From positions 1,116,001-1,180,000 of the forward strand of contig NZ_JARRAH010000001.1 in NCBI RefSeq assembly GCF_030553305.1: DNA of 64,000 nt. The letters are read 5' to 3'. Position numbers and translations under genes: made by a program. The notes beneath the pieces are model-generated. The model was not told the DNA's origin. It worked only from the letters and a program-made list of their open reading frames with translations, and made no database searches. Each line of letters begins with the position of its first letter. The first letter of the stretch is position 1. Positions 1 through 64,000 of this stretch are shown here, one piece after another. This DNA comes from Halomarina ordinaria (GTDB taxonomy: Archaea; Halobacteriota; Halobacteria; Halobacteriales; Haloarculaceae).

Positions 1-1039
1 CGGGCGGGACGTCCTCGAACGCCCCGTCGACGATGCGCGCGCGGACGCCGTCGATGGGCTTGCCGATGCTACCCGGACGGCGCGCCTCGGGGCTGTTGGC
101 GTGCGTGACGGGGCTCGTCTCCGTGAGGCCGTACCCCTCGTAGAGGTCGACGTCGTAGAGGTCCTCGAAGCGACGCATCACCTCGACGGGGAGGCTGCTC
201 CCGCCGGAGTTGGCGAAGCGGAGCGAGGAGAGGTCGAACGCCTCCGCGTTGGGCTGGTTGATGAGGTCGTTGTACATCACCGGGACGCCGTGCATGATGG
301 TGATGTCCTCCTCGGCGATGAGCGCGGCCGCCCCCTGGGCGTCCCACGACGGCAGAGGGTAGTACGCTCCGCCCTCGAACAGCGTGCCCAGCATGGTGAC
401 GGTCATCCCGTAGATGTGGAACAGCGGGAGGACGCCGAGCATCCGGTCGCCGTCCTGGAACCCGCCGGGCATCAGGTCGCCCGTGGCGCGGGCGTTCGAC
501 CCCAGGTTCTCGTGGGTGAGCAGGACGCCCTTCGGCTGGCCGGTCGTCCCGGACGTGTACGGCTGGACGGCCACGTCGTCGCCCTCGCGCTCGACGACCG
601 GGCGTTCCTCGTCGGCGAGGAACGCCTCGAACGACGTGGCGCCCTCCGCCTCGCCGCCGACGCTCACGACGTGTTCGACGCCCGTCTCCGCCTGGACCGC
701 GCGGACGACCGGCACGAGGTCGGCGAGCGTCACGACGACCCGGGCACCGCTGTCCGAGAGCAGGTGGGAGATCTCGCGCTCCTTGTACTGGGGGTTCATC
801 GGGACGACGATGCCGCCCGCCCGGAGCGTCCCGGTGAAGGCGGTGACGTACTGCGGGAGGTTCGGGAGGTAGATGCCGACGCGGTCGCCCGCGCCGACCC
901 CCCGGTCGTCGAGCGCGGCCGCGAACCGCCCGGTACGCGACCAGAACTCCTCGTAGGTCTGCGTCTGGCCGTCGTAGGAGAGCGCGGGGGCGTCGGGCGA
1001 CTCCGCCGCGGTCGAGCCGATGTCTGAGACGAGGTTCAC
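1..1039 (-). CDS. AMP-dependent acyl-CoA synthetase/ligase (C-terminus cut by the left edge)
   Basis: This is the N-terminal part (about 346 residues) of an ANL-superfamily enzyme that activates a carboxylic acid to its acyl-AMP and then acyl-CoA. The reading begins MNLVSDIGSTAAESPDAPAL, and the P-loop-like adenylate motif YTSGTTGQPKG is clear near residue 165. Further motifs are PLFHIYGMT and GYGLTETSP. The GTG start at 1039 is chosen because an in-frame TGA lies only two codons upstream. The gene follows livF by 108 bases on the same strand, so the acid it activates may be what the transporter imports; that is inference. Substrate specificity cannot be read from the sequence. The C-terminal lid domain lies outside the window. 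Confidence 0.9.
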   Translation of the reverse strand, partial: MNLVSDIGSTAAESPDAPALSYDGQTQTYEEFWSRTGRFAAALDDRGVGAGDRVGIYLPNLPQYVTAFTGTLRAGGIVVPMNPQYKEREISHLLSDSGARVVVTLADLVPVVRAVQAETGVEHVVSVGGEAEGATSFEAFLADEERPVVEREGDDVAVQPYTSGTTGQPKGVLLTHENLGSNARATGDLMPGGFQDGDRMLGVLPLFHIYGMTVTMLGTLFEGGAYYPLPSWDAQGAAALIAEEDITIMHGVPVMYNDLINQPNAEAFDLSSLRFANSGGSSLPVEVMRRFEDLYDVDLYEGYGLTETSPVTHANSPEARRPGSIGKPIDGVRARIVDGAFEDVPP

Positions 1040-1147
1040 GATGAATCACCGTGATGGTCCGGCCGGAGGTAGTTATATGTTATCACTTGGTTACAGCTAA
1101 CGTTCGAACTTATCGGGAGAGCGAGTGACCCACCCGCCGAGGGACGA

Positions 1148-1963
1148 CTACCCGCCGAGGTACGACTGGCGGATGTAGTCGTCGCCCCGGAGTTCCTCGG
1201 GCGCCCCCTCGCGGACGACCTCGCCGTTCTCCAGCAGGTAGATGCGGTCGGCGTGGTTCAGCGCGAAGGTCACGTTCTGCTCGCAGAGCAGTATCGTGAC
1301 GCCCTCCTCGCGGATGCGGTCGATGCCGTCGCTGATGTCCTGGAGGATGACCGGCGCGAGGCCGAGCGTCGGTTCGTCGAGGACGAGCAGGTTCGGGTCG
1401 CCCATCAGCGCCCGCCCGATGGCGAGCATCTGCTGTTCGCCCCCGCTCATCGTGTTCGCCTCCTGGTCGGTGCGCTCCTCGAGCGCGGGGAAGAGGTCGT
1501 AGACGAACGCGAGACGGTCGTCCGCGCTCCCGTCCTGGCGGTAGGCCCCGAGTCGGAGGTTGTCCTCGACGGACATGAACCCGAACAGGTCGCGCTTCTC
1601 CGTGCAGTGGATGAGGCCGTCCTGGACGAGCGCACGGGGCGTCCGGTCGCGGACCTCCCGCCCCTCGTAGGTGACCGACCCCTCGTAGGGGAGGAAGCCC
1701 GACACCGTGTTCGCCATCGTCGACTTCCCCGCCCCGTTCGGGCCGATGAGCGCGACGAACTCGCCCTCACCGACGCGCAGGTCGACGTCGCGGAGCGCGT
1801 TGACCTTCCCGTAGGAGACCGAACAGTCCGACACCGACAGCAGGTCGGCACTCGACCCGGTCGTCTCGGTGTCGCTCTCCGTGGTGGTCTCACCGGCGGC
1901 CCCCTCGTCGGGTGCGTCGTCCGCGGTGGCGAGCAGTCCCGGCAGGTGTGTCGGGAACATCAC
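1148..1963 (-). CDS. livF: Liv-type ABC transporter ATP-binding protein (LivF-like)
   Basis: This is one of the two cytoplasmic ATPases of a branched-chain-amino-acid-type (HAAT family) importer. Walker A GPNGAGKS lies at residues 74-81, the signature is a good MSGGEQQM, and Walker B plus D-loop read LLVLDEPTLGLAP. The H-switch lies in LLCEQN. About 40 acidic, low-complexity residues precede the ABC domain, longer than bacterial LivF, which suggests either a halophilic extension or a later real start. The GTG at 1963 overlaps the end of livG by four bases, and an ATG follows at 1960. It is the last transporter gene of the operon, ahead of the acyl-CoA ligase. Confidence 0.9.
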   Translation of the reverse strand: MMFPTHLPGLLATADDAPDEGAAGETTTESDTETTGSSADLLSVSDCSVSYGKVNALRDVDLRVGEGEFVALIGPNGAGKSTMANTVSGFLPYEGSVTYEGREVRDRTPRALVQDGLIHCTEKRDLFGFMSVEDNLRLGAYRQDGSADDRLAFVYDLFPALEERTDQEANTMSGGEQQMLAIGRALMGDPNLLVLDEPTLGLAPVILQDISDGIDRIREEGVTILLCEQNVTFALNHADRIYLLENGEVVREGAPEELRGDDYIRQSYLGG

Positions 1964-2766
1964 ATCTCACCCCCGAGGTAGGCGCGCTGGACCTCCGGGT
2001 TGTTCGTTATCTCCTCCGGCGTCCCCTCGGCGAGTTTCGAGCCGAAGCGGATGACGACCGCCCGGTCGATGAGCGAGAGCAGGCCGCGCATGTTGTGGTC
2101 GACGACCACCAGCGTCAGCCCCTCCTCGCGCAGTTCGCGCAGGAGGGTGGAGATGCTCTCGACCTCGCCGCCCGCGAGGCCGGCGAACGGTTCGTCGACC
2201 AGCAGGAGGTCCGGGTCGGTCGCGAGCGCGCGGGCGAGTTCGAGGCGCAACAGCCCCGCGTGAGGCAGTTCGTCCGGCGTCTGGTGGAGTCGGTCGCCGA
2301 GGCCAACCCGCTCGCAGAGGTCGGCGGCGCGCTCGCGGGTCCCCCCGCGCAGCCCCGACAGCGAGAACAGGCGGTCAGGCACCAGGGCGAGCGCGACGTT
2401 GTCGACCACGGTCCGGTCGTGGAGCGGACGGAACGACTGGAACGTCCGCGCCAGTCCGCGCTTGACCATCTCGTAGGCGGGCTCGCCCGTCACCTCCTCG
2501 CCCTCGTACCAGACGGTACCGTCCGTCGGCGGGAACGTCCCCGTGATGCAGTTGAACGTCGTCGACTTCCCCGCCCCGTTCGGGCCGATGAACCCCAGTA
2601 TCTCCTGGCGCTCGACGGCGAACGAGAAGTCGTCGACGGCGGTCAGGCCACCGAAGCGCTTGGTCAACCCCTGCGTGACGAGGATACCGTCGTCGGGGCC
2701 GTAGGTGCGTTCGGTGTCGACGGACGCGTCGACCTCCTCCGTGGCTGTGTTCGTGTCAGTGCTCAT
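1960..2766 (-). CDS. livG: Liv-type ABC transporter ATP-binding protein (LivG-like)
   Basis: This is the second ATPase of the importer, 268 residues from the ATG at 2766 (MSTDTNTATEEV). Walker A GPNGAGKSTT lies at residues 61-70 and Walker B reads LLLVDEPFAGLA near 187-198. The C-terminus ends AYLGGEM, typical of LivG. The signature motif between them is unusual: where LSGGQ is expected the protein has LPHAG (residues 167-171), although the following LRLELARALA is normal. The start overlaps the end of livM by 11 bases. The partner LivF has a regular signature motif, so one composite ATP site may be asymmetric. Confidence 0.9.
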   Translation of the reverse strand: MSTDTNTATEEVDASVDTERTYGPDDGILVTQGLTKRFGGLTAVDDFSFAVERQEILGFIGPNGAGKSTTFNCITGTFPPTDGTVWYEGEEVTGEPAYEMVKRGLARTFQSFRPLHDRTVVDNVALALVPDRLFSLSGLRGGTRERAADLCERVGLGDRLHQTPDELPHAGLLRLELARALATDPDLLLVDEPFAGLAGGEVESISTLLRELREEGLTLVVVDHNMRGLLSLIDRAVVIRFGSKLAEGTPEEITNNPEVQRAYLGGEM

Positions 2767-4021
2767 CGTCGTCACCTTCGAGTGCGTCGCGGTAGTTCCG
2801 GTACACCGCCCGCTCGGGCGCGCGCCCGGCGTCGGCGTTCTCTCCATCGTTCGAGTCCTCGACCCGGCCGCCGTCCGTGGCGACGGGGTCCTCGCGGTCG
2901 CTCCGGACCCGGCGGAGCACGCGGCGGCCGCCGCGGATACCCGCCCGGACGATGCCGCCCGGGAGGACCAGCAGCAGGACCAGCGTGATGACCGCGAACA
3001 GCAGGAAGTCCATCTGGCTGAAGGGAATCGGCGGCGTGAGCACCACGCCCGTCTCCGTCCCCGGAATCGGTATCGTGAGCGCGTCGCCGAGGTTGCTCAG
3101 TCCGTCCTGCAGGAGGATGAGGAACACCCCGCCGATGGCCGCGCCGACGATGGTGCCCATCCCGCCGAGGATGGCCGCGATGATGACCTCGACGTTGACG
3201 ATGACGCTCATCAGCTCCGAGGGGCGCGCGCCGCCGACCGGCGAGTGGACGAACATCGCGCCGGCGAGGCCGCCGACGGCGGCGCTCAGCACGAACGCGA
3301 ACGTCTTGAACTTCGCCGGGTTCAGCCCGGCGGCGGCGACGGCGTCCTCGTCCTCGCGGATGGCGGTGAACACGCGCCCGGCGTCCGAGCGCGTCACCGC
3401 GAACAGCAGCGCGAAGATGAGCGTGAACAGCACCAGCGCGATGTAGTACACCTCCAGCGCGGCGTCGCTACCCAGGCCGAGGAAGTAGTCCTCGCCGAGC
3501 AGCCCGCGCTCGCCGCCGAAGGTCCCGCTCTGCCAGATGAAGACGTTGAGCAGGATGAGCGGCGCGACGAGCGTCACGAGCGAGAGGTACGGGCCGCGCA
3601 GGCGCAGCGCCGGCACCCCGATGACGAGGCCCGTCACCGCGGCGAGGACGACGCCGACCGGAACCGCGAGCGCCGGCGCGATGCCGAACTCGATGTTCAA
3701 CAGCGCCGAGGTGTACCCCCCGACGGCGAAGAACACGCCGTGACCGAAGGAGATCTGGCCGGTGTAGCCGGAGACGACGTCCCAGCTCATGGCGAACATC
3801 CCGAAGTAGAGCGCGCCGGTGAGCTTCAGCAGGAGGAGGTTGTCGACGGCGAACACGAAGACGCCGGGGATGCCGATGCCGAGTTCGAACTCCGAGAGCA
3901 GCGGCAGGACGGCCATGAAGACGAGGCCGAGCAGGCCGAGGACGTACCGCAGCGACAGCCCCGAGGACTCGAGTCGCTCGAACAGGCCGCCGGAGACGGT
4001 GTCGCTACTCACGCGACTCAC
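2756..4021 (-). CDS. livM: Liv-type ABC transporter permease (LivM-like)
   Basis: This is an integral membrane permease of the HAAT importer, 421 residues. It has about ten hydrophobic segments and the family loop region around GRVFTAIREDEDAVAAAGL, which contacts the ATPases. The sequence SWDVVSGYTGQISFGHG is typical of LivM. After the last membrane segment (near residue 350) there is a hydrophilic tail of about 70 residues rich in Arg and then Asp/Glu, longer than in bacterial homologues and probably cytoplasmic. It lies 24 bases after livH and overlaps livG. Confidence 0.92.
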   Translation of the reverse strand: MSRVSSDTVSGGLFERLESSGLSLRYVLGLLGLVFMAVLPLLSEFELGIGIPGVFVFAVDNLLLLKLTGALYFGMFAMSWDVVSGYTGQISFGHGVFFAVGGYTSALLNIEFGIAPALAVPVGVVLAAVTGLVIGVPALRLRGPYLSLVTLVAPLILLNVFIWQSGTFGGERGLLGEDYFLGLGSDAALEVYYIALVLFTLIFALLFAVTRSDAGRVFTAIREDEDAVAAAGLNPAKFKTFAFVLSAAVGGLAGAMFVHSPVGGARPSELMSVIVNVEVIIAAILGGMGTIVGAAIGGVFLILLQDGLSNLGDALTIPIPGTETGVVLTPPIPFSQMDFLLFAVITLVLLLVLPGGIVRAGIRGGRRVLRRVRSDREDPVATDGGRVEDSNDGENADAGRAPERAVYRNYRDALEGDDDEH

Positions 4022-4045
4022 CTCCGACGGACGTCGCGTTCGGCG

Positions 4046-4909
4046 TCATGCTTCCACCAGTTCGCGGCCGAACAGGCCCTCCGGTTTCGCGAGCAACACG
4101 GCGACGAGCACGATGAGAGGCGTCAGTCCCGTGAGGCTCGGGCTGATGTACTCGATGGTCATGATTTCGAGGAAGCCGATGAGGTACGCCCCGAGGACGC
4201 TCCCCTTGATGGAGCCGATACCCCCGAGGACGACGATGGTGAACGAGAGCACGAGTGGCCCCTGTCCCATCGCGTAGCTGGCCGTCTGGAACGAGCCGAG
4301 GAACACGCCCGCCAGACCGGCGATGGCGCCGGCGAGCACCCACGTCATGAGGTTGATGCGGTCGGCCTCGATGCCGACGAGCGCCGCGCCCTTGTGGCTC
4401 ATGCTGGTCGCGAGCAGCGCCTTGCCCGCTTTCGTGTAGTTGACGAACGCGAACAGGCCGGCGATGACGACCCACGAGAGGACGAACACCGCGAGCATGT
4501 TCAACTGGACGTTCGTCCCGAGGATGTCCGCGTTACCGCGCAACAGCGCCGGGATGGACTTCTCCTCCGTGCCGACGAGCACGACGACCACCTGCTCGAT
4601 GGCGACGGCGGTGACGAGCGTCGTTATCATCACGAGGATCGGCTCGTCCTGGATGCGCTTGACCAGTCCGAGGTAGAGGACGGCGCCGAACAGTCCGGAG
4701 GCCGCGACCGCGGCGAGGATACCGACGCCGACGCCGTAGCCGAAGACCCGCGTGACGTAGTACGTCGTGTAGGCGCCGACGGTGATGCTGGCGCCGTGAG
4801 CGAGGTTGAGGACGCCCCCAACCCCGAAGATGAGGGTGAACCCGATGGCCACCAGCGCGTACAGCGCGCTGATGATGGCCGTCTCGACGAGGACGGATGC
4901 GACGGACAT
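4046..4909 (-). CDS. livH: Liv-type ABC transporter permease (LivH-like)
   Basis: This is the second permease of the importer, 287 residues and almost entirely hydrophobic. The N-terminal segment ALYALVAIGFTLIFGVGGVLN and the central block GKALLATSMSHKGAALVGIEADRIN (EAA-like coupling loop) are characteristic of LivH. The ATG at 4909 directly abuts the stop codon of the binding-protein gene, so the two are very likely co-translated. The protein should pair with LivM in the membrane to form the translocation path. Confidence 0.93.
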   Translation of the reverse strand: MSVASVLVETAIISALYALVAIGFTLIFGVGGVLNLAHGASITVGAYTTYYVTRVFGYGVGVGILAAVAASGLFGAVLYLGLVKRIQDEPILVMITTLVTAVAIEQVVVVLVGTEEKSIPALLRGNADILGTNVQLNMLAVFVLSWVVIAGLFAFVNYTKAGKALLATSMSHKGAALVGIEADRINLMTWVLAGAIAGLAGVFLGSFQTASYAMGQGPLVLSFTIVVLGGIGSIKGSVLGAYLIGFLEIMTIEYISPSLTGLTPLIVLVAVLLAKPEGLFGRELVEA

Positions 4910-6298
4910 CTACTGAATCCACTCGGGTTTCACGTAGTCGCCCGTGGTGAACTTGTCCGGGTAGATGACCGTCTGGTCGCCGTCCTGCCACTGCTGGAAG
5001 ACCGGGTCGACCTTGTCCTCCGCGTAGACGACGTCGTGGGCGAACTCGTCGTCCGGGGGGTAGTAGGAGATGGTCCCGGCGGTCCCGGTGTAGGAGCTCT
5101 CCTCCAGACCCGTGACGACCTCGTCGGCGTCGAGGGTCCCCAGTTCCTTGACGACCTCCGCGTACTGCATGACGGCGTCGTAGGTGATGTAGCCGGTGTA
5201 GACGGGGTAGCTGTCGAACTCCTCGTTGTAGGCGTCGGAGAACGGCACCGTCTTCTCGGTCACCTCGCTCTCGGGCGTCGCGGAGTTCTGCGTGACGGCG
5301 TAGTTGCACGCCCCGTCGACGGCCTCGTAGTAGGAGGGCAACTGCATCGGGACGTGGATGCCGCCGAACTCGAAGTTCCGCTGCTGGCGCGCCCACTGGA
5401 CGATGGCCGGCGTCCCCGTGTGGGCCATGGCGATGAACGCCGCGTCCGCGCCGGAGTCCTCCACGTCGTCGTAGATGGGCGAGAAGTTCTCCGTCCCGGA
5501 GGCGTAGCGCTGCTCCATCGCCACCTCGACGCCGGTGTCCCCGAGGTTCTCGTCGAGGGCGTCCTGAACGGGACCGGTCCACTCGTAGTCCTCGACGAGC
5601 ACCGCCACCGACTCCCAGCCGAGGTCCTCGCGCTTCGCGTCGAGGAAGTCGACCATGTTCACGCCGAGTTCGTAGGCGTTGATGGGACCCGTCCGGAAGT
5701 GGTACTTGTAGGTGTCGTACTCCTCGTGGACCAGCCGGGAAGCCTCCGGCGTCGCGGCGCCGGAGGTCATGTGTATCGTCTGCTCGCTGGCGATGTCGTC
5801 CATGATGGCGAGCAGCACCTCGCTGGTGAACACCCCGGTCGTCATATGGACCTCCTCGCCCTGGGTGAGTTCGCGGTACTTCGTGCGCCCGGTGCCGGGG
5901 TCCTCCTTCGTATCCTCGACGACCACCTCGAAGGAGGTGCCCTCGATGAACCCGTCGTCGGTCAGTTGCTGGGCCGCGAGGCGCGCCCCGTTGGCGATGG
6001 AGCCGCCGATGGGGTCGTTGCCCGGTTCCGGCGCCAGCACGCCGATCTTGATCGTCCCCGGGAAGTCACCGCCGCCGCCACCGCCGGAACTGTTGTCACC
6101 GGAGTCGTTGTCGCCGCCCCCGCCCTCGTCCCCCGTGTCCGTCGTACTCACACACCCCGCGAGGCCGACCGCCACCGCGCCGGCCCCCGCCGTCCGCAGG
6201 AACGTCCGTCGGCGGACGTCGCTACCAACGTTTTTCGAGCCCCCGTTCGAGCTACCATCGTTCGACGTTTTTGAACCTGATTTACCATCCGTAACCAT
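4910..6298 (-). CDS. Tat-exported lipoprotein, Liv-type ABC transporter substrate-binding protein
   Basis: This is the extracellular receptor of the importer, 462 residues. After a hydrophilic 28-residue leader comes a twin-arginine motif RRRTFLR (residues 29-35), a hydrophobic stretch and the lipobox LAGC with the lipid-modified Cys at 49. A Gly/Ser/Asp-rich linker follows, then a periplasmic-binding-protein fold beginning TIKIGVLAPEPGNDPIGG. This is the usual haloarchaeal arrangement of Tat plus lipid anchor. It is the first gene of the operon and has its own TATA box. The family binds amino acids, amides, urea and aromatic acids, so the ligand is uncertain. The ligase downstream hints at a carboxylic acid. 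Confidence 0.92.
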   Translation of the reverse strand: MVTDGKSGSKTSNDGSSNGGSKNVGSDVRRRTFLRTAGAGAVAVGLAGCVSTTDTGDEGGGGDNDSGDNSSGGGGGGDFPGTIKIGVLAPEPGNDPIGGSIANGARLAAQQLTDDGFIEGTSFEVVVEDTKEDPGTGRTKYRELTQGEEVHMTTGVFTSEVLLAIMDDIASEQTIHMTSGAATPEASRLVHEEYDTYKYHFRTGPINAYELGVNMVDFLDAKREDLGWESVAVLVEDYEWTGPVQDALDENLGDTGVEVAMEQRYASGTENFSPIYDDVEDSGADAAFIAMAHTGTPAIVQWARQQRNFEFGGIHVPMQLPSYYEAVDGACNYAVTQNSATPESEVTEKTVPFSDAYNEEFDSYPVYTGYITYDAVMQYAEVVKELGTLDADEVVTGLEESSYTGTAGTISYYPPDDEFAHDVVYAEDKVDPVFQQWQDGDQTVIYPDKFTTGDYVKPEWIQ

Positions 6299-6327
6299 AC
6301 GTTGTCATGCGTTATTATACCACGACC

Positions 6328-6333
6328 TTAAAT
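6328..6333 (-). promoter_or_regulatory. TATA box of the Liv transporter operon
   Basis: On the minus strand this reads ATTTAA within AGATTTAAGG, in a locally AT-rich stretch. Its centre is about 32 bases from the start codon of the binding protein, which predicts a nearly leaderless transcript. Confidence 0.6.
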
Positions 6334-6373
6334 CTAGAGGGTTTGTTACATGGTCGTTGATAACGATTTCCTC

Positions 6374-7138
6374 CTAGCGAGCGGTCCACCCGCCGTCGAC
6401 GGCGAGCGTCGCGCCGGTGACGTAGCTCGCGGCGTCGCTCGCGAGGAAGACGGCCGGCCCCGCTATCTCCTCGGGGTCCGCGAAGCGGTCGAGTGGCGTT
6501 CGGTCGAGGATAGAAGCGCTGAGGTCGTCGTTCTCCCGGAGGTCGCCGGTGAGGTCGGTCGCCACGTAGCCGGGCGCGAGACAGTTGACGCGAACGTCCG
6601 GTGCCCAGTCGAGCGCGAGGCTCTTGGTCAGGCCGACCAGCCCGTGTTTCGAGGCGACGTACGGGTGCTGTCTGGGGAGCCCCACGAGGCCCCCCACGCT
6701 CGCGACGTTGACGACGGAGCCGCCGCGCTCGCGGAGGTGCGCCGCTCCCTCGCGGGCGCAGAGGAACGCCCCGCGCAGGTTCACGTCCGTCACGAAGTCG
6801 AACCCCTCCGCGTCGACACGCTCGGGCGTCCCCAGCGCGGCGTCGGGGTTGATGCCGGCGTTGTTCACGACCACGTCGGCGCCGCCGTACTCCTCCTCCA
6901 CGCGGTCGAACAGCGCCGCGACGCTGTCGGGGTCGGCGACGTCGGTCGAGACGGCGAGCGCCTCCCCCCCGTCGGCCTGGATACCCTCGACGACGGTCGC
7001 GAGGTCGTCCGCGCTCCGGGCCGTCGGGACGACCGTCGCCCCCGCCGCCGCCATCCCTTCGGCTATCGCCCGTCCGATGCCGCGGCTCCCGCCGGTGACG
7101 ACCGCGACGCGTCCCGCGAGGTCGAACTGCTCGTGCAT
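6374..7138 (-). CDS. SDR-family oxidoreductase (3-oxoacyl-ACP reductase-like)
   Basis: This is a classical short-chain dehydrogenase of 254 residues. From the ATG at 7138 it reads MHEQFDLAGRVAVVTGGSRG, with the cofactor motif TGGSRGIG at residues 15-22, the NNAG motif near 90, a Ser in the VVNVASVGG segment and the catalytic YVASKHG (YxxxK) near 155. The tail DGGWTAR is typical of FabG-like enzymes. An Arg follows the glycine motif, which favours NADP(H). The start is set by family alignment and by a TATA-like element 25-30 bases upstream. It lies behind the Liv operon promoter but has its own promoter. Confidence 0.9.
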   Translation of the reverse strand: MHEQFDLAGRVAVVTGGSRGIGRAIAEGMAAAGATVVPTARSADDLATVVEGIQADGGEALAVSTDVADPDSVAALFDRVEEEYGGADVVVNNAGINPDAALGTPERVDAEGFDFVTDVNLRGAFLCAREGAAHLRERGGSVVNVASVGGLVGLPRQHPYVASKHGLVGLTKSLALDWAPDVRVNCLAPGYVATDLTGDLRENDDLSASILDRTPLDRFADPEEIAGPAVFLASDAASYVTGATLAVDGGWTAR

Positions 7139-7162
7139 GCGCCTGTCTGCCACGCACGCCGA

Positions 7163-7168
7163 AATAAA
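7163..7168 (-). promoter_or_regulatory. TATA box of the SDR gene
   Basis: The minus strand reads CCTTTATTTC around these bases, about 27 bases ahead of the ATG at 7138, which implies a leaderless mRNA. Confidence 0.5.
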
Positions 7169-7241
7169 GGGTCCGACTCGGGGACGCACGCGGACCGCCG
7201 CCACCCGGAGGTATACGGCCGGGGCGCTCCTCTCCCAGCCA

Positions 7242-8645
7242 ATGTTGCTCCACTGGCACCGGTGCGACCTCCGGGCGGCCGACAACGTCGCGCTCGCGGA
7301 GGCGGCCGACGACGACGTCCTCCCCGTCTTCGTGTTCGACGAGGCGGTGCTGGCGCACGCCTCGCCGCCGCGCGTGGCGTTCATGCTCGACGCGCTCGCG
7401 AACCTCAGAGGGTGGTACCGCGAGCGCGGCGGCGACCTGGCGGTCGGCCACGGGGACCCGGCCGACGTGCTGGTCGACGTCGCGGCCGAACACGGCGCCG
7501 ACGGCGTCCGCTGGAACCACGACTACTCGGGGCTCGCACAGCGCCGGGACGACGCCGTCCGGACGGCGCTGGAGGGCGCGGACCTCGACCACCGGGCGTT
7601 CCACGGCGACCTCCACCACGAACCGGGGAGCATCACGACCAACGACGGCGACCCCTACTCCGTCTACACCTACTTCTGGAAGAAGTGGCGCGACCGCGAG
7701 AAGGAAGGCCCCTACGACCCGCCGGCAGACGAGGCACTCGTCGACCACGCGGGCGACGACCTGCCGACGCTCGCTGACCTCGGCTTCGACGACCCGGACT
7801 GCGAGGTCGAACCGGCCGGCGCGGACGCGGCCCGCGAGCGCCTCGCAGCGTTCTGCGACGGCCCCATCTACGAGTACGCGGAGCGACGCGACTACCCCGC
7901 CGAGGGCTGTACGTCCCGCCTGTCCGCCCACCTCAGGTGGGGGACTATCGGGGTGAGGGAGGTGTACGCGGCGACCGAGGAGGCGCTGTCGGGGGCGGCC
8001 GACGACGAGGCCCGGGAGTCCGTCGAGGAGTTCCAGAGCCAACTCGCCTGGCGGGAGTTCTACACGCACGTCCTGTTCTTCAACCCGGGCGTCGTGACGG
8101 AGAACTACAGGGAGTACGAGAACGACATCGAGTGGCGCGACGACGACGACGCCCTCCGGGCGTGGAAGGACGGCGAGACCGGCTATCCCATCGTCGACGC
8201 CGGGATGCGCCAGTTGCGCGAGGAGGGGTACCTCCACAACCGCGTGCGGATGATCGTCGCCTCGTTCCTCACGAAGGACCTGCTGCTGGACTGGCGCGAG
8301 GGGTACGACTGGTTCCGCGAGCGACTGGTCGACCACCACACCGGCAACGACAACGGCGGCTGGCAGTGGGCCGCCTCGACGGGGACCGACGCTCAACCCT
8401 ACTTCCGAATCTTCAACCCGATGACGCAGGGCGAGCGCTACGACCCCGACGCCGAGTACATCCGTCGATACATCCCGGAGCTCTCGGACGTCGACCCAGG
8501 GGACGTCCACGCGTGGCACGAACTCGAGACCGACGAGCGCGAGACACTCGCGCCGGCGTACCCCGCGCCCGTCGTCGACCACGGCGAGCGTCGGGAGGCG
8601 GCGCTCGCGATGTTCGAGCGGGCCCGCGGCGAGAGCGACGACTGA
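7242..8645 (+). CDS. phr: Deoxyribodipyrimidine (CPD) photolyase
   Basis: This is a light-driven DNA repair flavoprotein that splits cyclobutane pyrimidine dimers. The 467 residues begin MLLHWHRCDLRAADNVAL, giving an N-terminal alpha/beta antenna domain (about 1-130). The helical FAD domain carries SRLSAHLRWG, the WREFY block, GYPIVDAGMRQL, LHNRVRM and the diagnostic NDNGGWQWAASTGTDAQPYF. The length is that of class I photolyases. Cryptochromes share these blocks, but the WQWAASTG and MRQL details favour photolyase. It is transcribed divergently from the SDR gene, and a TATA-like GTATAC lies about 28 bases upstream. Confidence 0.93.
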   Translation: MLLHWHRCDLRAADNVALAEAADDDVLPVFVFDEAVLAHASPPRVAFMLDALANLRGWYRERGGDLAVGHGDPADVLVDVAAEHGADGVRWNHDYSGLAQRRDDAVRTALEGADLDHRAFHGDLHHEPGSITTNDGDPYSVYTYFWKKWRDREKEGPYDPPADEALVDHAGDDLPTLADLGFDDPDCEVEPAGADAARERLAAFCDGPIYEYAERRDYPAEGCTSRLSAHLRWGTIGVREVYAATEEALSGAADDEARESVEEFQSQLAWREFYTHVLFFNPGVVTENYREYENDIEWRDDDDALRAWKDGETGYPIVDAGMRQLREEGYLHNRVRMIVASFLTKDLLLDWREGYDWFRERLVDHHTGNDNGGWQWAASTGTDAQPYFRIFNPMTQGERYDPDAEYIRRYIPELSDVDPGDVHAWHELETDERETLAPAYPAPVVDHGERREAALAMFERARGESDD

Positions 8646-8789
8646 CGCTCACGAAAGTGGTCGTTCACCGAATCGATCGACGTCTTCGACATATAGGCAT
8701 TCCAACGTAAATCGAGTTCAGGGGATGGACCGCCTCCTCCTCAATCTTTTTCAGCTATCCGTCCGACTGTCGAGTGGAGGTATCAGATT

Positions 8790-9401
8790 ATGTCCGAACA
8801 GTCAAACCCCGAACTGCCGCCGCTTCCGTACGACTACGACGCACTGGAGCCGAGCCTCTCCGAGCAGGTCCTGACGTGGCACCACGACACGCACCACCAG
8901 GGCTACGTAAACGGCCTCGACAGCGCGGAGCAGACGCTGTCGGAGAACCGCGAGAGCGGTGACTTCGGCTCCTCCGGGGGCGCGATGCGCTCGGTGACCC
9001 ACAACGGCTGTGGACACTATCTCCACACCACGTTCTGGGAGAACATGTCCCCCGACGGCGGCGGCGAGCCGTCCGGCGACCTCGCCGACCGCATCGAGGA
9101 GGACTTCGGCTCCTACGAGGGCTGGAAGGGCGAGTTCGAAGCCGCCGCGTCCGCCGCGGGTGGCTGGGCGCTCCTCGTCTACGACCCCGTCGCCAAGCAG
9201 CTCCGCAACGTCGTCGTCGACAAGCACGACCAGGGCGCGCTCTGGGGCAGTCACCCCATCCTCGCGCTCGACGTCTGGGAGCACTCGTACTACTACGACT
9301 ACGGTCCGTCGCGCGGCGACTTCGTCGACGCGTTCTTCGACGTCGTCGACTGGGACGACGTCGCCGACAAGTACGACACGGTCGTCTCCACGTACGAGTA
9401 A
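8790..9401 (+). CDS. sod: Superoxide dismutase, Mn/Fe family
   Basis: This enzyme dismutates superoxide to oxygen and hydrogen peroxide in the cytoplasm. The 203-residue length is normal. The four metal ligands are visible by alignment: His31 in LTWHHDTHHQGYV, His79 in CGHYLHTTFWENM, and Asp161 and His165 in LDVWEHSYYYDYG. Haloarchaeal enzymes of this family use manganese; the metal is inferred. It stands alone, about 145 bases after the photolyase gene, so the two stress genes may be regulated separately. AT-rich patches near 8690 and 8742 could hold its promoter. Confidence 0.95.
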   Translation: MSEQSNPELPPLPYDYDALEPSLSEQVLTWHHDTHHQGYVNGLDSAEQTLSENRESGDFGSSGGAMRSVTHNGCGHYLHTTFWENMSPDGGGEPSGDLADRIEEDFGSYEGWKGEFEAAASAAGGWALLVYDPVAKQLRNVVVDKHDQGALWGSHPILALDVWEHSYYYDYGPSRGDFVDAFFDVVDWDDVADKYDTVVSTYE

Positions 9402-9564
9402 TCCGGAAGCGACACACCTTCCTTCGTTTTTCGCGACCGCTCCACGGGCGTGAGCGACCGGTACCGGCGGCTGGGCGAGCGCAGAGCGGCCGCACCGCTC
9501 TCGACCGTCACGCACGGCGACGGGGATGGGACGATTTACGACGGCGGCGACGCTACCGACGCAC

Positions 9565-9834
9565 ATGCCCCGACCGCGCGAGGAGTTCGACCGGCTCAGA
9601 CCGCTCCAGTTCCGCGACCCCGCCGAGGTACTCGAGGAGGACCAGCTGTACACCGTCTACGAGATAGCGCGCCTCCTGCAGGGCGTCGAGGTGGACCGGG
9701 AACTCGACGTCGAGACGGAGAACGTCCTGCTCGACTGGGCCATCCCGTGGATGATGGTCAACGCCGACGCGTTCGTCTTCGGCGACCCCGAGGCCGACGA
9801 CGAACCCGGGTACTACGGGCTGGCGACCGAGTGA
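9565..9834 (+). CDS. Small acidic haloarchaeal protein (DUF5827-like)
   Basis: This 89-residue acidic soluble protein starts MPRPREEFDRLRPLQFRDPA. It contains the segment DQLYTVYEIARLLQGVEVD and ends with a block rich in Trp and Met (LDWAIPWMMVNADAFVFG). I recall a haloarchaea-specific family of this pattern (DUF5827), but the name is from memory. The ATG at 9565 is preferred to the upstream one at 9526 because a TATA-like GATTTACG lies 25-30 bases ahead of it. No catalytic motif is seen and the function is unknown. Confidence 0.7.
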   Translation: MPRPREEFDRLRPLQFRDPAEVLEEDQLYTVYEIARLLQGVEVDRELDVETENVLLDWAIPWMMVNADAFVFGDPEADDEPGYYGLATE

Positions 9835-9835
9835 G

Positions 9836-9933
9836 GGCGGACAGGCGACGCGACCGACGACACGCCGCCGGGTGCGTCGCGCTCCCGCTTCGCCGGCGGC
9901 GACCGGACGTCAGGACACGGCGGGTCTGGTCGC
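9836..9933 (+). repeat. 98-base structured intergenic element, copy 1
   Basis: It lies between two convergent genes and has four blocks shared with a second copy at 37987-38083: GGCGGACAGGCGACGCG, TGCGTCGCGCTCCCGC, a GTCAGG-CACGGCG block and CTGGTCGC. Block spacing differs by only one base between copies. The unconserved arms here pair perfectly over nine bases (9863-9871 with 9893-9901) around the second block. In addition, GCGACGC of block 1 complements GCGTCGC of block 2 in both copies. It may be a structured RNA, a transcription terminator or a dispersed repeat. The orientation given is arbitrary. Confidence 0.7.
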
Positions 9934-9962
9934 GTCCTCTCCCATAAAGACTCGCCGCCCGC

Positions 9963-10538
9963 TCAGAACCGCGCCGCCTGTCCGGCGAGTTCGATGTCCT
10001 GCCGGGGGGTCGTCGTGACGCTCGGCCCGTGGCCGGTGTGCATCTCGGCGAGGTCGTCGTCGACCGTCTCGTGGAGGGTGTCGATGCTCTCGACGAGCGT
10101 CGCCCGGTCGCCCTCGGCGAGGTCGGTCCGGCCGAAGCTCCCGTTGGCGAAGACGAGGTCGCCGGCGAACAGTATCCCCGGGGCGCGGGCGTAGAGACAG
10201 AGGTGGTCGTCCTTGTGACCGGGGGTGTGGAGCGCGAGGTAGTCGTGGTCGCCCATCCGGACGGTGTCGCCGTCCGCGATGGGGTGGTCGACGCCCGGCT
10301 GGTCGACGTCGAACCCCCAGGCGTCGACGCCGAACGCCTCCTTCACCGCGTCGAGGTTGCCGACGTGGTCGGGGTGCGTGTGGGTGAGGACCACGGCGTC
10401 GAGGGCGTCGACGTGCTCGCGGACGGCACTCACCACGTCGAAGTCGTTGCCGGGGTCGACGAGGACGGTTCGCTCGCCCTCGACGAGGAAGGCGTTGCTC
10501 GTGAACACGCGCTGACCCTGCGCGAGGTTACGAATCAT
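9963..10538 (-). CDS. Metallo-beta-lactamase-fold hydrolase (glyoxalase II-like)
   Basis: This soluble binuclear metal hydrolase has 191 residues and starts MIRNLAQGQRVFTSNAFLV. Metal ligands are visible: HTHPDH at 53-58, His108 in LHTPGHKDDH, Asp127 in LFAGDLVF and His170 in HTGHGP. The family includes hydroxyacylglutathione hydrolases and related thioesterases, but haloarchaea lack glutathione, so the real substrate is unknown. It lies 47 bases after the creatininase-family gene on the same strand and may be co-transcribed with it. The start was chosen from the family N-terminus. Confidence 0.88.
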   Translation of the reverse strand: MIRNLAQGQRVFTSNAFLVEGERTVLVDPGNDFDVVSAVREHVDALDAVVLTHTHPDHVGNLDAVKEAFGVDAWGFDVDQPGVDHPIADGDTVRMGDHDYLALHTPGHKDDHLCLYARAPGILFAGDLVFANGSFGRTDLAEGDRATLVESIDTLHETVDDDLAEMHTGHGPSVTTTPRQDIELAGQAARF

Positions 10539-10585
10539 GCGCCCGGCTACGACCGGCCCTCGCTTGTGCGTGTCGTTCTCCCGGG

Positions 10586-11356
10586 TCAGACGTGCGGGCG
10601 GGGGACGAGTTCGTCCGCCTCGCGCGCGGCGAGCCACTCGCAGAGCTCGACCAGTTGCTCCGTGGCGGCCTCGAAGAGCCGCTCGCCCTTCTCGGGGGTG
10701 GCGTCGGTCTGGTCGCCGAACGCCCCGTTGGCGGCGTTCTCGACGGAGTCGTAGAAGGTGCGCGCGCCGTTGACCGTCGCGCCCGCGAAGTCGAAGTCCA
10801 TCCAGCCACCGTCGCGGGCGTCGGCCAGTCGGTCGTCGTGGACGAGTTCGGGACGGAGGTGCATCACCATCGCCGTCTCCTTCGGCCCGGCGTGGGGGCC
10901 GTTGTGCTCGAAGCTGTCGTTCACGAGATCCGGGATGGACTCGTCCCACATCCACTCGATGGCGTAGGCGTCGCCCGACTCGTGGAGGCGGCGACCGACC
11001 TCCCGGAGGTGCTGGACGTTCCCGCCGTGGGCGTTGACGTAGACGATGCGGTCGATACCGTGGTAGGTGAGGTTGCGTGAGAAGGACTCGACGTAGTCGC
11101 GGAAGGCGGGCGCGTCGACCCACATCGTCCCGGGGAACTGGCGGTGGTGGGGGCTGACGCCGACGTTGATGGTGGGCGTACAGAGGTAGCCCGTCCGGTC
11201 CGCCGCCTCGCGGGCGAGGCCCTGTGCGATGACGTGGTCGGTCGACTCCGGCAGGTGCGGCCCGTGCTGTTCGGTCGACCCGAGCGGCACCAGTGCCAGC
11301 GATTCGTTCTCGAAGTACTCCTCGAGGTCCGTCCACGCCTCGTCGGCCAGGTACAT
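10586..11356 (-). CDS. Creatininase-family amidohydrolase
   Basis: This 256-residue protein carries the creatininase metal motifs: GSTEQHGPHLP (Glu29, His31), the following Asp40, the YVNAHGGN block, and the Glu in GPKETAMVM. The family includes creatinine amidohydrolase, the archaeal formamide hydrolase ArfB of riboflavin/F420 synthesis, and MftE peptidase. Haloarchaea make F420 and riboflavin, so an ArfB-like role is possible but not shown. It is followed at short distance by a metallo-beta-lactamase-fold gene on the same strand. Confidence 0.88.
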   Translation of the reverse strand: MYLADEAWTDLEEYFENESLALVPLGSTEQHGPHLPESTDHVIAQGLAREAADRTGYLCTPTINVGVSPHHRQFPGTMWVDAPAFRDYVESFSRNLTYHGIDRIVYVNAHGGNVQHLREVGRRLHESGDAYAIEWMWDESIPDLVNDSFEHNGPHAGPKETAMVMHLRPELVHDDRLADARDGGWMDFDFAGATVNGARTFYDSVENAANGAFGDQTDATPEKGERLFEAATEQLVELCEWLAAREADELVPRPHV

Positions 11357-11407
11357 CCTACGCGGGGGGAGACGCCCCGAGGACCAATACGTTGCCCTTC
11401 CGGCGCG

Positions 11408-11641
11408 TCAGTCGTCGGCCGGGAGGTCGTCGGGCGACCCGTCGGGGACGACGGGGAGGACGGCGACGCCGAAGACCAGGTGGACGACACCGACCAGTGT
11501 CCACCACAGCCCCATCGTCGAGTCCCCGGACCGATACTGGACGGTCCCGAGGAGGAGGAACGCGAGTCCGACGAGGACGAAGACGACGGTTCCGACCTTC
11601 GGACTGCCGAACCGGGCGACGAGCGACGCCTCGCGGCTCAT
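11408..11641 (-). CDS. Small membrane protein with two transmembrane segments
   Basis: This 77-residue protein (MSREASLVARFGSPKVGTVV) has two hydrophobic helices, about residues 17-35 and 43-63, and a short acidic tail. Its ATG overlaps the stop codon of the upstream small gene in an ATGA arrangement, which supports both genes and suggests translational coupling. I do not recognise the family. Confidence 0.6.
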   Translation of the reverse strand: MSREASLVARFGSPKVGTVVFVLVGLAFLLLGTVQYRSGDSTMGLWWTLVGVVHLVFGVAVLPVVPDGSPDDLPADD

Positions 11642-11856
11642 CGGCCACCCGAACCCGTCTCGCGACCCGTCCGCGACGAGACGCCTTCCGACCCCATAGA
11701 CGCGCACTCGATGGTCCTGTAGAACCCCTTCTCGGTTCGAATCACACCACACGACTGACACTCCCAGACGAGCTTTCGGAACCGCCCCTCGACCGCCCGG
11801 AGTGGGTGTCCCCACGACCGACCGAGCTGACCGAGGCGTTCCGGAACGCCGGACAT
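11638..11856 (-). CDS. Small protein with a Cys pair, possibly zinc-binding
   Basis: This 72-residue protein starts MSGVPERLGQLGRSWGHP. It has a compact cysteine region, WECQSCGVIRTEKGFYRTIEC, giving a CxxC pair plus one further Cys, so a fourth metal ligand would have to be a His or come from a partner. The C-terminus is Gly/Ser-rich and looks disordered. The ATG at 11856 fits a TATA-like TTTATT (minus strand, 11924-11929) with a short leader. An in-frame ATG at 11907 is an alternative. It overlaps the following membrane-protein gene by ATGA. Confidence 0.5.
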   Translation of the reverse strand: MSGVPERLGQLGRSWGHPLRAVEGRFRKLVWECQSCGVIRTEKGFYRTIECASMGSEGVSSRTGRETGSGGR

Positions 11857-11962
11857 GGTACGTCTGCCTCGCGCTACCTCGTTCAACCCACCGGCTACAC
11901 AGAACACCCCGAGGGCTAGTATGAATAAATTCCTGTCGGACGTGTTACTTTTCGGTCGGTCG

Positions 11963-12298
11963 TCAAGGCGCGCCGGCGAGCACGAGGCGAGCGCGTTCGT
12001 CGCCCCGGTTGACCAGCTGTCTGCGCTGGTCCGGCGAGAGGCGAATCGCTTCGTTCCGTTCGAGCGTCACGGTGTCGTCGCCACAGTCGACGTCGACCCG
12101 GCCGTCGACGACGACGTACACCTCCTCGTGGTCGTCGCCGGCGTGGTCGTGTTCCTTCCCTTTCGCCCCGGGTTCGAGTTCCAGCACGGTAACGCCCACT
12201 GCCTCGGCGTCGAGGGCGTCCCGGAGGAACCACATGCCACCGTACTCCTCGTCGATGACCGACTCGACGTCCTCGGGACTCGCGGTCTGGTAGGTCAT
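11963..12298 (-). CDS. Cupin-domain protein
   Basis: This 111-residue single cupin barrel has metal-site residues in the pattern HDHAGDDHEEVYVVVDGRV (motif 1), and motif 2 is a degenerate region near RLSPDQRRQLVNRGDE. Small cupins act as isomerases, dioxygenases or ligand-binding domains, and no substrate can be assigned. The start lies 115 bases from the divergent thyA start, so the two genes share an intergenic region. Confidence 0.82.
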   Translation of the reverse strand: MTYQTASPEDVESVIDEEYGGMWFLRDALDAEAVGVTVLELEPGAKGKEHDHAGDDHEEVYVVVDGRVDVDCGDDTVTLERNEAIRLSPDQRRQLVNRGDERARLVLAGAP

Positions 12299-12413
12299 AC
12301 ACGGGCACGGAGGGGCGCGAGGCGTATCAGTTGTGGGGGAGAGGGGAAGCGAGGGACGGAACGGAAGGCATTATCACGCTGACCGGTATTCCACAGACAG
12401 ACACCACGTCCCC

Positions 12414-13421
12414 ATGAAACAGTACCTCGACCTCGTCGAACGGGTCCTCTCGTCGGGGAGCCACAAGCCGAACCGGACCGGCGTCGACACCGTCTCGTCG
12501 TTCAGCCAGCACTACCGCGTCGACCTCGCGGAGGGGTTCCCCCTGCTGACGACCAAACGCCTCGACGGCTTCCGCTGGGACTCGCTCGTCCACGAACTGC
12601 TCTGGTACCTCTCGGGCGAGGAGCACGTCAGGACGCTGCGCGAGCACACCGGTATCTGGGACGCCTGGGCCGACGACTCGGGGCGCCTCGACACCGCCTA
12701 CGGCCGGTTCTGGCGGCGCTACCCGATACCCGAGCGTTCGAGTCGACTCGACGGCGAGTCCTGGCCCGACGACGCCCACCGGTGGGTCAACGACGACGAA
12801 CGGACCTTCGACCAGCTCGGGTACGTCCTCGACACACTCCGCGAGGACCCGACCTCCCGACGGCTGGTCGTGAACGCCTGGCACCCCGCGAACGCCGCGG
12901 TCAGCACGCTCCCGCCCTGTCACTACACGTTCGTCTTCAACGTCCAGGGCGACCGGCTGAACCTCCACCTCACCCAGCGCTCCGGCGACGTGGCCCTCGG
13001 GGTCCCCTTCAACGTCGCGGCGTACGCCCTGCTGGCGGAGGCCGTCGCCCAGCGTACCGGGTTCGAGGCGGGCGAGTTCGCCCACACCGTCGTCGACGCG
13101 CACGTCTACTGTGGCGCCGGCGAGCGCGGCGCGTGGTACGCCGACAACCTCGACGCCCTGCAGTCCCGACTGGCGGCCGTCGAGGGGCGCGAGGGGTACC
13201 GCGACGTGCGCGCGTGGCTCGAATCGACCGCGCCGCCGGAGGCCGACGGCGAGGAACGCTACGACCACGTCCCCGGCCTGCTCGAACAGCTCTCGCGCGA
13301 ACCGCGCGAGCGCCCCGAAATCGCCATCAGCGACAAGCCGCTCGACGAACTCGCGTTCGACGACATCGAACTGCGTAACTACGACTCGGCGGAGGGTATC
13401 CGCTTCGCCGTCGCGGAATGA
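12414..13421 (+). CDS. thyA: Thymidylate synthase
   Basis: This enzyme methylates dUMP to dTMP using methylenetetrahydrofolate, which it oxidises to dihydrofolate. The 335 residues include the conserved N-terminal RTGVDTVSSF, the WYLSGEEHVRTL region, the active-site Cys169 in LPPCHYTFVF, QRSGDVALGVPFN and the HVY motif of the dUMP site. The stop overlaps the start of folA by four bases (ATGA), so substrate supply and cofactor recycling are coupled in one operon, as known for other haloarchaea. Confidence 0.95.
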   Translation: MKQYLDLVERVLSSGSHKPNRTGVDTVSSFSQHYRVDLAEGFPLLTTKRLDGFRWDSLVHELLWYLSGEEHVRTLREHTGIWDAWADDSGRLDTAYGRFWRRYPIPERSSRLDGESWPDDAHRWVNDDERTFDQLGYVLDTLREDPTSRRLVVNAWHPANAAVSTLPPCHYTFVFNVQGDRLNLHLTQRSGDVALGVPFNVAAYALLAEAVAQRTGFEAGEFAHTVVDAHVYCGAGERGAWYADNLDALQSRLAAVEGREGYRDVRAWLESTAPPEADGEERYDHVPGLLEQLSREPRERPEIAISDKPLDELAFDDIELRNYDSAEGIRFAVAE

Positions 13422-13975
13422 CGGGCGACGGTTCGGTCCGCGACGTCGACCCGCGCAGAGAGGGGGGCGAGGCCCCCGAGGTGGCGCTCGTCGCGGCCGT
13501 CGCCGCCAACGGCGTCATCGGCGCGGACGGCGAGATGCCGTGGCACTACCCCGAGGACCTGAAGCACTTCAAGCGGCTCACGACGGGCCACCCCGTCGTG
13601 ATGGGGCGACGGACCTACGAGAGCATCGTCGCCGACCTCGGCGGCCCGCTGCCCGACCGGACGAACGTCGTGTTGAGCACGCGCGACCTCGACCTGCCGG
13701 AAGGGGCAGTCAGTGCGGACTCGGTCGAGGCGGCGCTCGCGACGGCCCGCGAGGCCGTGGACGGGGACGAAGACGTCGTGTTCGTCGTGGGGGGAGCGAC
13801 CGTCTACGAACAGCTCCTCCCGCTGGCGGACCGACAGTACCTCACCGAACTCCCCGAGGCGTACGACGGCGACACGTACTACCCGGCGTGGGACCGCGAG
13901 GCGTGGGTGGAGGTCGACCGCGAGGAGCGCGACGGTCTCGCGTTCGTGGCGTACGAGCGCCGCGAACGCGCGTGA
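13418..13975 (+). CDS. folA: Dihydrofolate reductase
   Basis: This enzyme reduces dihydrofolate to tetrahydrofolate with NADPH, regenerating the cofactor used up by ThyA. The DHFR core starts near residue 22 (VALVAAVAANGVIGADGEMPW). It shows the WHYPEDLKHFKRLT segment, MGRRTYES for NADPH binding and VVGGATVYEQLL. About 20 hydrophilic N-terminal residues precede the core. The ATG at 13418 overlaps the thyA stop. A downstream start would lose the coupling, so the longer form is preferred. Confidence 0.93.
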   Translation: MTGDGSVRDVDPRREGGEAPEVALVAAVAANGVIGADGEMPWHYPEDLKHFKRLTTGHPVVMGRRTYESIVADLGGPLPDRTNVVLSTRDLDLPEGAVSADSVEAALATAREAVDGDEDVVFVVGGATVYEQLLPLADRQYLTELPEAYDGDTYYPAWDREAWVEVDREERDGLAFVAYERRERA

Positions 13976-14064
13976 TAGCCGCGCCCGCGGGGTCGTCGAC
14001 CACCCCGAGCACGTTGGTAGCAGTTCCCGCGGGTATTATGCCGCCGGTCGGTTAGTCTACCGAC

Positions 14065-15837
14065 ATGAGCGACCCCATCGACTACGGCGCGCTCGACGCC
14101 GGGCGCGACTGTAACTACTGGACCTTCGACCCGACGCTCGCGGCGGCGGCCGAGCGCGCTTACCCGCCGGAGGAGTTCGACTGGGCCGCCCCTCGACTGG
14201 AGGCGTTCGGCGAGGTGGTCGGGACGCGGGTCGTCGAGAACTCCGAACGCGTCGAGGCGAACCCGCCGACGCTGCACACCTACGACCGGTGGGGCGAGGT
14301 GGCCAACCGCGTCGAGTACCACCCGGCGCTCGCCGACACCGAGCGAATCACCTACTGCGACTACGGCCTCTCGCACGACGTGTTCCACGCGCCGCCCGGC
14401 CGCGAGGAGCCGATGGGTCTCACCCACGCGCTGACCCTGCAGGCGGTGCTCTCGTTCGCCGACCCCGGGTTCGTCTGTCCGGCGTCGATGACCGTCGGCG
14501 CCGCGCTGGTGCTCGACCGGTTCGGGGACGACGACAGGTTGGAGGAGTACCTGGAGCGACTGACCACGCGCGACCCCGAGACGTACATCGAGGGGGCGAT
14601 GTTCCTCACCGAGAAGCAGGGCGGCAGCGACGTGGGGGCCAACGAGACCGTCGCCCGGGAGACCGACGAGGAGGGGGTGTACCGCCTCACCGGCGAGAAG
14701 TGGTTCTGTTCGAACGTCGACGCCGAGGGGACGCTCGCGCTCGCGCGCCGCGAGGGCGCCCCCGAGGGGACCGCCGGCCTCTCGCTGTTCCTCGTCCCGC
14801 ACACGACGGCCGACGGGGAACTGAACGACCAGCTCTACCGGCGGCTGAAGGACAAACTGGGGACGCTCTCGGTGCCGACGGGCGAGGTGGAGTTCCGGGG
14901 CGCGGAGGGGTACCTCGTCGGCGAACCCGAGTCGGGCTTCCGGCAGATGACGGCGATGCTCAACTACGAGCGCCTCTCGAACGCGGCGGCGAGCGTGGGA
15001 GTGATGGGGCGCTGTCTGCTGGAGTCGAAGGTCCGGGCGGCCAACCGGGAGGCGTTCGGCAAGCCCATCGACCAGCACCCCCTCATGCGCCGCGACCTCG
15101 TGGAGATGAGCGTCGACTACGAGGCGGCGACGGCGTTCACCTTCGCCGCCGCGTCCCTGCTCGACCGCCACCACCGCGAGGACGACGAGGACGCCTACCG
15201 GCTGATGCGCCTGCTCGTCCCCATCGCGAAGTCCCGGACGGCCCGCGAGGCCGTCGACACGGCCTCCTACGCCTGCGAGGTCCTCGGGGGCAACGGCTAC
15301 GTCTCGGGGTTCGCCACCGAGCGGATGCTCCGGGACGCGCAGGTGCTGCCCATCTGGGAGGGTACCTCGAACGTCCTCGCGCTCGACGTCCTCCGGGTGC
15401 TGGAGCGCGAGGCGGCCCACGAGGTGTTCGTCCCCGCGGTCCGGGAACGGCTCGACGGCGTCGACCACGACTCGCTCGCGGCCGCCGGAGACACCGTCGC
15501 GAGCGAACTCGCGGACCTCCAGCGGGCGATGGCGACGCTCGCGACTGAGGACCCCGAGTACGCCCAGCTCAAGGCGAAGGACCTCGTGGACTACCTCTAC
15601 GACGTCTTCGCCGCCGCCGAGTTGCTCGCCGTCGCGCAGGCCGACATCGAGGCGGGCGACGGCCGCGCCGCGCTGGTCGCCCGCTCGTTCGTGCGGTCGC
15701 GCTTCGGTCGGCGGTCGGCGCGCGGACGCGGTATCGACGACGGCGACCGCCTCGCGCTCGACGCGTTCGACGCCGTCGTCGGCCACGCGCGCGTCGAACC
15801 GGCCGCGCTCGCCGACCCGACACCGGCCGACGACTGA
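14065..15837 (+). CDS. Acyl-CoA dehydrogenase family protein, AidB-like
   Basis: This 590-residue flavoprotein follows the AidB pattern: a long N-terminal domain, the block MFLTEKQGGSDVGANET, EKWFCSNVDAEGTL, then FGKPIDQHPLMRRDL and VLPIWEGTSNVLALD, with an extra C-terminal helical domain. Bacterial AidB binds DNA and is induced by alkylation, while its relatives dehydrogenate acyl-CoAs. Which of these applies here cannot be decided. A TATA-like TATTAT lies about 28 bases ahead of the ATG, so it is probably transcribed separately from thyA-folA. Confidence 0.88.
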   Translation: MSDPIDYGALDAGRDCNYWTFDPTLAAAAERAYPPEEFDWAAPRLEAFGEVVGTRVVENSERVEANPPTLHTYDRWGEVANRVEYHPALADTERITYCDYGLSHDVFHAPPGREEPMGLTHALTLQAVLSFADPGFVCPASMTVGAALVLDRFGDDDRLEEYLERLTTRDPETYIEGAMFLTEKQGGSDVGANETVARETDEEGVYRLTGEKWFCSNVDAEGTLALARREGAPEGTAGLSLFLVPHTTADGELNDQLYRRLKDKLGTLSVPTGEVEFRGAEGYLVGEPESGFRQMTAMLNYERLSNAAASVGVMGRCLLESKVRAANREAFGKPIDQHPLMRRDLVEMSVDYEAATAFTFAAASLLDRHHREDDEDAYRLMRLLVPIAKSRTAREAVDTASYACEVLGGNGYVSGFATERMLRDAQVLPIWEGTSNVLALDVLRVLEREAAHEVFVPAVRERLDGVDHDSLAAAGDTVASELADLQRAMATLATEDPEYAQLKAKDLVDYLYDVFAAAELLAVAQADIEAGDGRAALVARSFVRSRFGRRSARGRGIDDGDRLALDAFDAVVGHARVEPAALADPTPADD

Positions 15838-15957
15838 CCGGTCGAACGGCGGCGCGACGGGGGGCCATGCGGAGACACAGCACGCCGTGTCACTAGCGGC
15901 CGAGTGACATACTGTAGTCGGGGCCGTTTTGTACTCCGGCGGGTATGGCTACGATAG

Positions 15958-17187
15958 ATGTCGCGCGCGCTGGGGGTGTGGCTGCTCGCCGTCTTCCTCG
16001 TCGTCTCTGCGGTTCCGGGCGGAGGAGCGGCGGCCCAGTCGGAACCGACCCCCGAGTTCGACCGCACGACGTTCGACATCGAGGTGATGGAGAACGGCTC
16101 CGCGCGCTGGACCTTCGAGTACTCACAGCCGCTCGAGACGTCGGCCGACCGTTCGGAGTTCGAGACGTTCGCGGCGGAGTTCAACGAGAGCGAACAGGAA
16201 CTCTACACGGACTTCCAGGAACGAGCACGGACCCTGACGACCACCGGGAGCGAACAGACCGGACGCCAGATGTTCCCGGTCGACTTCGAGCGGCAGGCGT
16301 ACGTCACCCCGCTCGGTAACAAGGGGGTCGTCGAGATGTCGTTCCGCTGGGAGGGGTTCGCGCTCGTCTCCGACGACCGCGTCGTCGTCGGAGACGTCTT
16401 CGACGGGGGGCTCTACCTCGCACCGAACCAGCGACTGCAGATGTCGTGGGACGACGACCGACTGACGTACGTCTCGGCGAGTCCCGACGCGGACCAGCAG
16501 ACGTCGGAGACCGTCATCTGGGAGGCAGAGGACGGCGGGACGCAGTTCTACGACGAGCAGCCGGGGCTGACGCTCGAATCCCCCAACGCCACCAACGAGT
16601 CGGACACCGACGACGAGGACACCCCCGACTCGGCCGTCGAGGGAGTCCTCTCGCCGATGTCCATCGGCGCCCTGCTGGCCGCGCTCGCGCTCTGCGCGCT
16701 CGCGCTCGTCCGGTTCGACGTCGTCGACAGACTCGGCGACGATGGGGACGGCGGGAGTGAGGGCACCGGCGACGGCGCGGGCGGCGACAGTCCGGGTGAC
16801 GGTTCGAGCGGTGGCGACGGTCCCGGCCCTCCGACGACGGACGCGGGTGTCGAGACGAGTCGGGACGTGGGTGACGACACCGACGCCGAGGAGGGTCCCG
16901 ACCCGGTGGTCGAACCGGGAGGGCCGAGCGAGGCGGCGGACATCCCCGACGAGTTGCTGTTGACCGACGAGGACCGGGTCCTGCGCCTCCTCGAGGAGAA
17001 CGGCGGGCGGATGCGGCAGGTCGACATCGTCGAGGGGACCGACTGGTCGAAGTCGAAGGTGAGCATGCTCCTCTCGGACATGGAGGACGACGGCCTGGTG
17101 AACAAACTCCGCGTCGGCCGGGAGAACATCGTCAGTCGGGACGTCGAGAGCGGGTCGGAGCCGCCGTCGTCCGGTGATGACGAGTGA
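15958..17187 (+). CDS. Membrane-anchored winged-helix protein with extracytoplasmic sensor domain
   Basis: This 409-residue protein begins with a signal peptide (MSRALGVWLLAVFLVVSAVPG, cleavage near AAAQ). An extracytoplasmic beta-rich domain follows (about 30-205). After an acidic linker comes one transmembrane helix (about 225-245), then a Gly/Asp-rich disordered linker. The C-terminal winged helix (about 325-400) contains MRQVDIVEGTDWSKSKVSMLLSDM, a clear helix-turn-helix, ending NIVSRD. The order outside sensor, membrane helix, DNA-binding domain suggests a one-component regulator working at the membrane. Haloarchaea have many such proteins, whose targets are mostly unknown. Confidence 0.85.
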   Translation: MSRALGVWLLAVFLVVSAVPGGGAAAQSEPTPEFDRTTFDIEVMENGSARWTFEYSQPLETSADRSEFETFAAEFNESEQELYTDFQERARTLTTTGSEQTGRQMFPVDFERQAYVTPLGNKGVVEMSFRWEGFALVSDDRVVVGDVFDGGLYLAPNQRLQMSWDDDRLTYVSASPDADQQTSETVIWEAEDGGTQFYDEQPGLTLESPNATNESDTDDEDTPDSAVEGVLSPMSIGALLAALALCALALVRFDVVDRLGDDGDGGSEGTGDGAGGDSPGDGSSGGDGPGPPTTDAGVETSRDVGDDTDAEEGPDPVVEPGGPSEAADIPDELLLTDEDRVLRLLEENGGRMRQVDIVEGTDWSKSKVSMLLSDMEDDGLVNKLRVGRENIVSRDVESGSEPPSSGDDE

Positions 17188-17264
17188 CACGGAGACGGTG
17201 AAACGGAACCGTTAAGGGTGATTCGAGAATACGGAGAGATGTAGACGCACGGTGCGTCAGGCGT

Positions 17265-17342
<78 letters not shown>

Positions 17343-17441
17343 CTTCAACCGACGAACGGGAAGCGTGCGGGCCGCGTTTCCGTTACGCCGTTCCCGGGAT
17401 ACGCGCGAATCTTTTTGTCATCGTTCGACGAATTCGCGGCC

Positions 17442-18458
17442 GTGAACCTCAGCAAAGGGTTTCTCCTCGCTCTCATCGCCGCCCTCCTCGTGCTGTCGGC
17501 CGTACTGATTCGGCCGTTTCTCCAGTACGTCCTCGGTGCCGTCCTCCTCGCCTACATGCTCTACCCGCTACAGGTTCGCTTCGAAGCGTACTCGTCGCCG
17601 ACGGTGGCTGCACTCTCGCTCGTCGTCCTGGTCGTTGCCGGTGTCGTCGTCCCGTTCGTCGTCGTCCTCGGAACCGTCGCGGACAGTGCGGAGCGACTCC
17701 TCCAGAACGTCGACGCCGACGCGATGCAGATCGGAGTGATCGAATCGCGAATCGAGGAGCTCACCGGTCGAGAGGTCGATATCGCCGGGGAGCTCGTTCG
17801 CTCGGGACGGGATATCGGGACGGTTCTGTTCGAACGGTCCATCGAAGCAGTCGGTACGATCACGTTCCACCTCATCGGAATCGTGCTGGCGCTCTTTATC
17901 ATCTACTACCTCCTCAAAGACGGTGACGACCTGCTCGACTGGCTTCACCGAACGGTCCCCCTCCCGACGGACATCCAGCGCGACCTCTACGCCGAGATCG
18001 ACGACGTGATGTGGGGCGTCCTCTTCGGACACGTCTTCGTCGGCATCGTCCAGGGGGTCGTCGCCGGCGTCGGACTCGCCGCCACCGGCGTTCCCAATGC
18101 GGTGTTCTGGACGGCCGTCATGGTCGTTCTCGCCATGGTCCCGCTCGTCGGTGCGGTCCCGGTCTGGGGTGGAGCGGTGGTCTACCTCTACTTCACGGGC
18201 GAACCGTTGCTCGCCGCCGGATTGTTCGTCTACAGCGTCGTCGTCGTCGGACTCACAGACGACTACCTCCGTCCATTCGCCGTCGACAGGTACGCCAAAC
18301 TCAACCCCGCCGCCATCCTCCTCGGTATCCTCGGCGGTGCGTACGCGTTCGGGGTTATGGGACTGTTCTTCGGACCCGTCATTCTCGGCGCGCTCAAAGC
18401 CTCCCTCCGCGTCGGCGTGGACAGCTGGTCCCGGCTCGACGAGGGCGACGTCGGCTGA
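17442..18458 (+). CDS. AI-2E/PerM-family membrane protein
   Basis: This 338-residue polytopic protein has about seven to eight membrane segments. It has the family pattern of two N-terminal helices, a hydrophilic loop (about 100-150), and C-terminal helices including NAVFWTAVMVVLAMVPLVGAVP and PAAILLGILGGAYAFG. The family is named for autoinducer-2 export but also includes antiporters and permeases of unknown cargo. The GTG at 17442 (MNLSKGFLLALIAALLVL) is chosen because the frame upstream runs into the tRNA and a TATA-like CTTTTT element sits 30 bases ahead. Confidence 0.85.
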   Translation: MNLSKGFLLALIAALLVLSAVLIRPFLQYVLGAVLLAYMLYPLQVRFEAYSSPTVAALSLVVLVVAGVVVPFVVVLGTVADSAERLLQNVDADAMQIGVIESRIEELTGREVDIAGELVRSGRDIGTVLFERSIEAVGTITFHLIGIVLALFIIYYLLKDGDDLLDWLHRTVPLPTDIQRDLYAEIDDVMWGVLFGHVFVGIVQGVVAGVGLAATGVPNAVFWTAVMVVLAMVPLVGAVPVWGGAVVYLYFTGEPLLAAGLFVYSVVVVGLTDDYLRPFAVDRYAKLNPAAILLGILGGAYAFGVMGLFFGPVILGALKASLRVGVDSWSRLDEGDVG

Positions 18459-18603
18459 TTGGCCGTTCGTGGTCGGTCGTACGGGCTCTCGGGCGCTCTC
18501 GGGGAGAGAATCGTCGGTCGGTTCCCGCCAGGAGCCGGCGGTCGGAGCGAGTGTGGGAGGTATCGTCGTGGGGGTTCTTACGTCCGATCGCCGAACAGGT
18601 CGC

Positions 18604-19848
18604 ATGGCCAGCGCGACGGACCAGCTCTCGGAACCGACCGTTCTCGCTCACGCCAAGCGTCGACTGTTCCCCGGGGACGAGCGGGACACCTACGCCGTCG
18701 TCGACACCCAGTTCTCGACGGACTACTGGCTCCCGGGGCAGCGTATCACACCGGCGGTACGGGAGGCGCTCGCGCCGTTCAACCACGTCCGCATGGGGAG
18801 CGGGTATCCGGACCTGGTCGGCGTCCGGGCGCTCGAACCGGACCTGTTGGCCGTCGAGCGCTTCGGCGACGAACCACCCCTCGTCGCCATCGAGGCGAAG
18901 GGGTACACACAGGGAGGGACCGTCGACACGGAACGGGGCATCGTACAGGCGTACGACAGGCTCCACGAGGCGAACGCCGCGTACGTCGCAGTTCCGAACG
19001 CCGCCGTGACCCGGACGGACCGGACGCTGGCGCGGGAGTTGAACGTCGGCGTCCTCGGAGTCCACGCCGACGGGCGGGTCGAACCGCTCGAAATCCCGCG
19101 AGTGGTCGGGAACCGGTCGACCGGCGAGACGACCGCCATCAGGTTCCAGGCGAGCGCCCAGGGCGTCGCCAACGCGTCGTTCGGTCTCAACCACCCGAAG
19201 AACTACCTCGGCTACCCGCTCGCCCTCTACGCCGACGGGCCGACGGACGACCTGCTCCGCGAGTACCGGGTCGTCGGTGCCGTCGACGACGCCCGCAGGG
19301 GGGCCGCCTTCCTCGACCTGGTCGACGAGCGACCGGAGGGGGTGACGCTGACCGCGCTCGGGCGTGAGGTGGTTCGGTTCGCCAGGAGCCACTACGGGTC
19401 GGCCGAGTCGGCGCTGGCGGAGTTCGAGAACTGGTATCGAAGCTCTCGACGCTTCGTCGAACTCGCCCCGAGGTGGGGACAGCTCGCCCGGCGGGTCGTG
19501 TTCGCCTACCCGGCGACTCACCTGATCGTCGAGGAGCTCCAGCACATGCACGAGGACGGGTTCGCCGACCCGTCGCTCGTCGACCTGGTCGAGTACCTCC
19601 ACCAGCTGCACCCGTCGTTCACCGTCGAACTGTTCGTTCGCGGTGACGAGTCCGTCAGACGCCGAGTGCTCACCCCCGACGGCGACCTCCGACGGTCGGC
19701 GCTCGAAGACGGTACCGTCTACCACTCGCCGACGGTCTTCCAGCTGAAGGCGATGCTGTACCACGTCGGCCTCCTGACGGAGCGCGGACGAGAACCGAAC
19801 AGGCTCGACCCGACCGACGACGTCTGGGCGCTTCGAGAACCGGTGTGA
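18604..19848 (+). CDS. PD-(D/E)XK nuclease-like protein with C-terminal helical region
   Basis: This 414-residue protein has a candidate PD-(D/E)XK site: Pro69-Asp70 in GSGYPDLVGV, then Glu97-Ala-Lys99 in VAIEAKGYTQ. A following helix contains a Gln and Tyr (GIVQAYDRL), as in many members of this fold. Residues about 205-320 look like a winged-helix region (GVTLTALGREVVRFA), and the rest is helical. Such proteins can be repair nucleases, restriction enzymes or phage-defence effectors. There is no methyltransferase or other defence gene beside it. Catalytic activity is inferred from motif spacing only. Confidence 0.65.
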   Translation: MASATDQLSEPTVLAHAKRRLFPGDERDTYAVVDTQFSTDYWLPGQRITPAVREALAPFNHVRMGSGYPDLVGVRALEPDLLAVERFGDEPPLVAIEAKGYTQGGTVDTERGIVQAYDRLHEANAAYVAVPNAAVTRTDRTLARELNVGVLGVHADGRVEPLEIPRVVGNRSTGETTAIRFQASAQGVANASFGLNHPKNYLGYPLALYADGPTDDLLREYRVVGAVDDARRGAAFLDLVDERPEGVTLTALGREVVRFARSHYGSAESALAEFENWYRSSRRFVELAPRWGQLARRVVFAYPATHLIVEELQHMHEDGFADPSLVDLVEYLHQLHPSFTVELFVRGDESVRRRVLTPDGDLRRSALEDGTVYHSPTVFQLKAMLYHVGLLTERGREPNRLDPTDDVWALREPV

Positions 19849-19895
19849 GGCTCGGCGCTACACTTACCAGTCGCGACGGCCGAGTATCCGGGGAG

Positions 19896-20204
19896 ATGCC
19901 ATCGAAGACGAGAGACACTACCGTCGAACGGACGGAGGACGAGGGAGTCAGAGAGCGCCTCGGCGACTCGCTCGACGCGGCGACCGGTCGCCGTCCCGGT
20001 GTGAGCACGAGCAGACAGACCGACCGAGTCATGCGCTACGGGACGCTCGCCGTCGGGTCGCTGGTGGTCGCCCTCGCCCTGTCGGTCCTCCCGTTCGTCG
20101 GGGCGATTCCCCTCTCGGGACTGCTCGCGACGCTGGCGTGGCTCGGGGTCGTCGTCTTCGGCGTGCTCGCCGCCTACCCGCTGGTCAAGGCGCTCGCGAC
20201 GTGA
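19896..20204 (+). CDS. Small membrane protein with two transmembrane segments
   Basis: This 102-residue protein has a charged N-terminal half (about 1-48, rich in Arg, Glu and Asp) followed by two closely spaced hydrophobic helices (about 50-70 and 75-100) and almost no tail. It begins 47 bases after the nuclease-like gene and may share its transcript. I do not recognise the family. The ATG at 19896 (MPSKTRDTTVERTED) is the first plausible start. Confidence 0.6.
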   Translation: MPSKTRDTTVERTEDEGVRERLGDSLDAATGRRPGVSTSRQTDRVMRYGTLAVGSLVVALALSVLPFVGAIPLSGLLATLAWLGVVVFGVLAAYPLVKALAT

Positions 20205-20234
20205 CGGCCGGACGAGGAGCGAAGGAGGTGTGGG

Positions 20235-21665
20235 TCAGGGCTTCAGCGTGACGGTGTCGACCGTACCGAGGTCGACGGTGCCCGCGGTGCCACTCCCGCT
20301 CGCGCTCTGACCGTCCGGTCCGTCGACCGTCACGGAGACCTCCTCACCGTCCCACGTCGCGTAGTCGAGGGCGACTCCACTCGGGTTCCCGGGGACGGTG
20401 ATACGGTCACCGCCGGCGACGTACTCGAGCGTCGTGACCTGTCCCCCGTCGACGGGGTACGTCGCGAGGAGGTAGCCGGACCAGTCGGCGTCGCCGTCGA
20501 CGGTCACCGCCGCCGACCCGCTGAGTCGCTCGGCGGACTCGCCGCGTTCGAACCGAATCGCGGCGTCTTCGTTCGTGGTGCTGACCGTGCGTTCCGTCTC
20601 GCCGTCTTCCAGGAACTGGAGGTCGACGGCCTCGCCCTGCGAGTAGCCCTGTAGCTGGACCCACTCCATCCCCTCGGGGACGATGAACGTGTCCGTCCCG
20701 CCGTTGTACTCCTGGGACCCGGAGGGCGTGTAGAGCGTCGCACCCCACGTGTCGCCGGTGACCGCTCGAAGCGCGTACGGGGGGTCGCCGCGGTCGTTTT
20801 GGTCGTCGGGTCGCTGGTCGGTGGCACCGCCGGCACGGGCGACGACCTCACCGTCGACCTTCACGACGGCCTTCCCCGAGACCTGAACCTGCCGGAGGTC
20901 GCCGGTGAACTCGTAGGCGTCGTAGCCGTCGTCGACCTGCCCGGAGAGCGTACTCCCGTCGGGCCCGATGGTGTCGTCGTCGGTGCCACCGCGCAGCGGC
21001 GTCAACTCGCCCGAGACGGCCACCCGGTAGGTGCTCGTCGACGCCTGCTGGCCGTCGACGACCAGCGTGTGCGTCTCCCCGTCGCTCGCGGCCGAGTCGT
21101 CGGAGTCGTTCGAGTCATCCGACTCGTCCGCTGAAGAGTCGTCGGAGTCGTCAGAGTTGTCAGAGTCGCCGGAGTCGTCGGAACCTTCCGAGTCGCCGTC
21201 ACTCGACTCGTCGTCCGACGAATCACTGTCGTTCGTCTCGGCGTCCGAATCACCGTCGTCAGTGTTCGTGTCGTCCGACTCGTCGAAATCGTCGTCGCTC
21301 GCGTCGTCAGTCCCAGCCGACGAGTCCGAACCGTCACCGTTCGTACCATCGCCGTCGGGTCCGTCATCACCGGTCCCGTCGCCCTCCGGCGCGACGGCGT
21401 CGGGGCCGCTCGCTGCTTCCGCCGCCGTGTCGGACGTGTCGTTCCCGCTCAACGAGTCGGAATCGGTCGCCGCCTCGCCCGTGTCTCCGCCCGGGCCGAA
21501 CCCCGGAACCATACCGGGGAGAGCGAACACGGCGAACGCGACGAGCGCCCCGACGACGACGACGGCGGCGACGACGGCGATCACTCCTCCACTCACCGAA
21601 TCGAAGATAGAGTCGGACCCCGGAGACTGCGACCGTCTCCGACGGGGTCCACCACCAGAAGACAT
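20235..21665 (-). CDS. Membrane-anchored surface protein with Ser/Asp-rich stalk
   Basis: This 476-residue protein has a short Arg-rich N-terminus (GGPRRRRSQSPG), one transmembrane helix (about 27-52) and then a long linker (about 60-200) made almost entirely of Ser, Asp, Glu, Thr and Asn, including tandem SDDS-type repeats. A beta-rich C-terminal domain (about 200-476) follows, with several repeated TVDGD-like strands. The topology suggests an N-terminal anchor with the domain displayed outside on an acidic stalk. I find no enzyme motif. It is transcribed away from the origin region. Confidence 0.75.
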   Translation of the reverse strand: MSSGGGPRRRRSQSPGSDSIFDSVSGGVIAVVAAVVVVGALVAFAVFALPGMVPGFGPGGDTGEAATDSDSLSGNDTSDTAAEAASGPDAVAPEGDGTGDDGPDGDGTNGDGSDSSAGTDDASDDDFDESDDTNTDDGDSDAETNDSDSSDDESSDGDSEGSDDSGDSDNSDDSDDSSADESDDSNDSDDSAASDGETHTLVVDGQQASTSTYRVAVSGELTPLRGGTDDDTIGPDGSTLSGQVDDGYDAYEFTGDLRQVQVSGKAVVKVDGEVVARAGGATDQRPDDQNDRGDPPYALRAVTGDTWGATLYTPSGSQEYNGGTDTFIVPEGMEWVQLQGYSQGEAVDLQFLEDGETERTVSTTNEDAAIRFERGESAERLSGSAAVTVDGDADWSGYLLATYPVDGGQVTTLEYVAGGDRITVPGNPSGVALDYATWDGEEVSVTVDGPDGQSASGSGTAGTVDLGTVDTVTLKP

Positions 21666-21743
21666 GGTGTTACCATCGGTTTAGGTATAATAATTTTTAC
21701 TAAATTTATAAGTGTTAGTGATATTCATATAATCGTGAAATAG
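21665..21743. other. AT-rich stretch, candidate DNA unwinding element of the origin
   Basis: About 80 bases are dominated by A and T (for example TATAATAATTTTTACTAAAT), in sharp contrast to the GC-rich surroundings. It sits beside origin-type repeats and directly ahead of the minus-strand surface-protein gene. It therefore probably also holds that gene's promoter (minus-strand ATTATTATAC near 21685-21694). Confidence 0.6.
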
Positions 21744-21772
21744 AGGGGAGAACGCGTTCAGATGGACGGGGG

Positions 21773-21797
21773 ACAGAGAGAGTACGTTTCGTCTGTT
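21773..21797 (-). repeat. ORB-like origin repeat 1 (inverted)
   Basis: Read on the minus strand, this 25-base element starts AACAGACGAAACGTACTC and ends CTCTGT. It is an exact reverse complement of element 2 and is the only inverted copy ahead of the orc1 gene. Confidence 0.75.
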
Positions 21798-21915
21798 ATC
21801 TCTGTGGAGGAGAGGGGAATCGATGGACAATGGTTGCTGGTTTCGATGGATTCAAATATTGCTATCTGAGGAGCGGTGTGATACAGGGGGAAACCGCACG
21901 TATCGAGGAGTGGGT

Positions 21916-22023
21916 CTCGCCACGTCGACGGATCTCGCCACGTCGACAGACCTCACCACGTCGACAGACCTCACCACGTCGATGGACCTCACCACGTCGA
22001 TGGACCTCGCCACGCCGGACGGC
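21916..22023 (+). repeat. Six tandem 18-base repeats in the origin region
   Basis: The units start at 21916, 21934, 21952, 21970, 21988 and 22006, with consensus CTCRCCACGTCGAYRGAC. Units 4 and 5 are identical, units 2 and 3 differ at one base, and the last unit is degenerate. The array lies between the inverted and direct ORB-like elements. One frame reads TSTDLT-type repeats, but no convincing gene surrounds it. It could be an iteron-like binding array for an initiator or partition protein, or a simple length-variable repeat. Confidence 0.8.
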
Positions 22024-22094
22024 GAGAGCGAGCGAGAAGGGTCCTGGAGACGCACGGACGATAGCCGCCGATCATCCCCCGATTGGTGACCGAG

Positions 22095-22119
22095 AACAGA
22101 CGAAACGTACTCTCTCTGT
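22095..22119 (+). repeat. ORB-like origin repeat 2
   Basis: This copy is identical over 25 bases to the reverse complement of element 1. With element 3 it also shares the seven preceding bases GACCGAG. Confidence 0.75.
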
Positions 22120-22297
22120 CTCACCCCCTCCGCACTCGTCGTCTCCCCCTCGCTCTCCGTCCACCTGTTCTCCTTCCACTCCCCCTGGCTCCACTCCTCC
22201 TCCCGACGCGTTCTCTCGAGTGGAGACCGACCGCGTCCACGTCGACGACCCGCACCCACGACGGCAGACCGAACCCGACCTCTCTCTCGCGACCGAG

Positions 22298-22322
22298 AAC
22301 AGACGAAACGCACTCTCTCTGT
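22298..22322 (+). repeat. ORB-like origin repeat 3
   Basis: This copy matches element 2 with one change (T to C, giving AACGCACTC) and has the same seven-base 5' flank GACCGAG. Confidence 0.72.
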
Positions 22323-22357
22323 GTGGCCGCAACTACACGACGGTTTCACGGGGTGAA

Positions 22358-22382
22358 AACAGACGAAATGTACTCTCTCTCT
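22358..22382 (+). repeat. ORB-like origin repeat 4
   Basis: This copy has two differences from element 2 (AACAGACGAAATGTACTC, then a CT-rich tail). It lies about 145 bases ahead of the orc1 start codon. Confidence 0.68.
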
Positions 22383-22402
22383 CTCCCTCGACGGGTAACA
22401 CC

Positions 22403-22444
22403 CGAAACGCACGAAACGCGCGAAACCGGGGGAACAGGCGAAAC
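22403..22444 (+). repeat. Cluster of four CGAAAC motifs ahead of orc1
   Basis: CGAAAC occurs at 22403, 22412, 22421 and 22439, next to the orc1 promoter. The same hexamer is in the core of the ORB-like elements, so these may be weak initiator sites used for autoregulation. Confidence 0.45.
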
Positions 22445-22459
22445 ACGCGAACCGAACCC

Positions 22460-22466
22460 CTTAAGT
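22460..22466 (+). promoter_or_regulatory. TATA box of orc1/cdc6
   Basis: The sequence CTTAAGT sits in CCCCTTAAGTCC. Its distance to the ATG at 22505 predicts a short leader of roughly 15 bases. Confidence 0.5.
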
Positions 22467-22504
22467 CCCGTTTGGGGGACGTTCAGGGTACGAAATTTCT
22501 CATC

Positions 22505-23707
22505 ATGGGTGGCCCATTCAGCGAGATAAACGACACGCTGTTCGCGGACAAGCGGATGCTCGAAGAGGAGTACCAGCCGGAGACCATCCTGGAGCGCGAC
22601 GCGGAGGTCGAAGCCTACCAGCACGCCCTGAAGGACGTCCTGTTCGGCCGCAACCCCGCGAACATCTTCGCCTACGGGAAGACAGGGGTCGGCAAGACCG
22701 CGGTCACGAAGTACATGCTCGCCGAGCTCGCGACCGAGGCGCGTCGTCGCGAGGCGGCCGACGACGTCCACCTCCTCATCCACAACTGCAACGGGGCGTC
22801 GGTGTACGGGACCCTCCGGAGCCTCATCAACGACCTCCGCCCGGCGGGGGAGGACCCGTTCCCGAAGAAGGGGCTGTCGGTCGGCGACGCGCTGGAGGAG
22901 TTCTACGCCCGGATGGACGAGCGCGGCGGGACGTTCCTGCTCGTCCTCGACGAGATAGACCACATCGACGACCCGGACCCTCTGCTCTACGACCTCCCGC
23001 GCGCTCGCGCGAACGGCCACCTCGAGACCGCACGCGTCGGCGTCATCGGCATCTCGAACAACTACCGCTTCCGCGAGTCGCTCTCGCCGAAGGTACGCGA
23101 CACGCTGATGGAGAAGGAGATATCGTTCTCGCCGTACGACGCCGGCGAACTCGTCACCATCCTCGAACACCGCGCCGAGCGGGCGTACGTCGAGTCGGCC
23201 TGCGACGGGTCGGCCATCAGGAAGGCCGCGGCGCTCGCCGCCCGCGACACTGGCGGGGCGCGCCAGGCGCTCGACCTGCTCCGCACCGCCGGCGACCTGG
23301 CCGAACAGCGCGGCGACGCCACGGTGACCGACGACCACGTCGGCGACGCCCAGGAGGTCGTCCGCCGGGGTCGCATCACGAACAAGATTCGCGACCAGAC
23401 CATCCACGGCCAACTCGTCCTCGAGGCGGTGACACACCTCAACGAGCACGGTCGGACCCCCGCCCGCTCGAAGGAGATACAGCGCGCCTACGAGCGGACC
23501 GCCCGGAACTGGGACCGGCCGCCGCTGACGACCCTCCGGAGCGTCCAGTCGCACCTCGGCGACCTCCACATGCTCGGCTTCCTCGCGCGCTACGAGCGAA
23601 ACGACGGCCGGGACGGCGGAGCCTACTTCGAGTACGACCTCAACGATATCCACCCCGACGCCGTCGTCGAGACCCGCGAGGCCATCGAGGCCGAGTACGC
23701 CGAGTAG
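22505..23707 (+). CDS. orc1/cdc6: Orc1/Cdc6 replication initiator
   Basis: This AAA+ ATPase recognises origin repeats and starts chromosome replication. The 400 residues include Walker A GKTGVGKT at 58-65, Walker B LLVLDEID with Asp-Glu at 149-150, sensor 1 in GVIGISNNYRFRESL and sensor 2 in DTGGARQALDLLR. A C-terminal winged helix (about 310-400) contacts DNA. The ATG at 22505 (MGGPFSEINDTLFADKRML) is chosen because family members begin shortly before this point and a TATA box lies ahead. ORB-like repeats flank the gene on both sides, so it probably acts at this origin. Confidence 0.95.
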   Translation: MGGPFSEINDTLFADKRMLEEEYQPETILERDAEVEAYQHALKDVLFGRNPANIFAYGKTGVGKTAVTKYMLAELATEARRREAADDVHLLIHNCNGASVYGTLRSLINDLRPAGEDPFPKKGLSVGDALEEFYARMDERGGTFLLVLDEIDHIDDPDPLLYDLPRARANGHLETARVGVIGISNNYRFRESLSPKVRDTLMEKEISFSPYDAGELVTILEHRAERAYVESACDGSAIRKAAALAARDTGGARQALDLLRTAGDLAEQRGDATVTDDHVGDAQEVVRRGRITNKIRDQTIHGQLVLEAVTHLNEHGRTPARSKEIQRAYERTARNWDRPPLTTLRSVQSHLGDLHMLGFLARYERNDGRDGGAYFEYDLNDIHPDAVVETREAIEAEYAE

Positions 23708-23724
23708 TCGCCTCGGTGCCACCC

Positions 23725-23743
23725 ACAGTTCGTTTCGTCTGTT
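23725..23743 (-). repeat. ORB-like origin repeat 5 (behind orc1, inverted)
   Basis: The minus strand reads AACAGACGAAACGAACTGT. The first 13 bases match the other elements, and the CT-rich tail is replaced. It lies 18 bases after the orc1 stop codon, so the gene is bracketed by repeats in opposite orientation. Confidence 0.6.
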
Positions 23744-23958
23744 ACACAGACACGTTCTCGCTCCGACACGCCGGCGCGAGATATCTATGCCACCCGACGG
23801 TGCTCGACGCTGGTCGACGGCGGTCGACGTCGAACTACCCTTTCGAGCGGTGTCTGTGGCCCCCGAACGCCACCCATCGACCGGTGATTTTCATTCACTA
23901 TTCGATTGAATTCATAGAAAGCGATATATCTACCCACGTACTTGTTCGATGTACGACT

Positions 23959-24888
23959 ATGCCTCACTTGCACGAGACCAGCGCGGCCGCGAGCGGCGAG
24001 CGGTGGGTCATCCGGGACGACGAGGACCCCCCTACTGCCGGAGCGATACAGGTGACGCCCCACGGACAGCGTCTGCTGGCCGACGCGGGTTTCGTCGATG
24101 CCGACTACCTCGACCCGACGGTCGTCGCCGCCCTGACGGCACTCGACGTCCTCTACACTGTCGACGGCTCCTGCCCGACCGACGTCGTGACGTCGACCGA
24201 GACACCGCGGACGGTCGACCGACGCGCCGCCCTGGCGTGCCTCCTGGTCGAGTCGTACCCCCCGACCGACCTCGTCGCCGACGCCGCGCTCGTCGACCTC
24301 TTCGGGTCGCTCGGCGCGCTCGACCGTTCGACGCTCGAACCGTTCATCGAGGCGTGCTGTGCGGGGACGCCGTTCGACGCGCCGACGCTCCTCGACGCGG
24401 ACGCCGCCCTCACCGAGTTCGCCCGGTCACATCCCCCTGCGGAGCACAACCCCGCCCTGCTCGCCCTCTTCGTCCACGTCGCCTGGTCGACGGCGTACGG
24501 GAAAACCGTCCTCTACCTCGACGTGGCTGCGGGACCGACCACCGACTGTCTCTGTCGCATCGGCGAGTACGACTACTTCGTCGACGGCGAGGACCTCTGG
24601 TCGGACGGCCTCGCGCACCCACTGCGCGAGACGATACCGGGCAGTCCGCTCTTCGGCGCGCTGACCAGGACCGCCCGCGCCGACGTCCGGACGTTCTTCG
24701 GTCGGGTGGTAGCGGCGCTCGCCCGGGCGCAGGCGGACCGCACCCTCGCGCGCGTCGACTCGCCGCTCTCGGACCTCTTCCGGACCGGGCTCGCGGGGGC
24801 CGGCCTCGACGTCGTCGCCCTCCCCGCCCCGACGGACGCGCCCGCACCCACCCTGGAGTGGGACCTGCGAGGGGAGACGGACGACTGA
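23959..24888 (+). CDS. Protein of unknown function beside the origin
   Basis: This 309-residue acidic soluble protein starts MPHLHETSAAASGERWVIRD. The middle contains several Cys residues (EACCAGTP, TTDCLCRIGEYDYF) and a segment with Tyr and Trp (YDYFVDGEDLWSDG). The C-terminus is Pro/Ala-rich. There is no signal peptide, membrane helix or recognised catalytic motif. The 75 bases ahead are AT-rich with a TATA-like GATATATC about 35 bases before the ATG. I do not recognise the family. Its position downstream of orc1 suggests checking it as an origin-linked haloarchaeal family. Confidence 0.65.
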   Translation: MPHLHETSAAASGERWVIRDDEDPPTAGAIQVTPHGQRLLADAGFVDADYLDPTVVAALTALDVLYTVDGSCPTDVVTSTETPRTVDRRAALACLLVESYPPTDLVADAALVDLFGSLGALDRSTLEPFIEACCAGTPFDAPTLLDADAALTEFARSHPPAEHNPALLALFVHVAWSTAYGKTVLYLDVAAGPTTDCLCRIGEYDYFVDGEDLWSDGLAHPLRETIPGSPLFGALTRTARADVRTFFGRVVAALARAQADRTLARVDSPLSDLFRTGLAGAGLDVVALPAPTDAPAPTLEWDLRGETDD

Positions 24889-25224
24889 CCGGCGCGACCG
24901 CTCGGCACGTGCGCCGGGGGTCGACGACCCGGACGGACAGACACTCGAGGGTCCCCGTCGGTACGCTGGTCGCGTGAGAACGTCACGGACGACGGGGGTG
25001 ATGGCAGCAACGGCCCACGGGCCGAGCATGTCCCGACGTCCGGCGAGTCGGCGGCGCGAACGATGCCCCGTCGACAGTCGGACGTGTAGTGCCGCCTGTA
25101 TGTGTTTTATGGCTCACACGGAAGCCGTGTCCCTCCAGTAGCACCGGGACAGTACATTCTCAATTACAATAAACAAAACAAAAATGAAATATATTTATGA
25201 GGGTCGAGCCGCCTGGTGGGAGTG
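24889..25224. other. Gene-free stretch with a promoter-like dyad
   Basis: No convincing gene is present. The left two thirds are GC-rich without repeats. A TATA-like TTTTAT (25105-25110) is followed by a perfect six-base dyad ACACGG-AAG-CCGTGT (25116-25130), which also falls in a ten-codon open frame starting at 25109. The last 60 bases are strongly AT-rich and contain the promoter of the next gene. Confidence 0.5.
25191..25198 (+). promoter_or_regulatory. TATA box of the coiled-coil gene
   Basis: The sequence ATATTTAT ends a 40-base A/T-rich run. Its centre is about 30 bases ahead of the ATG at 25225. Confidence 0.6.
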
Positions 25225-25599
25225 ATGAACCGGGTCGAGACACTCGAAACCCGCGTCGACGCCCTCGACACCCGACTCGTGGAACTCCTCGAGGAGTACA
25301 CCGTCGTCCGAGAGCGCCTCGAACAACTGGAAGCCGAGTGCGACGGCCGCTCCGGGGCGCTCGCCACGACCGCACGAACCGATTCGACCGACGAACCGGC
25401 GAGTGACGGACTGGCGACCGACCGACCGGGGACCGACCGACCGGGGACCGACGCTCCGGACACCGTCCGCGAGCGACGACCGACCAGGACGCCGACGGGG
25501 CTCTCGCCGGCGACGCAGGCGGAGGTGGCCGACGCCATCGAGCGACTGGACGAGGAGGCCGACGCCGGCGAGTCGCTGGAGGACATCGACCTCGACTGA
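25225..25599 (+). CDS. Small coiled-coil protein
   Basis: This 124-residue protein starts MNRVETLETRVDALDTRLVE and has regular heptads of Leu/Val over about residues 4-40, a strong parallel coiled coil of the kind often labelled bZIP-like in haloarchaea. A Thr/Asp/Pro-rich disordered linker contains a short repeat (DRPGT). A conserved-looking acidic helix, TQAEVADAIERLDEEADAG, ends the protein. No DNA-binding basic region is evident. It probably oligomerises and acts as an adaptor. Its stop codon directly abuts that of the convergent EamA gene. Confidence 0.7.
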   Translation: MNRVETLETRVDALDTRLVELLEEYTVVRERLEQLEAECDGRSGALATTARTDSTDEPASDGLATDRPGTDRPGTDAPDTVRERRPTRTPTGLSPATQAEVADAIERLDEEADAGESLEDIDLD

Positions 25600-26493
25600 C
25601 TACCGTCGCTCGGCCGCGGTGACGCCGATACCGCAGAGGACGACGACGCCACCGAGGACGGTGAGCGCGCCCGGCACCTCCGCGAGGAGCGCAAGTGCGA
25701 GCAACGTGCTCCCGACCGGTTCCGCGAGCAGCGAGACGCTCACGACGCTCGATTCGACGTGGCCCAGCGCCCAGTTGACGACGGTGTGCCCGAACAGCCC
25801 CGGCCCCGCCGCCATCGCCACGAACAACAGCCACTCGCGGGGCGGGTAGGGCCAGAGCGCATCGGCTCCCGCGCTCGCGACGACGACGGCGAGCAGGACG
25901 AACGTACAGACGCCGTAGACGACGGTGACGTACGGCAGGAGCGGGACGCGCCGGCGAATCGACCGTCCGGCGAGCACGTAGACGGCGGTCATCACGGCGG
26001 CACCGACGGCGAGCGCGTTCCCGTACAGCGGGCGCGCACCGGTCGTCGCGGCCCCGAGGAGGTCGGCACCGGCCATGAGCGCCATGCCGGCCAGCGCGAC
26101 GAGGATGCCCGCGACGGCCCGGCCGGTCACGCGCTCGTCGAGCAGGAAGGCCGCGCCGACCGCCACGAACACGGGCTGGGCCTGGACGAGCGTGACGCTC
26201 GCGGCGACGCTCGTCCACTCGAGGCTCTCGAACCACGCGCCGAAGTGCAACGCCAGCGCGACGCCCGCGACGCCCGCCCCGAGCAGGTCGCGTCGAGAGA
26301 GGCGCGCGACCCCCGCCCGCGACCGGGTAGCGGCGAGGGGGGCGACCAGTGCGAGGGTGAACAGGACGCGATAGAACGCCTTCACCGAACTCGGCGCGTC
26401 GCTGAAGCGGACCAGGATGGCGCTCGTACTCACGGCGAGGACGGCGACGGCGAGCGCCAGCACGGGGGAGACGGGGACCGACTCGCGTGACAC
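25600..26493 (-). CDS. EamA-family (drug/metabolite) transporter
   Basis: This 297-residue protein has ten predicted membrane helices arranged as two five-helix EamA repeats. The repeat borders are visible at ALAVLAVSTSAILVRFSDAP and NALAVGAAVMTAVYVLAGRS. The segment SVVSVSLLAEPVGSTLLALALLAEVP is typical of the C-terminal repeat. Members export metabolites or amino acids, and the cargo is not predictable. The gene converges on the coiled-coil gene with no spacer. Confidence 0.9.
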   Translation of the reverse strand: MSRESVPVSPVLALAVAVLAVSTSAILVRFSDAPSSVKAFYRVLFTLALVAPLAATRSRAGVARLSRRDLLGAGVAGVALALHFGAWFESLEWTSVAASVTLVQAQPVFVAVGAAFLLDERVTGRAVAGILVALAGMALMAGADLLGAATTGARPLYGNALAVGAAVMTAVYVLAGRSIRRRVPLLPYVTVVYGVCTFVLLAVVVASAGADALWPYPPREWLLFVAMAAGPGLFGHTVVNWALGHVESSVVSVSLLAEPVGSTLLALALLAEVPGALTVLGGVVVLCGIGVTAAERR

Positions 26494-26537
26494 GTCTCCC
26501 CTCCGGACAGCGCCGGCTTACCCGTTTTCGTTCGTCC

Positions 26538-27020
26538 TCAGGCCTCGAACAGCGTCCGGGTCTTGCGGTGGCGGTAGCGGAACATCGGTTCGAACCCGAG
26601 GTCGCCGAACGCGGCCGCCGCCTCACCGAGCGGTCCGCCCGGCAGTTCGTACTCGACGTGGTCGCGGACGACGGTCCCCTCGCCGTCGCGCTCGAAGGTG
26701 TGCGTGTGCCGCCAGAAGGGGAACGGTCCGTCCTCCATCTCGTCGACGAAGTAGGCGCTGTCCTCGTCTTCCTCACGCTCGACGATGACCGACACCCACC
26801 GCTGGCGCGGCCCGACGCCGAACGGGCGCACCGAGGAGTACGCGCGGGCGCCAGCCTCCATCGTCTCCGGGTTCTCCTCGCCGTCGGGGCCGACGACGCG
26901 GTCGACGTCGAGGTTCATGAACTGTGGGGTGAGCGCCTCCAATCCCTGGATACGCGAGTGGAAGTCCCACACGCCCTCGAACGGTGCGTCGACGCGAGTC
27001 TCGCGTTCGAACACGGCCAT
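26538..27020 (-). CDS. SRPBCC-family ligand-binding protein
   Basis: This 160-residue START/SRPBCC (polyketide cyclase-like) fold begins MAVFERETRVDAPFEGVWDF, the usual first strand and helix, and ends with a C-terminal helix (FGDLGFEPMFRYRHRKTRTLF). The internal cavity would hold a hydrophobic ligand, and no catalytic residue can be named. Short distance and same strand suggest a possible transcript with the EamA gene. Confidence 0.8.
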   Translation of the reverse strand: MAVFERETRVDAPFEGVWDFHSRIQGLEALTPQFMNLDVDRVVGPDGEENPETMEAGARAYSSVRPFGVGPRQRWVSVIVEREEDEDSAYFVDEMEDGPFPFWRHTHTFERDGEGTVVRDHVEYELPGGPLGEAAAAFGDLGFEPMFRYRHRKTRTLFEA

Positions 27021-27128
27021 AGGGTCAGTAGGACGAGAGGACCTAAAGGGTCGGCGGTGGCGGCGAAGCGGACGCGTTCGGGGGAACGGGGCGGGAGTGT
27101 GCGACGGCGGGGCGTCGGGAGGCGGCGC

Positions 27129-27557
27129 TCACTTCAGTCGTTCCTGCAGGAACGACGGGTGGGCGGCGGTGACGCCGTCGATGGAGAGGATGCGCTCGCT
27201 GATGACCTCCCCGACGGCGTTGCCGTCGGTGGCGCGCACCTCGGCCATTATCATGTGGTCGCCGGACGAGGAGTAGAGCGCCTCGACCTCCGGGAGGTCC
27301 TTCAGCGCACGGGTCGCCTCAACGTAGCGCTCGGACTTCACGTCGATGCCGACCAGTGCGATGCTCGTACTGGAGAGCTTCTTCGGGTCGACGTCGGCGG
27401 AGTAGCCGACGATGACGCCGTCGTTCTCGAGTTTGTTGATGTACTTTCGAACCGTCGGCTTCGACACCCCCGCACGCTCGGCTATCTCCGCGTAGGATGC
27501 CTGCGCGTCCTCTTCGAGCACCGAGAGGATGCGATTCTCGGTGGTGTCCACACTCAT
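27129..27557 (-). CDS. Lrp/AsnC-family transcriptional regulator
   Basis: This 142-residue protein has an N-terminal helix-turn-helix (residues about 5-50, YAEIAERAGVSKPTVRKYINKL) and a C-terminal RAM/AsnC domain (about 65-140) with GIDVKSERYVEATRAL and SSSGDHMIMAEVRATDG. Such dimers or octamers sense amino acids or other small molecules. It lies 88 bases after porB on the same strand, so regulation of the por genes is a reasonable guess. The ATG at 27557 follows an AT-rich TATA-like TTTTTTCC tract on the minus strand. Confidence 0.92.
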   Translation of the reverse strand: MSVDTTENRILSVLEEDAQASYAEIAERAGVSKPTVRKYINKLENDGVIVGYSADVDPKKLSSTSIALVGIDVKSERYVEATRALKDLPEVEALYSSSGDHMIMAEVRATDGNAVGEVISERILSIDGVTAAHPSFLQERLK

Positions 27558-27645
27558 AGACGTTATTTTTGCGTCGGGGAAAAAATACCTTGCGAAGGCG
27601 AAAACGACCTGACGCCATCACGGAGGCGTGTTCGTCCTGCGGTCG

Positions 27646-28578
27646 TCAGCGGTGTCGGTCCATGAAGTCGTAGGACCGTTCCCACTCGTAGTCGTCGTCG
27701 AAGTAGCGCTCCGCGAGCGGCGTCTCGGGCATCTCGCCCGTCGACTGCTTCTCCTGGCTGTAGGAGGGGCGGTCGTCCCGGTAGAACCGCCCGGTGAGCA
27801 CCTCGCCCTCGTAGAGGCGCGACTCCGCGTCGTACATCGCGTCGGCCGCCTCGCGGCGGTCGGTGACGTCGAAGTCGAACTCGTCGTCCTGCTGGATGTC
27901 CGTGTAGGGGACGTACTGTCGGGCGTCCTTGTTCCACGTCGGACACTGCGTCAGGAAGTCGATGTGGGCGAAGCCGTCGTGCTCGACGGCCTCCTTGATG
28001 ATCTCCTTAGCCTGGTTCGGGTTCACCGCCGCGGTGCGCGCGACGTAGGACGCGCCCGCAGACAGCGACATCGAGAGCGGCCGCACGGGGTCCTTCGCGC
28101 TCCCGTGGGGCTGGGTCTTCGACTTGTGACCCTTCGGACTGGTCGGGGAGGTCTGCCCCTTCGTCAGCCCGAAGATCTCGTTGTTGAACACGATGTAGGT
28201 CATGTCGTGGTTCTCCCGGGCGGTGTGCATGAAGTGGTTCCCGCCGATGCCGTAGCCGTCGCCGTCCCCGCCGGCCGCGACCACTTCGAGGTCGGGGTTG
28301 GCGAGTTTGGCGGCGCGGGCGACCGGCAGCGAGCGCCCGTGGATGGAGTGGTAGCCGTAACTGTTGAAGTACGACGAGAGCTTGCCCGAGCAGCCGATGC
28401 CCGTCACCAGCAGCACCTCGTCGGGGTTCTTGCCGAGTTCGGCCATCGCGCCCTTCAGCGCCTTGAGGACGCCGAAGTCGCCACAGCCCGGACACCACGT
28501 CGCCTGGGGTTCGATACCCGGGGTGAACTCGTTCTGGTCGATCTCCCGTTCCTCACCGATTGCGCTGAATGCACTCAT
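27646..28578 (-). CDS. porB: Pyruvate:ferredoxin oxidoreductase, beta subunit
   Basis: This is the TPP-binding subunit of the archaeal 2-oxoacid:ferredoxin oxidoreductase, which converts pyruvate and CoA to acetyl-CoA, CO2 and reduced ferredoxin. The 310 residues contain the cluster-binding CPGC (Cys29, Cys32), GIGCSGKLSSY, the TPP/Mg motif GDGDGYGIGGNH, and VFNNEIFGLTKGQTSPTS. It starts two bases after the porA stop. KorB-type 2-oxoglutarate enzymes are similar. The PGCGDFG and GQTSPTS details alone do not separate them, so the pyruvate assignment is probable rather than certain. Confidence 0.88.
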   Translation of the reverse strand: MSAFSAIGEEREIDQNEFTPGIEPQATWCPGCGDFGVLKALKGAMAELGKNPDEVLLVTGIGCSGKLSSYFNSYGYHSIHGRSLPVARAAKLANPDLEVVAAGGDGDGYGIGGNHFMHTARENHDMTYIVFNNEIFGLTKGQTSPTSPKGHKSKTQPHGSAKDPVRPLSMSLSAGASYVARTAAVNPNQAKEIIKEAVEHDGFAHIDFLTQCPTWNKDARQYVPYTDIQQDDEFDFDVTDRREAADAMYDAESRLYEGEVLTGRFYRDDRPSYSQEKQSTGEMPETPLAERYFDDDYEWERSYDFMDRHR

Positions 28579-28580
28579 TG

Positions 28581-30473
28581 TCAGTCACCTGCCGCGGGGA
28601 CGTACTTCGTCGTCTCGCCCGCCGGGTCCCCACCGTTGATGCTCGCCTCGAAGCCCTCGACGATCTCCGCGGGCTCGAAGGGGTTGCCGTTGTACTTCAG
28701 CAGACTCGACATCTTCTCGCCGAAGCGGCCGAGTTCCTTCTGCGTCAGCCCGCGGAACTGTGCCGTCGCGTTCATCTCGACGACGAGACACTCGTCGACG
28801 GATTCGAGGAACCCGGCGACGTCCGCCTCCGGGTACGGCATCATGTCGCTGACGCCGAGGGACTTCACCGCGTGTCCGCGCTCGTTGAGGCGGTCGACGG
28901 CCTCCTCGACGGTGCCCTGGCTGCTGCCCCAGGTGAGGATGCCGTACTCCGCGTCGCCCGACGGGTCGTGGAGCGTCTGGTTCGACTCCTCGGCCTCGTC
29001 GAGTTCCGTCCGGATGGACGAGAGCTTCCGCATGCGCCGGTTCATCTGCGCGATGCGGTTGTCGGGGTCCTCGTCGATGTGACCCTGCGGGTTGTGCTCG
29101 TTACCCGACGCCAGGAACCGCCCGTCCGCCTGGCCGGGCAGGCTGCGCGGGCTCACGCCGTTCTCGGGGTCGTGCTGGTAGCGGTTGAACTTGCCCGAGG
29201 CGTGGTGTTCCGCCTCCGCGACCTGCTCTTCCGTGAGCGTCGCCCCGAGGTCGGGGTTCGGCTCGCGGTCGAAGAAGGACTCGGGGACGTTCTGCAGTTC
29301 GCCCGAGAGCTTCTGGTCGTAGATGACGATGGCGGGCATCTGGTAGTCGTAGGCGAGCTGGAAGGCCGTCCGGGTCTGCTCGTAGGCCTCCTGCTGGTTG
29401 CCCGGCGCGAAGACGACGCGGTTGGAGTCGCCCTGACTCGTGTAGAGGACGTGCTCCAGGTCGGCCTGCTCGGGTTTCGTCGGCATCCCGGTCGAGGGAC
29501 CGGCGCGCATCGACTCGACGAGCACGACCGGGGTCTCCGTTATCTCGGCCAGTCCGAGCGGCTCGGACATGAGGGCGAACCCGCCGCCCGAGGAGCCGGA
29601 CATGGCCTTCGCGCCCGCGTGGCTCGCCCCGAGGGCGAGCGCGGCGGCCGCGATCTCGTCTTCGACCTGCTCGGAGATGCCGCCCATCGCGGGCAGGTTC
29701 TGGGACATGATGGTGAAGACGTCCGTCCACGGCGTCATCGGGTAGCCGGCGATGAACCGACAGCCCTCGTCGAGGGCGCCGTAGGCGATGGCCGTGCTCC
29801 CGGAGACGAGCACCTGCGTCTCGTCGTGCTCCCCCTCGGGGACGCGCAGGTCGTGTGAGTGGTCCATCTCCGCGACCTGGTCGTACGCCATCTGGATGAT
29901 GTCGAGGTTCTGTTCGAGGATGTCGCCGCCCATGCGCTCTTCCATGAGCTCCTCGAACGGGCCGGTGTCCATGCCCAGCAGCGCCGCCGTCGCGCCGACG
30001 CCGGCGGTGTTGCGCATGACCTCGCGGCCGTGTTCGCGGGCCATCCCGCGGAGGTCGAGGGGGTAGACGTGCCAGTCGTTCTCCTCGGCGCGCTCGTCGA
30101 GGTCGTCGACCTCGCTCCCGTCGAGCAGCCCCTCGTCGTAGACGATGACGCCTCCCTCGCGGAGTTCGTCGAGGTTCTCCGAGAGCGGTTTTACCTCCTC
30201 GTTGCCGTAGTAGGCTTCGTCCTGTGGGTTGCGCGCGAAGCTGTCCCCCAGCGCGAGCAGGCAGTTGTAGCCGTCGCCGCGCGATTTCACCTTGTCGGCG
30301 CTCGCGCGAACTTCGACGTACGTGTGACCGCCGCGGATACGCGACGGGTAGTGTCGGTGCGTAAAGACCGAAAGCCCTGAACGCATCAGCGCCTTTGCGA
30401 AGTTCTGGCTGGTGGAGTCTATCCCGTCACCAGAACCGCCGGCGATGCGCCAGACCAGTTCGTTGTCAGTCAT
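28581..30473 (-). CDS. porA: Pyruvate:ferredoxin oxidoreductase, fused gamma-alpha subunit
   Basis: This is the large subunit of the two-subunit haloarchaeal enzyme, 630 residues. The N-terminal gamma domain (about 1-195) starts LVWRIAGGSGDGIDS and includes HRHYPSRIRGGHT. The alpha domain follows from about 215, with FIAGYPMTPWTD, AMSGSSGGGFALMSEPLGLAEI and the C-terminal EMNATAQFRGLTQKELG. This gamma-alpha fusion is the usual archaeal arrangement. It is the first gene of porA-porB, divergent from the DICT-domain gene across 237 bases. Confidence 0.9.
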   Translation of the reverse strand: MTDNELVWRIAGGSGDGIDSTSQNFAKALMRSGLSVFTHRHYPSRIRGGHTYVEVRASADKVKSRGDGYNCLLALGDSFARNPQDEAYYGNEEVKPLSENLDELREGGVIVYDEGLLDGSEVDDLDERAEENDWHVYPLDLRGMAREHGREVMRNTAGVGATAALLGMDTGPFEELMEERMGGDILEQNLDIIQMAYDQVAEMDHSHDLRVPEGEHDETQVLVSGSTAIAYGALDEGCRFIAGYPMTPWTDVFTIMSQNLPAMGGISEQVEDEIAAAALALGASHAGAKAMSGSSGGGFALMSEPLGLAEITETPVVLVESMRAGPSTGMPTKPEQADLEHVLYTSQGDSNRVVFAPGNQQEAYEQTRTAFQLAYDYQMPAIVIYDQKLSGELQNVPESFFDREPNPDLGATLTEEQVAEAEHHASGKFNRYQHDPENGVSPRSLPGQADGRFLASGNEHNPQGHIDEDPDNRIAQMNRRMRKLSSIRTELDEAEESNQTLHDPSGDAEYGILTWGSSQGTVEEAVDRLNERGHAVKSLGVSDMMPYPEADVAGFLESVDECLVVEMNATAQFRGLTQKELGRFGEKMSSLLKYNGNPFEPAEIVEGFEASINGGDPAGETTKYVPAAGD

Positions 30474-30520
30474 GTGAGATCAACGGCCCCAATGGTCCGT
30501 AATGCAAGGAACGGAAGGTT

Positions 30521-30672
30521 GTGACTAAAGCGTTTACCATGCGTTAGCACACATTGATTATGAGGGATTGGTAAATACTCGCATGGACATTCATGACATT
30601 CCCTGTGGACACTGTATATATTTCGTATTGAACTCAAGTGTATCGAACGTGCGACTGTGGAGGTGACTAAAG
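30521..30672. promoter_or_regulatory. porA/DICT intergenic region with direct repeat GTGACTAAAG
   Basis: The ten-base sequence GTGACTAAAG occurs at 30521-30530 and again at 30663-30672. The second copy touches the TATA box TCTATATG (30674-30681) of the DICT-domain gene. The first lies about 50 bases from the porA start, upstream of that gene on its own strand. The arrangement suits an operator shared by the divergent genes, but this is inference from position. Confidence 0.4.
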
Positions 30673-30710
30673 GTCTATATGTGGCCGGGGCGTGGTCGAT
30701 ACCACGGGGT

Positions 30711-31457
30711 ATGTCTCTCACCGAACTAATCGCGGGGGTGGAAGCACACGAGAAGACCCTCACGGTCTTCAACGCCGACGAGGACGTCGTCGAGTCGCTC
30801 CGCGAGCACTTCAGCGACCGAAACGTCGTCGTAGAACAGGGGGACGCGGCGGGGGGGCCGAGCGACTACGTCGTCCTCAGCAAGGACGAGGAGTTCCTCA
30901 CCGCCGCGAGCGTCGAGCAGGTGCTGAACCCGCGACGGGACGCCAGGCCCTACTTCGAACACGACGGCGGCAGGCCTATCCTCGACCACCTCGACGAGAC
31001 CATGTTCACGTCCTACGACACGCGACAGATGGTCTCGGCCTCGCGCGAGATCGAGGACCGGGCGTGGCGCATCGGGGCCGGCGAACTCCACGCCGGCTTC
31101 CAGAAGCTCTCGGTGCTCGAGACACAACTCGACGTCTACGAGCAACTCGGCGACCGACCGAACCTCGACGTCCACGCCTACGCCTACCCCGACGTCGACT
31201 TCCCGGACCACGAGTCGTTCACCGTCCACGTCGAGCGCTCGAAGGAGGTCGAACGCTCCTGGTTCGTCATCTACGACGGGGCGGGCGTCGACGCGAACAA
31301 GTGCGCCCTGCTCGCCGAGGAGCGCGAACCCCGCCGGTTCTACGGCTTCTGGACGTACGACCCCGACACCGTCGACTGGCTCCTCGAACACCTGCGGACC
31401 GCCTACGGTCTCATCGAGACCGACGGCGGCGAGACGGACGGCGACATCCGTCACTGA
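30711..31457 (+). CDS. DICT-domain sensory protein
   Basis: This 248-residue soluble protein starts MSLTELIAGVEAHEKTLTVF. The central part (LHAGFQKLSVLETQLDVYEQLGDRP, then DVDFPDHESFTVHVERSKEVERSWFVIYDG) matches my memory of DICT sensory domains, which occur in cyanobacterial and haloarchaeal light-response proteins, often near bacteriorhodopsin-type regulators. No DNA-binding or output domain is visible, so it probably acts by protein contact. It is transcribed divergently from porA. A TATA box lies 30-37 bases ahead. Confidence 0.75.
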   Translation: MSLTELIAGVEAHEKTLTVFNADEDVVESLREHFSDRNVVVEQGDAAGGPSDYVVLSKDEEFLTAASVEQVLNPRRDARPYFEHDGGRPILDHLDETMFTSYDTRQMVSASREIEDRAWRIGAGELHAGFQKLSVLETQLDVYEQLGDRPNLDVHAYAYPDVDFPDHESFTVHVERSKEVERSWFVIYDGAGVDANKCALLAEEREPRRFYGFWTYDPDTVDWLLEHLRTAYGLIETDGGETDGDIRH

Positions 31458-31506
31458 CGCACACCCACGCCCCGTTCTCCGTTCTCTCCCCCCGAGCGAC
31501 CGCCAC

Positions 31507-32307
31507 TCAGAGCACCGACCGCATCTCCTCGAAGCGCTCCAGGTCGTGGCCGAGGACGACGTACGCGTCGTGGCGGCGCTCCAGTTCCCGCGCGCGCACG
31601 AGCGAGTCGTGCCACGCTCGATTGCTCCAGAGCAACCCGGTCGCCATCGGTCGCCCCTCGACGTAGTTCGCCTCGACGTACGCCTCGTCGCCGACGACGA
31701 GGACCGACCGCGCGTCCTCCCGGCGAATCAGCGCGCCCAGCAGACCGGGGGTGTGGCCCGGCAGGTGGACGAGTTCGACCCCCGCGAACGGCGTCGCCCG
31801 CTCGCCGTACACCACCTGCCAGTTCAGGTCGTGGTCGAAGTCGGGCGCGAAGTAGGCGATGGAGCCCTCGGTCGTCTTCGCGCTGAAGTACGCGAACGGG
31901 AGTTCCTCGGCGTGGACGTACACCGGCACGTCCGTCCCGGCGAAGTGTTCGAGGCCGCCGGCGTGGTCGAGGTGGAGGTGGCTCATCACCACCGCGTCGA
32001 TGTCGTCGAGCCCGTAGCCGGCCGCCGCCAGGTCGGCGGGGAGGGGGTGGTCGGCCGCGTCGACGTGCGCGAACGCCTCGTACAGCGGGGTCGGCCAGTA
32101 GCCGTCGCCCGCCTCGGGGTGCGACCCGGTGTCCCACAGGACGGTGGCGTCGGGCGTCTCGACGACGAGGTTCCAGACGGCGAACTCGGCGTAGTCGTGG
32201 GTGGGGTCGGGGTTCGACGCCGTCGCGACCGCGTGGCCGTCGACGACGAAGTTCGTGTCGGCGCGGACGCGCCCCCGGTCGAGGACGGTCAGTTGCACGT
32301 CGCTCAT
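31507..32307 (-). CDS. Metallo-beta-lactamase-fold hydrolase, N-acyl-homoserine-lactonase-like
   Basis: This 266-residue hydrolase has the metal motif SHLHLDHAGG (His110, His112, Asp114, His115), then HLPGHTPGLLG, the Asp in VLVVGDEAYV, and a C-terminal GHDLERF. The overall layout resembles AiiA/AttM-type lactonases, which open acyl-homoserine lactone rings. Lactonase homologues also hydrolyse other lactones and esters, so a signal-degrading role is only a possibility. It converges on the DICT-domain gene. Confidence 0.82.
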   Translation of the reverse strand: MSDVQLTVLDRGRVRADTNFVVDGHAVATASNPDPTHDYAEFAVWNLVVETPDATVLWDTGSHPEAGDGYWPTPLYEAFAHVDAADHPLPADLAAAGYGLDDIDAVVMSHLHLDHAGGLEHFAGTDVPVYVHAEELPFAYFSAKTTEGSIAYFAPDFDHDLNWQVVYGERATPFAGVELVHLPGHTPGLLGALIRREDARSVLVVGDEAYVEANYVEGRPMATGLLWSNRAWHDSLVRARELERRHDAYVVLGHDLERFEEMRSVL

Positions 32308-32480
32308 ACCACCAGATGGCTCGCGGGACCCATAAGCCCCGCTCCGCCCTCGTCGGGGCCGCCCACCGCCCGTCCCTCACTCGTCCCCGTCGTGTGCCCC
32401 GCCGACCGACCGCGACGACCTCATCTCGGCTCGCGCACTACCGACGGTGAGGCCGCGCGCGCCGCGCCTCGGAGACGACG

Positions 32481-32912
32481 ATGACCACCACAGACAGCGA
32501 CATCACGACGGAAGTCGGGTCCTGGCCGGGCGTCACCGTGGGCCCTCACCGCTTCGCCGGTACGGAGTTCTCCCTCGACGGCCGGGAGTTCGGCCACCTC
32601 CACGCCGGGTGGCAGGTCGACGTCCCGTTCACGCGGCGGCTCCGCGACGCCCTCGTCGCGGAGGGCGCCGCCGCCGAACACCACCTCTACCCCGAGTCGG
32701 GGTGGGTGACGTACTACCTCGACAGCGAGGCCGGGAGCGCGGGTGCGGTTCGTCTGCTGCGCCTCTCGTACCTCGCCCGGGTCGCCGCGCTCAGACGACG
32801 GGCGGACCCGCCCGGCGAACTCGAGGGTGTGGACGTCGCCGCGGAACTGGCACGCCTCGACCCGAGCGACGCGGTCCGGACGGCGTTCGGACTCGACCCG
32901 GTAGAAGGGTGA
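32481..32912 (+). CDS. DUF5519 (luciferase-like domain) family protein
   Basis: This 143-residue protein carries the pattern SWPGVTVGPHRFAGTEFSLDGREFGHLHAG, then HHLYPESGWVTYYL, as in the DUF5519/luciferase-domain family. The conserved His residues in GHLHAGWQVDVPF could bind a ligand. The biochemical function is unknown, and the family name does not imply light production. It precedes the acetyltransferase gene by 54 bases on the same strand. Confidence 0.75.
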   Translation: MTTTDSDITTEVGSWPGVTVGPHRFAGTEFSLDGREFGHLHAGWQVDVPFTRRLRDALVAEGAAAEHHLYPESGWVTYYLDSEAGSAGAVRLLRLSYLARVAALRRRADPPGELEGVDVAAELARLDPSDAVRTAFGLDPVEG

Positions 32913-32966
32913 TAGCACGGGACACCTCCGGGGTGAGCTTAAGCCCCCCGACACACACCACAGTCC

Positions 32967-34196
32967 ATGGCCGACGCCGCGTACGACTACCGCCCGGTCC
33001 CCGAGGCGGACGTCGAGGAGTTCCGCCGCCTCGTCACCTACGCCTTCCGCCCGACCGAGCGCCCGGACCCCCTCGACTCCGAGGACGACCTCCCCGCACC
33101 GGCGCGCATCGGCGCACGCCGCGGCATCTACGAGGGGGAGGAGTTGCTCTGCACCGGCCGGCACTACTGGTTCACCCACCGCATCCGGGGGGAGCGCCAC
33201 GCGGTCGGCGGCGTCTCCGCCGTCTCGACCCCGCCGAAGAACCGCCGGCGGGGACTCGTCCGCCGCCTGCTCGCCGAGTCGCTCGCGGAGTACCGCGAAC
33301 GCGACCACGACGTCGCGTCGCTGTGGCCCTTCGAGTACGAGTTCTACCGGACGTTCGGCTGGGCGACGGCCTCGCGCACCGGCGAGGCGCGCTTCGCCCC
33401 CGACGCCCTCGACTTCCTCGACGCCCTCGACGCGGCGGGCCGCTTCGTCGACCTCGACGCCGACCGCTGGGCCGACTGCGAGGCCGTCTACCGTGCCGCG
33501 ACCGACCACGCGCTCTCGATGTACCGCACGGAGGAGTGGTGGCGAAAGCGCGTCTTCGCCGGCTGGGAGGACGACCCCTACGTGGCCGGCTGGGAGCGCG
33601 ACGGCGACCTCCGGGGGTACCTCGTCTACGACATCGACGACGGGGACGACGGCCGCGTCATGACCGTCTCCGAGTGGTGGGGCGTCGACACGGAGGCGCG
33701 GCTCGAACTCCTCCGGTTCTGTCGCTACCACGACTCCCAGGTCGGGCGGGTCACCCTCCACGGTCCTGTCGACCCCACGTTGCAGGACCTCGTGCGCGAC
33801 CCCGAGGCGGTCACCGTGGAAGTGAACCCCGGCGCGATGGTTCGCCTCGTCGACGTCGAGCGCGCGCTCTCGGCGCTGGCCTATCCGACCGACGCCGAGG
33901 TCACCGTCCGGCTGGCCGTCGAGGACCCGCTGGCCGAGTGGAACCGCGGACGGTTCCACCTCGACGTGCGCGACGGCCGGGCGACCTGCGAGCGGGTGAC
34001 GGCCGGGGCGGACGCGGCGGCGGGCGAGGGTGCGGACGCGACCCTGTCGGTGGGGGCGCTCTCGCAGCTCGCGGTCGGCTACCGCTCGGCGGGCGACCTG
34101 GCGCGACACGGCCGCCTCGACGCCGACGAGTCGACGGTCGCGGCGCTCGAAACCGCGCTCCCGCGCGAGGAGACGTTCCTCGCCGAGCGGTTCTGA
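32967..34196 (+). CDS. Eis-like GNAT acetyltransferase with C-terminal SCP2-like domain
   Basis: This 409-residue protein contains an N-terminal GNAT domain with the acetyl-CoA motif PKNRRRGLVRRLLAESL near residue 95 and a second GNAT-like domain (about 165-290). A C-terminal SCP2/sterol-carrier-like domain (about 300-405) follows. It ends in Phe, as Eis enzymes do, where the terminal carboxylate is the proposed catalytic base. Bacterial Eis acetylates aminoglycosides and proteins. The archaeal substrate is unknown. Confidence 0.85.
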   Translation: MADAAYDYRPVPEADVEEFRRLVTYAFRPTERPDPLDSEDDLPAPARIGARRGIYEGEELLCTGRHYWFTHRIRGERHAVGGVSAVSTPPKNRRRGLVRRLLAESLAEYRERDHDVASLWPFEYEFYRTFGWATASRTGEARFAPDALDFLDALDAAGRFVDLDADRWADCEAVYRAATDHALSMYRTEEWWRKRVFAGWEDDPYVAGWERDGDLRGYLVYDIDDGDDGRVMTVSEWWGVDTEARLELLRFCRYHDSQVGRVTLHGPVDPTLQDLVRDPEAVTVEVNPGAMVRLVDVERALSALAYPTDAEVTVRLAVEDPLAEWNRGRFHLDVRDGRATCERVTAGADAAAGEGADATLSVGALSQLAVGYRSAGDLARHGRLDADESTVAALETALPREETFLAERF

Positions 34197-34246
34197 ATCG
34201 ACGCAGGACAGGGAGGCGGTGACGCCCAGCAGAGAGGTCGGGGGAC

Positions 34247-35398
34247 TCAGTACTGCGACTGGCTGTAGATGAGGTTGCGCTGAATCTCGTTCGCGCCCTC
34301 GTAGATGACGGGGATGCGGACGTCGCGGTAGACGCGCGAGATGCGGCGGTCCTGGAGGATGGAGCGCCCGCCGTGCAGTTGCATCGCGCGTTCGGCGCAG
34401 TCGTTGGCCGTCTCCGTCGACTTCGTCTTCGCCATCGCGGCCCAGAGGCCGGCGTTCTCCTGTTCCGCGACCTTCTCGGCGGCCCGCCAGTTGAGCGCGC
34501 GGGCGGACTCGAACTCCATGCGCATGTCCGCGAGGATGTGCTGGACGGCCTGGAAGTCGCTGATGTCGCGGCCGAAGGCCTGCCGGCCGTGGGCGAACTC
34601 CCAGCCCTCCTCGATGGCGGCGGCGGCGAGGCCGAGGCCGTGTCCACCGACGACGATGCGCCCGTGGTTGAAGAACTCCGCGAGCATGTAGAAGCCCGCG
34701 CCCTCCACGCCGAGGAGGTTCTCCTCGGGGATGCGGCAGTCGTCGAGGACGATGTGGCCCTGCTTGGAGGCGCGCATGCCGATCTTCTCGGGGATGTGTT
34801 CGGCGTCGTAACCCGGTGCGTCCGTCGGGACGACGAACATCGAGTAGTTCGAGTAGCGGTCCTCCGAGTCGCCCGTCTTCGCGTAGAGGGTGAGCCAGTC
34901 GGCCTCGACGGCGTTACCGACCCAGTACTTCTCGCCGTTGAGGACCCACTCGTCGCCGTCGCGCTCGGCGCTCGTGGTCATCCCCGCGAGGTCGCTGCCC
35001 GTGTCGGGTTCCGAGGCCGCGAGCCCCGTTATCTGGTCGTTCTCGGCGACCGGGCGGAGGTACTCCTCCTTCTGCTCGTCGTTCCCGTACTCCTCAACGA
35101 TCTCGGCGCCGAACGACGCGAGCATCATCGTCAGGCCGATGCCGGCGTCCGCGCGGAAGAACTCCTCCGAGAGCGCCAGTATCTCGTAGAGGTCGAGACC
35201 GCGGCCGCCGTACTCCTCGCCGATGTCCTGCGCGACGAGGCCGGCGTCCATCCCCGCCTCGAGGACGTCCCACGGGTACTCGCCGGAGTTGTGGTACTCC
35301 TGGGCGGCGGGGGCGATGTGCTCTTGCGCGAACTCGTGGGCCTCCTCCTTGACCGCCCGCGCGTGCTCGGGGACGACGGTCTCGTCTAACAGTTCCAT
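34247..35398 (-). CDS. Acyl-CoA dehydrogenase
   Basis: This 383-residue FAD enzyme introduces the alpha-beta double bond in acyl-CoA thioesters. Motifs in order are GLAASEPDTGSDLAG (FAD/substrate), NGEKYWVGNA, ALNWRAAEKV, AMQLHGGRS, and VIYEGANEIQRNLI with the catalytic Glu. The ATG at 35398 (MELLDETVVPEHARAV) is preferred because a TATA-like CTTTAC lies about 27 bases upstream. It sits next to a fatty acyl-CoA ligase on the same strand, so the pair probably serves fatty acid or branched acyl-CoA oxidation. Chain length is not predictable. Confidence 0.92.
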   Translation of the reverse strand: MELLDETVVPEHARAVKEEAHEFAQEHIAPAAQEYHNSGEYPWDVLEAGMDAGLVAQDIGEEYGGRGLDLYEILALSEEFFRADAGIGLTMMLASFGAEIVEEYGNDEQKEEYLRPVAENDQITGLAASEPDTGSDLAGMTTSAERDGDEWVLNGEKYWVGNAVEADWLTLYAKTGDSEDRYSNYSMFVVPTDAPGYDAEHIPEKIGMRASKQGHIVLDDCRIPEENLLGVEGAGFYMLAEFFNHGRIVVGGHGLGLAAAAIEEGWEFAHGRQAFGRDISDFQAVQHILADMRMEFESARALNWRAAEKVAEQENAGLWAAMAKTKSTETANDCAERAMQLHGGRSILQDRRISRVYRDVRIPVIYEGANEIQRNLIYSQSQY

Positions 35399-35498
35399 AG
35401 CTATCCCTGGGTAGGGCTTCCAGCGTAAAGTACCTCGTGAAACCCGAGGACAGTGACCGGCCGTGGAACCGCGAGGACGTCGAAAGGAGTTCTTCGGG

Positions 35499-37154
35499 TT
35501 ACTCGCTCTCGGGGGCCGCCTCGTCGGGGGCCTGCCCCTCGAACATCGAGGAGTCGGTGTACTCGTCACGGAGGTCCTTCTTCGAGAACTTCCCGGTGGC
35601 GGTCTTCGGCACCGACTCGATGAACACCACGTCGTCGGGGAGCCACCACTTCGGGTACTCCTCGCTCAACAGTTCCATGACCTCCGCCTCGACGGCCGCC
35701 TCGTCCGCGTCGCCCGTCGGGACGATGAACGCGATGGGGCGCTCCTGCCACTTCTCGTGGGGGACGCCGATGACCGTCGCCTCGGCGACGTCGTCGTGGG
35801 CCATGATGGAGTTCTCCAGCTCGACGCTCGATATCCACTCGCCGCCCGACTTGATGACGTCCTTCGCGCGGTCGACGATCTTGATGTAGCCGTCCTCGTC
35901 GACGGTGACGACGTCGCCGGTCTTCAGCCAGCCGTCCTCGAAGTCCTCCTCGTTGGCCTCGGGGCGGGCGAAGTACTCCTTGGTCACCCACGGCCCGCGG
36001 ACCCACAGTTCGCCGAAGTCCTCGCCGTTCCACGGCACCTCCTCGCCGTCGTCGTCGATGACGCGGAACTCGAGACCGGGCGCCATCAGCCCCTGTTTGG
36101 CGCGCTTGTCGACTTTCGTCTCCTCGTCGGCGTCCGCGAGGTCGCCCTTGAGGTGCGAGACGGAGCCGATGGGCGACATCTCGGACATCCCCCAGGCGTG
36201 GAGCACCTCCACGTCCCGGTCGTCGAACCAGCGGATGAGCGACTTCGGCGCGGCCGACCCGCCGACGATGACCGAGTCGAGCGACGAGAGGTCGACGTCG
36301 TTCTCCTTGCAGTACTCCTGGAGGCCGAGCCACACCGTCGGGACGCCCGCCGTGATGGTCACCCCCTCCTCCTCGATGAGCGACGCGAGGTCCGACGGGT
36401 CCGGCGAGGGACCGGGGTAGACGTGTTTCGCGCCGCCCGCCGTGGCGGTGAAGGGCATCCCCCACGCGTTGACGTGGAACATCGGGACGACCGGCATCAC
36501 GACGTCGTCGTCGGCCATCGGGATGCCCTGGGGCGTCTGCGTGGCCATCGTGTGCGTCCAGAGCATCTTCTGGGTGTACTCGACGCCCTTCGGGTTGCCC
36601 GTGGTGCCGGAGGTGTAACACATCCCGGCGCGCTGGTCCTCGCTCACGTCGGGCCAGTCGTACTCGGTGTCGTGGCCCTCGATGAACGACTCGTAGGAGA
36701 CGACCGGGTCGAGGGAGGTGTCGGGGACCTCCTCGGCCATCACCACGTACTGCTCGACGCCGTCGAACTCGGGCGACTGGACGGCGGGTTCGAGCGCCTG
36801 GAGGAGCGACGGGTCGACGAACAGCACCTTGTCCTCCGCGTTGCCGACGATGTAGCGGATGTGCTCCGCCGGGAGCAGGGGGTTGATGGTGTGGAGTTGG
36901 CCGCCGAGCGAGGGCGCGGCGAAGTAGACCTCGAAGTGGCGGTGGTGGTTCCAGCAGAACGTCGCGACGCGGTCGCCCTCCTCGACACCGAGGGCCGAGA
37001 GGGCGTTCGCGAGCTGACGGACCCGGTCGCCGTACTCGCGGTAGTCGTAGCGCGTGATACCCTCGGCCGTGCGCGAGACGATCTCCGTGTCGGGGTAGAG
37101 ACGTTCGGCGCGCCAGAGGAACGGTCGCAGGGTCATGTCAGTGCCGCCTGGCAT
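35499..37154 (-). CDS. Fatty acyl-CoA ligase (long/medium chain type)
   Basis: This 551-residue ANL-superfamily enzyme shows the adenylate motif YTSGTTGNPKGVEYT, HAWGMSEMSPIG and the hinge block DGWLKTGDVVTVDEDGYIKI. Also present are DRAKDVIKSGGEWISS and the catalytic Lys in PKTATGKFSKKDLR. It activates fatty acids with ATP and CoA, supplying the acyl-CoA dehydrogenase encoded 100 bases downstream. The ATG at 37154 fits a TATA-like element about 30 bases ahead; an alternative ATG at 37136 gives MTLRPFLW. Confidence 0.92.
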   Translation of the reverse strand: MPGGTDMTLRPFLWRAERLYPDTEIVSRTAEGITRYDYREYGDRVRQLANALSALGVEEGDRVATFCWNHHRHFEVYFAAPSLGGQLHTINPLLPAEHIRYIVGNAEDKVLFVDPSLLQALEPAVQSPEFDGVEQYVVMAEEVPDTSLDPVVSYESFIEGHDTEYDWPDVSEDQRAGMCYTSGTTGNPKGVEYTQKMLWTHTMATQTPQGIPMADDDVVMPVVPMFHVNAWGMPFTATAGGAKHVYPGPSPDPSDLASLIEEEGVTITAGVPTVWLGLQEYCKENDVDLSSLDSVIVGGSAAPKSLIRWFDDRDVEVLHAWGMSEMSPIGSVSHLKGDLADADEETKVDKRAKQGLMAPGLEFRVIDDDGEEVPWNGEDFGELWVRGPWVTKEYFARPEANEEDFEDGWLKTGDVVTVDEDGYIKIVDRAKDVIKSGGEWISSVELENSIMAHDDVAEATVIGVPHEKWQERPIAFIVPTGDADEAAVEAEVMELLSEEYPKWWLPDDVVFIESVPKTATGKFSKKDLRDEYTDSSMFEGQAPDEAAPESE

Positions 37155-37215
37155 GGGTCAACCGTGGACCCGGGCGCTACTAACTTTTGCCATGAATGTT
37201 CCTCGCAGACTCCCC

Positions 37216-37893
37216 CTACGGACCGTCGGTGCCGCTCCGACGGCTCACGGCGATGCCCTCGCCGACGGGGACGAGCGCCGTCTCGAACGCCGGGTCCGAC
37301 CGCACGGTCCGGAGGTACTCGTGGACCCCTCGCGTCGCCTCGTTCGTCTCGACCGACTCGCCGGCCAGCAGCGCCGAGAGCGCCTCGAAGTCGATGGGGT
37401 CGGCCGTCATCGCGTTGTCCGCGACGACGACGCCCCCGGGGGCGACCTTCTCGCGGGCGGCCGCGAACGCCTCGGCGTAGCGATGCTTCTCGTGGTCGAC
37501 GAGCACCAGGTCGAACGGCCCGTCGTAGCGCTCGACCACCTCGACGGCGTCGCCCTCCTCGAAGACGGCGCGGTCGAGGTAGCCCCCGCGGTCGAGGTAC
37601 TCACGGGCGCGCGTCAGGTTGTCCGCGTCACGGTCGGTGAGGACCACCTCGCCCGATTCGGGGAGCGCCCCGGCGACCCAGTAGGCCGAGTAGCCGAAGC
37701 CGGAGCCGAACTCGAAGACCCGCTCGGCGTCGACCAGCCGCGCGAGCAGGCGCAGCCACCCGCCGACGGCGGGACCGACCGTCGGGAAGCCGGTCGCCTC
37801 GGCGTACGCGTCCATCTCCTCGACGACGGCGTCGCTCTCGGGGCCGACGAGTCGGGCGAACCGCTCGATACGCTCGGGTACCACGTCGTCCAT
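37216..37893 (-). CDS. Class I SAM-dependent O-methyltransferase (caffeoyl-CoA OMT-like)
   Basis: This 225-residue protein has SAM motif I FEFGSGFGYSAYW (residues about 60-72), an acidic residue ending the second strand (LTDRDADN), and DLVLVDHEKHRYAEAF, with the metal-binding Asp of this family and ADNAMTA nearby. This is the cation-dependent O-methyltransferase group. Haloarchaeal substrates are unknown. It overlaps nothing and ends 61 bases after the acyl-CoA ligase start. Confidence 0.85.
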   Translation of the reverse strand: MDDVVPERIERFARLVGPESDAVVEEMDAYAEATGFPTVGPAVGGWLRLLARLVDAERVFEFGSGFGYSAYWVAGALPESGEVVLTDRDADNLTRAREYLDRGGYLDRAVFEEGDAVEVVERYDGPFDLVLVDHEKHRYAEAFAAAREKVAPGGVVVADNAMTADPIDFEALSALLAGESVETNEATRGVHEYLRTVRSDPAFETALVPVGEGIAVSRRSGTDGP

Positions 37894-38188
37894 GCCCTCG
37901 CGTCGCTCGGCGGCGACAAAAGTCGTGTGGCGCGGGCGACGCGCGGTCTCGGTGGGGGTCGCGTCGGTGCGACCGCTCTGATTAGTGGCGGACAGGCGAC
38001 GCGCGGGGCGTTCGGACGACGCTTGCGTCGCGCTCCCGCGGGACGCCGTCCGACGACGGTCAGGCCACGGCGACGCTGGTCGCCCCTTCGTATGTAAACG
38101 TACGCACAGCTTCGCCGGCGTGACGATGGGTTTATTCGACCCCTCGCTGAGTCTCCGATGATTCGAATGGGTGGAGCGTGGTGGTCCG
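37894..38188. other. Divergent intergenic region holding element copy 2 and the NCS2 promoter
   Basis: There is no gene. The middle is the second copy of the structured element (37987-38083). The right part holds promoter-like AT-rich sequence (TATGTAAACGTACG, then GGGTTTATTCGACCC) ahead of the permease. GGGTTTATTCGACCC has GGGT/ACCC ends and a TATA-like core, about 50 bases from the start codon. Confidence 0.5.
37987..38083 (+). repeat. 98-base-type structured intergenic element, copy 2 (97 bases)
   Basis: This has the same four blocks as copy 1 (17, 16, 14 and 8 bases; the third has one substitution), with spacers of 20, 19 and 3 bases instead of 20, 20 and 3. The arms around the second block differ in sequence from copy 1 but can pair over nine bases with one bulge (38009-38018 with 38047-38055). 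The pairing of different arms in two copies suggests that structure is conserved. Confidence 0.7.
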
Positions 38189-39739
38189 ATGGCTGAGCCG
38201 GAGGAGGAATCGTCGCTGGTCGAGTACGGTATCGAGGACCGACCGCCACGGTCGACGTCGGTCGTCCTCGGGGTCCAGCACTACCTCACGATGGTGGGGG
38301 CGAACATCGCGGTGCCGCTCATCCTGGCGAGCCTGATGGGGATGCCGGCGGACGTGACCGCGAAGTTCGTCGGGACGTTCTTCGTCGTCTCGGGGGTGGC
38401 GACGCTCGCCCAGACGACGTTCGGGAACCGCTACCCCATCGTCCAGGGGGCGCCGTTCTCGATGCTCGCGCCGGGCATCGCCATCGTCACGGCCGCACCC
38501 GTCCTCTCGGGGTTCCCCGACTGGCAGTCGAAGCTCCTCTTCCTCCAGGGCGCCATCATCGTCGCCGCGCTGGCCGAGGTGGCCGTCGGCTACCTCGGCA
38601 TCGTCGGCCGGCTCCGGTCGTACATCTCGCCGGTCGTCGTCGCGCCCGTCGTGACGCTCATCGGGCTCTCGCTGTTCTCCGCGCCGCAGATCGTCGACGT
38701 GAACGCCGAGGCCGCCGGTGCCCAGCAGAACTGGTGGCTCCTCCTGCTCACCCTCGGCCTCATCGTCCTGTTCTCGCAGTACCTCAGGGACCGCAGCCGC
38801 GCGTTCAGCCTCTTCCCGGTCATCCTCGGCATCGCGGGGGCGTGGCTCGTCGCGACCGTCCTCTCGGTGACGGGCGTCTACGCCCCCGGGAGCATCGGCT
38901 ACGTCGACCTGAACGCCGTCGCGAGCGCCGACCCCGTCTACGCCATCTACCCGTTCATGTGGGGGATGCCGCAGTTCCAGACCTCGTTCATCGTCGGGAT
39001 GTTCGCGGGCGTCGTCGCCTCCATGGTCGAGAGCTTCGCGGACTACCACGCCGTCGCGCGGCTGTCGGGCGTCGGCGCGCCGAGCGCGAAGCGCATCAAC
39101 CACGGCATCGGGATGGAGGGGCTGATGAACGTCTTCGCCGGCGTCATGGGGACCGGCGGCTCGACCTCCTACTCGGAGAACATCGGCGCCATCGGGCTGA
39201 CCGGCGTCGCCTCGCGCTACGTCGTCCAGATCGGCGCGGCGGTGATGCTCGTCGTCGGCTTCGTCGGCTACTTCGGCCAACTCATCGCCACCATCCCCGA
39301 CCCCATCGTCGGCGGCCTCTACATCGCCATGTTCGGGCAGATCGTCGCCGTCGGCCTCTCGAACCTGAAGTACGTCGACCTCGACTCCTCGCGGAACCTC
39401 TTCGTCATCGGCCTCGCCATCTTCGCCGGGATGGCCGTCCCCGCCTACATGGGCGCGGTCGGCGACGCGACGACGTTCCAGCAGGGGCTGGCGACCGTGC
39501 CAGTCGTCGGGGACGTCCTCGCGACGAACGCCGTCGGCGGGACGTTCTACATCATCGGGACGACGAACATGGCCGTCGGCGGCGTCGTGGCGCTGTTCCT
39601 CGACAACACTATCCCGGGGACGCCCGAGGAGCGCGGCCTCGCGGACTGGGAGCGCATCGCGGAGGGCAACGACGACTTCCAGTCGGCGTACGACCGCTTC
39701 GTCCGCAAGGACGGCGGGGCCGCCGAGAGCGCGGACTAG
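38189..39739 (+). CDS. NCS2-family nucleobase permease (xanthine/uracil type)
   Basis: This 516-residue permease has about 14 membrane segments. Family motifs are VVLGVQHYLTMVGANIAVPL, the VQGAPFSMLAPG block, MVESFADYHAVARLSG (substrate-site Glu) and TSYSENIGAIGLTGVASR, close to the NCS2 signature. Transport is proton- or sodium-coupled uptake of uracil, xanthine or related bases. The ATG at 38189 (MAEPEEESSLVEYGIEDRPP) is chosen over an in-frame GTG at 38171. It converges on the alcohol dehydrogenase gene with one base between stop codons. Confidence 0.92.
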   Translation: MAEPEEESSLVEYGIEDRPPRSTSVVLGVQHYLTMVGANIAVPLILASLMGMPADVTAKFVGTFFVVSGVATLAQTTFGNRYPIVQGAPFSMLAPGIAIVTAAPVLSGFPDWQSKLLFLQGAIIVAALAEVAVGYLGIVGRLRSYISPVVVAPVVTLIGLSLFSAPQIVDVNAEAAGAQQNWWLLLLTLGLIVLFSQYLRDRSRAFSLFPVILGIAGAWLVATVLSVTGVYAPGSIGYVDLNAVASADPVYAIYPFMWGMPQFQTSFIVGMFAGVVASMVESFADYHAVARLSGVGAPSAKRINHGIGMEGLMNVFAGVMGTGGSTSYSENIGAIGLTGVASRYVVQIGAAVMLVVGFVGYFGQLIATIPDPIVGGLYIAMFGQIVAVGLSNLKYVDLDSSRNLFVIGLAIFAGMAVPAYMGAVGDATTFQQGLATVPVVGDVLATNAVGGTFYIIGTTNMAVGGVVALFLDNTIPGTPEERGLADWERIAEGNDDFQSAYDRFVRKDGGAAESAD

Positions 39740-39740
39740 C

Positions 39741-40787
39741 CTACTCCTGGGGCATGATGACCGCCCGCCCCTCTATCTCGCCGTGTTCGAGGCGCTCGGC
39801 CACCTCGTTGACGTCGTCCAGCCCGTAGCGCGAGGTGTGCAGGTCGACGTCGCCCTGCGCGACGAGCGCCATGAGCTCCTGTAACTCGGTGTACTGTCCG
39901 ACGAGCGTGCCGACGTAGGAGAACTCGCCGTTGACGAGCGTCTGGGCGGGTTCGTGAACGTGGCCGCCGTAGCCGACGACGTGGTGCTCGCCCGTCCCGC
40001 GGACGATGTCCGGTGCGAGCGCGAGCGTCGGGTCGCGCCCGACGAAGTCGACCACCTGCGTCGCCAGCGCGCCGTCGGTGATGGCGTCGATTTCGGCGGG
40101 GACGTCGTCGTTCTCGGGGTCGAGCGTGTAGTCCGCGCCGAGCTCCGTCGCCAGCTCGCGCGCCTCCTCCTTCACGTCGAGGGCGATGAGCTGGGCGGCG
40201 CTCATCGCGTCGAGGCACTGCAGGCCGATGTGTCCGAGGCCGCCGACGCCGACCACCACGGCGTAGTCGCCGGGGACGAGCTGCGAGACGGCCTTCTTCA
40301 CCGCGTGGTAGGCCGTGATGCCCGCGTCGGCGTGGGGCGCGATGTCCACCGGGTCCACCCCGTCGGGCAGCGGGATGACGGAGCGCTCGGAGGTGAGCAG
40401 GCGCTCGGCGAACCCGCCGTCGGTCGTGAGCCCCGGGAACGAGAGGTTCTCGCAGTGCATGTCCTCGCCGAGGCGGCAGGGGCGACACTTCCCGCAGGGG
40501 AGGACGGGGTGACAGATGACCCGGTCGCCCTCCGAGACGGTCGTCACCTCCTCACCGACCCCGACGACGGTGCCGGCGTTCTCGTGGCCGAGCGTCATCG
40601 GGAGGTCCTGCTCGACGTAGTCGGTCCACATCCCCTCGATGATGTGGTTGTCCGTCTGGCACCACCCCGCCCCCTGAACGTCGACGACGACGTGGTCCGA
40701 ACGGGTGGGTTGGGGCGCGTCCACCTCGTCGATGGAGAGCGCCTCGCTCATGTCCTCGGTGTACTCGTGCAGTCGGGCTGCTTGCAT
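39741..40787 (-). CDS. Zinc-dependent alcohol dehydrogenase (MDR superfamily)
   Basis: This 348-residue oxidoreductase starts MQAARLHEYTEDMSEALSID. Catalytic zinc ligands are Cys43, His68 and Glu69 (GHEN). Structural zinc ligands are Cys98, Cys101, Cys104 and Cys112 in PCGKCRPCRLGEDMHC. The NAD(P) motif is VVVGVGGLGHIG (about 177-188), followed by an Asp in IALDVKEEA that favours NAD. It is divergent from the amidohydrolase-DUF59 pair. In actinobacterial propane/phenol-type monooxygenase operons a similar dehydrogenase accompanies the same two partners. Confidence 0.92.
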   Translation of the reverse strand: MQAARLHEYTEDMSEALSIDEVDAPQPTRSDHVVVDVQGAGWCQTDNHIIEGMWTDYVEQDLPMTLGHENAGTVVGVGEEVTTVSEGDRVICHPVLPCGKCRPCRLGEDMHCENLSFPGLTTDGGFAERLLTSERSVIPLPDGVDPVDIAPHADAGITAYHAVKKAVSQLVPGDYAVVVGVGGLGHIGLQCLDAMSAAQLIALDVKEEARELATELGADYTLDPENDDVPAEIDAITDGALATQVVDFVGRDPTLALAPDIVRGTGEHHVVGYGGHVHEPAQTLVNGEFSYVGTLVGQYTELQELMALVAQGDVDLHTSRYGLDDVNEVAERLEHGEIEGRAVIMPQE

Positions 40788-40814
40788 GGTACCACCGACC
40801 ACGGACGGGAGCGG

Positions 40815-40820
40815 ATAAAA
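40815..40820 (-). promoter_or_regulatory. TATA box of the alcohol dehydrogenase gene
   Basis: The minus strand reads TTTTAT in GGTTTTATCCG. Its centre is about 30 bases from the ATG at 40787, so a leaderless mRNA is expected. Confidence 0.65.
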
Positions 40821-40903
40821 CCTATTGTCATCGCTCTACACACTCTCGTGGCCGTGAAATGCCCGAAAGCGCTTTGCCATCAATGTCCGTGATACTAGTA
40901 CAC

Positions 40904-41965
40904 ATGTATCAGCACGAAGGGGAGGACGTCTTCGTCGTGGACGCTCACATCCACAACTGGGACGCCAGCGAGGAGAACATCATCCACGAGGGCGGCGAGC
41001 AGTTCATCCAGTGTTTCTACGACTACCACACCGGGTTCACGCCCGAGGAACACCAGTGGGACCTCGCCGAGTACCGGAAGTACGGGTCCGACCGACTGGT
41101 CAAAGACCTCTTTCGCGACGGGAGCGTCGACATGGCCATCTTCCAGCCCACCCACCTCGAGGAGTTCTACGAGGAGGGGTTCAACACCGTCGACAAGAAC
41201 GCGGAACTCGTCGAGGAACACCCCGAGCGGTTCATCGTGAACGGGCGGTTCGACCCTCGCGACGGCGAGGAGGGCCTCGAGGAACTCGAACGCCAGAAGG
41301 AGGAGTACGACATCACGGGCGTGAAGGTGTACACCGCCGAGTGGAAGGGCGACTCGAAGGGGTGGCGCCTCGACAGCGAGGAGGCCTTCGAGTACCTGGA
41401 GAAGTGTGCGGAACTGGGTATCGAGAACGTCCACCCACACAAGGGACCGACCATCCGGCCGCTGAACCGCGACGCCTTCGACGTGGCGGACGTCGACGAC
41501 GCGGCGACGTCGTTCCCGGAACTCAACTTCGTCGTCGAACACGTCGGCCTCCCGCGCCTCGACGACTTCTGCTGGATTGCCGCCCAGGAGCCGAACGTCT
41601 ACGGCGGCCTGGCGGTGGCGGCACCGCTCGCGCACGCCCGACCGCGGAAGTTCGGCGAGATAATCGGCGAACTGCTGTTCTGGCTCGGCGAGGACCGCGT
41701 CCTCTTCGGCAGCGACTACGCCATCTGGGAACCCGACTGGCTCGTCGAGGCGGTGATGGAGGCGGAACTCACGCCCGAGCAGCGCGAGGAGTTCGGCGTC
41801 GAGTTCGACCTCGACGTGAAGAAGAAGGTGATGGGCGAGAACGCCGCCACCCTCTACGACATCGACATCCCCCAGAAGGAGAGCGACCTCCGGACCGACG
41901 ACATCAGCGAGGAGTTCGGCCTCGCCGACCAGTACGACCGCGGGCCGGCGCCCGCCGACGACTGA
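40904..41965 (+). CDS. Amidohydrolase-family (amidohydrolase 2) metal-dependent hydrolase
   Basis: This 353-residue TIM-barrel hydrolase has the metal motif DAHIHNW (His15, His17), a Lys in ITGVKVYT, HPHKGP, VEHVGLP, and the late Asp in LFGSDYAIWEPDW. This is the amidohydrolase 2 group that includes decarboxylases and lactonases. The ATG at 40904 (MYQHEGEDVFVVD) fits a weak upstream promoter. Its stop overlaps the next start in TGATG. A similar protein with unknown chemistry is encoded in bacterial binuclear-iron monooxygenase operons beside a DUF59 protein. Confidence 0.85.
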   Translation: MYQHEGEDVFVVDAHIHNWDASEENIIHEGGEQFIQCFYDYHTGFTPEEHQWDLAEYRKYGSDRLVKDLFRDGSVDMAIFQPTHLEEFYEEGFNTVDKNAELVEEHPERFIVNGRFDPRDGEEGLEELERQKEEYDITGVKVYTAEWKGDSKGWRLDSEEAFEYLEKCAELGIENVHPHKGPTIRPLNRDAFDVADVDDAATSFPELNFVVEHVGLPRLDDFCWIAAQEPNVYGGLAVAAPLAHARPRKFGEIIGELLFWLGEDRVLFGSDYAIWEPDWLVEAVMEAELTPEQREEFGVEFDLDVKKKVMGENAATLYDIDIPQKESDLRTDDISEEFGLADQYDRGPAPADD

Positions 41966-42717
41966 TGAGCGTCGACACTCCCACCACCGGCCGGCCGGCC
42001 GTCGTCGAGCGATTGAAGCGAGTTACGGACCCGGAGCTCGACCGCTCCATCGTCGACCTGGAGTACGTCGAGCGAATCGAGGTCGACCTCCCCCGGGTGT
42101 TCGTCCGGTTCGCCCTCCCGACGGCGTGGTGTTCGCCCGCCTTCGCGTGGATGATGGCGAGCGACGTCCGTGAGGAGGTCGAGGAACTCCCCGGCGTCGG
42201 ACGCGTCGAGGTCGAACTCGTCGACCACATGCACGGGGAGGAGATAACCGAGGGCGTCAACGCCGGCGACCCCTTCGAGTCGGTGTTCGAGGACGCCACC
42301 GAGGGTGTCGCGGCCGTGCGGGCGACGCTCGACGCCAAGGCCCGCCTGGCGCGCCAGTACGACGCGGTCGAGGCACTCTCGGAGGCGGGCCTCGCCCCCG
42401 AGCAGATAGCCGACCTGCGACGCGAGGACGTGACGCTCGACGCGGACGCCGACCGGGCCGCGGTAGCGGTTCGTGACGGCGCGCTGACCGTCTTCGCGCC
42501 GCGCGAACCGCTCGCCCGCGTCGTCGAGAAGGCGACGGAGACCGGTCTCGTCACCTCGGGTGAGGACCGTCTGTTCGCCTCGCCGGAGGGCGAGCCCCTC
42601 ACGCCGTCGTCGTTCGACCTCGTCCAGCGTCGGGCGCGGCTGGCGAAGACGAACATGGGCGGGCAGGGAACCGTCTGTGACGGGTTGCGGCGCGCGCGCT
42701 ACGGCGCGGACGACTGA
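41965..42717 (+). CDS. DUF59/MIP18-family iron-sulfur assembly protein with C-terminal extension
   Basis: The N-terminal 95 residues form the DUF59 domain (VVERLKRVTDPELDRSIVDLEYV, then PTAWCSPAFAWMMASDVREE with the conserved Cys). Residues from about 100 to 250 are an extra helical part without recognised motifs. Family members such as SufT, MIP18 and PaaD help insert Fe-S clusters or mature metalloenzymes. It is coupled to the amidohydrolase gene by a one-base TGATG overlap, so the two probably act on the same target enzyme. Confidence 0.83.
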   Translation: MSVDTPTTGRPAVVERLKRVTDPELDRSIVDLEYVERIEVDLPRVFVRFALPTAWCSPAFAWMMASDVREEVEELPGVGRVEVELVDHMHGEEITEGVNAGDPFESVFEDATEGVAAVRATLDAKARLARQYDAVEALSEAGLAPEQIADLRREDVTLDADADRAAVAVRDGALTVFAPREPLARVVEKATETGLVTSGEDRLFASPEGEPLTPSSFDLVQRRARLAKTNMGGQGTVCDGLRRARYGADD

Positions 42718-42781
42718 GCGGCGGCAGGCGACACTGGCACCGATGCCAAACGATTAGCTTTTCTAGAGAGTACGGGGGGCA

Positions 42782-44620
42782 ATGGCCGACAGAGAGCGTC
42801 CCGGACGGGGCGCGGACCCTCCGGACCCGCAGGAATCAGTCAGAGAAGCAGTCGAACAGTCGAGGAGCGGGGCGCCCGCCGCCGGGAAGGTCGTCCGCGA
42901 CCGGTTCTCCTCCGACGAGGTCTTCCAGCGCATCGTCGCCGCCGCCGACGAGGAGATAACGTCCGGCAGCCGCGAACTGTTCTTCAGCGCGCTGGCCGGC
43001 GGCTTCGCCATCACCATCACGTTCCTGCTCTACGTCTCGGTGTCGGCGGAGACCGGCGAGGACCCCATCCTGAGCGCCCTGCTCTACCCGCTCGGGTTCA
43101 TCTACATCATCATCGGCGGCTACCAGCTGTACACCGAGAACACGCTCCCGCCGGTGGCACTGACACTCGAACGGTTGGCGAGCGTCCCGGCGCTGCTGCG
43201 CAACTGGACGGTCGTGCTCCTCGGGAACGCCGCCGGCGGGGCGGCCGGAGCGACCGCCCTCGCCTACGGGGACGTGTTCTCGTCGGAAGCGGCGACGATA
43301 GCCGTCGAGGTGAGTCGGAAGGGACTGGAGACGGGGTGGTGGTCGCTGTTCGCGAAGGCCGCCTTCGCGGGCCTCATCGTCGCCGGCGTCGTCTGGGTCG
43401 AGTACGCCGCCCGCGACACCATCTCGCGGCTCGTCGTCGTCTACCTCGCGTTCCTCGCCATTCCGCTCGGTGGCCTCTTTCACTCGGTCGTCTCCATCAC
43501 GGAGACGGTGTACCTGGTCCACCTCGGCGAGACCAGCGTCTTCGTCGGGATGACCCAGTTCGTCCTCCCGGTCCTGCTCGGCAACACCGTCGGCGGCGTG
43601 CTGCTGGTGACCGTCGTCAACTACTTCCAGACGACCGAGGAGCGCCTCGAGGACGCCCGGTTCGAGGGGGCACGCCGACAGCTCACGATGCGCGAGTGGC
43701 TGTTCGGCGGCTTCGTCGGCCGGTCCTACGTCCCGCTCATCGACACCACCGAACACCGGGGCAGCAGCACCAGCGAGGCGACGCGCCTCCTGGTCCCGAT
43801 ATCGAACCCCCGGACGGAGTCGCACCTCGTCGACCTCGCCTGCACGCTCGCCAGTCAGCGCGAGGACGCTATCGTCGAGGCGGTCCACATCGTCCAGGTG
43901 CCGGACCGCCTCGCCCGTCGGGGCTACGGCGGCACCCGGAGCAACCGCATCGTCAACGAGTCCGACCGGCTCATGGAACGGGTCCGCGAGCAGGCCGAGG
44001 GGTACGGCGTCGAGTGCGAGACGTCGACGGTCGTCTCCCACCGGTCGTTCGAGGAGATATTCACCCTCGCGCGCCACAAACGCGCGGACCTCGTGGTGAT
44101 GGGCTGGGCCGACGACCGCCTGTGGGCCGCCGGACGCGCGGAGCGCTCGCTCAGCGAACTCACGAACAGCCTCCCCTGCGACTTCCTCGTCCTCAGGGAC
44201 CGCGGCCAGGACGCCTCGCGCGTCCTGCTCCCGACCGACGGTGGCCCCAACTCCGACCTGAGCGCCGAGGTGGCCCGCGCGCTCCGGGCGACGTTCGGCT
44301 CCGACGTCACGCTGCTCTACGTCGTCGACGGGCCGGACGAGCGCGAGGAGGGCGAACAGTTCATCCTCGACTGGGCCGGGGAGAACGACCTCGGCGACGC
44401 GGACATCGTCGTCGACACCTCGGGGGACGTCGAGGCGGCCATCGCGCGCGAGGCGGCCGACCACACCCTGTTGCTCATCGGCGCGACGGACCGCGGCCTC
44501 CTCTCGCGGCTCATGACCGACTCGCTGCACTACGACATCGTCAACCGGGTCGAGCAGTCGATACTGCTCACCGAGCGCGCGACCGACCGGAGCCTCCGCG
44601 AGCGCATCTTCGGGGACTGA
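42782..44620 (+). CDS. Formate/nitrite-type (FNT) channel fused to two UspA-like domains
   Basis: This 612-residue protein has three parts. After an acidic N-terminus comes an FNT channel (about 50-300) with six membrane segments, including FFSALAGGFAITITFLLY and LLGNTVGGVLLVTVVNYF. Two universal stress domains follow. The first (about 330-475) starts TRLLVPISNPRTESHLVDLA and includes HKRADLVVMGWAD. The second (about 478-605) starts SRVLLPTDGGPNSDLSAEVA. The channel would pass small anions such as formate, nitrite or hydrosulfide, and the nucleotide-binding Usp domains may gate or sense. Confidence 0.85.
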   Translation: MADRERPGRGADPPDPQESVREAVEQSRSGAPAAGKVVRDRFSSDEVFQRIVAAADEEITSGSRELFFSALAGGFAITITFLLYVSVSAETGEDPILSALLYPLGFIYIIIGGYQLYTENTLPPVALTLERLASVPALLRNWTVVLLGNAAGGAAGATALAYGDVFSSEAATIAVEVSRKGLETGWWSLFAKAAFAGLIVAGVVWVEYAARDTISRLVVVYLAFLAIPLGGLFHSVVSITETVYLVHLGETSVFVGMTQFVLPVLLGNTVGGVLLVTVVNYFQTTEERLEDARFEGARRQLTMREWLFGGFVGRSYVPLIDTTEHRGSSTSEATRLLVPISNPRTESHLVDLACTLASQREDAIVEAVHIVQVPDRLARRGYGGTRSNRIVNESDRLMERVREQAEGYGVECETSTVVSHRSFEEIFTLARHKRADLVVMGWADDRLWAAGRAERSLSELTNSLPCDFLVLRDRGQDASRVLLPTDGGPNSDLSAEVARALRATFGSDVTLLYVVDGPDEREEGEQFILDWAGENDLGDADIVVDTSGDVEAAIAREAADHTLLLIGATDRGLLSRLMTDSLHYDIVNRVEQSILLTERATDRSLRERIFGD

Positions 44621-45181
44621 CTAGTCGCGCCACTTGATGGAACAGCCCTGCGAGGGCATGAACGCCAGGTCGACCCGCTCGCCCGCGAGCACCGACTCGA
44701 TGGCCTCGCGCACGTAGCACTCGGTCGGCTCGTCGTCGGGATTGAGCGCGTCGTCGAGGCGGCCGTGGTACGCCAGTTCGAACGCGTCCCCCTCGCGCGC
44801 GAAGAGGTACGGGTCGGGCGTACAGACCGCGCCGTACGTGCGGGCGACCTCCTGGGACTCGTCGCGGAGGTAGGCGTCGTAGCGAACCGTGCCGTCCTCG
44901 ACGAGGTCGACCATCCGGTCGAAGGAGTCCTCGGGGTACTCCTCCGCGTCGTTCGAGTTGATACCGACGACGGCCACCTCGTCGTACTCCTCGGCGAGGT
45001 CGTTCAGCAGGTCGAACTTCGCCTGCGCGTACGGACAGTGGTTGCAGGTGAACATAAGCAACAGCGCCTCGTGGTCGGCGAAGTCCTCGAGCGAGTGGTC
45101 CTCGCCGTCGGTGCCGGGGAGCGTGAACGCCGGTGCCTCGTCGCCGCGTTCGAGTTCCTGGGTGGACTCTTCGAGCGTCAT
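44621..45181 (-). CDS. Thioredoxin-fold (AhpC/TSA-like) redox protein
   Basis: This 186-residue protein starts MTLEESTQELERGDEAPAFT. It has a CxxC motif Cys46-Asn-His-Cys49 in FTCNHCPYAQ, then VAVVGINSNDAEEYPEDSFD and GAVCTPDPYLFA with the cis-proline region. The layout matches thiol-peroxidase/TlpA-like proteins. An extra Cys lies near the C-terminus (PSQGCSIKWRD). Its stop codon directly abuts that of the FNT-Usp gene. Confidence 0.88.
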   Translation of the reverse strand: MTLEESTQELERGDEAPAFTLPGTDGEDHSLEDFADHEALLLMFTCNHCPYAQAKFDLLNDLAEEYDEVAVVGINSNDAEEYPEDSFDRMVDLVEDGTVRYDAYLRDESQEVARTYGAVCTPDPYLFAREGDAFELAYHGRLDDALNPDDEPTECYVREAIESVLAGERVDLAFMPSQGCSIKWRD

Positions 45182-45223
45182 GGCCGAGGGTACGGAGCGG
45201 GGAGGGATGTGCGTTACTCCGGC

Positions 45224-45646
45224 TCAGTTCACCGTCGCGAGGTAGACGCCGACCATCGCCAGTGCGACGCCGAAGACGGTTCGAGCGGTGAGTGCCTCGT
45301 CAAGCGCGAGGGCGCTGACCAGCGGGCTGGTGACGAGAAAGAGGCCGAAGACGGGGACGACGACGTTGACGGGGCCGAGCGAGAGCGCCCGATAGTACGC
45401 GAGGATGCCGACGGCGAGACAGACCCCGCCCGCGAGCATGTACGGCGCGCGCGGGTCGGAGAGGGAACTCGTCACGGGTTCGTCCGTAACGAGGACGACG
45501 CCGAGGGCGATGACGGCGAGGATGCCGTTCGACACCAGCGCGACGGTCGTACTCGGGATGTTCTCCATCGCGGCCTTGGTGAAGATGGGGACGAACGTGT
45601 AGGCCACGAGCGCGACGACCGCCCACAGGAGGTAACCGGCTGCCAT
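45224..45646 (-). CDS. Half-size EamA-family membrane protein
   Basis: This 140-residue protein has four to five membrane helices, one EamA repeat instead of the usual two, like SMR-sized transporters. Motifs include LAYYRALSLGPVNVVVPVFGLF and ALALDEALTARTVFGVALAMVGVYL. Such proteins work as homodimers. The cargo is unknown. It follows the thioredoxin-like gene's upstream region on the same strand. Confidence 0.85.
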   Translation of the reverse strand: MAAGYLLWAVVALVAYTFVPIFTKAAMENIPSTTVALVSNGILAVIALGVVLVTDEPVTSSLSDPRAPYMLAGGVCLAVGILAYYRALSLGPVNVVVPVFGLFLVTSPLVSALALDEALTARTVFGVALAMVGVYLATVN

Positions 45647-45812
45647 TGTGTGAACCGGGGGGCGCGCGGGGATGGCGGTTTCGAACCCGACGCGACGGGG
45701 ACGCGTTCGGAGGCGCGCGTCGTGACTCGGCGGCGTGGGTGCTGGAAAACGAGGGTCGAACTGCCCGGAGGGGGTGATTCGCGCGGACCGGGTCGGGACG
45801 GAGGTACCGACG

Positions 45813-46001
45813 TCAGCGGGCGGCGAGCGGGCGGCCGGCGGTCGTCGCCTCGTCGCGGGCGACGGTCACCGAGACGCCGCGGGCGCGGAGGCTCTCGGCC
45901 ATCCGACCGGCGGTGACCCCCGCGTAGTTCGCGGCCTGTTCGAGCGTGAGCTCGCCCGCTTCGTAGAGTGCGGTCGCCGTCTCGACGGCGTGAGTGCGCA
46001 T
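45813..46001 (-). CDS. Small helical protein, tandem paralogue 1 (possible DNA-binding)
   Basis: This 62-residue protein starts MRTHAVETATALYEAGELTL and contains the core LTLEQAANYAGVTAGRMAESL, which looks like the recognition part of a short helix-turn-helix. The gene 51 bases upstream encodes a paralogue. A TATA-like ACTTATAG (minus strand, 46026-46035) lies about 27 bases ahead. It may be a haloarchaeal family related to small antitoxin-like proteins, but I cannot name it with certainty. Confidence 0.7.
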   Translation of the reverse strand: MRTHAVETATALYEAGELTLEQAANYAGVTAGRMAESLRARGVSVTVARDEATTAGRPLAAR

Positions 46002-46051
46002 GTGAACAACGATGTGGGTTACCCCTATAAGTATATCGTGAGATAATATAT

Positions 46052-46228
46052 CTATAAGGTCGTATCGTTGACCCTTACAGGGGTTACAGGTTCTGGTGAT
46101 TCCCTAGAGGGGCCGACGCCGGCGGCGAACCGGTCGGGGGACTGGCCGGCGTAGGAGGCGGCCTGTTCGAGCGTCAGCGTGCCGGAACGGTACAGTTCGG
46201 TCGCGAGGAGGACGGCGTGTCGACGCAT
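46052..46228 (-). CDS. Small helical protein, tandem paralogue 2
   Basis: This 58-residue protein starts MRRHAVLLATELYRSGTLTL. Its first 33 residues align with the downstream paralogue (TLEQAASYAG against TLEQAANYAG), while the C-terminal tails differ. It has its own AT-rich promoter (minus-strand CTTTACATAC, 46256-46265). A duplication followed by divergence of the tails explains the pair. Confidence 0.65.
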   Translation of the reverse strand: MRRHAVLLATELYRSGTLTLEQAASYAGQSPDRFAAGVGPSRESPEPVTPVRVNDTTL

Positions 46229-46330
46229 GAGTACGAGTTCGGATACTTCGTTCAAGTATGTAAAGCTATCCCCGCTAGTGCCTAGTGAAATTAATATTCT
46301 ATTGAACCTCCCGTGACGTTCGCCACTCAT

Positions 46331-46349
46331 CGTGCGAACTATTCGCACG
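46331..46349. promoter_or_regulatory. Perfect dyad CGTGCGAA-CTA-TTCGCACG, candidate operator
   Basis: This is an eight-base inverted repeat with a three-base centre, 87 bases ahead of the Lrp-family start codon at 46436. It is also upstream of the divergent small gene at 46228. Dyads of this size suit a dimeric regulator, and autoregulation by the Lrp-family protein is the simplest reading. Confidence 0.5.
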
Positions 46350-46435
46350 TTCGTCCGGTCGATAGGGGCCGGAACGGGCGGGAAGGGTCTGCCTCTGCAG
46401 TAAGCCTCTTTAGGGCGCTGGCCCCGTCTCGTGGC

Positions 46436-46924
46436 ATGGACACGCAGCGCGAGGTCCTCGACCTGCTGTGCGAGAACGCCCGAGTCGAAACCGCCGACAT
46501 CGCACGCCAGCTCGGCGTCGCGGAGGAGGAGGTAGCCGCGGCGGTCGACGCGCTGGAGGCGGACGGCTCCGTCCGCGGCTACCAGGCCGTCGTCGACTGG
46601 GAGGCGGTGGGCGAGGAGCGCGTGCGCGCGTTCGTCGAGTGCAACGTCACGCTCGACCGCGAGACGGGCTACGACGACATCGCGGGACGACTCGTGAAGT
46701 TCGACGAGGTGCGCACCCTCCGACTGGTCAGCGGGGACTACGACTTCGCGCTGACCGTCGAGGGCGAGTCGATGTCGGCGGTGTCGCGCTTCGTGAGCGA
46801 ACAGGTCGCGCCCGTCCCGGAGGTCACCCAGACGGTGACGCACTTCATCATGGAGAGCTACAAGGAGGCCGGCATCGAGTTCGGTGACGGGCACGACGAC
46901 GACCGCCTGTCGGTGACTCCATGA
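46436..46924 (+). CDS. Lrp/AsnC-family transcriptional regulator
   Basis: This 162-residue protein has an N-terminal helix-turn-helix (MDTQREVLDLLCENARVETA, then IARQLGVAEEEVAAAVDAL) and a C-terminal effector domain with TLRLVSGDYDFALTVEGESM. Its last four bases overlap the start of the aminotransferase gene (ATGA). That coupling, known for other archaeal Lrp-aminotransferase pairs, suggests that it senses an amino acid and controls its own operon. A TATA-like CTTTAGG lies about 28 bases ahead of the ATG. Confidence 0.92.
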   Translation: MDTQREVLDLLCENARVETADIARQLGVAEEEVAAAVDALEADGSVRGYQAVVDWEAVGEERVRAFVECNVTLDRETGYDDIAGRLVKFDEVRTLRLVSGDYDFALTVEGESMSAVSRFVSEQVAPVPEVTQTVTHFIMESYKEAGIEFGDGHDDDRLSVTP

Positions 46925-48078
46925 GCGAGGACGAGCCCATCACGGTCTCCGAGCGCGTGCGCAGCGTCCCGCCCTCGGGCATCCGGCGGTTCTTCGAACT
47001 CGCCGAGGAGATGGACGACGTCGTCTCGCTCGGCGTGGGCGAGCCCGACTTCACCGCGCCGTGGCGCGCCCGGCAGGCGGCCATCGAGTCGCTCGAACGC
47101 GGGCAGACCTCCTACACCGCCAACCGGGGGAAGCGCGAACTGCGCGAGGCCATCGCCGCCGACTGCGAGGCCCGCTACGGCCTCGACTACGACCCGGACG
47201 ACGAGGTGCTGGTGACGGCGGGCGCGAGCGAGGCCATCGACCTCGCGTTCCGCGCGCTCGTCGACCCCGGCGACACCGTCGCCGTCGCCCAGCCCTCGTA
47301 CGTCTCGTACGTCCCGGGCGTCGTCTTCGCCGACGGGGAGGTGCTGTCGGTGCCGACGCGCGCCGAGGACGAGTTCGTCCTCACCCCGGAGGCGCTCTCC
47401 TCGGTCGGTGCCGAGGGCGCCGACCTGCTGGTGATGTGCTACCCGAACAACCCGACGGGCGCGACGATGGACCGCGAGCAGTTAGCGGAGGTGGCCGCGT
47501 TCGCGCGCGAACACGACCTGGTGGTGCTCTCCGACGAGATATACTCGGAACTCACCTACGAGGGCGAACACACCTCCATCGCCACGCTCCCGGGGATGCG
47601 CGAGCGCACGGTCGTCTTCAACGGCTTCTCGAAGGCCTACGCGATGACGGGCCTCCGCCTCGGCTACGCGCTCGGACCGGCGTCGGCCATCGGGGCGATG
47701 AACCGGGTCCACCAGTACACGATGCTCTCGGCCCCGACGACGGCGCAACACGCCGCGCTCACCGCCATCGAGGAGTGCGGGGACGAGGTCGTCGAGATGC
47801 GTCGGCAGTACGACCGCCGGCGACAGTTCGTCCTCGCGCGCTTCGAGGAGATGGGTATCGACTGCTTCGAGGCGACCGGCGCGTTCTACGTCTTCCCGGA
47901 GTGCCCCTGGGACGACACGGACGCCTTCGCCGAGGCGCTACTGGACGCCGAGTCCGTCGCGATGGTCCCCGGCGACGCCTTCGGTGCGGGCGGCGAGGAC
48001 CACCTCCGCGTCTCCTACGCCACCGGGTTCGACGACCTCCGGACGGCGATGGACCGCATCGAGCGGTTCGTCGAGTAA
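46921..48078 (+). CDS. PLP-dependent class I/II aminotransferase
   Basis: This 385-residue fold-type I enzyme belongs to the aspartate aminotransferase group. It has GVGEPDFTAPWRARQAAIES, SYTANRGKRELREAIA, MCYPNNPTGATM, LSDEIYSELTYEG, and the PLP-binding Lys238 in FNGFSKAYAMTGLRLGYAL. The C-terminal Arg for the substrate carboxylate is in HLRVSYATG. It could act on aspartate, alanine or aromatic amino acids. Coupling to an Lrp-family gene points to amino acid metabolism. Confidence 0.93.
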   Translation: MSEDEPITVSERVRSVPPSGIRRFFELAEEMDDVVSLGVGEPDFTAPWRARQAAIESLERGQTSYTANRGKRELREAIAADCEARYGLDYDPDDEVLVTAGASEAIDLAFRALVDPGDTVAVAQPSYVSYVPGVVFADGEVLSVPTRAEDEFVLTPEALSSVGAEGADLLVMCYPNNPTGATMDREQLAEVAAFAREHDLVVLSDEIYSELTYEGEHTSIATLPGMRERTVVFNGFSKAYAMTGLRLGYALGPASAIGAMNRVHQYTMLSAPTTAQHAALTAIEECGDEVVEMRRQYDRRRQFVLARFEEMGIDCFEATGAFYVFPECPWDDTDAFAEALLDAESVAMVPGDAFGAGGEDHLRVSYATGFDDLRTAMDRIERFVE

Positions 48079-48148
48079 CTTCGTTCGAGTCGAAGAATTA
48101 TAGAGAAATAGACGCAAAGCTTTTTGACAGGTAAGTTTTGATACCAGT

Positions 48149-50551
48149 ATGGCTATCGAGGACGCTCTTTCGGGCCGAGGCGTCGGCTCGGACGAACGCG
48201 ACGAAGAGGAGGCGTCCGACACCTCATCTGAAACACCTGTCGTCGTCGGTGAATACACCTGGGAGGACTACAAACACGAGTACTTCTACGACGAGGACGG
48301 CGAACCGCCGCGCGACGCGGAGGGCGAGGCCGTCGAGTTCGACCCCGCCGAAGCGCTGGGGTTCGACCCCGCCGACCTGCCCGGACGGCTCGGACGCGGC
48401 GGCGACGCCGCGGAGACGCTCGCGGACATCGTCGACGCCCGCACCGTCGACGTCGACCCGGACCTCGACGAGGACGCGTTCTTCTCGACCGTCGAGGGCC
48501 ACACCACCGTGGTCAACCGCTACGACCTCGAGCGGGCCGTTCCGCTGGTCAAGAAGTCCCACTTCAAGGAGCGCGACCGGTACTGGGTGAACGAACCCTA
48601 CGCCTTCGTCGTCATCTTCCACTCCGAGAAGGAGAACGAGCGCAAGTACTACGTCGTCGAACCCCACCTCACGCCCGTCGAGCGCGACCTGAAGGACTTC
48701 CTGACCGGAAAGCTCCGCACCGCCATCAAGTACTCCGACGACGACGTCATCGTCAAGGGGAGCGACGACTCGCGCGCCGACGTCATCACCCGCGAGACGA
48801 CGCGCCTGCTCGACCGCTACGACCTGTTCGACGGCGACGTCGCCACGCTCGTGGCGGACGCGAGCGACGAAAACGACGGGGACGGCGAGGACGAGGGCGA
48901 CGGCTGGCTCGCTCAGCTCAAGGCGCTGTTCGGGGCCGAGGACGAACCGGTCGTCGGCTCCGGACAACTGGACGGCATCGCCGCCCGGCCCGAACCGGCG
49001 CTCATCGAGGAGGACGCGCCCACCCTCACCGAGTACCAGGTCGAGAAGTTGCTCTACTACCTCCGGCGGGACTTCGTCGGCTACGAGCGAATCGACCCGG
49101 TCAAACACGACATCAACGTCGAGGACGTCTCCTGCGACGGCTACAACTCGCCGGTGTTCGTCTACCACACCGACCACGAACAGATCATCTCGAACGTCTT
49201 CCACGGGGAGACCGAACTGGACGACTTCGTCGTGAAGCTGGCCCAGCGGTCGGGCAAGGGCATCTCGAAGCGCCAGCCACAGGTCGACTGTACGCTCCCC
49301 GACGGTTCGCGCGCCCAGCTCACCCTCGGGCGGGAGGTGTCCGACCACGGGACGAACTACACCATCCGGCAGTTCAAGGACGTCCCGTTCACCCCCATCG
49401 ACCTCATCAACTGGAACACGTTCTCGCTCGAGGAGATGGCGTTCCTCTGGCTCTGCATCGAGAACCACAAGTCGCTCATCTTCGCGGGCGGCACCGCCTC
49501 CGGCAAGACGACGTCGCTCAACGCCGTCTCGCTGTTCATCCCCTCACAGGCGAAGATCGTCTCCATCGAGGACACCCGCGAGGTCGAACTCCCCCAGCGC
49601 AACTGGATCGCCTCGAAGACCCGCCCCTCCTTCTCCGACGACGGGACCGGCGACGTCGACCACTTCGACCTGCTGGAGGCCGCGCTCCGCCAGCGCCCAG
49701 AGTACATCGTGATGGGCGAGATTCGCGGCGAGGAGGGTCGGACGCTCTTCCAGGTCATGTCGACGGGGCACACCACGCTCACGACCTTCCACGCCGATTC
49801 GGTGGGGGAGGTCATCAAGCGGTTCACGACCGAACCCATCAACGTCTCGAAGACGATGTTCACGGCGCTCGACCTCGTCTCCATCCAGACGTCGACGCGC
49901 GTCGGCGGGAACAAGGTCCGTCGGAACAAGTCACTCACCGAGATAAACCGCTACGACGCGGAGAACGACGAGATAAACGTCCAGGACGTCTACCAGTGGC
50001 AGGCCGAGACCGACGAGTTCCTGGAGATGGGTCAGTCGAACACCGTCCAGGACATCAAGTTCGACCGCGGGTGGACCCAGGAGACGTTGGAGGAGGAGCT
50101 GTTCCAGCGAAAGCTCGTCCTCGCGTACCTCGTCGAGCGGAACCTGAACACGTACACGCAGGTCGCCGCCACGCTCCAGGCGTTCATCAACGACCCCGAG
50201 ACCATCCTCACGCTCATCGCCAACGACGACCTCGAACGGAGCCTGGAGGACCTCCGGGAGATGGAGTCGGTCCAGATCGACATCGACCCCGACAAGGAGG
50301 CGATGGTGCCCCGTCCCGACCCGACGCCGGAGGACCTCGAATCCGCCCGCGCGTTGCTCGAGGTCGGCGACTCGCTCCTCGCCGAGTACCGGGGCCGGAC
50401 CATCGAGGGGTTGCAGAGCGCCATCGAACCGGTCGCGGCGACCGTCTCCGTGCCCGAGTCGGCCGTCGAACCGGCCGACGGGCGCGGAGACGGCGAGGCC
50501 GACGTCGACGCTGACGGCGACGGCGACGGCTTCGAGGAGGCCCCCGAATGA
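48149..50551 (+). CDS. pilB: Type IV pilus/secretion ATPase (PilB/TadA/ArlI type)
   Basis: This 800-residue GspE-superfamily motor powers pilus assembly. Walker A AGGTASGKTT lies at 446-455, the Asp box is VSIEDTREVELP, and Walker B is YIVMGEIRGEEG near 519-530. The His box is STGHTTLTTFHAD. The N-terminal 290 residues include an acidic extension and the family-specific domain, and the C-terminal 60 residues are Asp/Glu-rich. It begins a block of seven overlapping genes. Archaellum ArlI is closely related, but the adjoining pilins and absence of other arl genes favour an adhesive pilus. Confidence 0.92.
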   Translation: MAIEDALSGRGVGSDERDEEEASDTSSETPVVVGEYTWEDYKHEYFYDEDGEPPRDAEGEAVEFDPAEALGFDPADLPGRLGRGGDAAETLADIVDARTVDVDPDLDEDAFFSTVEGHTTVVNRYDLERAVPLVKKSHFKERDRYWVNEPYAFVVIFHSEKENERKYYVVEPHLTPVERDLKDFLTGKLRTAIKYSDDDVIVKGSDDSRADVITRETTRLLDRYDLFDGDVATLVADASDENDGDGEDEGDGWLAQLKALFGAEDEPVVGSGQLDGIAARPEPALIEEDAPTLTEYQVEKLLYYLRRDFVGYERIDPVKHDINVEDVSCDGYNSPVFVYHTDHEQIISNVFHGETELDDFVVKLAQRSGKGISKRQPQVDCTLPDGSRAQLTLGREVSDHGTNYTIRQFKDVPFTPIDLINWNTFSLEEMAFLWLCIENHKSLIFAGGTASGKTTSLNAVSLFIPSQAKIVSIEDTREVELPQRNWIASKTRPSFSDDGTGDVDHFDLLEAALRQRPEYIVMGEIRGEEGRTLFQVMSTGHTTLTTFHADSVGEVIKRFTTEPINVSKTMFTALDLVSIQTSTRVGGNKVRRNKSLTEINRYDAENDEINVQDVYQWQAETDEFLEMGQSNTVQDIKFDRGWTQETLEEELFQRKLVLAYLVERNLNTYTQVAATLQAFINDPETILTLIANDDLERSLEDLREMESVQIDIDPDKEAMVPRPDPTPEDLESARALLEVGDSLLAEYRGRTIEGLQSAIEPVAATVSVPESAVEPADGRGDGEADVDADGDGDGFEEAPE

Positions 50552-52593
50552 GCCTGGGGACCGCGAACGACTCCCAGTTCGGCGGTACGGACGCGCTCGG
50601 CGACGCCTTCTACCCGCTCTATCGGTGGACGTTCGGAGACGACAGCGATTTCGTCCACTCGGTCGAGCGGAAGCTCGCGGCGTCGCGGATGCCCCAGACC
50701 GTCGAACTGTACCTCTCGCGCGCCCTCGCGGTGGGGTCGCTCGTCGGGCTCGTGCTGTGGCTGGTCGGTACCGTCCTCGTCTTCCTCGTGTTCGAGCTGT
50801 TCGTCCAGGGGACGCCGAGCATCCTCGGCCTGCCGCTCAGTCCGGAACTGCTCGCGCTCGTCCAGGCGGTGAAGGTGCCCGCGCTCATCGCCCTCGGCGG
50901 CATCGTCTTCGGGGCCGTCGGGTTCGCGGCGGGGTTCGGCACGCTGGTCGCCATCCCGTACCTCGTCGCCGGCGAGCGGAAACGCGAGATAAACGTCCTG
51001 CTGTCGGACTCGGTGTCGTTCATGTACGCCCTCTCGGTCGGGGGGCTGAACCAGCTCGAGATACTGGAGGCCATCGCCACCGCCGACGACACCTACGGCG
51101 AGGTGTCCAAGGAGTTCCAGAGCATCGTCCTCGAGACGCGCTACTTCGACACCGACTACCGGACGGCCATCCGCAACCAGGCCCACCAGACGCCGAGCGA
51201 CGAACTGGGTCAGTTCCTCACGGACATGCTCTCCATCATCGACTCCGGCGGGAACATGACGCAGTTCCTAGAGGACCAGAAGGAGAAGCAGATGCGGACC
51301 TCGAAGCAGGAACAGGAGACGGTCCTCGAGACGCTCGAACTGTTCGGCGAGATGTACATGACGCTCTCGCTGTTCCCCCTCCTGCTCATCATCATCCTCG
51401 TCATCATGAGCATGATGGGCGAGGCCCAGACGATGCTGCTCTACGGGACGGTCTACGGGCTCATCCCGCTGGTGGGCGCCGGCTTCCTCGTGCTCGTCTC
51501 GACCGTCGTCCAGGACGAGGTGGGCGACGGCTACCTCCGCCCGGAGGACGACCGCTTCGACGACACCGGGTCGGGGCTGTTCAGCCTCGGCCTCGTCGAG
51601 CGCTACACGGGGCGCGCCGCGCTCTTCGACCGCATCGAGGCCCGCGAGGGGACCTACGAGACCGTCGAGATGCTCTCGAAGCCCCACCACTTCTTCCGCG
51701 ACCACCCGCTGACGGTGCTGTTCGTCACCGTCCCCGCGACGCTCGTGCTGCTGGCGTTCTTCGTCGTCGCCGGGTTCGTCCCGCTCTCGGTCGACGGCCT
51801 CAAGGACGCCCCGGTCCGCGGGACGTTCTTCCTGTTCTACGTGCCGCTGTACGCGAACGTGCTCCCGCTGACGGTGTTCTACGAGTGGAACGTCAAGACC
51901 CGCCGGAGCGTCGTCGACAAGCTCTCGGAGGACCTCCGGAAGCTCTCCTCGGCGAACGACACCGGGATGACGCTGCTCGAGTCCATCGAGGTGGTCGCCG
52001 AGACGTCGCGCGGGCGACTCGCGGCGGAACTGGAGACCATCCACGCGAAGGTCAACTACGGGACGAGCCTGAAGGAGGCGCTCCGCGAGTTCAACAACAA
52101 GTACCACATCCCGCGGCTGGCCCGGACGATGAAGCTCATCATGAAGGCCCAGGAGGCGTCGAGTCAGATCACCGCCGTCCTGACCACCGCGGCGCAGGCC
52201 AGCGAGAACCAGGACGACATCGACCGCGACCGCAAGTCACGCACCCGGATGCAGGTCGTCATCATCATCATGACGTTCCTGACGCTGCTCGGCGTGATGG
52301 CCATCCTCAAGGTGAAGTTCCTCGACGTGATGGCCGGACTCGCCTCACAGGCGGGCGGCGGTGGCGGCGAGGCCGCCGCGGGGGCGGGCGGTGGCGGCGG
52401 CGCAGCGGGCGGCGGCTTCGCCGGCGGCGTCGACACCGACCTCCTCGCGTTGCTGTTCTTCCACGCGGTGACGTTCCAGGCGGTCATCTCCGGGCTCATC
52501 GCGGGCTACATCCGCGACGTGAGCCTCCTCGCCGGCGCGAAGTTCGTCGTCGTCCTGCCGACGGTCGCCCTCCTGGTGTTCCTCTTCATATGA
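50548..52593 (+). CDS. pilC: Type IV pilus platform membrane protein (PilC/TadC type)
   Basis: This 681-residue protein has two tandem GspF/TadC modules, each with a cytoplasmic helical domain. The N-terminal part carries LSDSVSFMYALSVGGLNQLEILEAIA and the C-terminal part LSEDLRKLSSANDTGMTLLESIEVVA. About nine membrane helices are predicted. A Gly/Ala-rich loop lies near residues 600-635. It overlaps the ATPase gene by ATGA and the next pilin gene by ATGA, so stoichiometric co-translation is likely. Confidence 0.92.
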   Translation: MSLGTANDSQFGGTDALGDAFYPLYRWTFGDDSDFVHSVERKLAASRMPQTVELYLSRALAVGSLVGLVLWLVGTVLVFLVFELFVQGTPSILGLPLSPELLALVQAVKVPALIALGGIVFGAVGFAAGFGTLVAIPYLVAGERKREINVLLSDSVSFMYALSVGGLNQLEILEAIATADDTYGEVSKEFQSIVLETRYFDTDYRTAIRNQAHQTPSDELGQFLTDMLSIIDSGGNMTQFLEDQKEKQMRTSKQEQETVLETLELFGEMYMTLSLFPLLLIIILVIMSMMGEAQTMLLYGTVYGLIPLVGAGFLVLVSTVVQDEVGDGYLRPEDDRFDDTGSGLFSLGLVERYTGRAALFDRIEAREGTYETVEMLSKPHHFFRDHPLTVLFVTVPATLVLLAFFVVAGFVPLSVDGLKDAPVRGTFFLFYVPLYANVLPLTVFYEWNVKTRRSVVDKLSEDLRKLSSANDTGMTLLESIEVVAETSRGRLAAELETIHAKVNYGTSLKEALREFNNKYHIPRLARTMKLIMKAQEASSQITAVLTTAAQASENQDDIDRDRKSRTRMQVVIIIMTFLTLLGVMAILKVKFLDVMAGLASQAGGGGGEAAAGAGGGGGAAGGGFAGGVDTDLLALLFFHAVTFQAVISGLIAGYIRDVSLLAGAKFVVVLPTVALLVFLFI

Positions 52594-53141
52594 CCGACAG
52601 AGCCCAATCCACGCTCGACTTCGCCGTCGGCGTCAGCGTCTTCCTGCTCGCGGTGGCGTTCACCTTCGCGTTCATCCCCGGGATGACCCAGCCGTTCTCC
52701 GAGACGGTCCGCGTGAACCCCGCGACGGCCGACCGGGTGACGGACCAGCTCGCGGGCGACACGCTCGCGACGCCGGGCGAGCCGTATCGACTGGACGCGA
52801 CCTGTACGGCGGCGTTCTTCGACGCGGGCCCGGACGGCGACGGCTGTCGGTTCGAGGGCGAGGGGTTCGACGAACGTCTCGGCCTCCCCTACCCCGACCG
52901 CGCGACGCCGCCGAACGTTCAGGTCGGCCTGTACGAGGGCGCCTCGAGCGATGCCGAGGCACTGTACTGGGACGGTGAGCGGGTCGCCTGGCCCGAGGAC
53001 GGGTCCCCGGCCTCCGACGACGAGCGACTCGTCCGGTCGACCGACGGGCGGACGCCGAGCGGTTCCTCGAGCGTCGTCGTCTCGCGGCGCTCCGTGACCG
53101 TCGACGGGCGCGACGCCCACCTCAGGGTGAGCGTATGGTGA
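52590..53141 (+). CDS. Pilin-like protein 1 of the pilus operon (DUF7287-like)
   Basis: This 183-residue protein begins MTDRAQSTLDFAVGVSVFLL, a short charged N-terminus followed at once by a hydrophobic helix, as in archaeal class III signal peptides. The rest is an acidic, probably secreted domain with a Cys pair (TCTAAF and GCRF). No exact cleavage motif is certain. Start/stop overlap with pilC (ATGA) places it in the operon. The DUF name is from memory. Confidence 0.75.
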   Translation: MTDRAQSTLDFAVGVSVFLLAVAFTFAFIPGMTQPFSETVRVNPATADRVTDQLAGDTLATPGEPYRLDATCTAAFFDAGPDGDGCRFEGEGFDERLGLPYPDRATPPNVQVGLYEGASSDAEALYWDGERVAWPEDGSPASDDERLVRSTDGRTPSGSSSVVVSRRSVTVDGRDAHLRVSVW

Positions 53142-53731
53142 GCGACGACCGGGGGCAGGTCCACACGCTCGAGGCCATCGTGGCGGGCGTCATCCTCGTC
53201 ACGGGCCTGGTGTACGCGCTGCAAGTGACCGCGGTGACGCCGCTCTCGGCGAGCACGTCGAGCCAGCACATCGAGAACCAGCAGGCCGCCGTCTCGGAGG
53301 GCGTCCTCGCCGCGAGCATGGACGACGGGTCGCTGGAGGAGACGCTCCGCTCGTGGGACGAGGACGAAGAACGGTTCCACGGCGCCGACGGACGGGAGTT
53401 CTTCGTCAACGACCGACCGGACAACGCGTTCGGCGACCGGCTTGGCGACACGTTCGAGGAGCGCGGGACGGCCGTGAACGTCGTCGTTCGCTACGAAGAG
53501 AACGACGGGACGGAGACGCAGAACGTCGTCTACCGCGGCAACCCGAGCGACAACGCCGTCACCACCACACAGACGCTGACGCTGTTCGACGGCGACCACC
53601 TGTACGGTGCCGACGGCGAACCCACCGAGACGCGGTTGGACGAGACAGACACGTTCTACGTCCCCGACGACACGAGCGACTCGATGGCGTACGCCGTCGT
53701 GACCGTGGAGGTGACGACGTGGCGGATGTGA
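53135..53731 (+). CDS. Pilin-like protein 2 of the pilus operon (DUF7288-like)
   Basis: This 198-residue protein starts MVSDDRGQVHTLEAIVAGVI with one N-terminal membrane helix and then an acidic extracytoplasmic domain rich in Thr and Asp. The segment QVHTLEAIVAGVILVTGLVYAL has the form of a type III signal peptide helix. It overlaps the preceding gene by seven bases and the following one by four. A minor pilin or pilus-assembly role is inferred from context. Confidence 0.75.
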   Translation: MVSDDRGQVHTLEAIVAGVILVTGLVYALQVTAVTPLSASTSSQHIENQQAAVSEGVLAASMDDGSLEETLRSWDEDEERFHGADGREFFVNDRPDNAFGDRLGDTFEERGTAVNVVVRYEENDGTETQNVVYRGNPSDNAVTTTQTLTLFDGDHLYGADGEPTETRLDETDTFYVPDDTSDSMAYAVVTVEVTTWRM

Positions 53732-54594
53732 ACGAGAGGGGGCGCGGCCAGATGATTCTCGTGACGGGGCTGACACTCGCGGTGATACTGGTGGCGCTCG
53801 CGCTCGTCCTCAACACCGCCATCTACACGGAGAACCTCGCGACGCGCTCGGACGACCCCGGTGCGAGCGAGGCGCTCCGGTACTTCGAGAGCGCGGACCA
53901 CGACGTCGGGGAGGGCCTCGACCGGACGAGTAGTCAGGACGAACTCGAGACGTTCGTCACAGAGTGGGACCGGTCGACGGGACGCGAAGGCGCTCGCGAC
54001 GGCGTCAGGACATCGGTGACGCTCGACGAGGGGAGCGTCGTGACGGGGACGCGCGTCTACGACACGGACGAGACGACGACGCTCCCGGGTGACGACGCAG
54101 ACGAGGAATTCCTCGAGGGGTCGCGGATACGCGGGTTCCGCGTGACCGCGAACCTCGACGCGGGCGAGTCGTTCACCGTCCGGTTCGACGGGGACGGCGC
54201 AGGGACGACCGTCGAGGGGGTCGACGCCTCGACGGTGCGAGTGTCGACGGACGAGGAGAGCTGTGAGGTGGCCGTCTCGGAGACCGGAACGGTGACCGTC
54301 GACTTCTCGGCGCGGACGGTCACCGGCGACGGCGACCCGCGTGGCTGCTCGGCGCTCGACTACACGACGGACTTCGGCGGCACCTACGACCTCGAATTCG
54401 AGAACACCGGCGTCCCCGGAACGTTCGAGTTCGTGACCGACAGCGAGGTCGGGTACGAACCCGACGAGGACGGTGAGGACACCGTCCAGGTCGAGGAGTC
54501 AGTCTACAGCGCCACCGTGGAGGCGACGTACGACGACGGGCACGTCTCGGCGTCGAGGGACATCCGTGTCGCCCCGCGGGAGGTGGGCGCGTGA
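53728..54594 (+). CDS. Pilin-like protein 3 of the pilus operon
   Basis: This 288-residue protein starts at GTG 53728 (MNERGRGQMILVTGLTLAVI), overlapping the previous stop in GTGA. An upstream GTG at 53719 would also be in frame. One N-terminal helix is followed by an acidic beta-rich domain with two Cys residues (EESCEVAV and RGCSALDY), perhaps a disulfide. It resembles haloarchaeal DUF7261-type proteins; that name is from memory. Confidence 0.72.
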   Translation: MNERGRGQMILVTGLTLAVILVALALVLNTAIYTENLATRSDDPGASEALRYFESADHDVGEGLDRTSSQDELETFVTEWDRSTGREGARDGVRTSVTLDEGSVVTGTRVYDTDETTTLPGDDADEEFLEGSRIRGFRVTANLDAGESFTVRFDGDGAGTTVEGVDASTVRVSTDEESCEVAVSETGTVTVDFSARTVTGDGDPRGCSALDYTTDFGGTYDLEFENTGVPGTFEFVTDSEVGYEPDEDGEDTVQVEESVYSATVEATYDDGHVSASRDIRVAPREVGA

Positions 54595-55049
54595 GACCCA
54601 CCGCGCTCCGCGGGGACCGACGGGGGGTGTCGACGGCGCTCGGCTACGTCCTCAACCTCGGCGTCATGACGGTGCTCGTCGTCGGGCTGGTGTTCACCGC
54701 GGGGACCTACGTCGAGGACCAGCGCGAGGGTGCCATCCGCGCTGAACTCGTCGTCGTGGGTGAACACCTCGTCGCGGACCTCGGGAGCGCCGACCGCCTC
54801 GTCGCGAGCGGCGCGAGCGAGGTGTCGGTCAGTCAGCAGGTGCCGGAGTCGGCCGCGGGCGTCTCCTACACCGTGCGCGTGGAGGAGTCGGGGGGTGGTC
54901 AGGAACTGGTCCTCTCGACGCGGGACCCCGCGGTGACCGTCCGGTTCGACCTCGTCACCGAGACGCCGGTGGCGGGGGGGGCGAGCGGCGGCGACGTCCG
55001 CATCGACTACGACTCGGCCGCCGGGGAACTGGAGGTCCGCAGTGACTGA
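54591..55049 (+). CDS. Pilin-like protein 4 of the pilus operon (DUF7266-like)
   Basis: This 152-residue protein starts at a GTG (MRPTALRGDRRGVSTALGYV). The Arg-rich leader, the short GVSTALGYVLNLGVMTVLVVGL helix and the Glu/Asp-rich remainder fit an archaeal pilin precursor cleaved before the helix by a PibD-type peptidase. It overlaps both neighbours (GTGA at 54591 and GTGACTGA at 55042). Confidence 0.75.
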   Translation: MRPTALRGDRRGVSTALGYVLNLGVMTVLVVGLVFTAGTYVEDQREGAIRAELVVVGEHLVADLGSADRLVASGASEVSVSQQVPESAAGVSYTVRVEESGGGQELVLSTRDPAVTVRFDLVTETPVAGGASGGDVRIDYDSAAGELEVRSD

Positions 55050-55821
55050 CCGCGCCGTCAGCGAGGTGCTGAGCTTCGTGCTGGTGTTCTCCGTCGTCGT
55101 CAGCGTGGTGGGCCTCGTCTACGTGAGCGGCTTCGCGGGGCTGGAGACGGCCCGGTCGGCCGAACAGGTCGACAACGCGGAGCGCGCGTTCGACGTCCTC
55201 GCCGACAACATGGCCGACATCCACCACCACCGCGCGCCGAGTCGCAAGACCGAGGTGAAGCTCGCCGACGCGCAGTTGCAGTACTCGGGGACGACGACGG
55301 AGTTCGACGTCACGGTGGGGGGTGTGACGGACGACGAGGGCGCGTTGCGTCACTTCCGGGCCGAGACCACGCCCATCGTATATAGCGCCGGAAGCGACAC
55401 CGACGTCGTCTACGACGGCGGGGCGGTCGTCCGCCGCGACGGCGACTACGCGCGGGTTACCCGGGCGCCGCCGATACGCACCACCGACGACGGGACGCTC
55501 GTCGTCCAGTACGTCCAGACCAACGCGCGCGAGCGGGGCGTGAGCGGGTCGCGGACGGTCCTCGTCCGGGGGGAGCGCACCCGGTCCGAGATACTGGTGA
55601 CCGACGAGGACTCGACGGAGAGCGGCGACCTGACCGTCACGATGAACGTGACGACGGCCTCCGAGCGCGTCGGGGCCTGGGAGTCGTACCTCGAAGGGGA
55701 ACTGGGCTGTTCGCCGGAGAACGTCGAGCCGCTGGACGACGGTCGGACGCGGTTCACCTGCGAGACGGAGGCGAGTGACCTCACGGTGAGCGTGACGAGT
55801 ATCGACCTCGAACTCAGTTGA
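55042..55821 (+). CDS. Pilin-like protein 5 of the pilus operon (DUF7289-like)
   Basis: This 259-residue protein starts at a GTG (MTDRAVSEVLSFVLVFSVVV). The pattern charged residues, Ala-Val-Ser-Glu, then a hydrophobic helix is a classic haloarchaeal class III signal peptide, with Glu just after the processing region. An acidic domain follows with two Cys residues (LGCSPENV and FTCETE). Its last eight bases overlap the end of the convergent 502-residue protein. Confidence 0.78.
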   Translation: MTDRAVSEVLSFVLVFSVVVSVVGLVYVSGFAGLETARSAEQVDNAERAFDVLADNMADIHHHRAPSRKTEVKLADAQLQYSGTTTEFDVTVGGVTDDEGALRHFRAETTPIVYSAGSDTDVVYDGGAVVRRDGDYARVTRAPPIRTTDDGTLVVQYVQTNARERGVSGSRTVLVRGERTRSEILVTDEDSTESGDLTVTMNVTTASERVGAWESYLEGELGCSPENVEPLDDGRTRFTCETEASDLTVSVTSIDLELS

Positions 55822-57322
55822 GGTCGACGCGGACCTCGTTGTCGGTGACGTGGAGGTACGTGATGACGCTGTCGTCGGCCTCGTACTCGATGAAACCGTC
55901 GGAGTCGCGCTCCGAGACGCCGGCCGCCTTCCCGCTCTGCTGGTCCGTGACGCGGAGTTCGAAGTCCGGTCCGAGTTCGGCGAAGTAGTGTTTGGTGAGG
56001 AACTCGAGCGACTCGGTGTCCCCGAGCGTGTACTCCGCGTCGGCGTCGACGTCGGCGTCGTGTTCGTCGATGGTGAGGGAGTCGGCGAACGTCGCGTCCT
56101 CGTGCTCGAACGCGTTGAGGTCGCCCGAGACGTCCGCGTACGTCATCTCGGTGTCGGTCCCGGTGAAGTCGAGCGGGAGCGCGGCGATGTAGCCGCCGTC
56201 GTCGGTTTCGGCACAGGTCGCGGTGAAGTCCTCGTCGTTCCGCCACCCGTGTGCGACGCGCTCGCCGTCCTCGTAGGTACTGTAGTACACCGAGACGGTC
56301 ACCGGGTCGTCGTCGATGTCCCCGTTCTTGTCGCACTTCAGGTTCCCCTTGTTCCTGACGGCGACTTCGAAGTGCTCGTCCCCCGAATCGACGTACGTCG
56401 ACCACTTCAGGTTGCTGAACTGGGAGTTCTGGTCGTCCCGGCTCTGGATGGTGAAGTCGAAGTCGGTGAGGTTGTGGTCGTCGGGCATCCCCCGAATCTC
56501 GAAGTCGGAACCCTCCTCGGGGACGCCGAACTCGCCCTGTTCGCCCAGCGTCACGAGTTCGACGGTCGCCGTCCGTGCCTCGTCGTCGGTGGTGACCTCG
56601 CCGTCGGTCCGGTCGCGGAAGTACTCGGCCCACCCCTCGTAGTACTCGCTCTGGACCGTGACGGTGACGTGGCCCTCCTCGAGGGGGTTCTCGAAGTGGC
56701 GCGTCTCGCTCCCGTCGTAGGGCCGCGTCGAGTCCGGGAACACCCGCTCGAAGCCGTCGTCCGGACGCGTGACGCGCACCGACCGCGCTCCCGTGACTGA
56801 CGCGGAGTCCGCCGCCGTGACGCGGACGGCGGGGAGCGTCATCGTCCCGCCGCGGTAGTGGAACTCCGGCGGGGAGACGAGGCGGGCGGCGCCGGCGTCG
56901 TCCTTGCGCCAGACGCCGCCGCCCTCGTAGGCGACTCGTGCGTCGCCGTTGCGGTAGACGAGCGCGCCCATCGGTTCGTCGTGGAGCACCTGGTCGGTCC
57001 CCTCGCCGTCGTAGTCGACGTGCGTGACCGTCATCCGGCCGGTGTCCTCGCGGACCTCGACGCCACCGTCGAACCGTCCCAGGTCGAGGCGCTGGGTCGC
57101 GGAGTCACCGAGCGCGACCTGCGAGGCGCGCGAGTCGAACTGCGTCATCGCCTGTTCGGCCCGGTCCAGGTCCGCCTCCCGGCCCGAGTCGTCGAGCAGG
57201 GTCGTCCCCAGCACCACGACGCCCGTCGTCCCGAGAGCGGTGATGGCGACGATGAGCACGACACCGATGACCGACGACTGTCCCCGCCCGGTGCCTCCTC
57301 GCCCGCTGCTCCCGAGAATCAT
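55814..57322 (-). CDS. Large pilin-like surface protein convergent to the pilus operon (DUF7289-like)
   Basis: This 502-residue protein starts MILGSSGRGGTGRGQSSVIG and has a hydrophobic helix SSVIGVVLIVAITALGTTGV, again a class III signal peptide type. The remainder is a long acidic ectodomain with a Cys pair (NLKCDKNG and TATCAETD). It is twice the length of the operon pilins and converges on them with an eight-base overlap. A TATA-like TTTTTGTATTC lies about 25 bases ahead on the minus strand. It may be a tip adhesin or major surface pilin. Confidence 0.75.
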   Translation of the reverse strand: MILGSSGRGGTGRGQSSVIGVVLIVAITALGTTGVVVLGTTLLDDSGREADLDRAEQAMTQFDSRASQVALGDSATQRLDLGRFDGGVEVREDTGRMTVTHVDYDGEGTDQVLHDEPMGALVYRNGDARVAYEGGGVWRKDDAGAARLVSPPEFHYRGGTMTLPAVRVTAADSASVTGARSVRVTRPDDGFERVFPDSTRPYDGSETRHFENPLEEGHVTVTVQSEYYEGWAEYFRDRTDGEVTTDDEARTATVELVTLGEQGEFGVPEEGSDFEIRGMPDDHNLTDFDFTIQSRDDQNSQFSNLKWSTYVDSGDEHFEVAVRNKGNLKCDKNGDIDDDPVTVSVYYSTYEDGERVAHGWRNDEDFTATCAETDDGGYIAALPLDFTGTDTEMTYADVSGDLNAFEHEDATFADSLTIDEHDADVDADAEYTLGDTESLEFLTKHYFAELGPDFELRVTDQQSGKAAGVSERDSDGFIEYEADDSVITYLHVTDNEVRVDLN

Positions 57323-57494
57323 ACGGCAACAACGTATCGAGAATACAAAAAGAGTTGGTTTCGATAATTTCTATTTAGATGTTATCTATCGGGCGCCGCG
57401 TATTAGGTGCATAAGTCGTGTGGAATCACCTGTAGGTATTCGTGTCAATCTCAGGGAGAGGTTAAGTAGGTCGACGATGCTACTGGGTGGCACG

Positions 57495-57599
57495 ATGGCT
57501 GACACCCCGAAGCAGACCCTGAAAGACGTCGACCACACACCACCCAACGGCGACTCCGTCGACAACGTCTGGGACCGAGGGACCGAGCGAGCGGAGTAG
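57495..57599 (+). CDS. Very short acidic protein
   Basis: This is a possible 34-residue product, MADTPKQTLKDVDHTPPNGD to RAE, with codon use like its neighbours. A TATA-like GGTTAAGTAGG (57457-57466) lies about 30 bases ahead of the ATG. It has no signal, helix or motif. Acceptance rests on promoter position and composition only. Confidence 0.4.
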   Translation: MADTPKQTLKDVDHTPPNGDSVDNVWDRGTERAE

Positions 57600-57654
57600 G
57601 GCACGGTTCGCCGGCCGTAGATTAATACGACGTGTCGTCCTACGAACGACTGTT

Positions 57655-57804
57655 ATGCCCACCGTCGAACTCAGAGAGGAGACCCTCCGACGACTGGACG
57701 GACTGCGCGAGGAAGACGAGTCCTACGACGAACTGGTCGCCGAACTCATCAACATCTACGAGGCGGAGGAACTGACGCTGTTTCACTCCGGCGACGGGGT
57801 GTAA
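57655..57804 (+). CDS. Small RHH/antitoxin-like protein (DUF7557-like)
   Basis: This 49-residue protein starts MPTVELREETLRRLDGLREE and contains ESYDELVAELINIYEAEELT. A short beta strand with two helices is the pattern of ribbon-helix-helix antitoxins of the VapB/RelB kind. No toxin gene adjoins it, so it may instead be a stand-alone regulator. A TATA-like GATTAATACG (57620-57628) fits a leaderless start. It converges on the winged-helix gene at 57812. Confidence 0.7.
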   Translation: MPTVELREETLRRLDGLREEDESYDELVAELINIYEAEELTLFHSGDGV

Positions 57805-57811
57805 CGCCGAT

Positions 57812-58234
57812 TCACTCCCGTTCTTGGAGGTCGAACTCCACGGCGACCGAGAGCAGGTCCGATAGTTCCCGCGAGGAGAGCGACAGCGCCACCGTCCCCG
57901 CGCTCGCGTCGTACTCGACGACCCCGGCCTCCGCGAGCGCCGGCAGGTGGTTGTGCCGGAGCGTGAGCTGTTCGTCTCGGACGGCCCCTTCTGCAGGGTC
58001 GCCGTCCGTCGAGACGTCGGTTCTGGCACGGGCGAGGCGGACGGCGAGGTCCTCGACGGGGAGGGCACCCGCGTCGTTCAGGAGATAGAGGACGAACCGG
58101 CGACGCGTGCGCGAGAGCAACCGGAAGTACTGACTCACGGTCTCCGTGACGTCGTCGTGCCGGAGGCGTCGATTCTCGGGGACGTCGATCTGTGGACGAT
58201 CGGTCGCATCGGTCGGCTCGATTCGATATGACAT
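57812..58234 (-). CDS. Winged-helix regulator (DUF7344-like)
   Basis: This 140-residue protein (MSYRIEPTDATDRPQIDVPE) has a winged-helix core with RLLSRTRRRFVLYLLNDAGALPVEDLAVRLA and LRHNHLPALAEAGVVEYDASAGTVAL. This is the pattern of haloarchaeal DUF7344 regulators, often found beside surface or pilus genes. It may control the pilus operon or the glycan operon that follows divergently. GTG at 58240 is an alternative start. Confidence 0.8.
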   Translation of the reverse strand: MSYRIEPTDATDRPQIDVPENRRLRHDDVTETVSQYFRLLSRTRRRFVLYLLNDAGALPVEDLAVRLARARTDVSTDGDPAEGAVRDEQLTLRHNHLPALAEAGVVEYDASAGTVALSLSSRELSDLLSVAVEFDLQERE

Positions 58235-58240
58235 GGTCAC

Positions 58241-58683
58241 TCATCGTGGCAGCCGACGACGAGAGGGACGACCGGAGGACGCGACGGTGCCGGTATCCCC
58301 ACCTGTGTTCGAAGCACCCCGTCGGACTACCACCACACGTACTGCGACCATCACGGATTAGTATTTTATTCAGATACGAAACGACAATCAGAATTTACGA
58401 AGGGTTCGAGCGTGGCCGAGGCACCTCCGACGGCCCGGGTCGAACTCCAGCCGGCCGTGACCGATGACGCGGAACGCTCCTAACGTCAATAGTGTCAGTC
58501 AGGGATAACATACGCAACGTTTAATCGAGGATGTACTGTGGGTAGTTCTGAAATGACAGGACAGGGGGTGCAAGGAATCCACCCGGGTCGATGGACCGTC
58601 GCACGGCGGTGGGGAGGAGCGGTGGTCGGAGGTGCGAGCCAGTCTCGGTCCGGGGCGGAGAGCCGAGGGGGGAGGGTTCGGAC
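58241..58683. other. Divergent intergenic region ahead of the glycan operon
   Basis: I see no gene in these 443 bases. There are two AT-rich promoter-like patches: TAGTATTTTATTCAG near 58360-58374 and CAACGTTTAATCGAGG near 58511-58526. The second would give a leader of about 140 bases before the GTG at 58684, with a purine-rich GGGGGGAGGG shortly ahead of it that may serve as ribosome-binding site. Confidence 0.5.
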
Positions 58684-59790
58684 GTGAGGGTCCTCTTCGA
58701 TGTAACGCATCCCGCGCACGTCCACCTGTTCAGGCACGCTATCGCGATCCTTCGGGCGGGGGACCACGACGTCCGCGTTACCTCGCGGCGCAAGGACCTC
58801 ACGACCGAGTTGCTGGACGCGTACGACATCGCCCACGTCCCGCTCTCGACGCGCGGCGAGGGCGTCGTCTCGCTCGGGGCGGAGTGGCTCGCGCGCGAGG
58901 CGCGACTGTTCGCCCGGGGGTGGCGCTTCGGCCCCGACGTCGTGGTCAGCCACCTCAACCCCGCGGCAGCGCACCTCGCCGCCCTCACCGGTGCGCGCGG
59001 TGTCGTGTTCAACGACCAGGAGGTCGCGGGCCCCGTCGCCCGAGGCACGTACCCGTTCGTCGCCGTCGTCTGCACACCCGAGCGGTTCACGCAGGACCTC
59101 GGCTCGAAGCACCGGCGCTACCGGGGGTTCCACGAACTGGCGTACCTCCACCCCGACCGGTTCACGCCCCGACCGGACCTGTTGCGTGCCCACGGCGTCG
59201 CGCCGAACGGCCGGTTCTTCGTCTGCCGGTTCGTCTCGATGGACGCCCACCACGACGTGGGCCAGGAGGGCATCTCGCCGGCCGCGAAGCGACGACTCGT
59301 CGAGTACCTCGCGACGAAGGGGACGGTCTTCGTTTCGAGCGAGGGGAACCGGGGGCTGGAGGGAGTCGACGGTGCCGCGGCGACACCCGTCCCGCCGTCG
59401 GACGTCCACCACCTGCTCGCGTTCGCCGACCTCTACGTGGGTGACTCGGGGACGATGGCGACGGAGGCGGCCGTCCTCGGGACGCCCGCGCTTCGGTGCA
59501 GTTCGTTCGTCGGCCCCGACGACATGAGCAACTTCGTCGAACTGGAGACCGAGTACGGCCTCCTCGTGAACGTCGCGGACGAGTCGAGCCTGTTCTCGGA
59601 ACTCCACCGGCTGACCGACGACCTCGACGCGACCGGATGGGCCTGGCGGGAGCGTCGCTGTCGGCTACTGGCCGAGAAGATCGACGTGACGGCGTTCGTC
59701 GTCGAGACGATACTGGGGGAGGGGGACCCGCGTCGGGGGGAACGAACCGAACCCGCGACCGTCGGAGGACGTCGGGAGGACCATGAGTAG
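58684..59790 (+). CDS. DUF354-family glycosyltransferase-like protein
   Basis: This 368-residue protein starts at GTG 58684 (MRVLFDVTHPAHVHLFRHAI). The N-terminal Rossmann domain and the C-terminal part DVHHLLAFADLYVGDSGTMATEAAVLGTPAL follow the GT-B fold of UDP-GlcNAc 2-epimerase/MurG-like enzymes. The segment GDSGTMATEAA is the nucleotide-sugar binding loop of the family. It is first in a four-gene block, overlapping the deacetylase gene by eight bases. The acceptor and sugar are unknown. Confidence 0.82.
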   Translation: MRVLFDVTHPAHVHLFRHAIAILRAGDHDVRVTSRRKDLTTELLDAYDIAHVPLSTRGEGVVSLGAEWLAREARLFARGWRFGPDVVVSHLNPAAAHLAALTGARGVVFNDQEVAGPVARGTYPFVAVVCTPERFTQDLGSKHRRYRGFHELAYLHPDRFTPRPDLLRAHGVAPNGRFFVCRFVSMDAHHDVGQEGISPAAKRRLVEYLATKGTVFVSSEGNRGLEGVDGAAATPVPPSDVHHLLAFADLYVGDSGTMATEAAVLGTPALRCSSFVGPDDMSNFVELETEYGLLVNVADESSLFSELHRLTDDLDATGWAWRERRCRLLAEKIDVTAFVVETILGEGDPRRGERTEPATVGGRREDHE

Positions 59791-60712
59791 CGACGCCGGG
59801 CGGGGAGTTCCCGTCGGGGGGGAGGAGGCGGTCGCGGCGCCGATGGACGACGACCACCCCTACCACGTCTGTCTGAGCCACGACGTCGACCGGACGCGAA
59901 AGACCCTCCAGGGGCTCTACTACGCGCTGGTCGAGCGGCGCCCGTACCACGTCCGGAGCCTGCTCGACGGGTCGAACCCGTACTGGCAGTTCGAGACGAT
60001 AACGTCGCTCGAGGCGGACCTCGGGGTCCGCTCGACGTTCTTCTTCCTGCAGGAGCAGCGCCTGCTCCGGGACAGGCCGAGACGCGAGTGGGTCGTTCCT
60101 CGGAACTGGAAGCTCTACTGCGGGCGCTACGACGTCACCTCGTCGGCGGTCCGGACGGTCGTCGAGTCGCTGGACTGCGAGGGATGGGACGTCGGCCTCC
60201 ACGGGTCGTTCGAGTCGTACGACGACCCGCGACGGCTCGCGACCGAGAAGGCCACGCTCGAACGGGTGCTCTCGAAACGGGTGCGGGGGGCGAGACAGCA
60301 CCACCTGAACCTCGACCGGCCGACGACCTGGGAGTACCAGCGACGGGCGGGCCTGCGCTACGACTCGACGCTCGGGTCGAACCACGTGGTCGGCTTCCAG
60401 CACGGCTACCACCCCATCCGGCCCTTCGACGACGACTTCGTCGTGTTCCCCATCACGGTGATGGACGCCCCACTCATGGCCGAGAGCGACGGCGTCGCCG
60501 AGGCGTGGGTGACGTGCGCGGCGCTCGTCGAGGAGGCGCGGGCGAACGGGGCGGTGCTGACGCTCGACTGGCACCAGCGGGTCTTCGACGACCGCGAGTT
60601 CCCGGGCTACCGCCAACTGTACCGCAAGCTAATCAGGACCGCACAGGCCGACGGCGCCTGGGTCGGGTCGTGCGGTGAACTGTACGAGAAACTCCAAGAG
60701 GACCGGCCATGA
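59783..60712 (+). CDS. Polysaccharide deacetylase-like protein
   Basis: This 309-residue NodB-type hydrolase has the metal motif His33-Asp34-Val-Asp36 in LSHDVDRT. It has TFFFLQEQ, the second motif GLHGSFESYDD, and the late TLDWHQRVFDD. It removes acetyl or acyl groups from amino sugars of glycans. No signal peptide is seen, so it may work on a lipid-linked precursor in the cytoplasm. It overlaps both neighbours (59783-59790 and 60709-60712). Confidence 0.83.
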   Translation: MSSDAGRGVPVGGEEAVAAPMDDDHPYHVCLSHDVDRTRKTLQGLYYALVERRPYHVRSLLDGSNPYWQFETITSLEADLGVRSTFFFLQEQRLLRDRPRREWVVPRNWKLYCGRYDVTSSAVRTVVESLDCEGWDVGLHGSFESYDDPRRLATEKATLERVLSKRVRGARQHHLNLDRPTTWEYQRRAGLRYDSTLGSNHVVGFQHGYHPIRPFDDDFVVFPITVMDAPLMAESDGVAEAWVTCAALVEEARANGAVLTLDWHQRVFDDREFPGYRQLYRKLIRTAQADGAWVGSCGELYEKLQEDRP

Positions 60713-61701
60713 CCGTAACGATAGAACGAACCGAGGACGAAACGGAGTGGAACCGACTCGTCGACCGGTCCCCGCAGACCGCCGTCTGTCACCGCCACGA
60801 GTGGATACGGACGATAGCGGAGTTCAGCGACGCGCGCCTGCACCCGCTCGTCGGGTACCGGGGGGACGACCCGGTCGGTCTCTTGCCCCTGTTCGACCTC
60901 CGGAAGGGGCCGGTGAGCGTCGTCTTCTCGCCGCCGCCGGACGTCGGCGTCGAGTACCTCGGTCCGGCGCTCGTCTCCGAGGACGGGTCGCGCCGCAGCC
61001 GCGACGCGGCCTGTCGGGAGTTCGTCGAGAGCTGTCTCGAGTACGTCGAGTCTGAACTCGCGCCGCAGTTCGTCTACCTGAAGACGACCACCCGGTTCGA
61101 GGACGTCCGACCGTTCCAGTGGAACGGCTTCGACGTCGAACCGAAGTTCACGTTCGTCGTCGACGTCGGCGACGACCCGGAGCGACTCCAGGCGGGCTTC
61201 TCGCGGAGCCTTCGACGGACGCTGAACACGGAGTTCGAGCGCCCCTACGAGGTCACGGTGGGCGGCGAATCGACCGTCGCGTTCGTCCACCGCGAGATGC
61301 GAAACCGCTACGAGGCACAGGGCAAGCGCTTCGCCATCGACCTCGACTACGTGAAAGCGCTCTACGAGCGCCTCCCCGAGGGGTCCGTCCTTCCATACCG
61401 CTGCGAGGTGGACGGCGAACTCGTCGGGGGGAAAGTCTGCGTCGGACACGAGGGGGTCCTCTACTCCTGGCTCGAGTCGGGCATCCCCGACCCCGACTTC
61501 CCCGTCAACGAGGTCACCACCTGGGAGATACTCCGCGACGCACCGTCGCGGGGCGTGACGGCCTACGACCTCTACGGGGCGGACGTGGCGAACATCGCGT
61601 TCTTCAAGTCGAAGTTCAACCCCGACCTCGTTCACTCGTACACCGTCTCGAAAGGGTCGCTCCCCATGCGCCTCCTCGAACGGGTCTACCGACGACTGTG
61701 A
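60709..61701 (+). CDS. FemAB-like GNAT aminoacyl/peptidoglycan-type transferase
   Basis: This 330-residue protein has two GNAT-like halves as in FemAB. The N-terminal half is WNRLVDRSPQTAVCHRHEWI with PLVGYRGDDPVGLLPLFDL, and the C-terminal half has LPYRCEVDGELVGGKVCVGH and AYDLYGADVANIAFFKSKFNP. In bacteria such proteins add amino acids to cell-wall precursors and also occur in exopolysaccharide/exosortase gene sets. It overlaps the deacetylase by ATGA. Confidence 0.83.
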   Translation: MTVTIERTEDETEWNRLVDRSPQTAVCHRHEWIRTIAEFSDARLHPLVGYRGDDPVGLLPLFDLRKGPVSVVFSPPPDVGVEYLGPALVSEDGSRRSRDAACREFVESCLEYVESELAPQFVYLKTTTRFEDVRPFQWNGFDVEPKFTFVVDVGDDPERLQAGFSRSLRRTLNTEFERPYEVTVGGESTVAFVHREMRNRYEAQGKRFAIDLDYVKALYERLPEGSVLPYRCEVDGELVGGKVCVGHEGVLYSWLESGIPDPDFPVNEVTTWEILRDAPSRGVTAYDLYGADVANIAFFKSKFNPDLVHSYTVSKGSLPMRLLERVYRRL

Positions 61702-61809
61702 CCGTCCGGTAAACGCGACGTTACGTCGTTCGGTCGCCGAAACGCGTCGTTCCAGTCGTGGGATGGACGCGGCGAACTATACGATGACAGCTCGATTACA
61801 CGCCCACTC

Positions 61810-63648
61810 ATGTGCGGGATAGCGGGATTCACCTGGTCGGAGCCAGCCCTCCTGGAGGAGATGACGGCGGTCATCGAGTGTCGGGGACCGGACAGCGACG
61901 GCTCGTACGTCGACGACGACGTCTCGCTCGGCCACACCCGACTCGCCATCCTCGACCTCTCGGCGGCGGGCCACCAGCCGATGGCGAGCGACGACGGGGA
62001 GTACGTCCTGTTGTACAATGGCGAGGTCTACAACCACGAGGCGCTCCGCGAGGAACTCGGGGCGGCGGGCTATCGCTTCCACTCGGGGACGGACACGGAG
62101 ACGGTGCTCACGGCCTACGTCGAGTGGGGCGCCGACTGCGTCGAACGCTTCAACGGGATGTTCGCGTTCGTCGTCTACGACACGCGTCGCGAACGGCTGT
62201 TCTTCGCCCGCGACCACGTCGGCATCAAGCCCCTGTACTACTACCACGACGGGGACCGCTTCGTCTTCGCGTCGACCATCCCGGCCATCCTGGAACACGA
62301 CGTCGAGACGGCCCCCAACCCGGCGGCGATACGGGACTTCCTCCTCTACAACGTCACCGACCACACGCGCGAGACGTTCTTCGAGAACGTCTACCGGTTC
62401 CCGAGCGGCCACCACGGGACCTACGACCTGCGGACGAACGAACTCTCGCTGACCGAGTGGTGGGACCTCGAGTTCTCGGGGGACTTCGCGGGGAGCTACG
62501 AGGCGGCCACCGACCGGGTCCGGTCGTTGCTCGAGCGGAGCGTCGAGCGTCGCCTCATGAGCGACGTCCCCGTGGGGACCTGCCTCAGCGGCGGTATCGA
62601 CTCGTCGGCCATCGCGTGCCTGCTCGACCGCCTCGGCGCGCGGGACGTCGAGACGTTCTCGGCCGTGTTCTCCGGGTTCGAGAAGGACGAGTCGTCGTAC
62701 ATCCGGACGGTGTGCGAGGAGACGGGCCTCGCGAACCACGCCGTCGAACCGGACGGGACGGACCTCGCCGCGACCATCGTCGGGTTCGTCGAGAGCCTCG
62801 GCGAACCGATACCCACGCCGAGTCCGTTCGCGCAGTCGCGGGTGTTCTCGCTGGCGAACGACGAGGGGGTCACGGTGCTGCTCGACGGCCAGGGCGGGGA
62901 CGAACTGTTCGCCGGCTACCACACGTTCTACGGGAACTACCTCTACGGTCTCCTGCGGCGAGGCGCGTTTCGCGAGGCCACGAGCGAACTCGCGGGACTG
63001 GTCCGGGGAGGCGAGAGCCGCCTCGGTCTCCTGTCGTTCGGCCTCCTGCTCGCGCCGGACGCCGTCGTCGACCGGTACTTCCGGACCCGGTCGAACATCG
63101 CGCCGGCGCTGTACGACGCCCCCGACGCCCGGACGGGCTACATGGACGAGTTCACCTCCCTGCACACGCTCCACGACGCCCTCGAGTTCTACCTCGGCCG
63201 ACGGCTCGAACACCTGTTGCTCTACGAGGACCGCAACTCGATGGCCGTCTCACGGGAGGCGCGCGTCCCGTTCCTCGACCCGGAGTTCATGCGGTTCGTC
63301 GCCAGCCTCCCCGAGGGGTACATCATCTCCGACGGGACGACGAAGACCGTCCTCCGAGACGCCATCGAGGGGGTGGTCCCGGCGCGTGTCCTCGCCCGAC
63401 GCGACAAGATCGGGTACGCGACGCCCGAACACCGGTGGCTCCGGGACGTCGCCATCGAGACGCTACTGTACGACTGGTTCTGTTTCGCCGAACCGCGCTG
63501 CGCCCCGTACGTCGACGTCGAGCGTACCAGGCGATTCGTGTCGGAACACTACGCGGGCGACCGCGACCACAGTTCGGCCCTCTGGAAGAGCCTCTTCCTC
63601 GAGGCGTGGATGCGCGCGTTCTGGTCGGACGACGCGGACACCCGGTGA
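61810..63648 (+). CDS. asnB: Asparagine synthase-type glutamine amidotransferase
   Basis: This 612-residue protein has the N-terminal glutaminase domain with the nucleophile Cys2 (MCGIAGFTW), RGPDSDG, LYNGEVYNH and the PP-loop SGGIDSS at 260-266. The synthase core also contains GQGGDELFAGY and EARVPFLDPEFM. True AsnB makes asparagine. Proteins of this form in glycan gene sets amidate surface polymers or sugar acids. Position after the FemAB-like gene favours the second role, but both are open. Confidence 0.85.
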   Translation: MCGIAGFTWSEPALLEEMTAVIECRGPDSDGSYVDDDVSLGHTRLAILDLSAAGHQPMASDDGEYVLLYNGEVYNHEALREELGAAGYRFHSGTDTETVLTAYVEWGADCVERFNGMFAFVVYDTRRERLFFARDHVGIKPLYYYHDGDRFVFASTIPAILEHDVETAPNPAAIRDFLLYNVTDHTRETFFENVYRFPSGHHGTYDLRTNELSLTEWWDLEFSGDFAGSYEAATDRVRSLLERSVERRLMSDVPVGTCLSGGIDSSAIACLLDRLGARDVETFSAVFSGFEKDESSYIRTVCEETGLANHAVEPDGTDLAATIVGFVESLGEPIPTPSPFAQSRVFSLANDEGVTVLLDGQGGDELFAGYHTFYGNYLYGLLRRGAFREATSELAGLVRGGESRLGLLSFGLLLAPDAVVDRYFRTRSNIAPALYDAPDARTGYMDEFTSLHTLHDALEFYLGRRLEHLLLYEDRNSMAVSREARVPFLDPEFMRFVASLPEGYIISDGTTKTVLRDAIEGVVPARVLARRDKIGYATPEHRWLRDVAIETLLYDWFCFAEPRCAPYVDVERTRRFVSEHYAGDRDHSSALWKSLFLEAWMRAFWSDDADTR

Positions 63649-63908
63649 CCGGACGCGACATCGGGACTGCCATCGCGCAGGTCACCGGTCACGTCCCGTC
63701 CGCGGTGTGACTCACGGCCTCACACGCTCGAACGACGGAGTATCGACCGAACGAGTGATTTCCCCACGAGGTAGATACGCGACCTGCTGACAATCCCTGG
63801 TACAGGAACGGATATCGTGTATAAATGATTGAGGATTAATTCGCCGGTACGGTCTGTTAGATATATCGTTATATAACTAATGCCAGACCTCCGCAACCGG
63901 CGCTGGCA

Positions 63909-64000
63909 ATGCATGACATTGATACGACACGATTTGGTGGTGTGGGAGGAACCCTCGCCCGTGATTGTGCGCTCGTGGCACAGCTCCACGAGCCGTGGTG
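63909..64000 (+). CDS. Partial gene at the right edge, unrecognised
   Basis: A frame open to the edge reads MHDIDTTRFGGVGGTLARDC, then ALVAQLHEPWW. An AT-rich promoter-like ATATATCGTTATATAAC (about 63861-63877) lies 30-50 bases ahead. Only 30 residues are present, too few for identification. Confidence 0.4.
   Translation, partial: MHDIDTTRFGGVGGTLARDCALVAQLHEPW

Follow-up and report, generated by a model that had tools for sequence, protein, structure and literature searches.

A haloarchaeal alcohol dehydrogenase, amidohydrolase and DUF59 gene set found apart from di-iron monooxygenases, with a recombinase-like domain in its DUF59 protein

Three genes and no hydroxylase

The layout described for bacterial group-5 di-iron monooxygenase (SDIMO) operons combines prmABCD or mimABCD with genes for a metal-dependent hydrolase, a metal-sulfur cluster protein, an alcohol dehydrogenase and GroEL (PMC4428276). 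The window analysed here, a 64,000-nt stretch of Halomarina ordinaria DNA within which all coordinates are given, contains three genes of these kinds and no hydroxylase beside them, raising the question of whether they serve an oxygenase encoded elsewhere or have a metabolic job of their own. ADH (39741-40787, minus strand, 348 aa) encodes a zinc medium-chain, NAD(P)-type alcohol dehydrogenase according to Pfam (ADH_N, 3e-27; ADH_zinc_N, 2e-20), and shares a divergent intergenic region of 116 bases (40788-40903) with AH (40904-41965, plus strand, 353 aa). A TGATG stop/start overlap (41963-41967, plus strand) couples AH to the gene for DUF59L (41965-42717, plus strand, 250 aa), whose AlphaFold2 model (mean pLDDT 93.6) has a DUF59 domain followed by a C-terminal recombinase-like domain. 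Coordinates and Pfam matches agree with the first-pass annotation, which had described a divergent dehydrogenase gene and a coupled amidohydrolase-DUF59 pair. A Pfam scan of eight genes of the window found no reductase, MmoB coupling protein or GroEL next to the set. A scan for sigma-70 promoters and terminators returned nothing, as expected of archaeal DNA.

AH matched Amidohydro_2 (PF04909) at 4e-48, and its metal-site residues H15, H17, H179, H213 and D271 were conserved among 104 orthologues, two of which carry Ala in place of H17. The profile and the metal-site set HxH, H, H, D fit an Amidohydro_2 enzyme that is predicted to be catalytic and metal-dependent. The best PDB profile match of AH was an uncharacterised hydrolase (3irs); a phmmer search of AH against the PDB gave repeat-protein matches that we judged spurious. 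The closest solved relatives of ADH were the Aeropyrum pernix ADH (1h2b) and the Rhodococcus secondary alcohol dehydrogenase ADH-A (2xaa/3jv7), and together with its domains they place it, by sequence, among proteins resembling secondary-alcohol dehydrogenases.

DUF59 proteins usually have Fe-S or di-iron proteins as clients. In DUF59L, the DUF59/FeS_assembly_P domain (residues 12-83; 41998-42213, plus strand) matched PF01883 at 4e-14, with 53.1 bits against a cut-off of 23.5, and its Cys56 (codon 42130-42132, plus strand) is invariant and lines up with the conserved cysteine in the T-x-x-C motif of TM0487. DUF59L fell far under the curated NCBIfam equivalog cut-offs for SUF_assoc (37.4 against 143 bits), PaaD (32.4 against 180) and SufT (25.4 against 203), placing it outside all three. 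A literature search for DUF59 together with amidohydrolases or tyrosine recombinases returned nothing relevant.

Distribution and linkage of the set

Sequence identity to the genes of bacterial monooxygenase operons reached 55–58% for AH and about 30–35% for DUF59L, the whole extension included, while ADH shared 44–54% identity with its counterparts at bacterial AH-DUF59L loci and at most 38% with paralogues in its own genome. Judged from these identities and the published layout, all three are orthologous to genes flanking bacterial group-5 (propane/acetone) monooxygenases, much as the first-pass annotation had noted for propane/ketone/phenol-type operons. That annotation had also reported no hydroxylase nearby, and a search of the whole genome with PF02332 (hydroxylase alpha/beta) returned no match either; the same search gave matches in genomes G047, G285, G353 and G444 and in bacteria. 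Among 394 haloarchaeal genomes, AH orthologues were found in 112, about a quarter, and the PF02332 hydroxylase in 3, with no genome having both. One further genome, G047, does carry both genes, 1.9 Mb apart, but its hydroxylase is of the phenol type and neighbours XylR_N, catechol-dioxygenase-like and DmpG-type genes. The hydroxylase adjoined 57 of 80 bacterial AH-DUF59L loci and was locally absent from 22, and 12 of the 20 bacterial genomes tested that carry AH-DUF59L were free of it altogether.

These distributions bear on the proposal that the set has a client elsewhere in the haloarchaeal genome, an oxygenase such as PaaABCE or another non-heme iron enzyme, which it matures or feeds. The frequent adjacency in bacteria, the service of DUF59 proteins such as PaaD to oxygenase systems, and the PaaA-type genes in the H. 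ordinaria genome itself speak for such a role. However, PF02332 is missing here and from every one of the 112 genomes in the order sample that carry the set, the set is retained in SDIMO-free bacterial genomes, and it was MimG, a GroEL-like protein, whose co-expression was reported as required for MimABCD activity (PMC7570240). PaaA-type di-iron oxygenase genes occurred in 72 of 112 set-bearing and 156 of 282 other genomes (Fisher p = 0.11), so their presence does not track the set, and we rejected this co-occurrence. We therefore consider service to an oxygenase elsewhere unlikely; for di-iron oxygenases in particular, that early suggestion did not hold up, while the alternative then raised, an independent haloarchaeal module, fits the distribution.

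The amidohydrolase and DUF59 genes proved inseparable. AH and DUF59L were adjacent at all 41 haloarchaeal loci examined, and AH was accompanied by DUF59 at 79 of 80 bacterial loci; the linkage is far beyond chance. An ADH lay within about 3 kb of the pair at 39 of the 41 haloarchaeal loci, in divergent orientation at 36 of these, and a nearby ADH was missing at loci L130 and L179 and at several bacterial loci. Even for distant AHs (25–34% identity), a short same-strand DUF59 gene lay alongside in 21 of 22 cases. Since AH and DUF59L are inseparable and distant AHs also sit beside a short DUF59 gene, the DUF59 protein most likely serves AH. Neighbours of the distant pairs include acyl-CoA dehydrogenase, thiolase, SDR or aldehyde dehydrogenase genes. 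Beyond the trio, the neighbours vary by genus, with an HTH_10-type regulator, a thioredoxin-like protein and dihydrolipoyl dehydrogenase recurring at genus level only, so the gene context names no pathway.

AH and DUF59L might instead constitute a metal-dependent enzyme of general use, be it a decarboxylase, a lactonase or a hydratase, that is not tied to alcohols, with ADH merely a frequent companion. We regard this as less probable than an alcohol-linked role but the most serious of the alternatives, given the bacterial loci that have no ADH nearby and the quite different dehydrogenase and thiolase genes around the distant pairs; against it, the ADH stands beside nearly every haloarchaeal pair and resembles the ADHs of bacterial modules more closely than any paralogue encoded in the same genome.

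In an AH tree rooted with the distant AHs, a quick tree with long outgroup branches, the haloarchaeal AHs formed one supported clade beside the bacterial AHs, and hydroxylase-linked AHs were nested inside bacteria. The tree suggests that the module preceded its link with monooxygenases: in bacteria, an older AH-DUF59L module would later have been combined with di-iron monooxygenases of group 5 plus the accompanying GroEL, and these would supply it with alcohol or ketone. Orthology with the bacterial accessory genes might also mean that the set is a partly kept relic of a lost haloarchaeal monooxygenase operon. Against this stand the single supported clade of haloarchaeal AHs, with an intact metal site in 112 genomes and conserved gene order, and the tree, which puts the SDIMO-linked state away from the root; we think a relic quite improbable.

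A recombinase-like domain with an invariant cysteine

The C-terminal extension of DUF59L (residues 103-250; 42271-42714, plus strand), left without assignment in the first-pass annotation, gave no match in a single-sequence Pfam scan; its likeness is visible only by profile-profile and structure comparison. Against the XerC/D profile, hhalign gave 95.0% probability for 41 haloarchaeal sequences and 92.2% for 48 bacterial sequences, two disjoint sets (the out-of-frame Xer row L197 was left out of the profile comparison), while 70 unrelated families reached at most 1.8% and shuffled profiles 0.4%. A Foldseek search with the extension alone against the PDB returned recombinases at all of ranks 1–37. 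The extension is thus a homologue of the tyrosine-recombinase (Xer/Cre) catalytic core, and it lacks the catalytic Arg-Lys-His-Arg-Tyr set: the Arg I position varies among S, T, D, E and A, the aligned helix has no His-x-x-Arg, and the chain stops ahead of the Tyr helix. Lys125 and Cys238 (codon 42676-42678, plus strand) are invariant in it.

The recombinase-like fold, together with the divergent genes and a cysteine-bearing DUF59 domain, raised the possibility that DUF59L binds DNA and, as a metal or redox sensor, regulates the divergent promoter. However, the sites equivalent to the catalytic Arg, Lys and His, residues that contact DNA, are not conserved as such, and the extension has a median net charge of about 0 in bacterial and −13 in haloarchaeal proteins, against +5 for Xer cores, from which we judged regulation the less likely function. 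The translational coupling of DUF59L to AH and its occurrence inside operons that have sigma-54-type regulators of their own make a regulator very unlikely. Tentatively, and at somewhat less than even chances, we propose that, before the bacterial and haloarchaeal versions of the protein diverged, a disabled recombinase core was domesticated into one half of a metal carrier with two cysteines, which would load a family of amidohydrolases or remain bound to them.

Proposed function and comparison with known systems

As about a quarter of haloarchaea keep the set without propane- or acetone-oxidising monooxygenases, and as its recombinase domain is disabled, it is likely to perform a metabolic function of its own. 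We favour, as the probable reading, a catabolic module of three genes, complete in itself and independent of di-iron monooxygenases, that handles small secondary alcohols or ketones. AH and DUF59L would be its indivisible core, with DUF59L most likely a dedicated partner of AH, either a metal carrier or a subunit. Its Cys56 would bind metal, as iron or an Fe-S unit, probably with the help of Cys238, which the catalytically dead recombinase-like domain presents, and DUF59L would either load AH or remain bound to it. The NAD-dependent ADH would turn a small secondary alcohol into the ketone, or run in the opposite direction, and AH would catalyse an adjacent reaction of that pathway. A table of percent abundances in the proteome of Actinomycetospora grown on 2-HIBA/acetone lists AH at 3.2 and Adh1 at 6.1 (PMC7176365), levels more like those of an enzyme than trace amounts. 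Counting against the preferred reading, DUF59L does occur inside oxygenase operons, some loci have no ADH nearby, and the varying neighbours point to no particular pathway.

The AH and DUF59 genes persist as a unit where such an oxygenase is missing and so are not simply oxygenase maturation factors; two things usually lumped together, these genes and propane/acetone monooxygenase maturation, are thereby separated. The DUF59 extension gains an origin in a dead site-specific recombinase core and offers two invariant cysteines as mutation targets, and genetically tractable haloarchaea provide a clean system for the roles of AH and DUF59L free of the oxygenase. If the proposal of a domesticated metal carrier is true, AH-DUF59 pairs would be a widespread, unrecognised metalloenzyme class in which the enzyme has a metal partner of its own, and the so-called accessory genes in propane monooxygenase operons would belong to an enzyme system that is older and distinct.

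Compared with the group-5 SDIMO accessory block, the haloarchaeal set has orthologous AH, DUF59L with its extension, and ADH, as well as the order and tight coupling of AH and DUF59L, but the hydroxylase, reductase, coupling protein and GroEL are not beside it, the hydroxylase is missing genome-wide, and the ADH is divergent rather than co-directional. The short AH-DUF59 pairs that involve further Amidohydro_2 paralogues of haloarchaea and of Nonomuraea (loci L219-L239) share the same-strand adjacency; their AHs, however, are only 25–34% identical, their DUF59 proteins are short and lack the recombinase-like domain, and their neighbours differ. DUF59L has the domain fold and T-x-x-C cysteine of the DUF59/SufT/PaaD family (TM0487, 1uwd; TTHB138, 2cu6), to which it adds a further domain of 150 residues that contains another invariant cysteine. 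That domain resembles tyrosine recombinases (XerC/D, XerA, XerH and Cre) in profile and fold over about 100–120 catalytic-core residues, but is neutral or acidic, is fused to DUF59, and has lost the catalytic Arg, Lys, His and Tyr. For the module ADH, the nearest structures are those of Rhodococcus ruber ADH-A and the Aeropyrum pernix enzyme, from which a secondary alcohol is predicted as its substrate.

The gene set and hydroxylases in haloarchaea

The set comprises a zinc alcohol dehydrogenase (ADH; 39741–40787, minus strand; Pfam ADH_N/ADH_zinc_N), an amidohydrolase (AH; 40904–41965, plus strand; Pfam Amidohydro_2) and a DUF59 protein with a C-terminal extension (DUF59L; 41965–42717, plus strand), in which Pfam FeS_assembly_P (DUF59) covers residues 12–83 only. 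These coordinates and matches bear out the layout described in the first-pass annotation, including the TGATG overlap at the AH/DUF59L boundary. We set the AH start at 40904, not 40859, because the conserved N-terminus M-Y-x-x-x-G-E-x-V-F-V starts there. The AH metal-site residues H15, H17, H179, H213 and D271 are retained (104 orthologues), and no NCBIfam model reaches its cut-off for AH or DUF59L. In the product of the gene adjoining the set (42782–44620, plus strand, 612 aa), a formate/nitrite-transporter domain is joined to two universal-stress-protein domains.

The first-pass annotation suggested that the set might mature or serve another oxygenase elsewhere or form an independent haloarchaeal module. 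Searching for the hydroxylase with PF02332 gave zero matches in the window's genome, and the identical search was positive in other haloarchaea and bacteria; the genome searches cover the species of the collection used. Among the 148 genomes of the family, 21 carry a strict AH orthologue, the same 21 carry DUF59L adjoining it, and PF02332 occurs in one, G047, 1.9 Mb from the set. That hydroxylase is phenol-type, as judged by its neighbors (XylR_N, a catechol-2,3-dioxygenase-like gene and a DmpG-type aldolase). An order-wide sample of 394 genomes contained AH in 112 (leaving out a match in G284, a distant paralogue), PF02332 in 3 and both in 0. The PaaA-type di-iron oxygenase family, present in 228 of the 394, showed no association with the set (72/112 set-bearing vs 156/282 other genomes; Fisher p = 0.11). 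These distributions do not support service to a di-iron oxygenase elsewhere and favor an independent module; we regard the module's INDEPENDENCE from the oxygenase, that is, a set independent of di-iron monooxygenase, as highly probable.

The rare haloarchaeal phenol-type hydroxylase (alpha with a YHS domain, beta) is also found in genomes G285, G353 and G444. At the G047 locus (L041, G047:C1:176000-194000; ~4284–16454 within it), its neighbors are XylR_N/V4R, catechol-dioxygenase-like and DmpG-type genes.

Pairing of AH with DUF59 proteins

Mapping of co-occurrence, as the first-pass annotation proposed, found AH and DUF59L linked in all 21 AH-bearing genomes of the family and adjoining in 41/41 haloarchaeal loci, with ADH within ~3 kb of the pair in 39 of the 41 and divergent in 36 of those. 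Among the 80 best bacterial loci the two genes adjoin in 79, the exception starting at a contig edge, and the gap is ≤6 bases in most. Distant AH paralogues (25–34% identity) have a short DUF59 gene directly adjoining on the same strand in 21/22 cases; these genes lack the extension, and their catabolic surroundings differ. Pairing with DUF59 is therefore a rule in this branch of Amidohydro_2. Most simply, the DUF59 protein would serve AH, a role we assign to DUF59L with moderate confidence. At the distant-AH loci L219–L239 (haloarchaea and Nonomuraea), the short DUF59 proteins often have DPCSC or DPCxA where DUF59L has DPELD, and thus extra cysteines. A bacterio-opsin-activator (HTH_10-type) regulator lies within a few kb upstream of AH at several haloarchaeal loci, among them L021, L022, L129, L136, L138, L170 and L172.

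ADH groups with secondary-alcohol dehydrogenases, the best solved relatives being 1h2b and Rhodococcus ADH-A. In the bacterial acetone route, the proposed role of the same-cluster Adh1 is oxidation of acetol or isopropanol (PMC7176365). For Actinomycetospora on acetone or 2-HIBA, the percent-abundance table, with values as printed in the text of that paper, gives 3.2 for the AH-like protein and 6.1 for Adh1; at such abundance, enzymes fit better than trace assembly factors. Active MimABCD was reported to require the GroEL-like MimG (PMC7570240). The haloarchaeal module may act on a small secondary alcohol or ketone, imported or produced by another route, with AH perhaps catalyzing a step neighboring the ADH reaction; DUF59L would deliver metal to AH or remain in complex with it. 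The alcohol/ketone assignment is tentative.

The C-terminal extension of DUF59L

The extension (residues 103–250), unassigned in the first-pass annotation, can now be given a tyrosine-recombinase-like fold. An AlphaFold2 model of DUF59L from 49 bacterial and archaeal sequences reached a mean pLDDT of 93.6, and Foldseek against the PDB returned DUF59 structures, then Cre, XerD and XerA. Modelled alone (pLDDT 90.3), the extension matched tyrosine recombinases at all of ranks 1–37 (Cre, XerA, XerH, lambda Int, integron integrase; best E 7e-3, probability 1.00, TM ~0.4–0.5), and hhalign against an XerC/XerD profile built in this analysis gave 93.3% probability (E 3e-7), both E-values being for single comparisons. 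Disjoint subsets gave 95.0% (41 haloarchaeal) and 92.2% (48 bacterial), against ≤1.8% for 70 unrelated families, ≤0.4% for shuffled profiles and 0.1% for both a reversed profile and AH. The strength of the assignment comes from the accord of fold with sequence and from the controls. The first catalytic Arg position is variable, the aligned helix lacks a His-x-x-Arg and the chain stops short of the Tyr helix, so an active recombinase is very unlikely; the extension is, with good confidence, a dead recombinase-like domain. Its median net charge (−0.5 in bacteria, −13 in haloarchaea, vs +5 in Xer cores) argues against DNA binding. Cys56 in the DUF59 domain, which corresponds in the alignment to the conserved TM0487 cysteine, is invariant, as are Lys125 and Cys238 in the extension, and a putative composite Cys56–Cys238 site is a natural idea.

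Bacterial relatives and evolution

A hydroxylase lies nearby in 57 of the 80 bacterial loci and not in 23 (one a 3-kb contig with GroEL), proportions that are not estimates for all bacteria because the list was limited to the top matches of a Thermomicrobium AH. Among 20 genomes tested behind the hydroxylase-less loci, PF02332 was found nowhere in 12: Thermomicrobium, Thermoflexus, two Poribacteria, Dehalococcoidia, Bacillota, Bacillaceae, Propionibacteriales, Thermogemmatispora, Chloroflexus, Chloroflexi and Jeotgalibacillus. At the alphaproteobacterial loci L054, L061, L062, L063, L064, L073 and L087, AH–DUF59L stands apart from hydroxylase genes located elsewhere in the genome. In a quick AH tree rooted with distant AHs on long outgroup branches, all haloarchaeal AHs group in a single clade (SH-aLRT 98) next to bacterial AHs, and hydroxylase-linked AHs are nested among unlinked ones; the simplest reading of this nesting is that the monooxygenase would have joined an older module.

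AH is 55–58% identical to proteins of bacterial plasmids, and DUF59L aligns from end to end, with its extension, to the product of the AH-neighbor gene there (~30–35%). The window ADH is nearer to ADHs of bacterial set loci (44–54% identity) than to any own-genome paralogue (≤38%), and the three genes therefore look co-inherited. The first-pass comparison with bacterial di-iron monooxygenase operons, which bear these accessory genes, was correct. The conserved block 3' of prmABCD consists of a metal-dependent hydrolase, a metal-sulfur cluster enzyme, ADH and GroEL (PMC4428276). Aminobacter pAA02 and Paracoccus pAMI4 carry hydroxylase alpha, reductase, beta and coupling genes, then the AH/DUF59L genes and then GroEL, and the Rhodococcus BW2 plasmid retains a hydroxylase ORF, AH, DUF59, ADH and GroEL.
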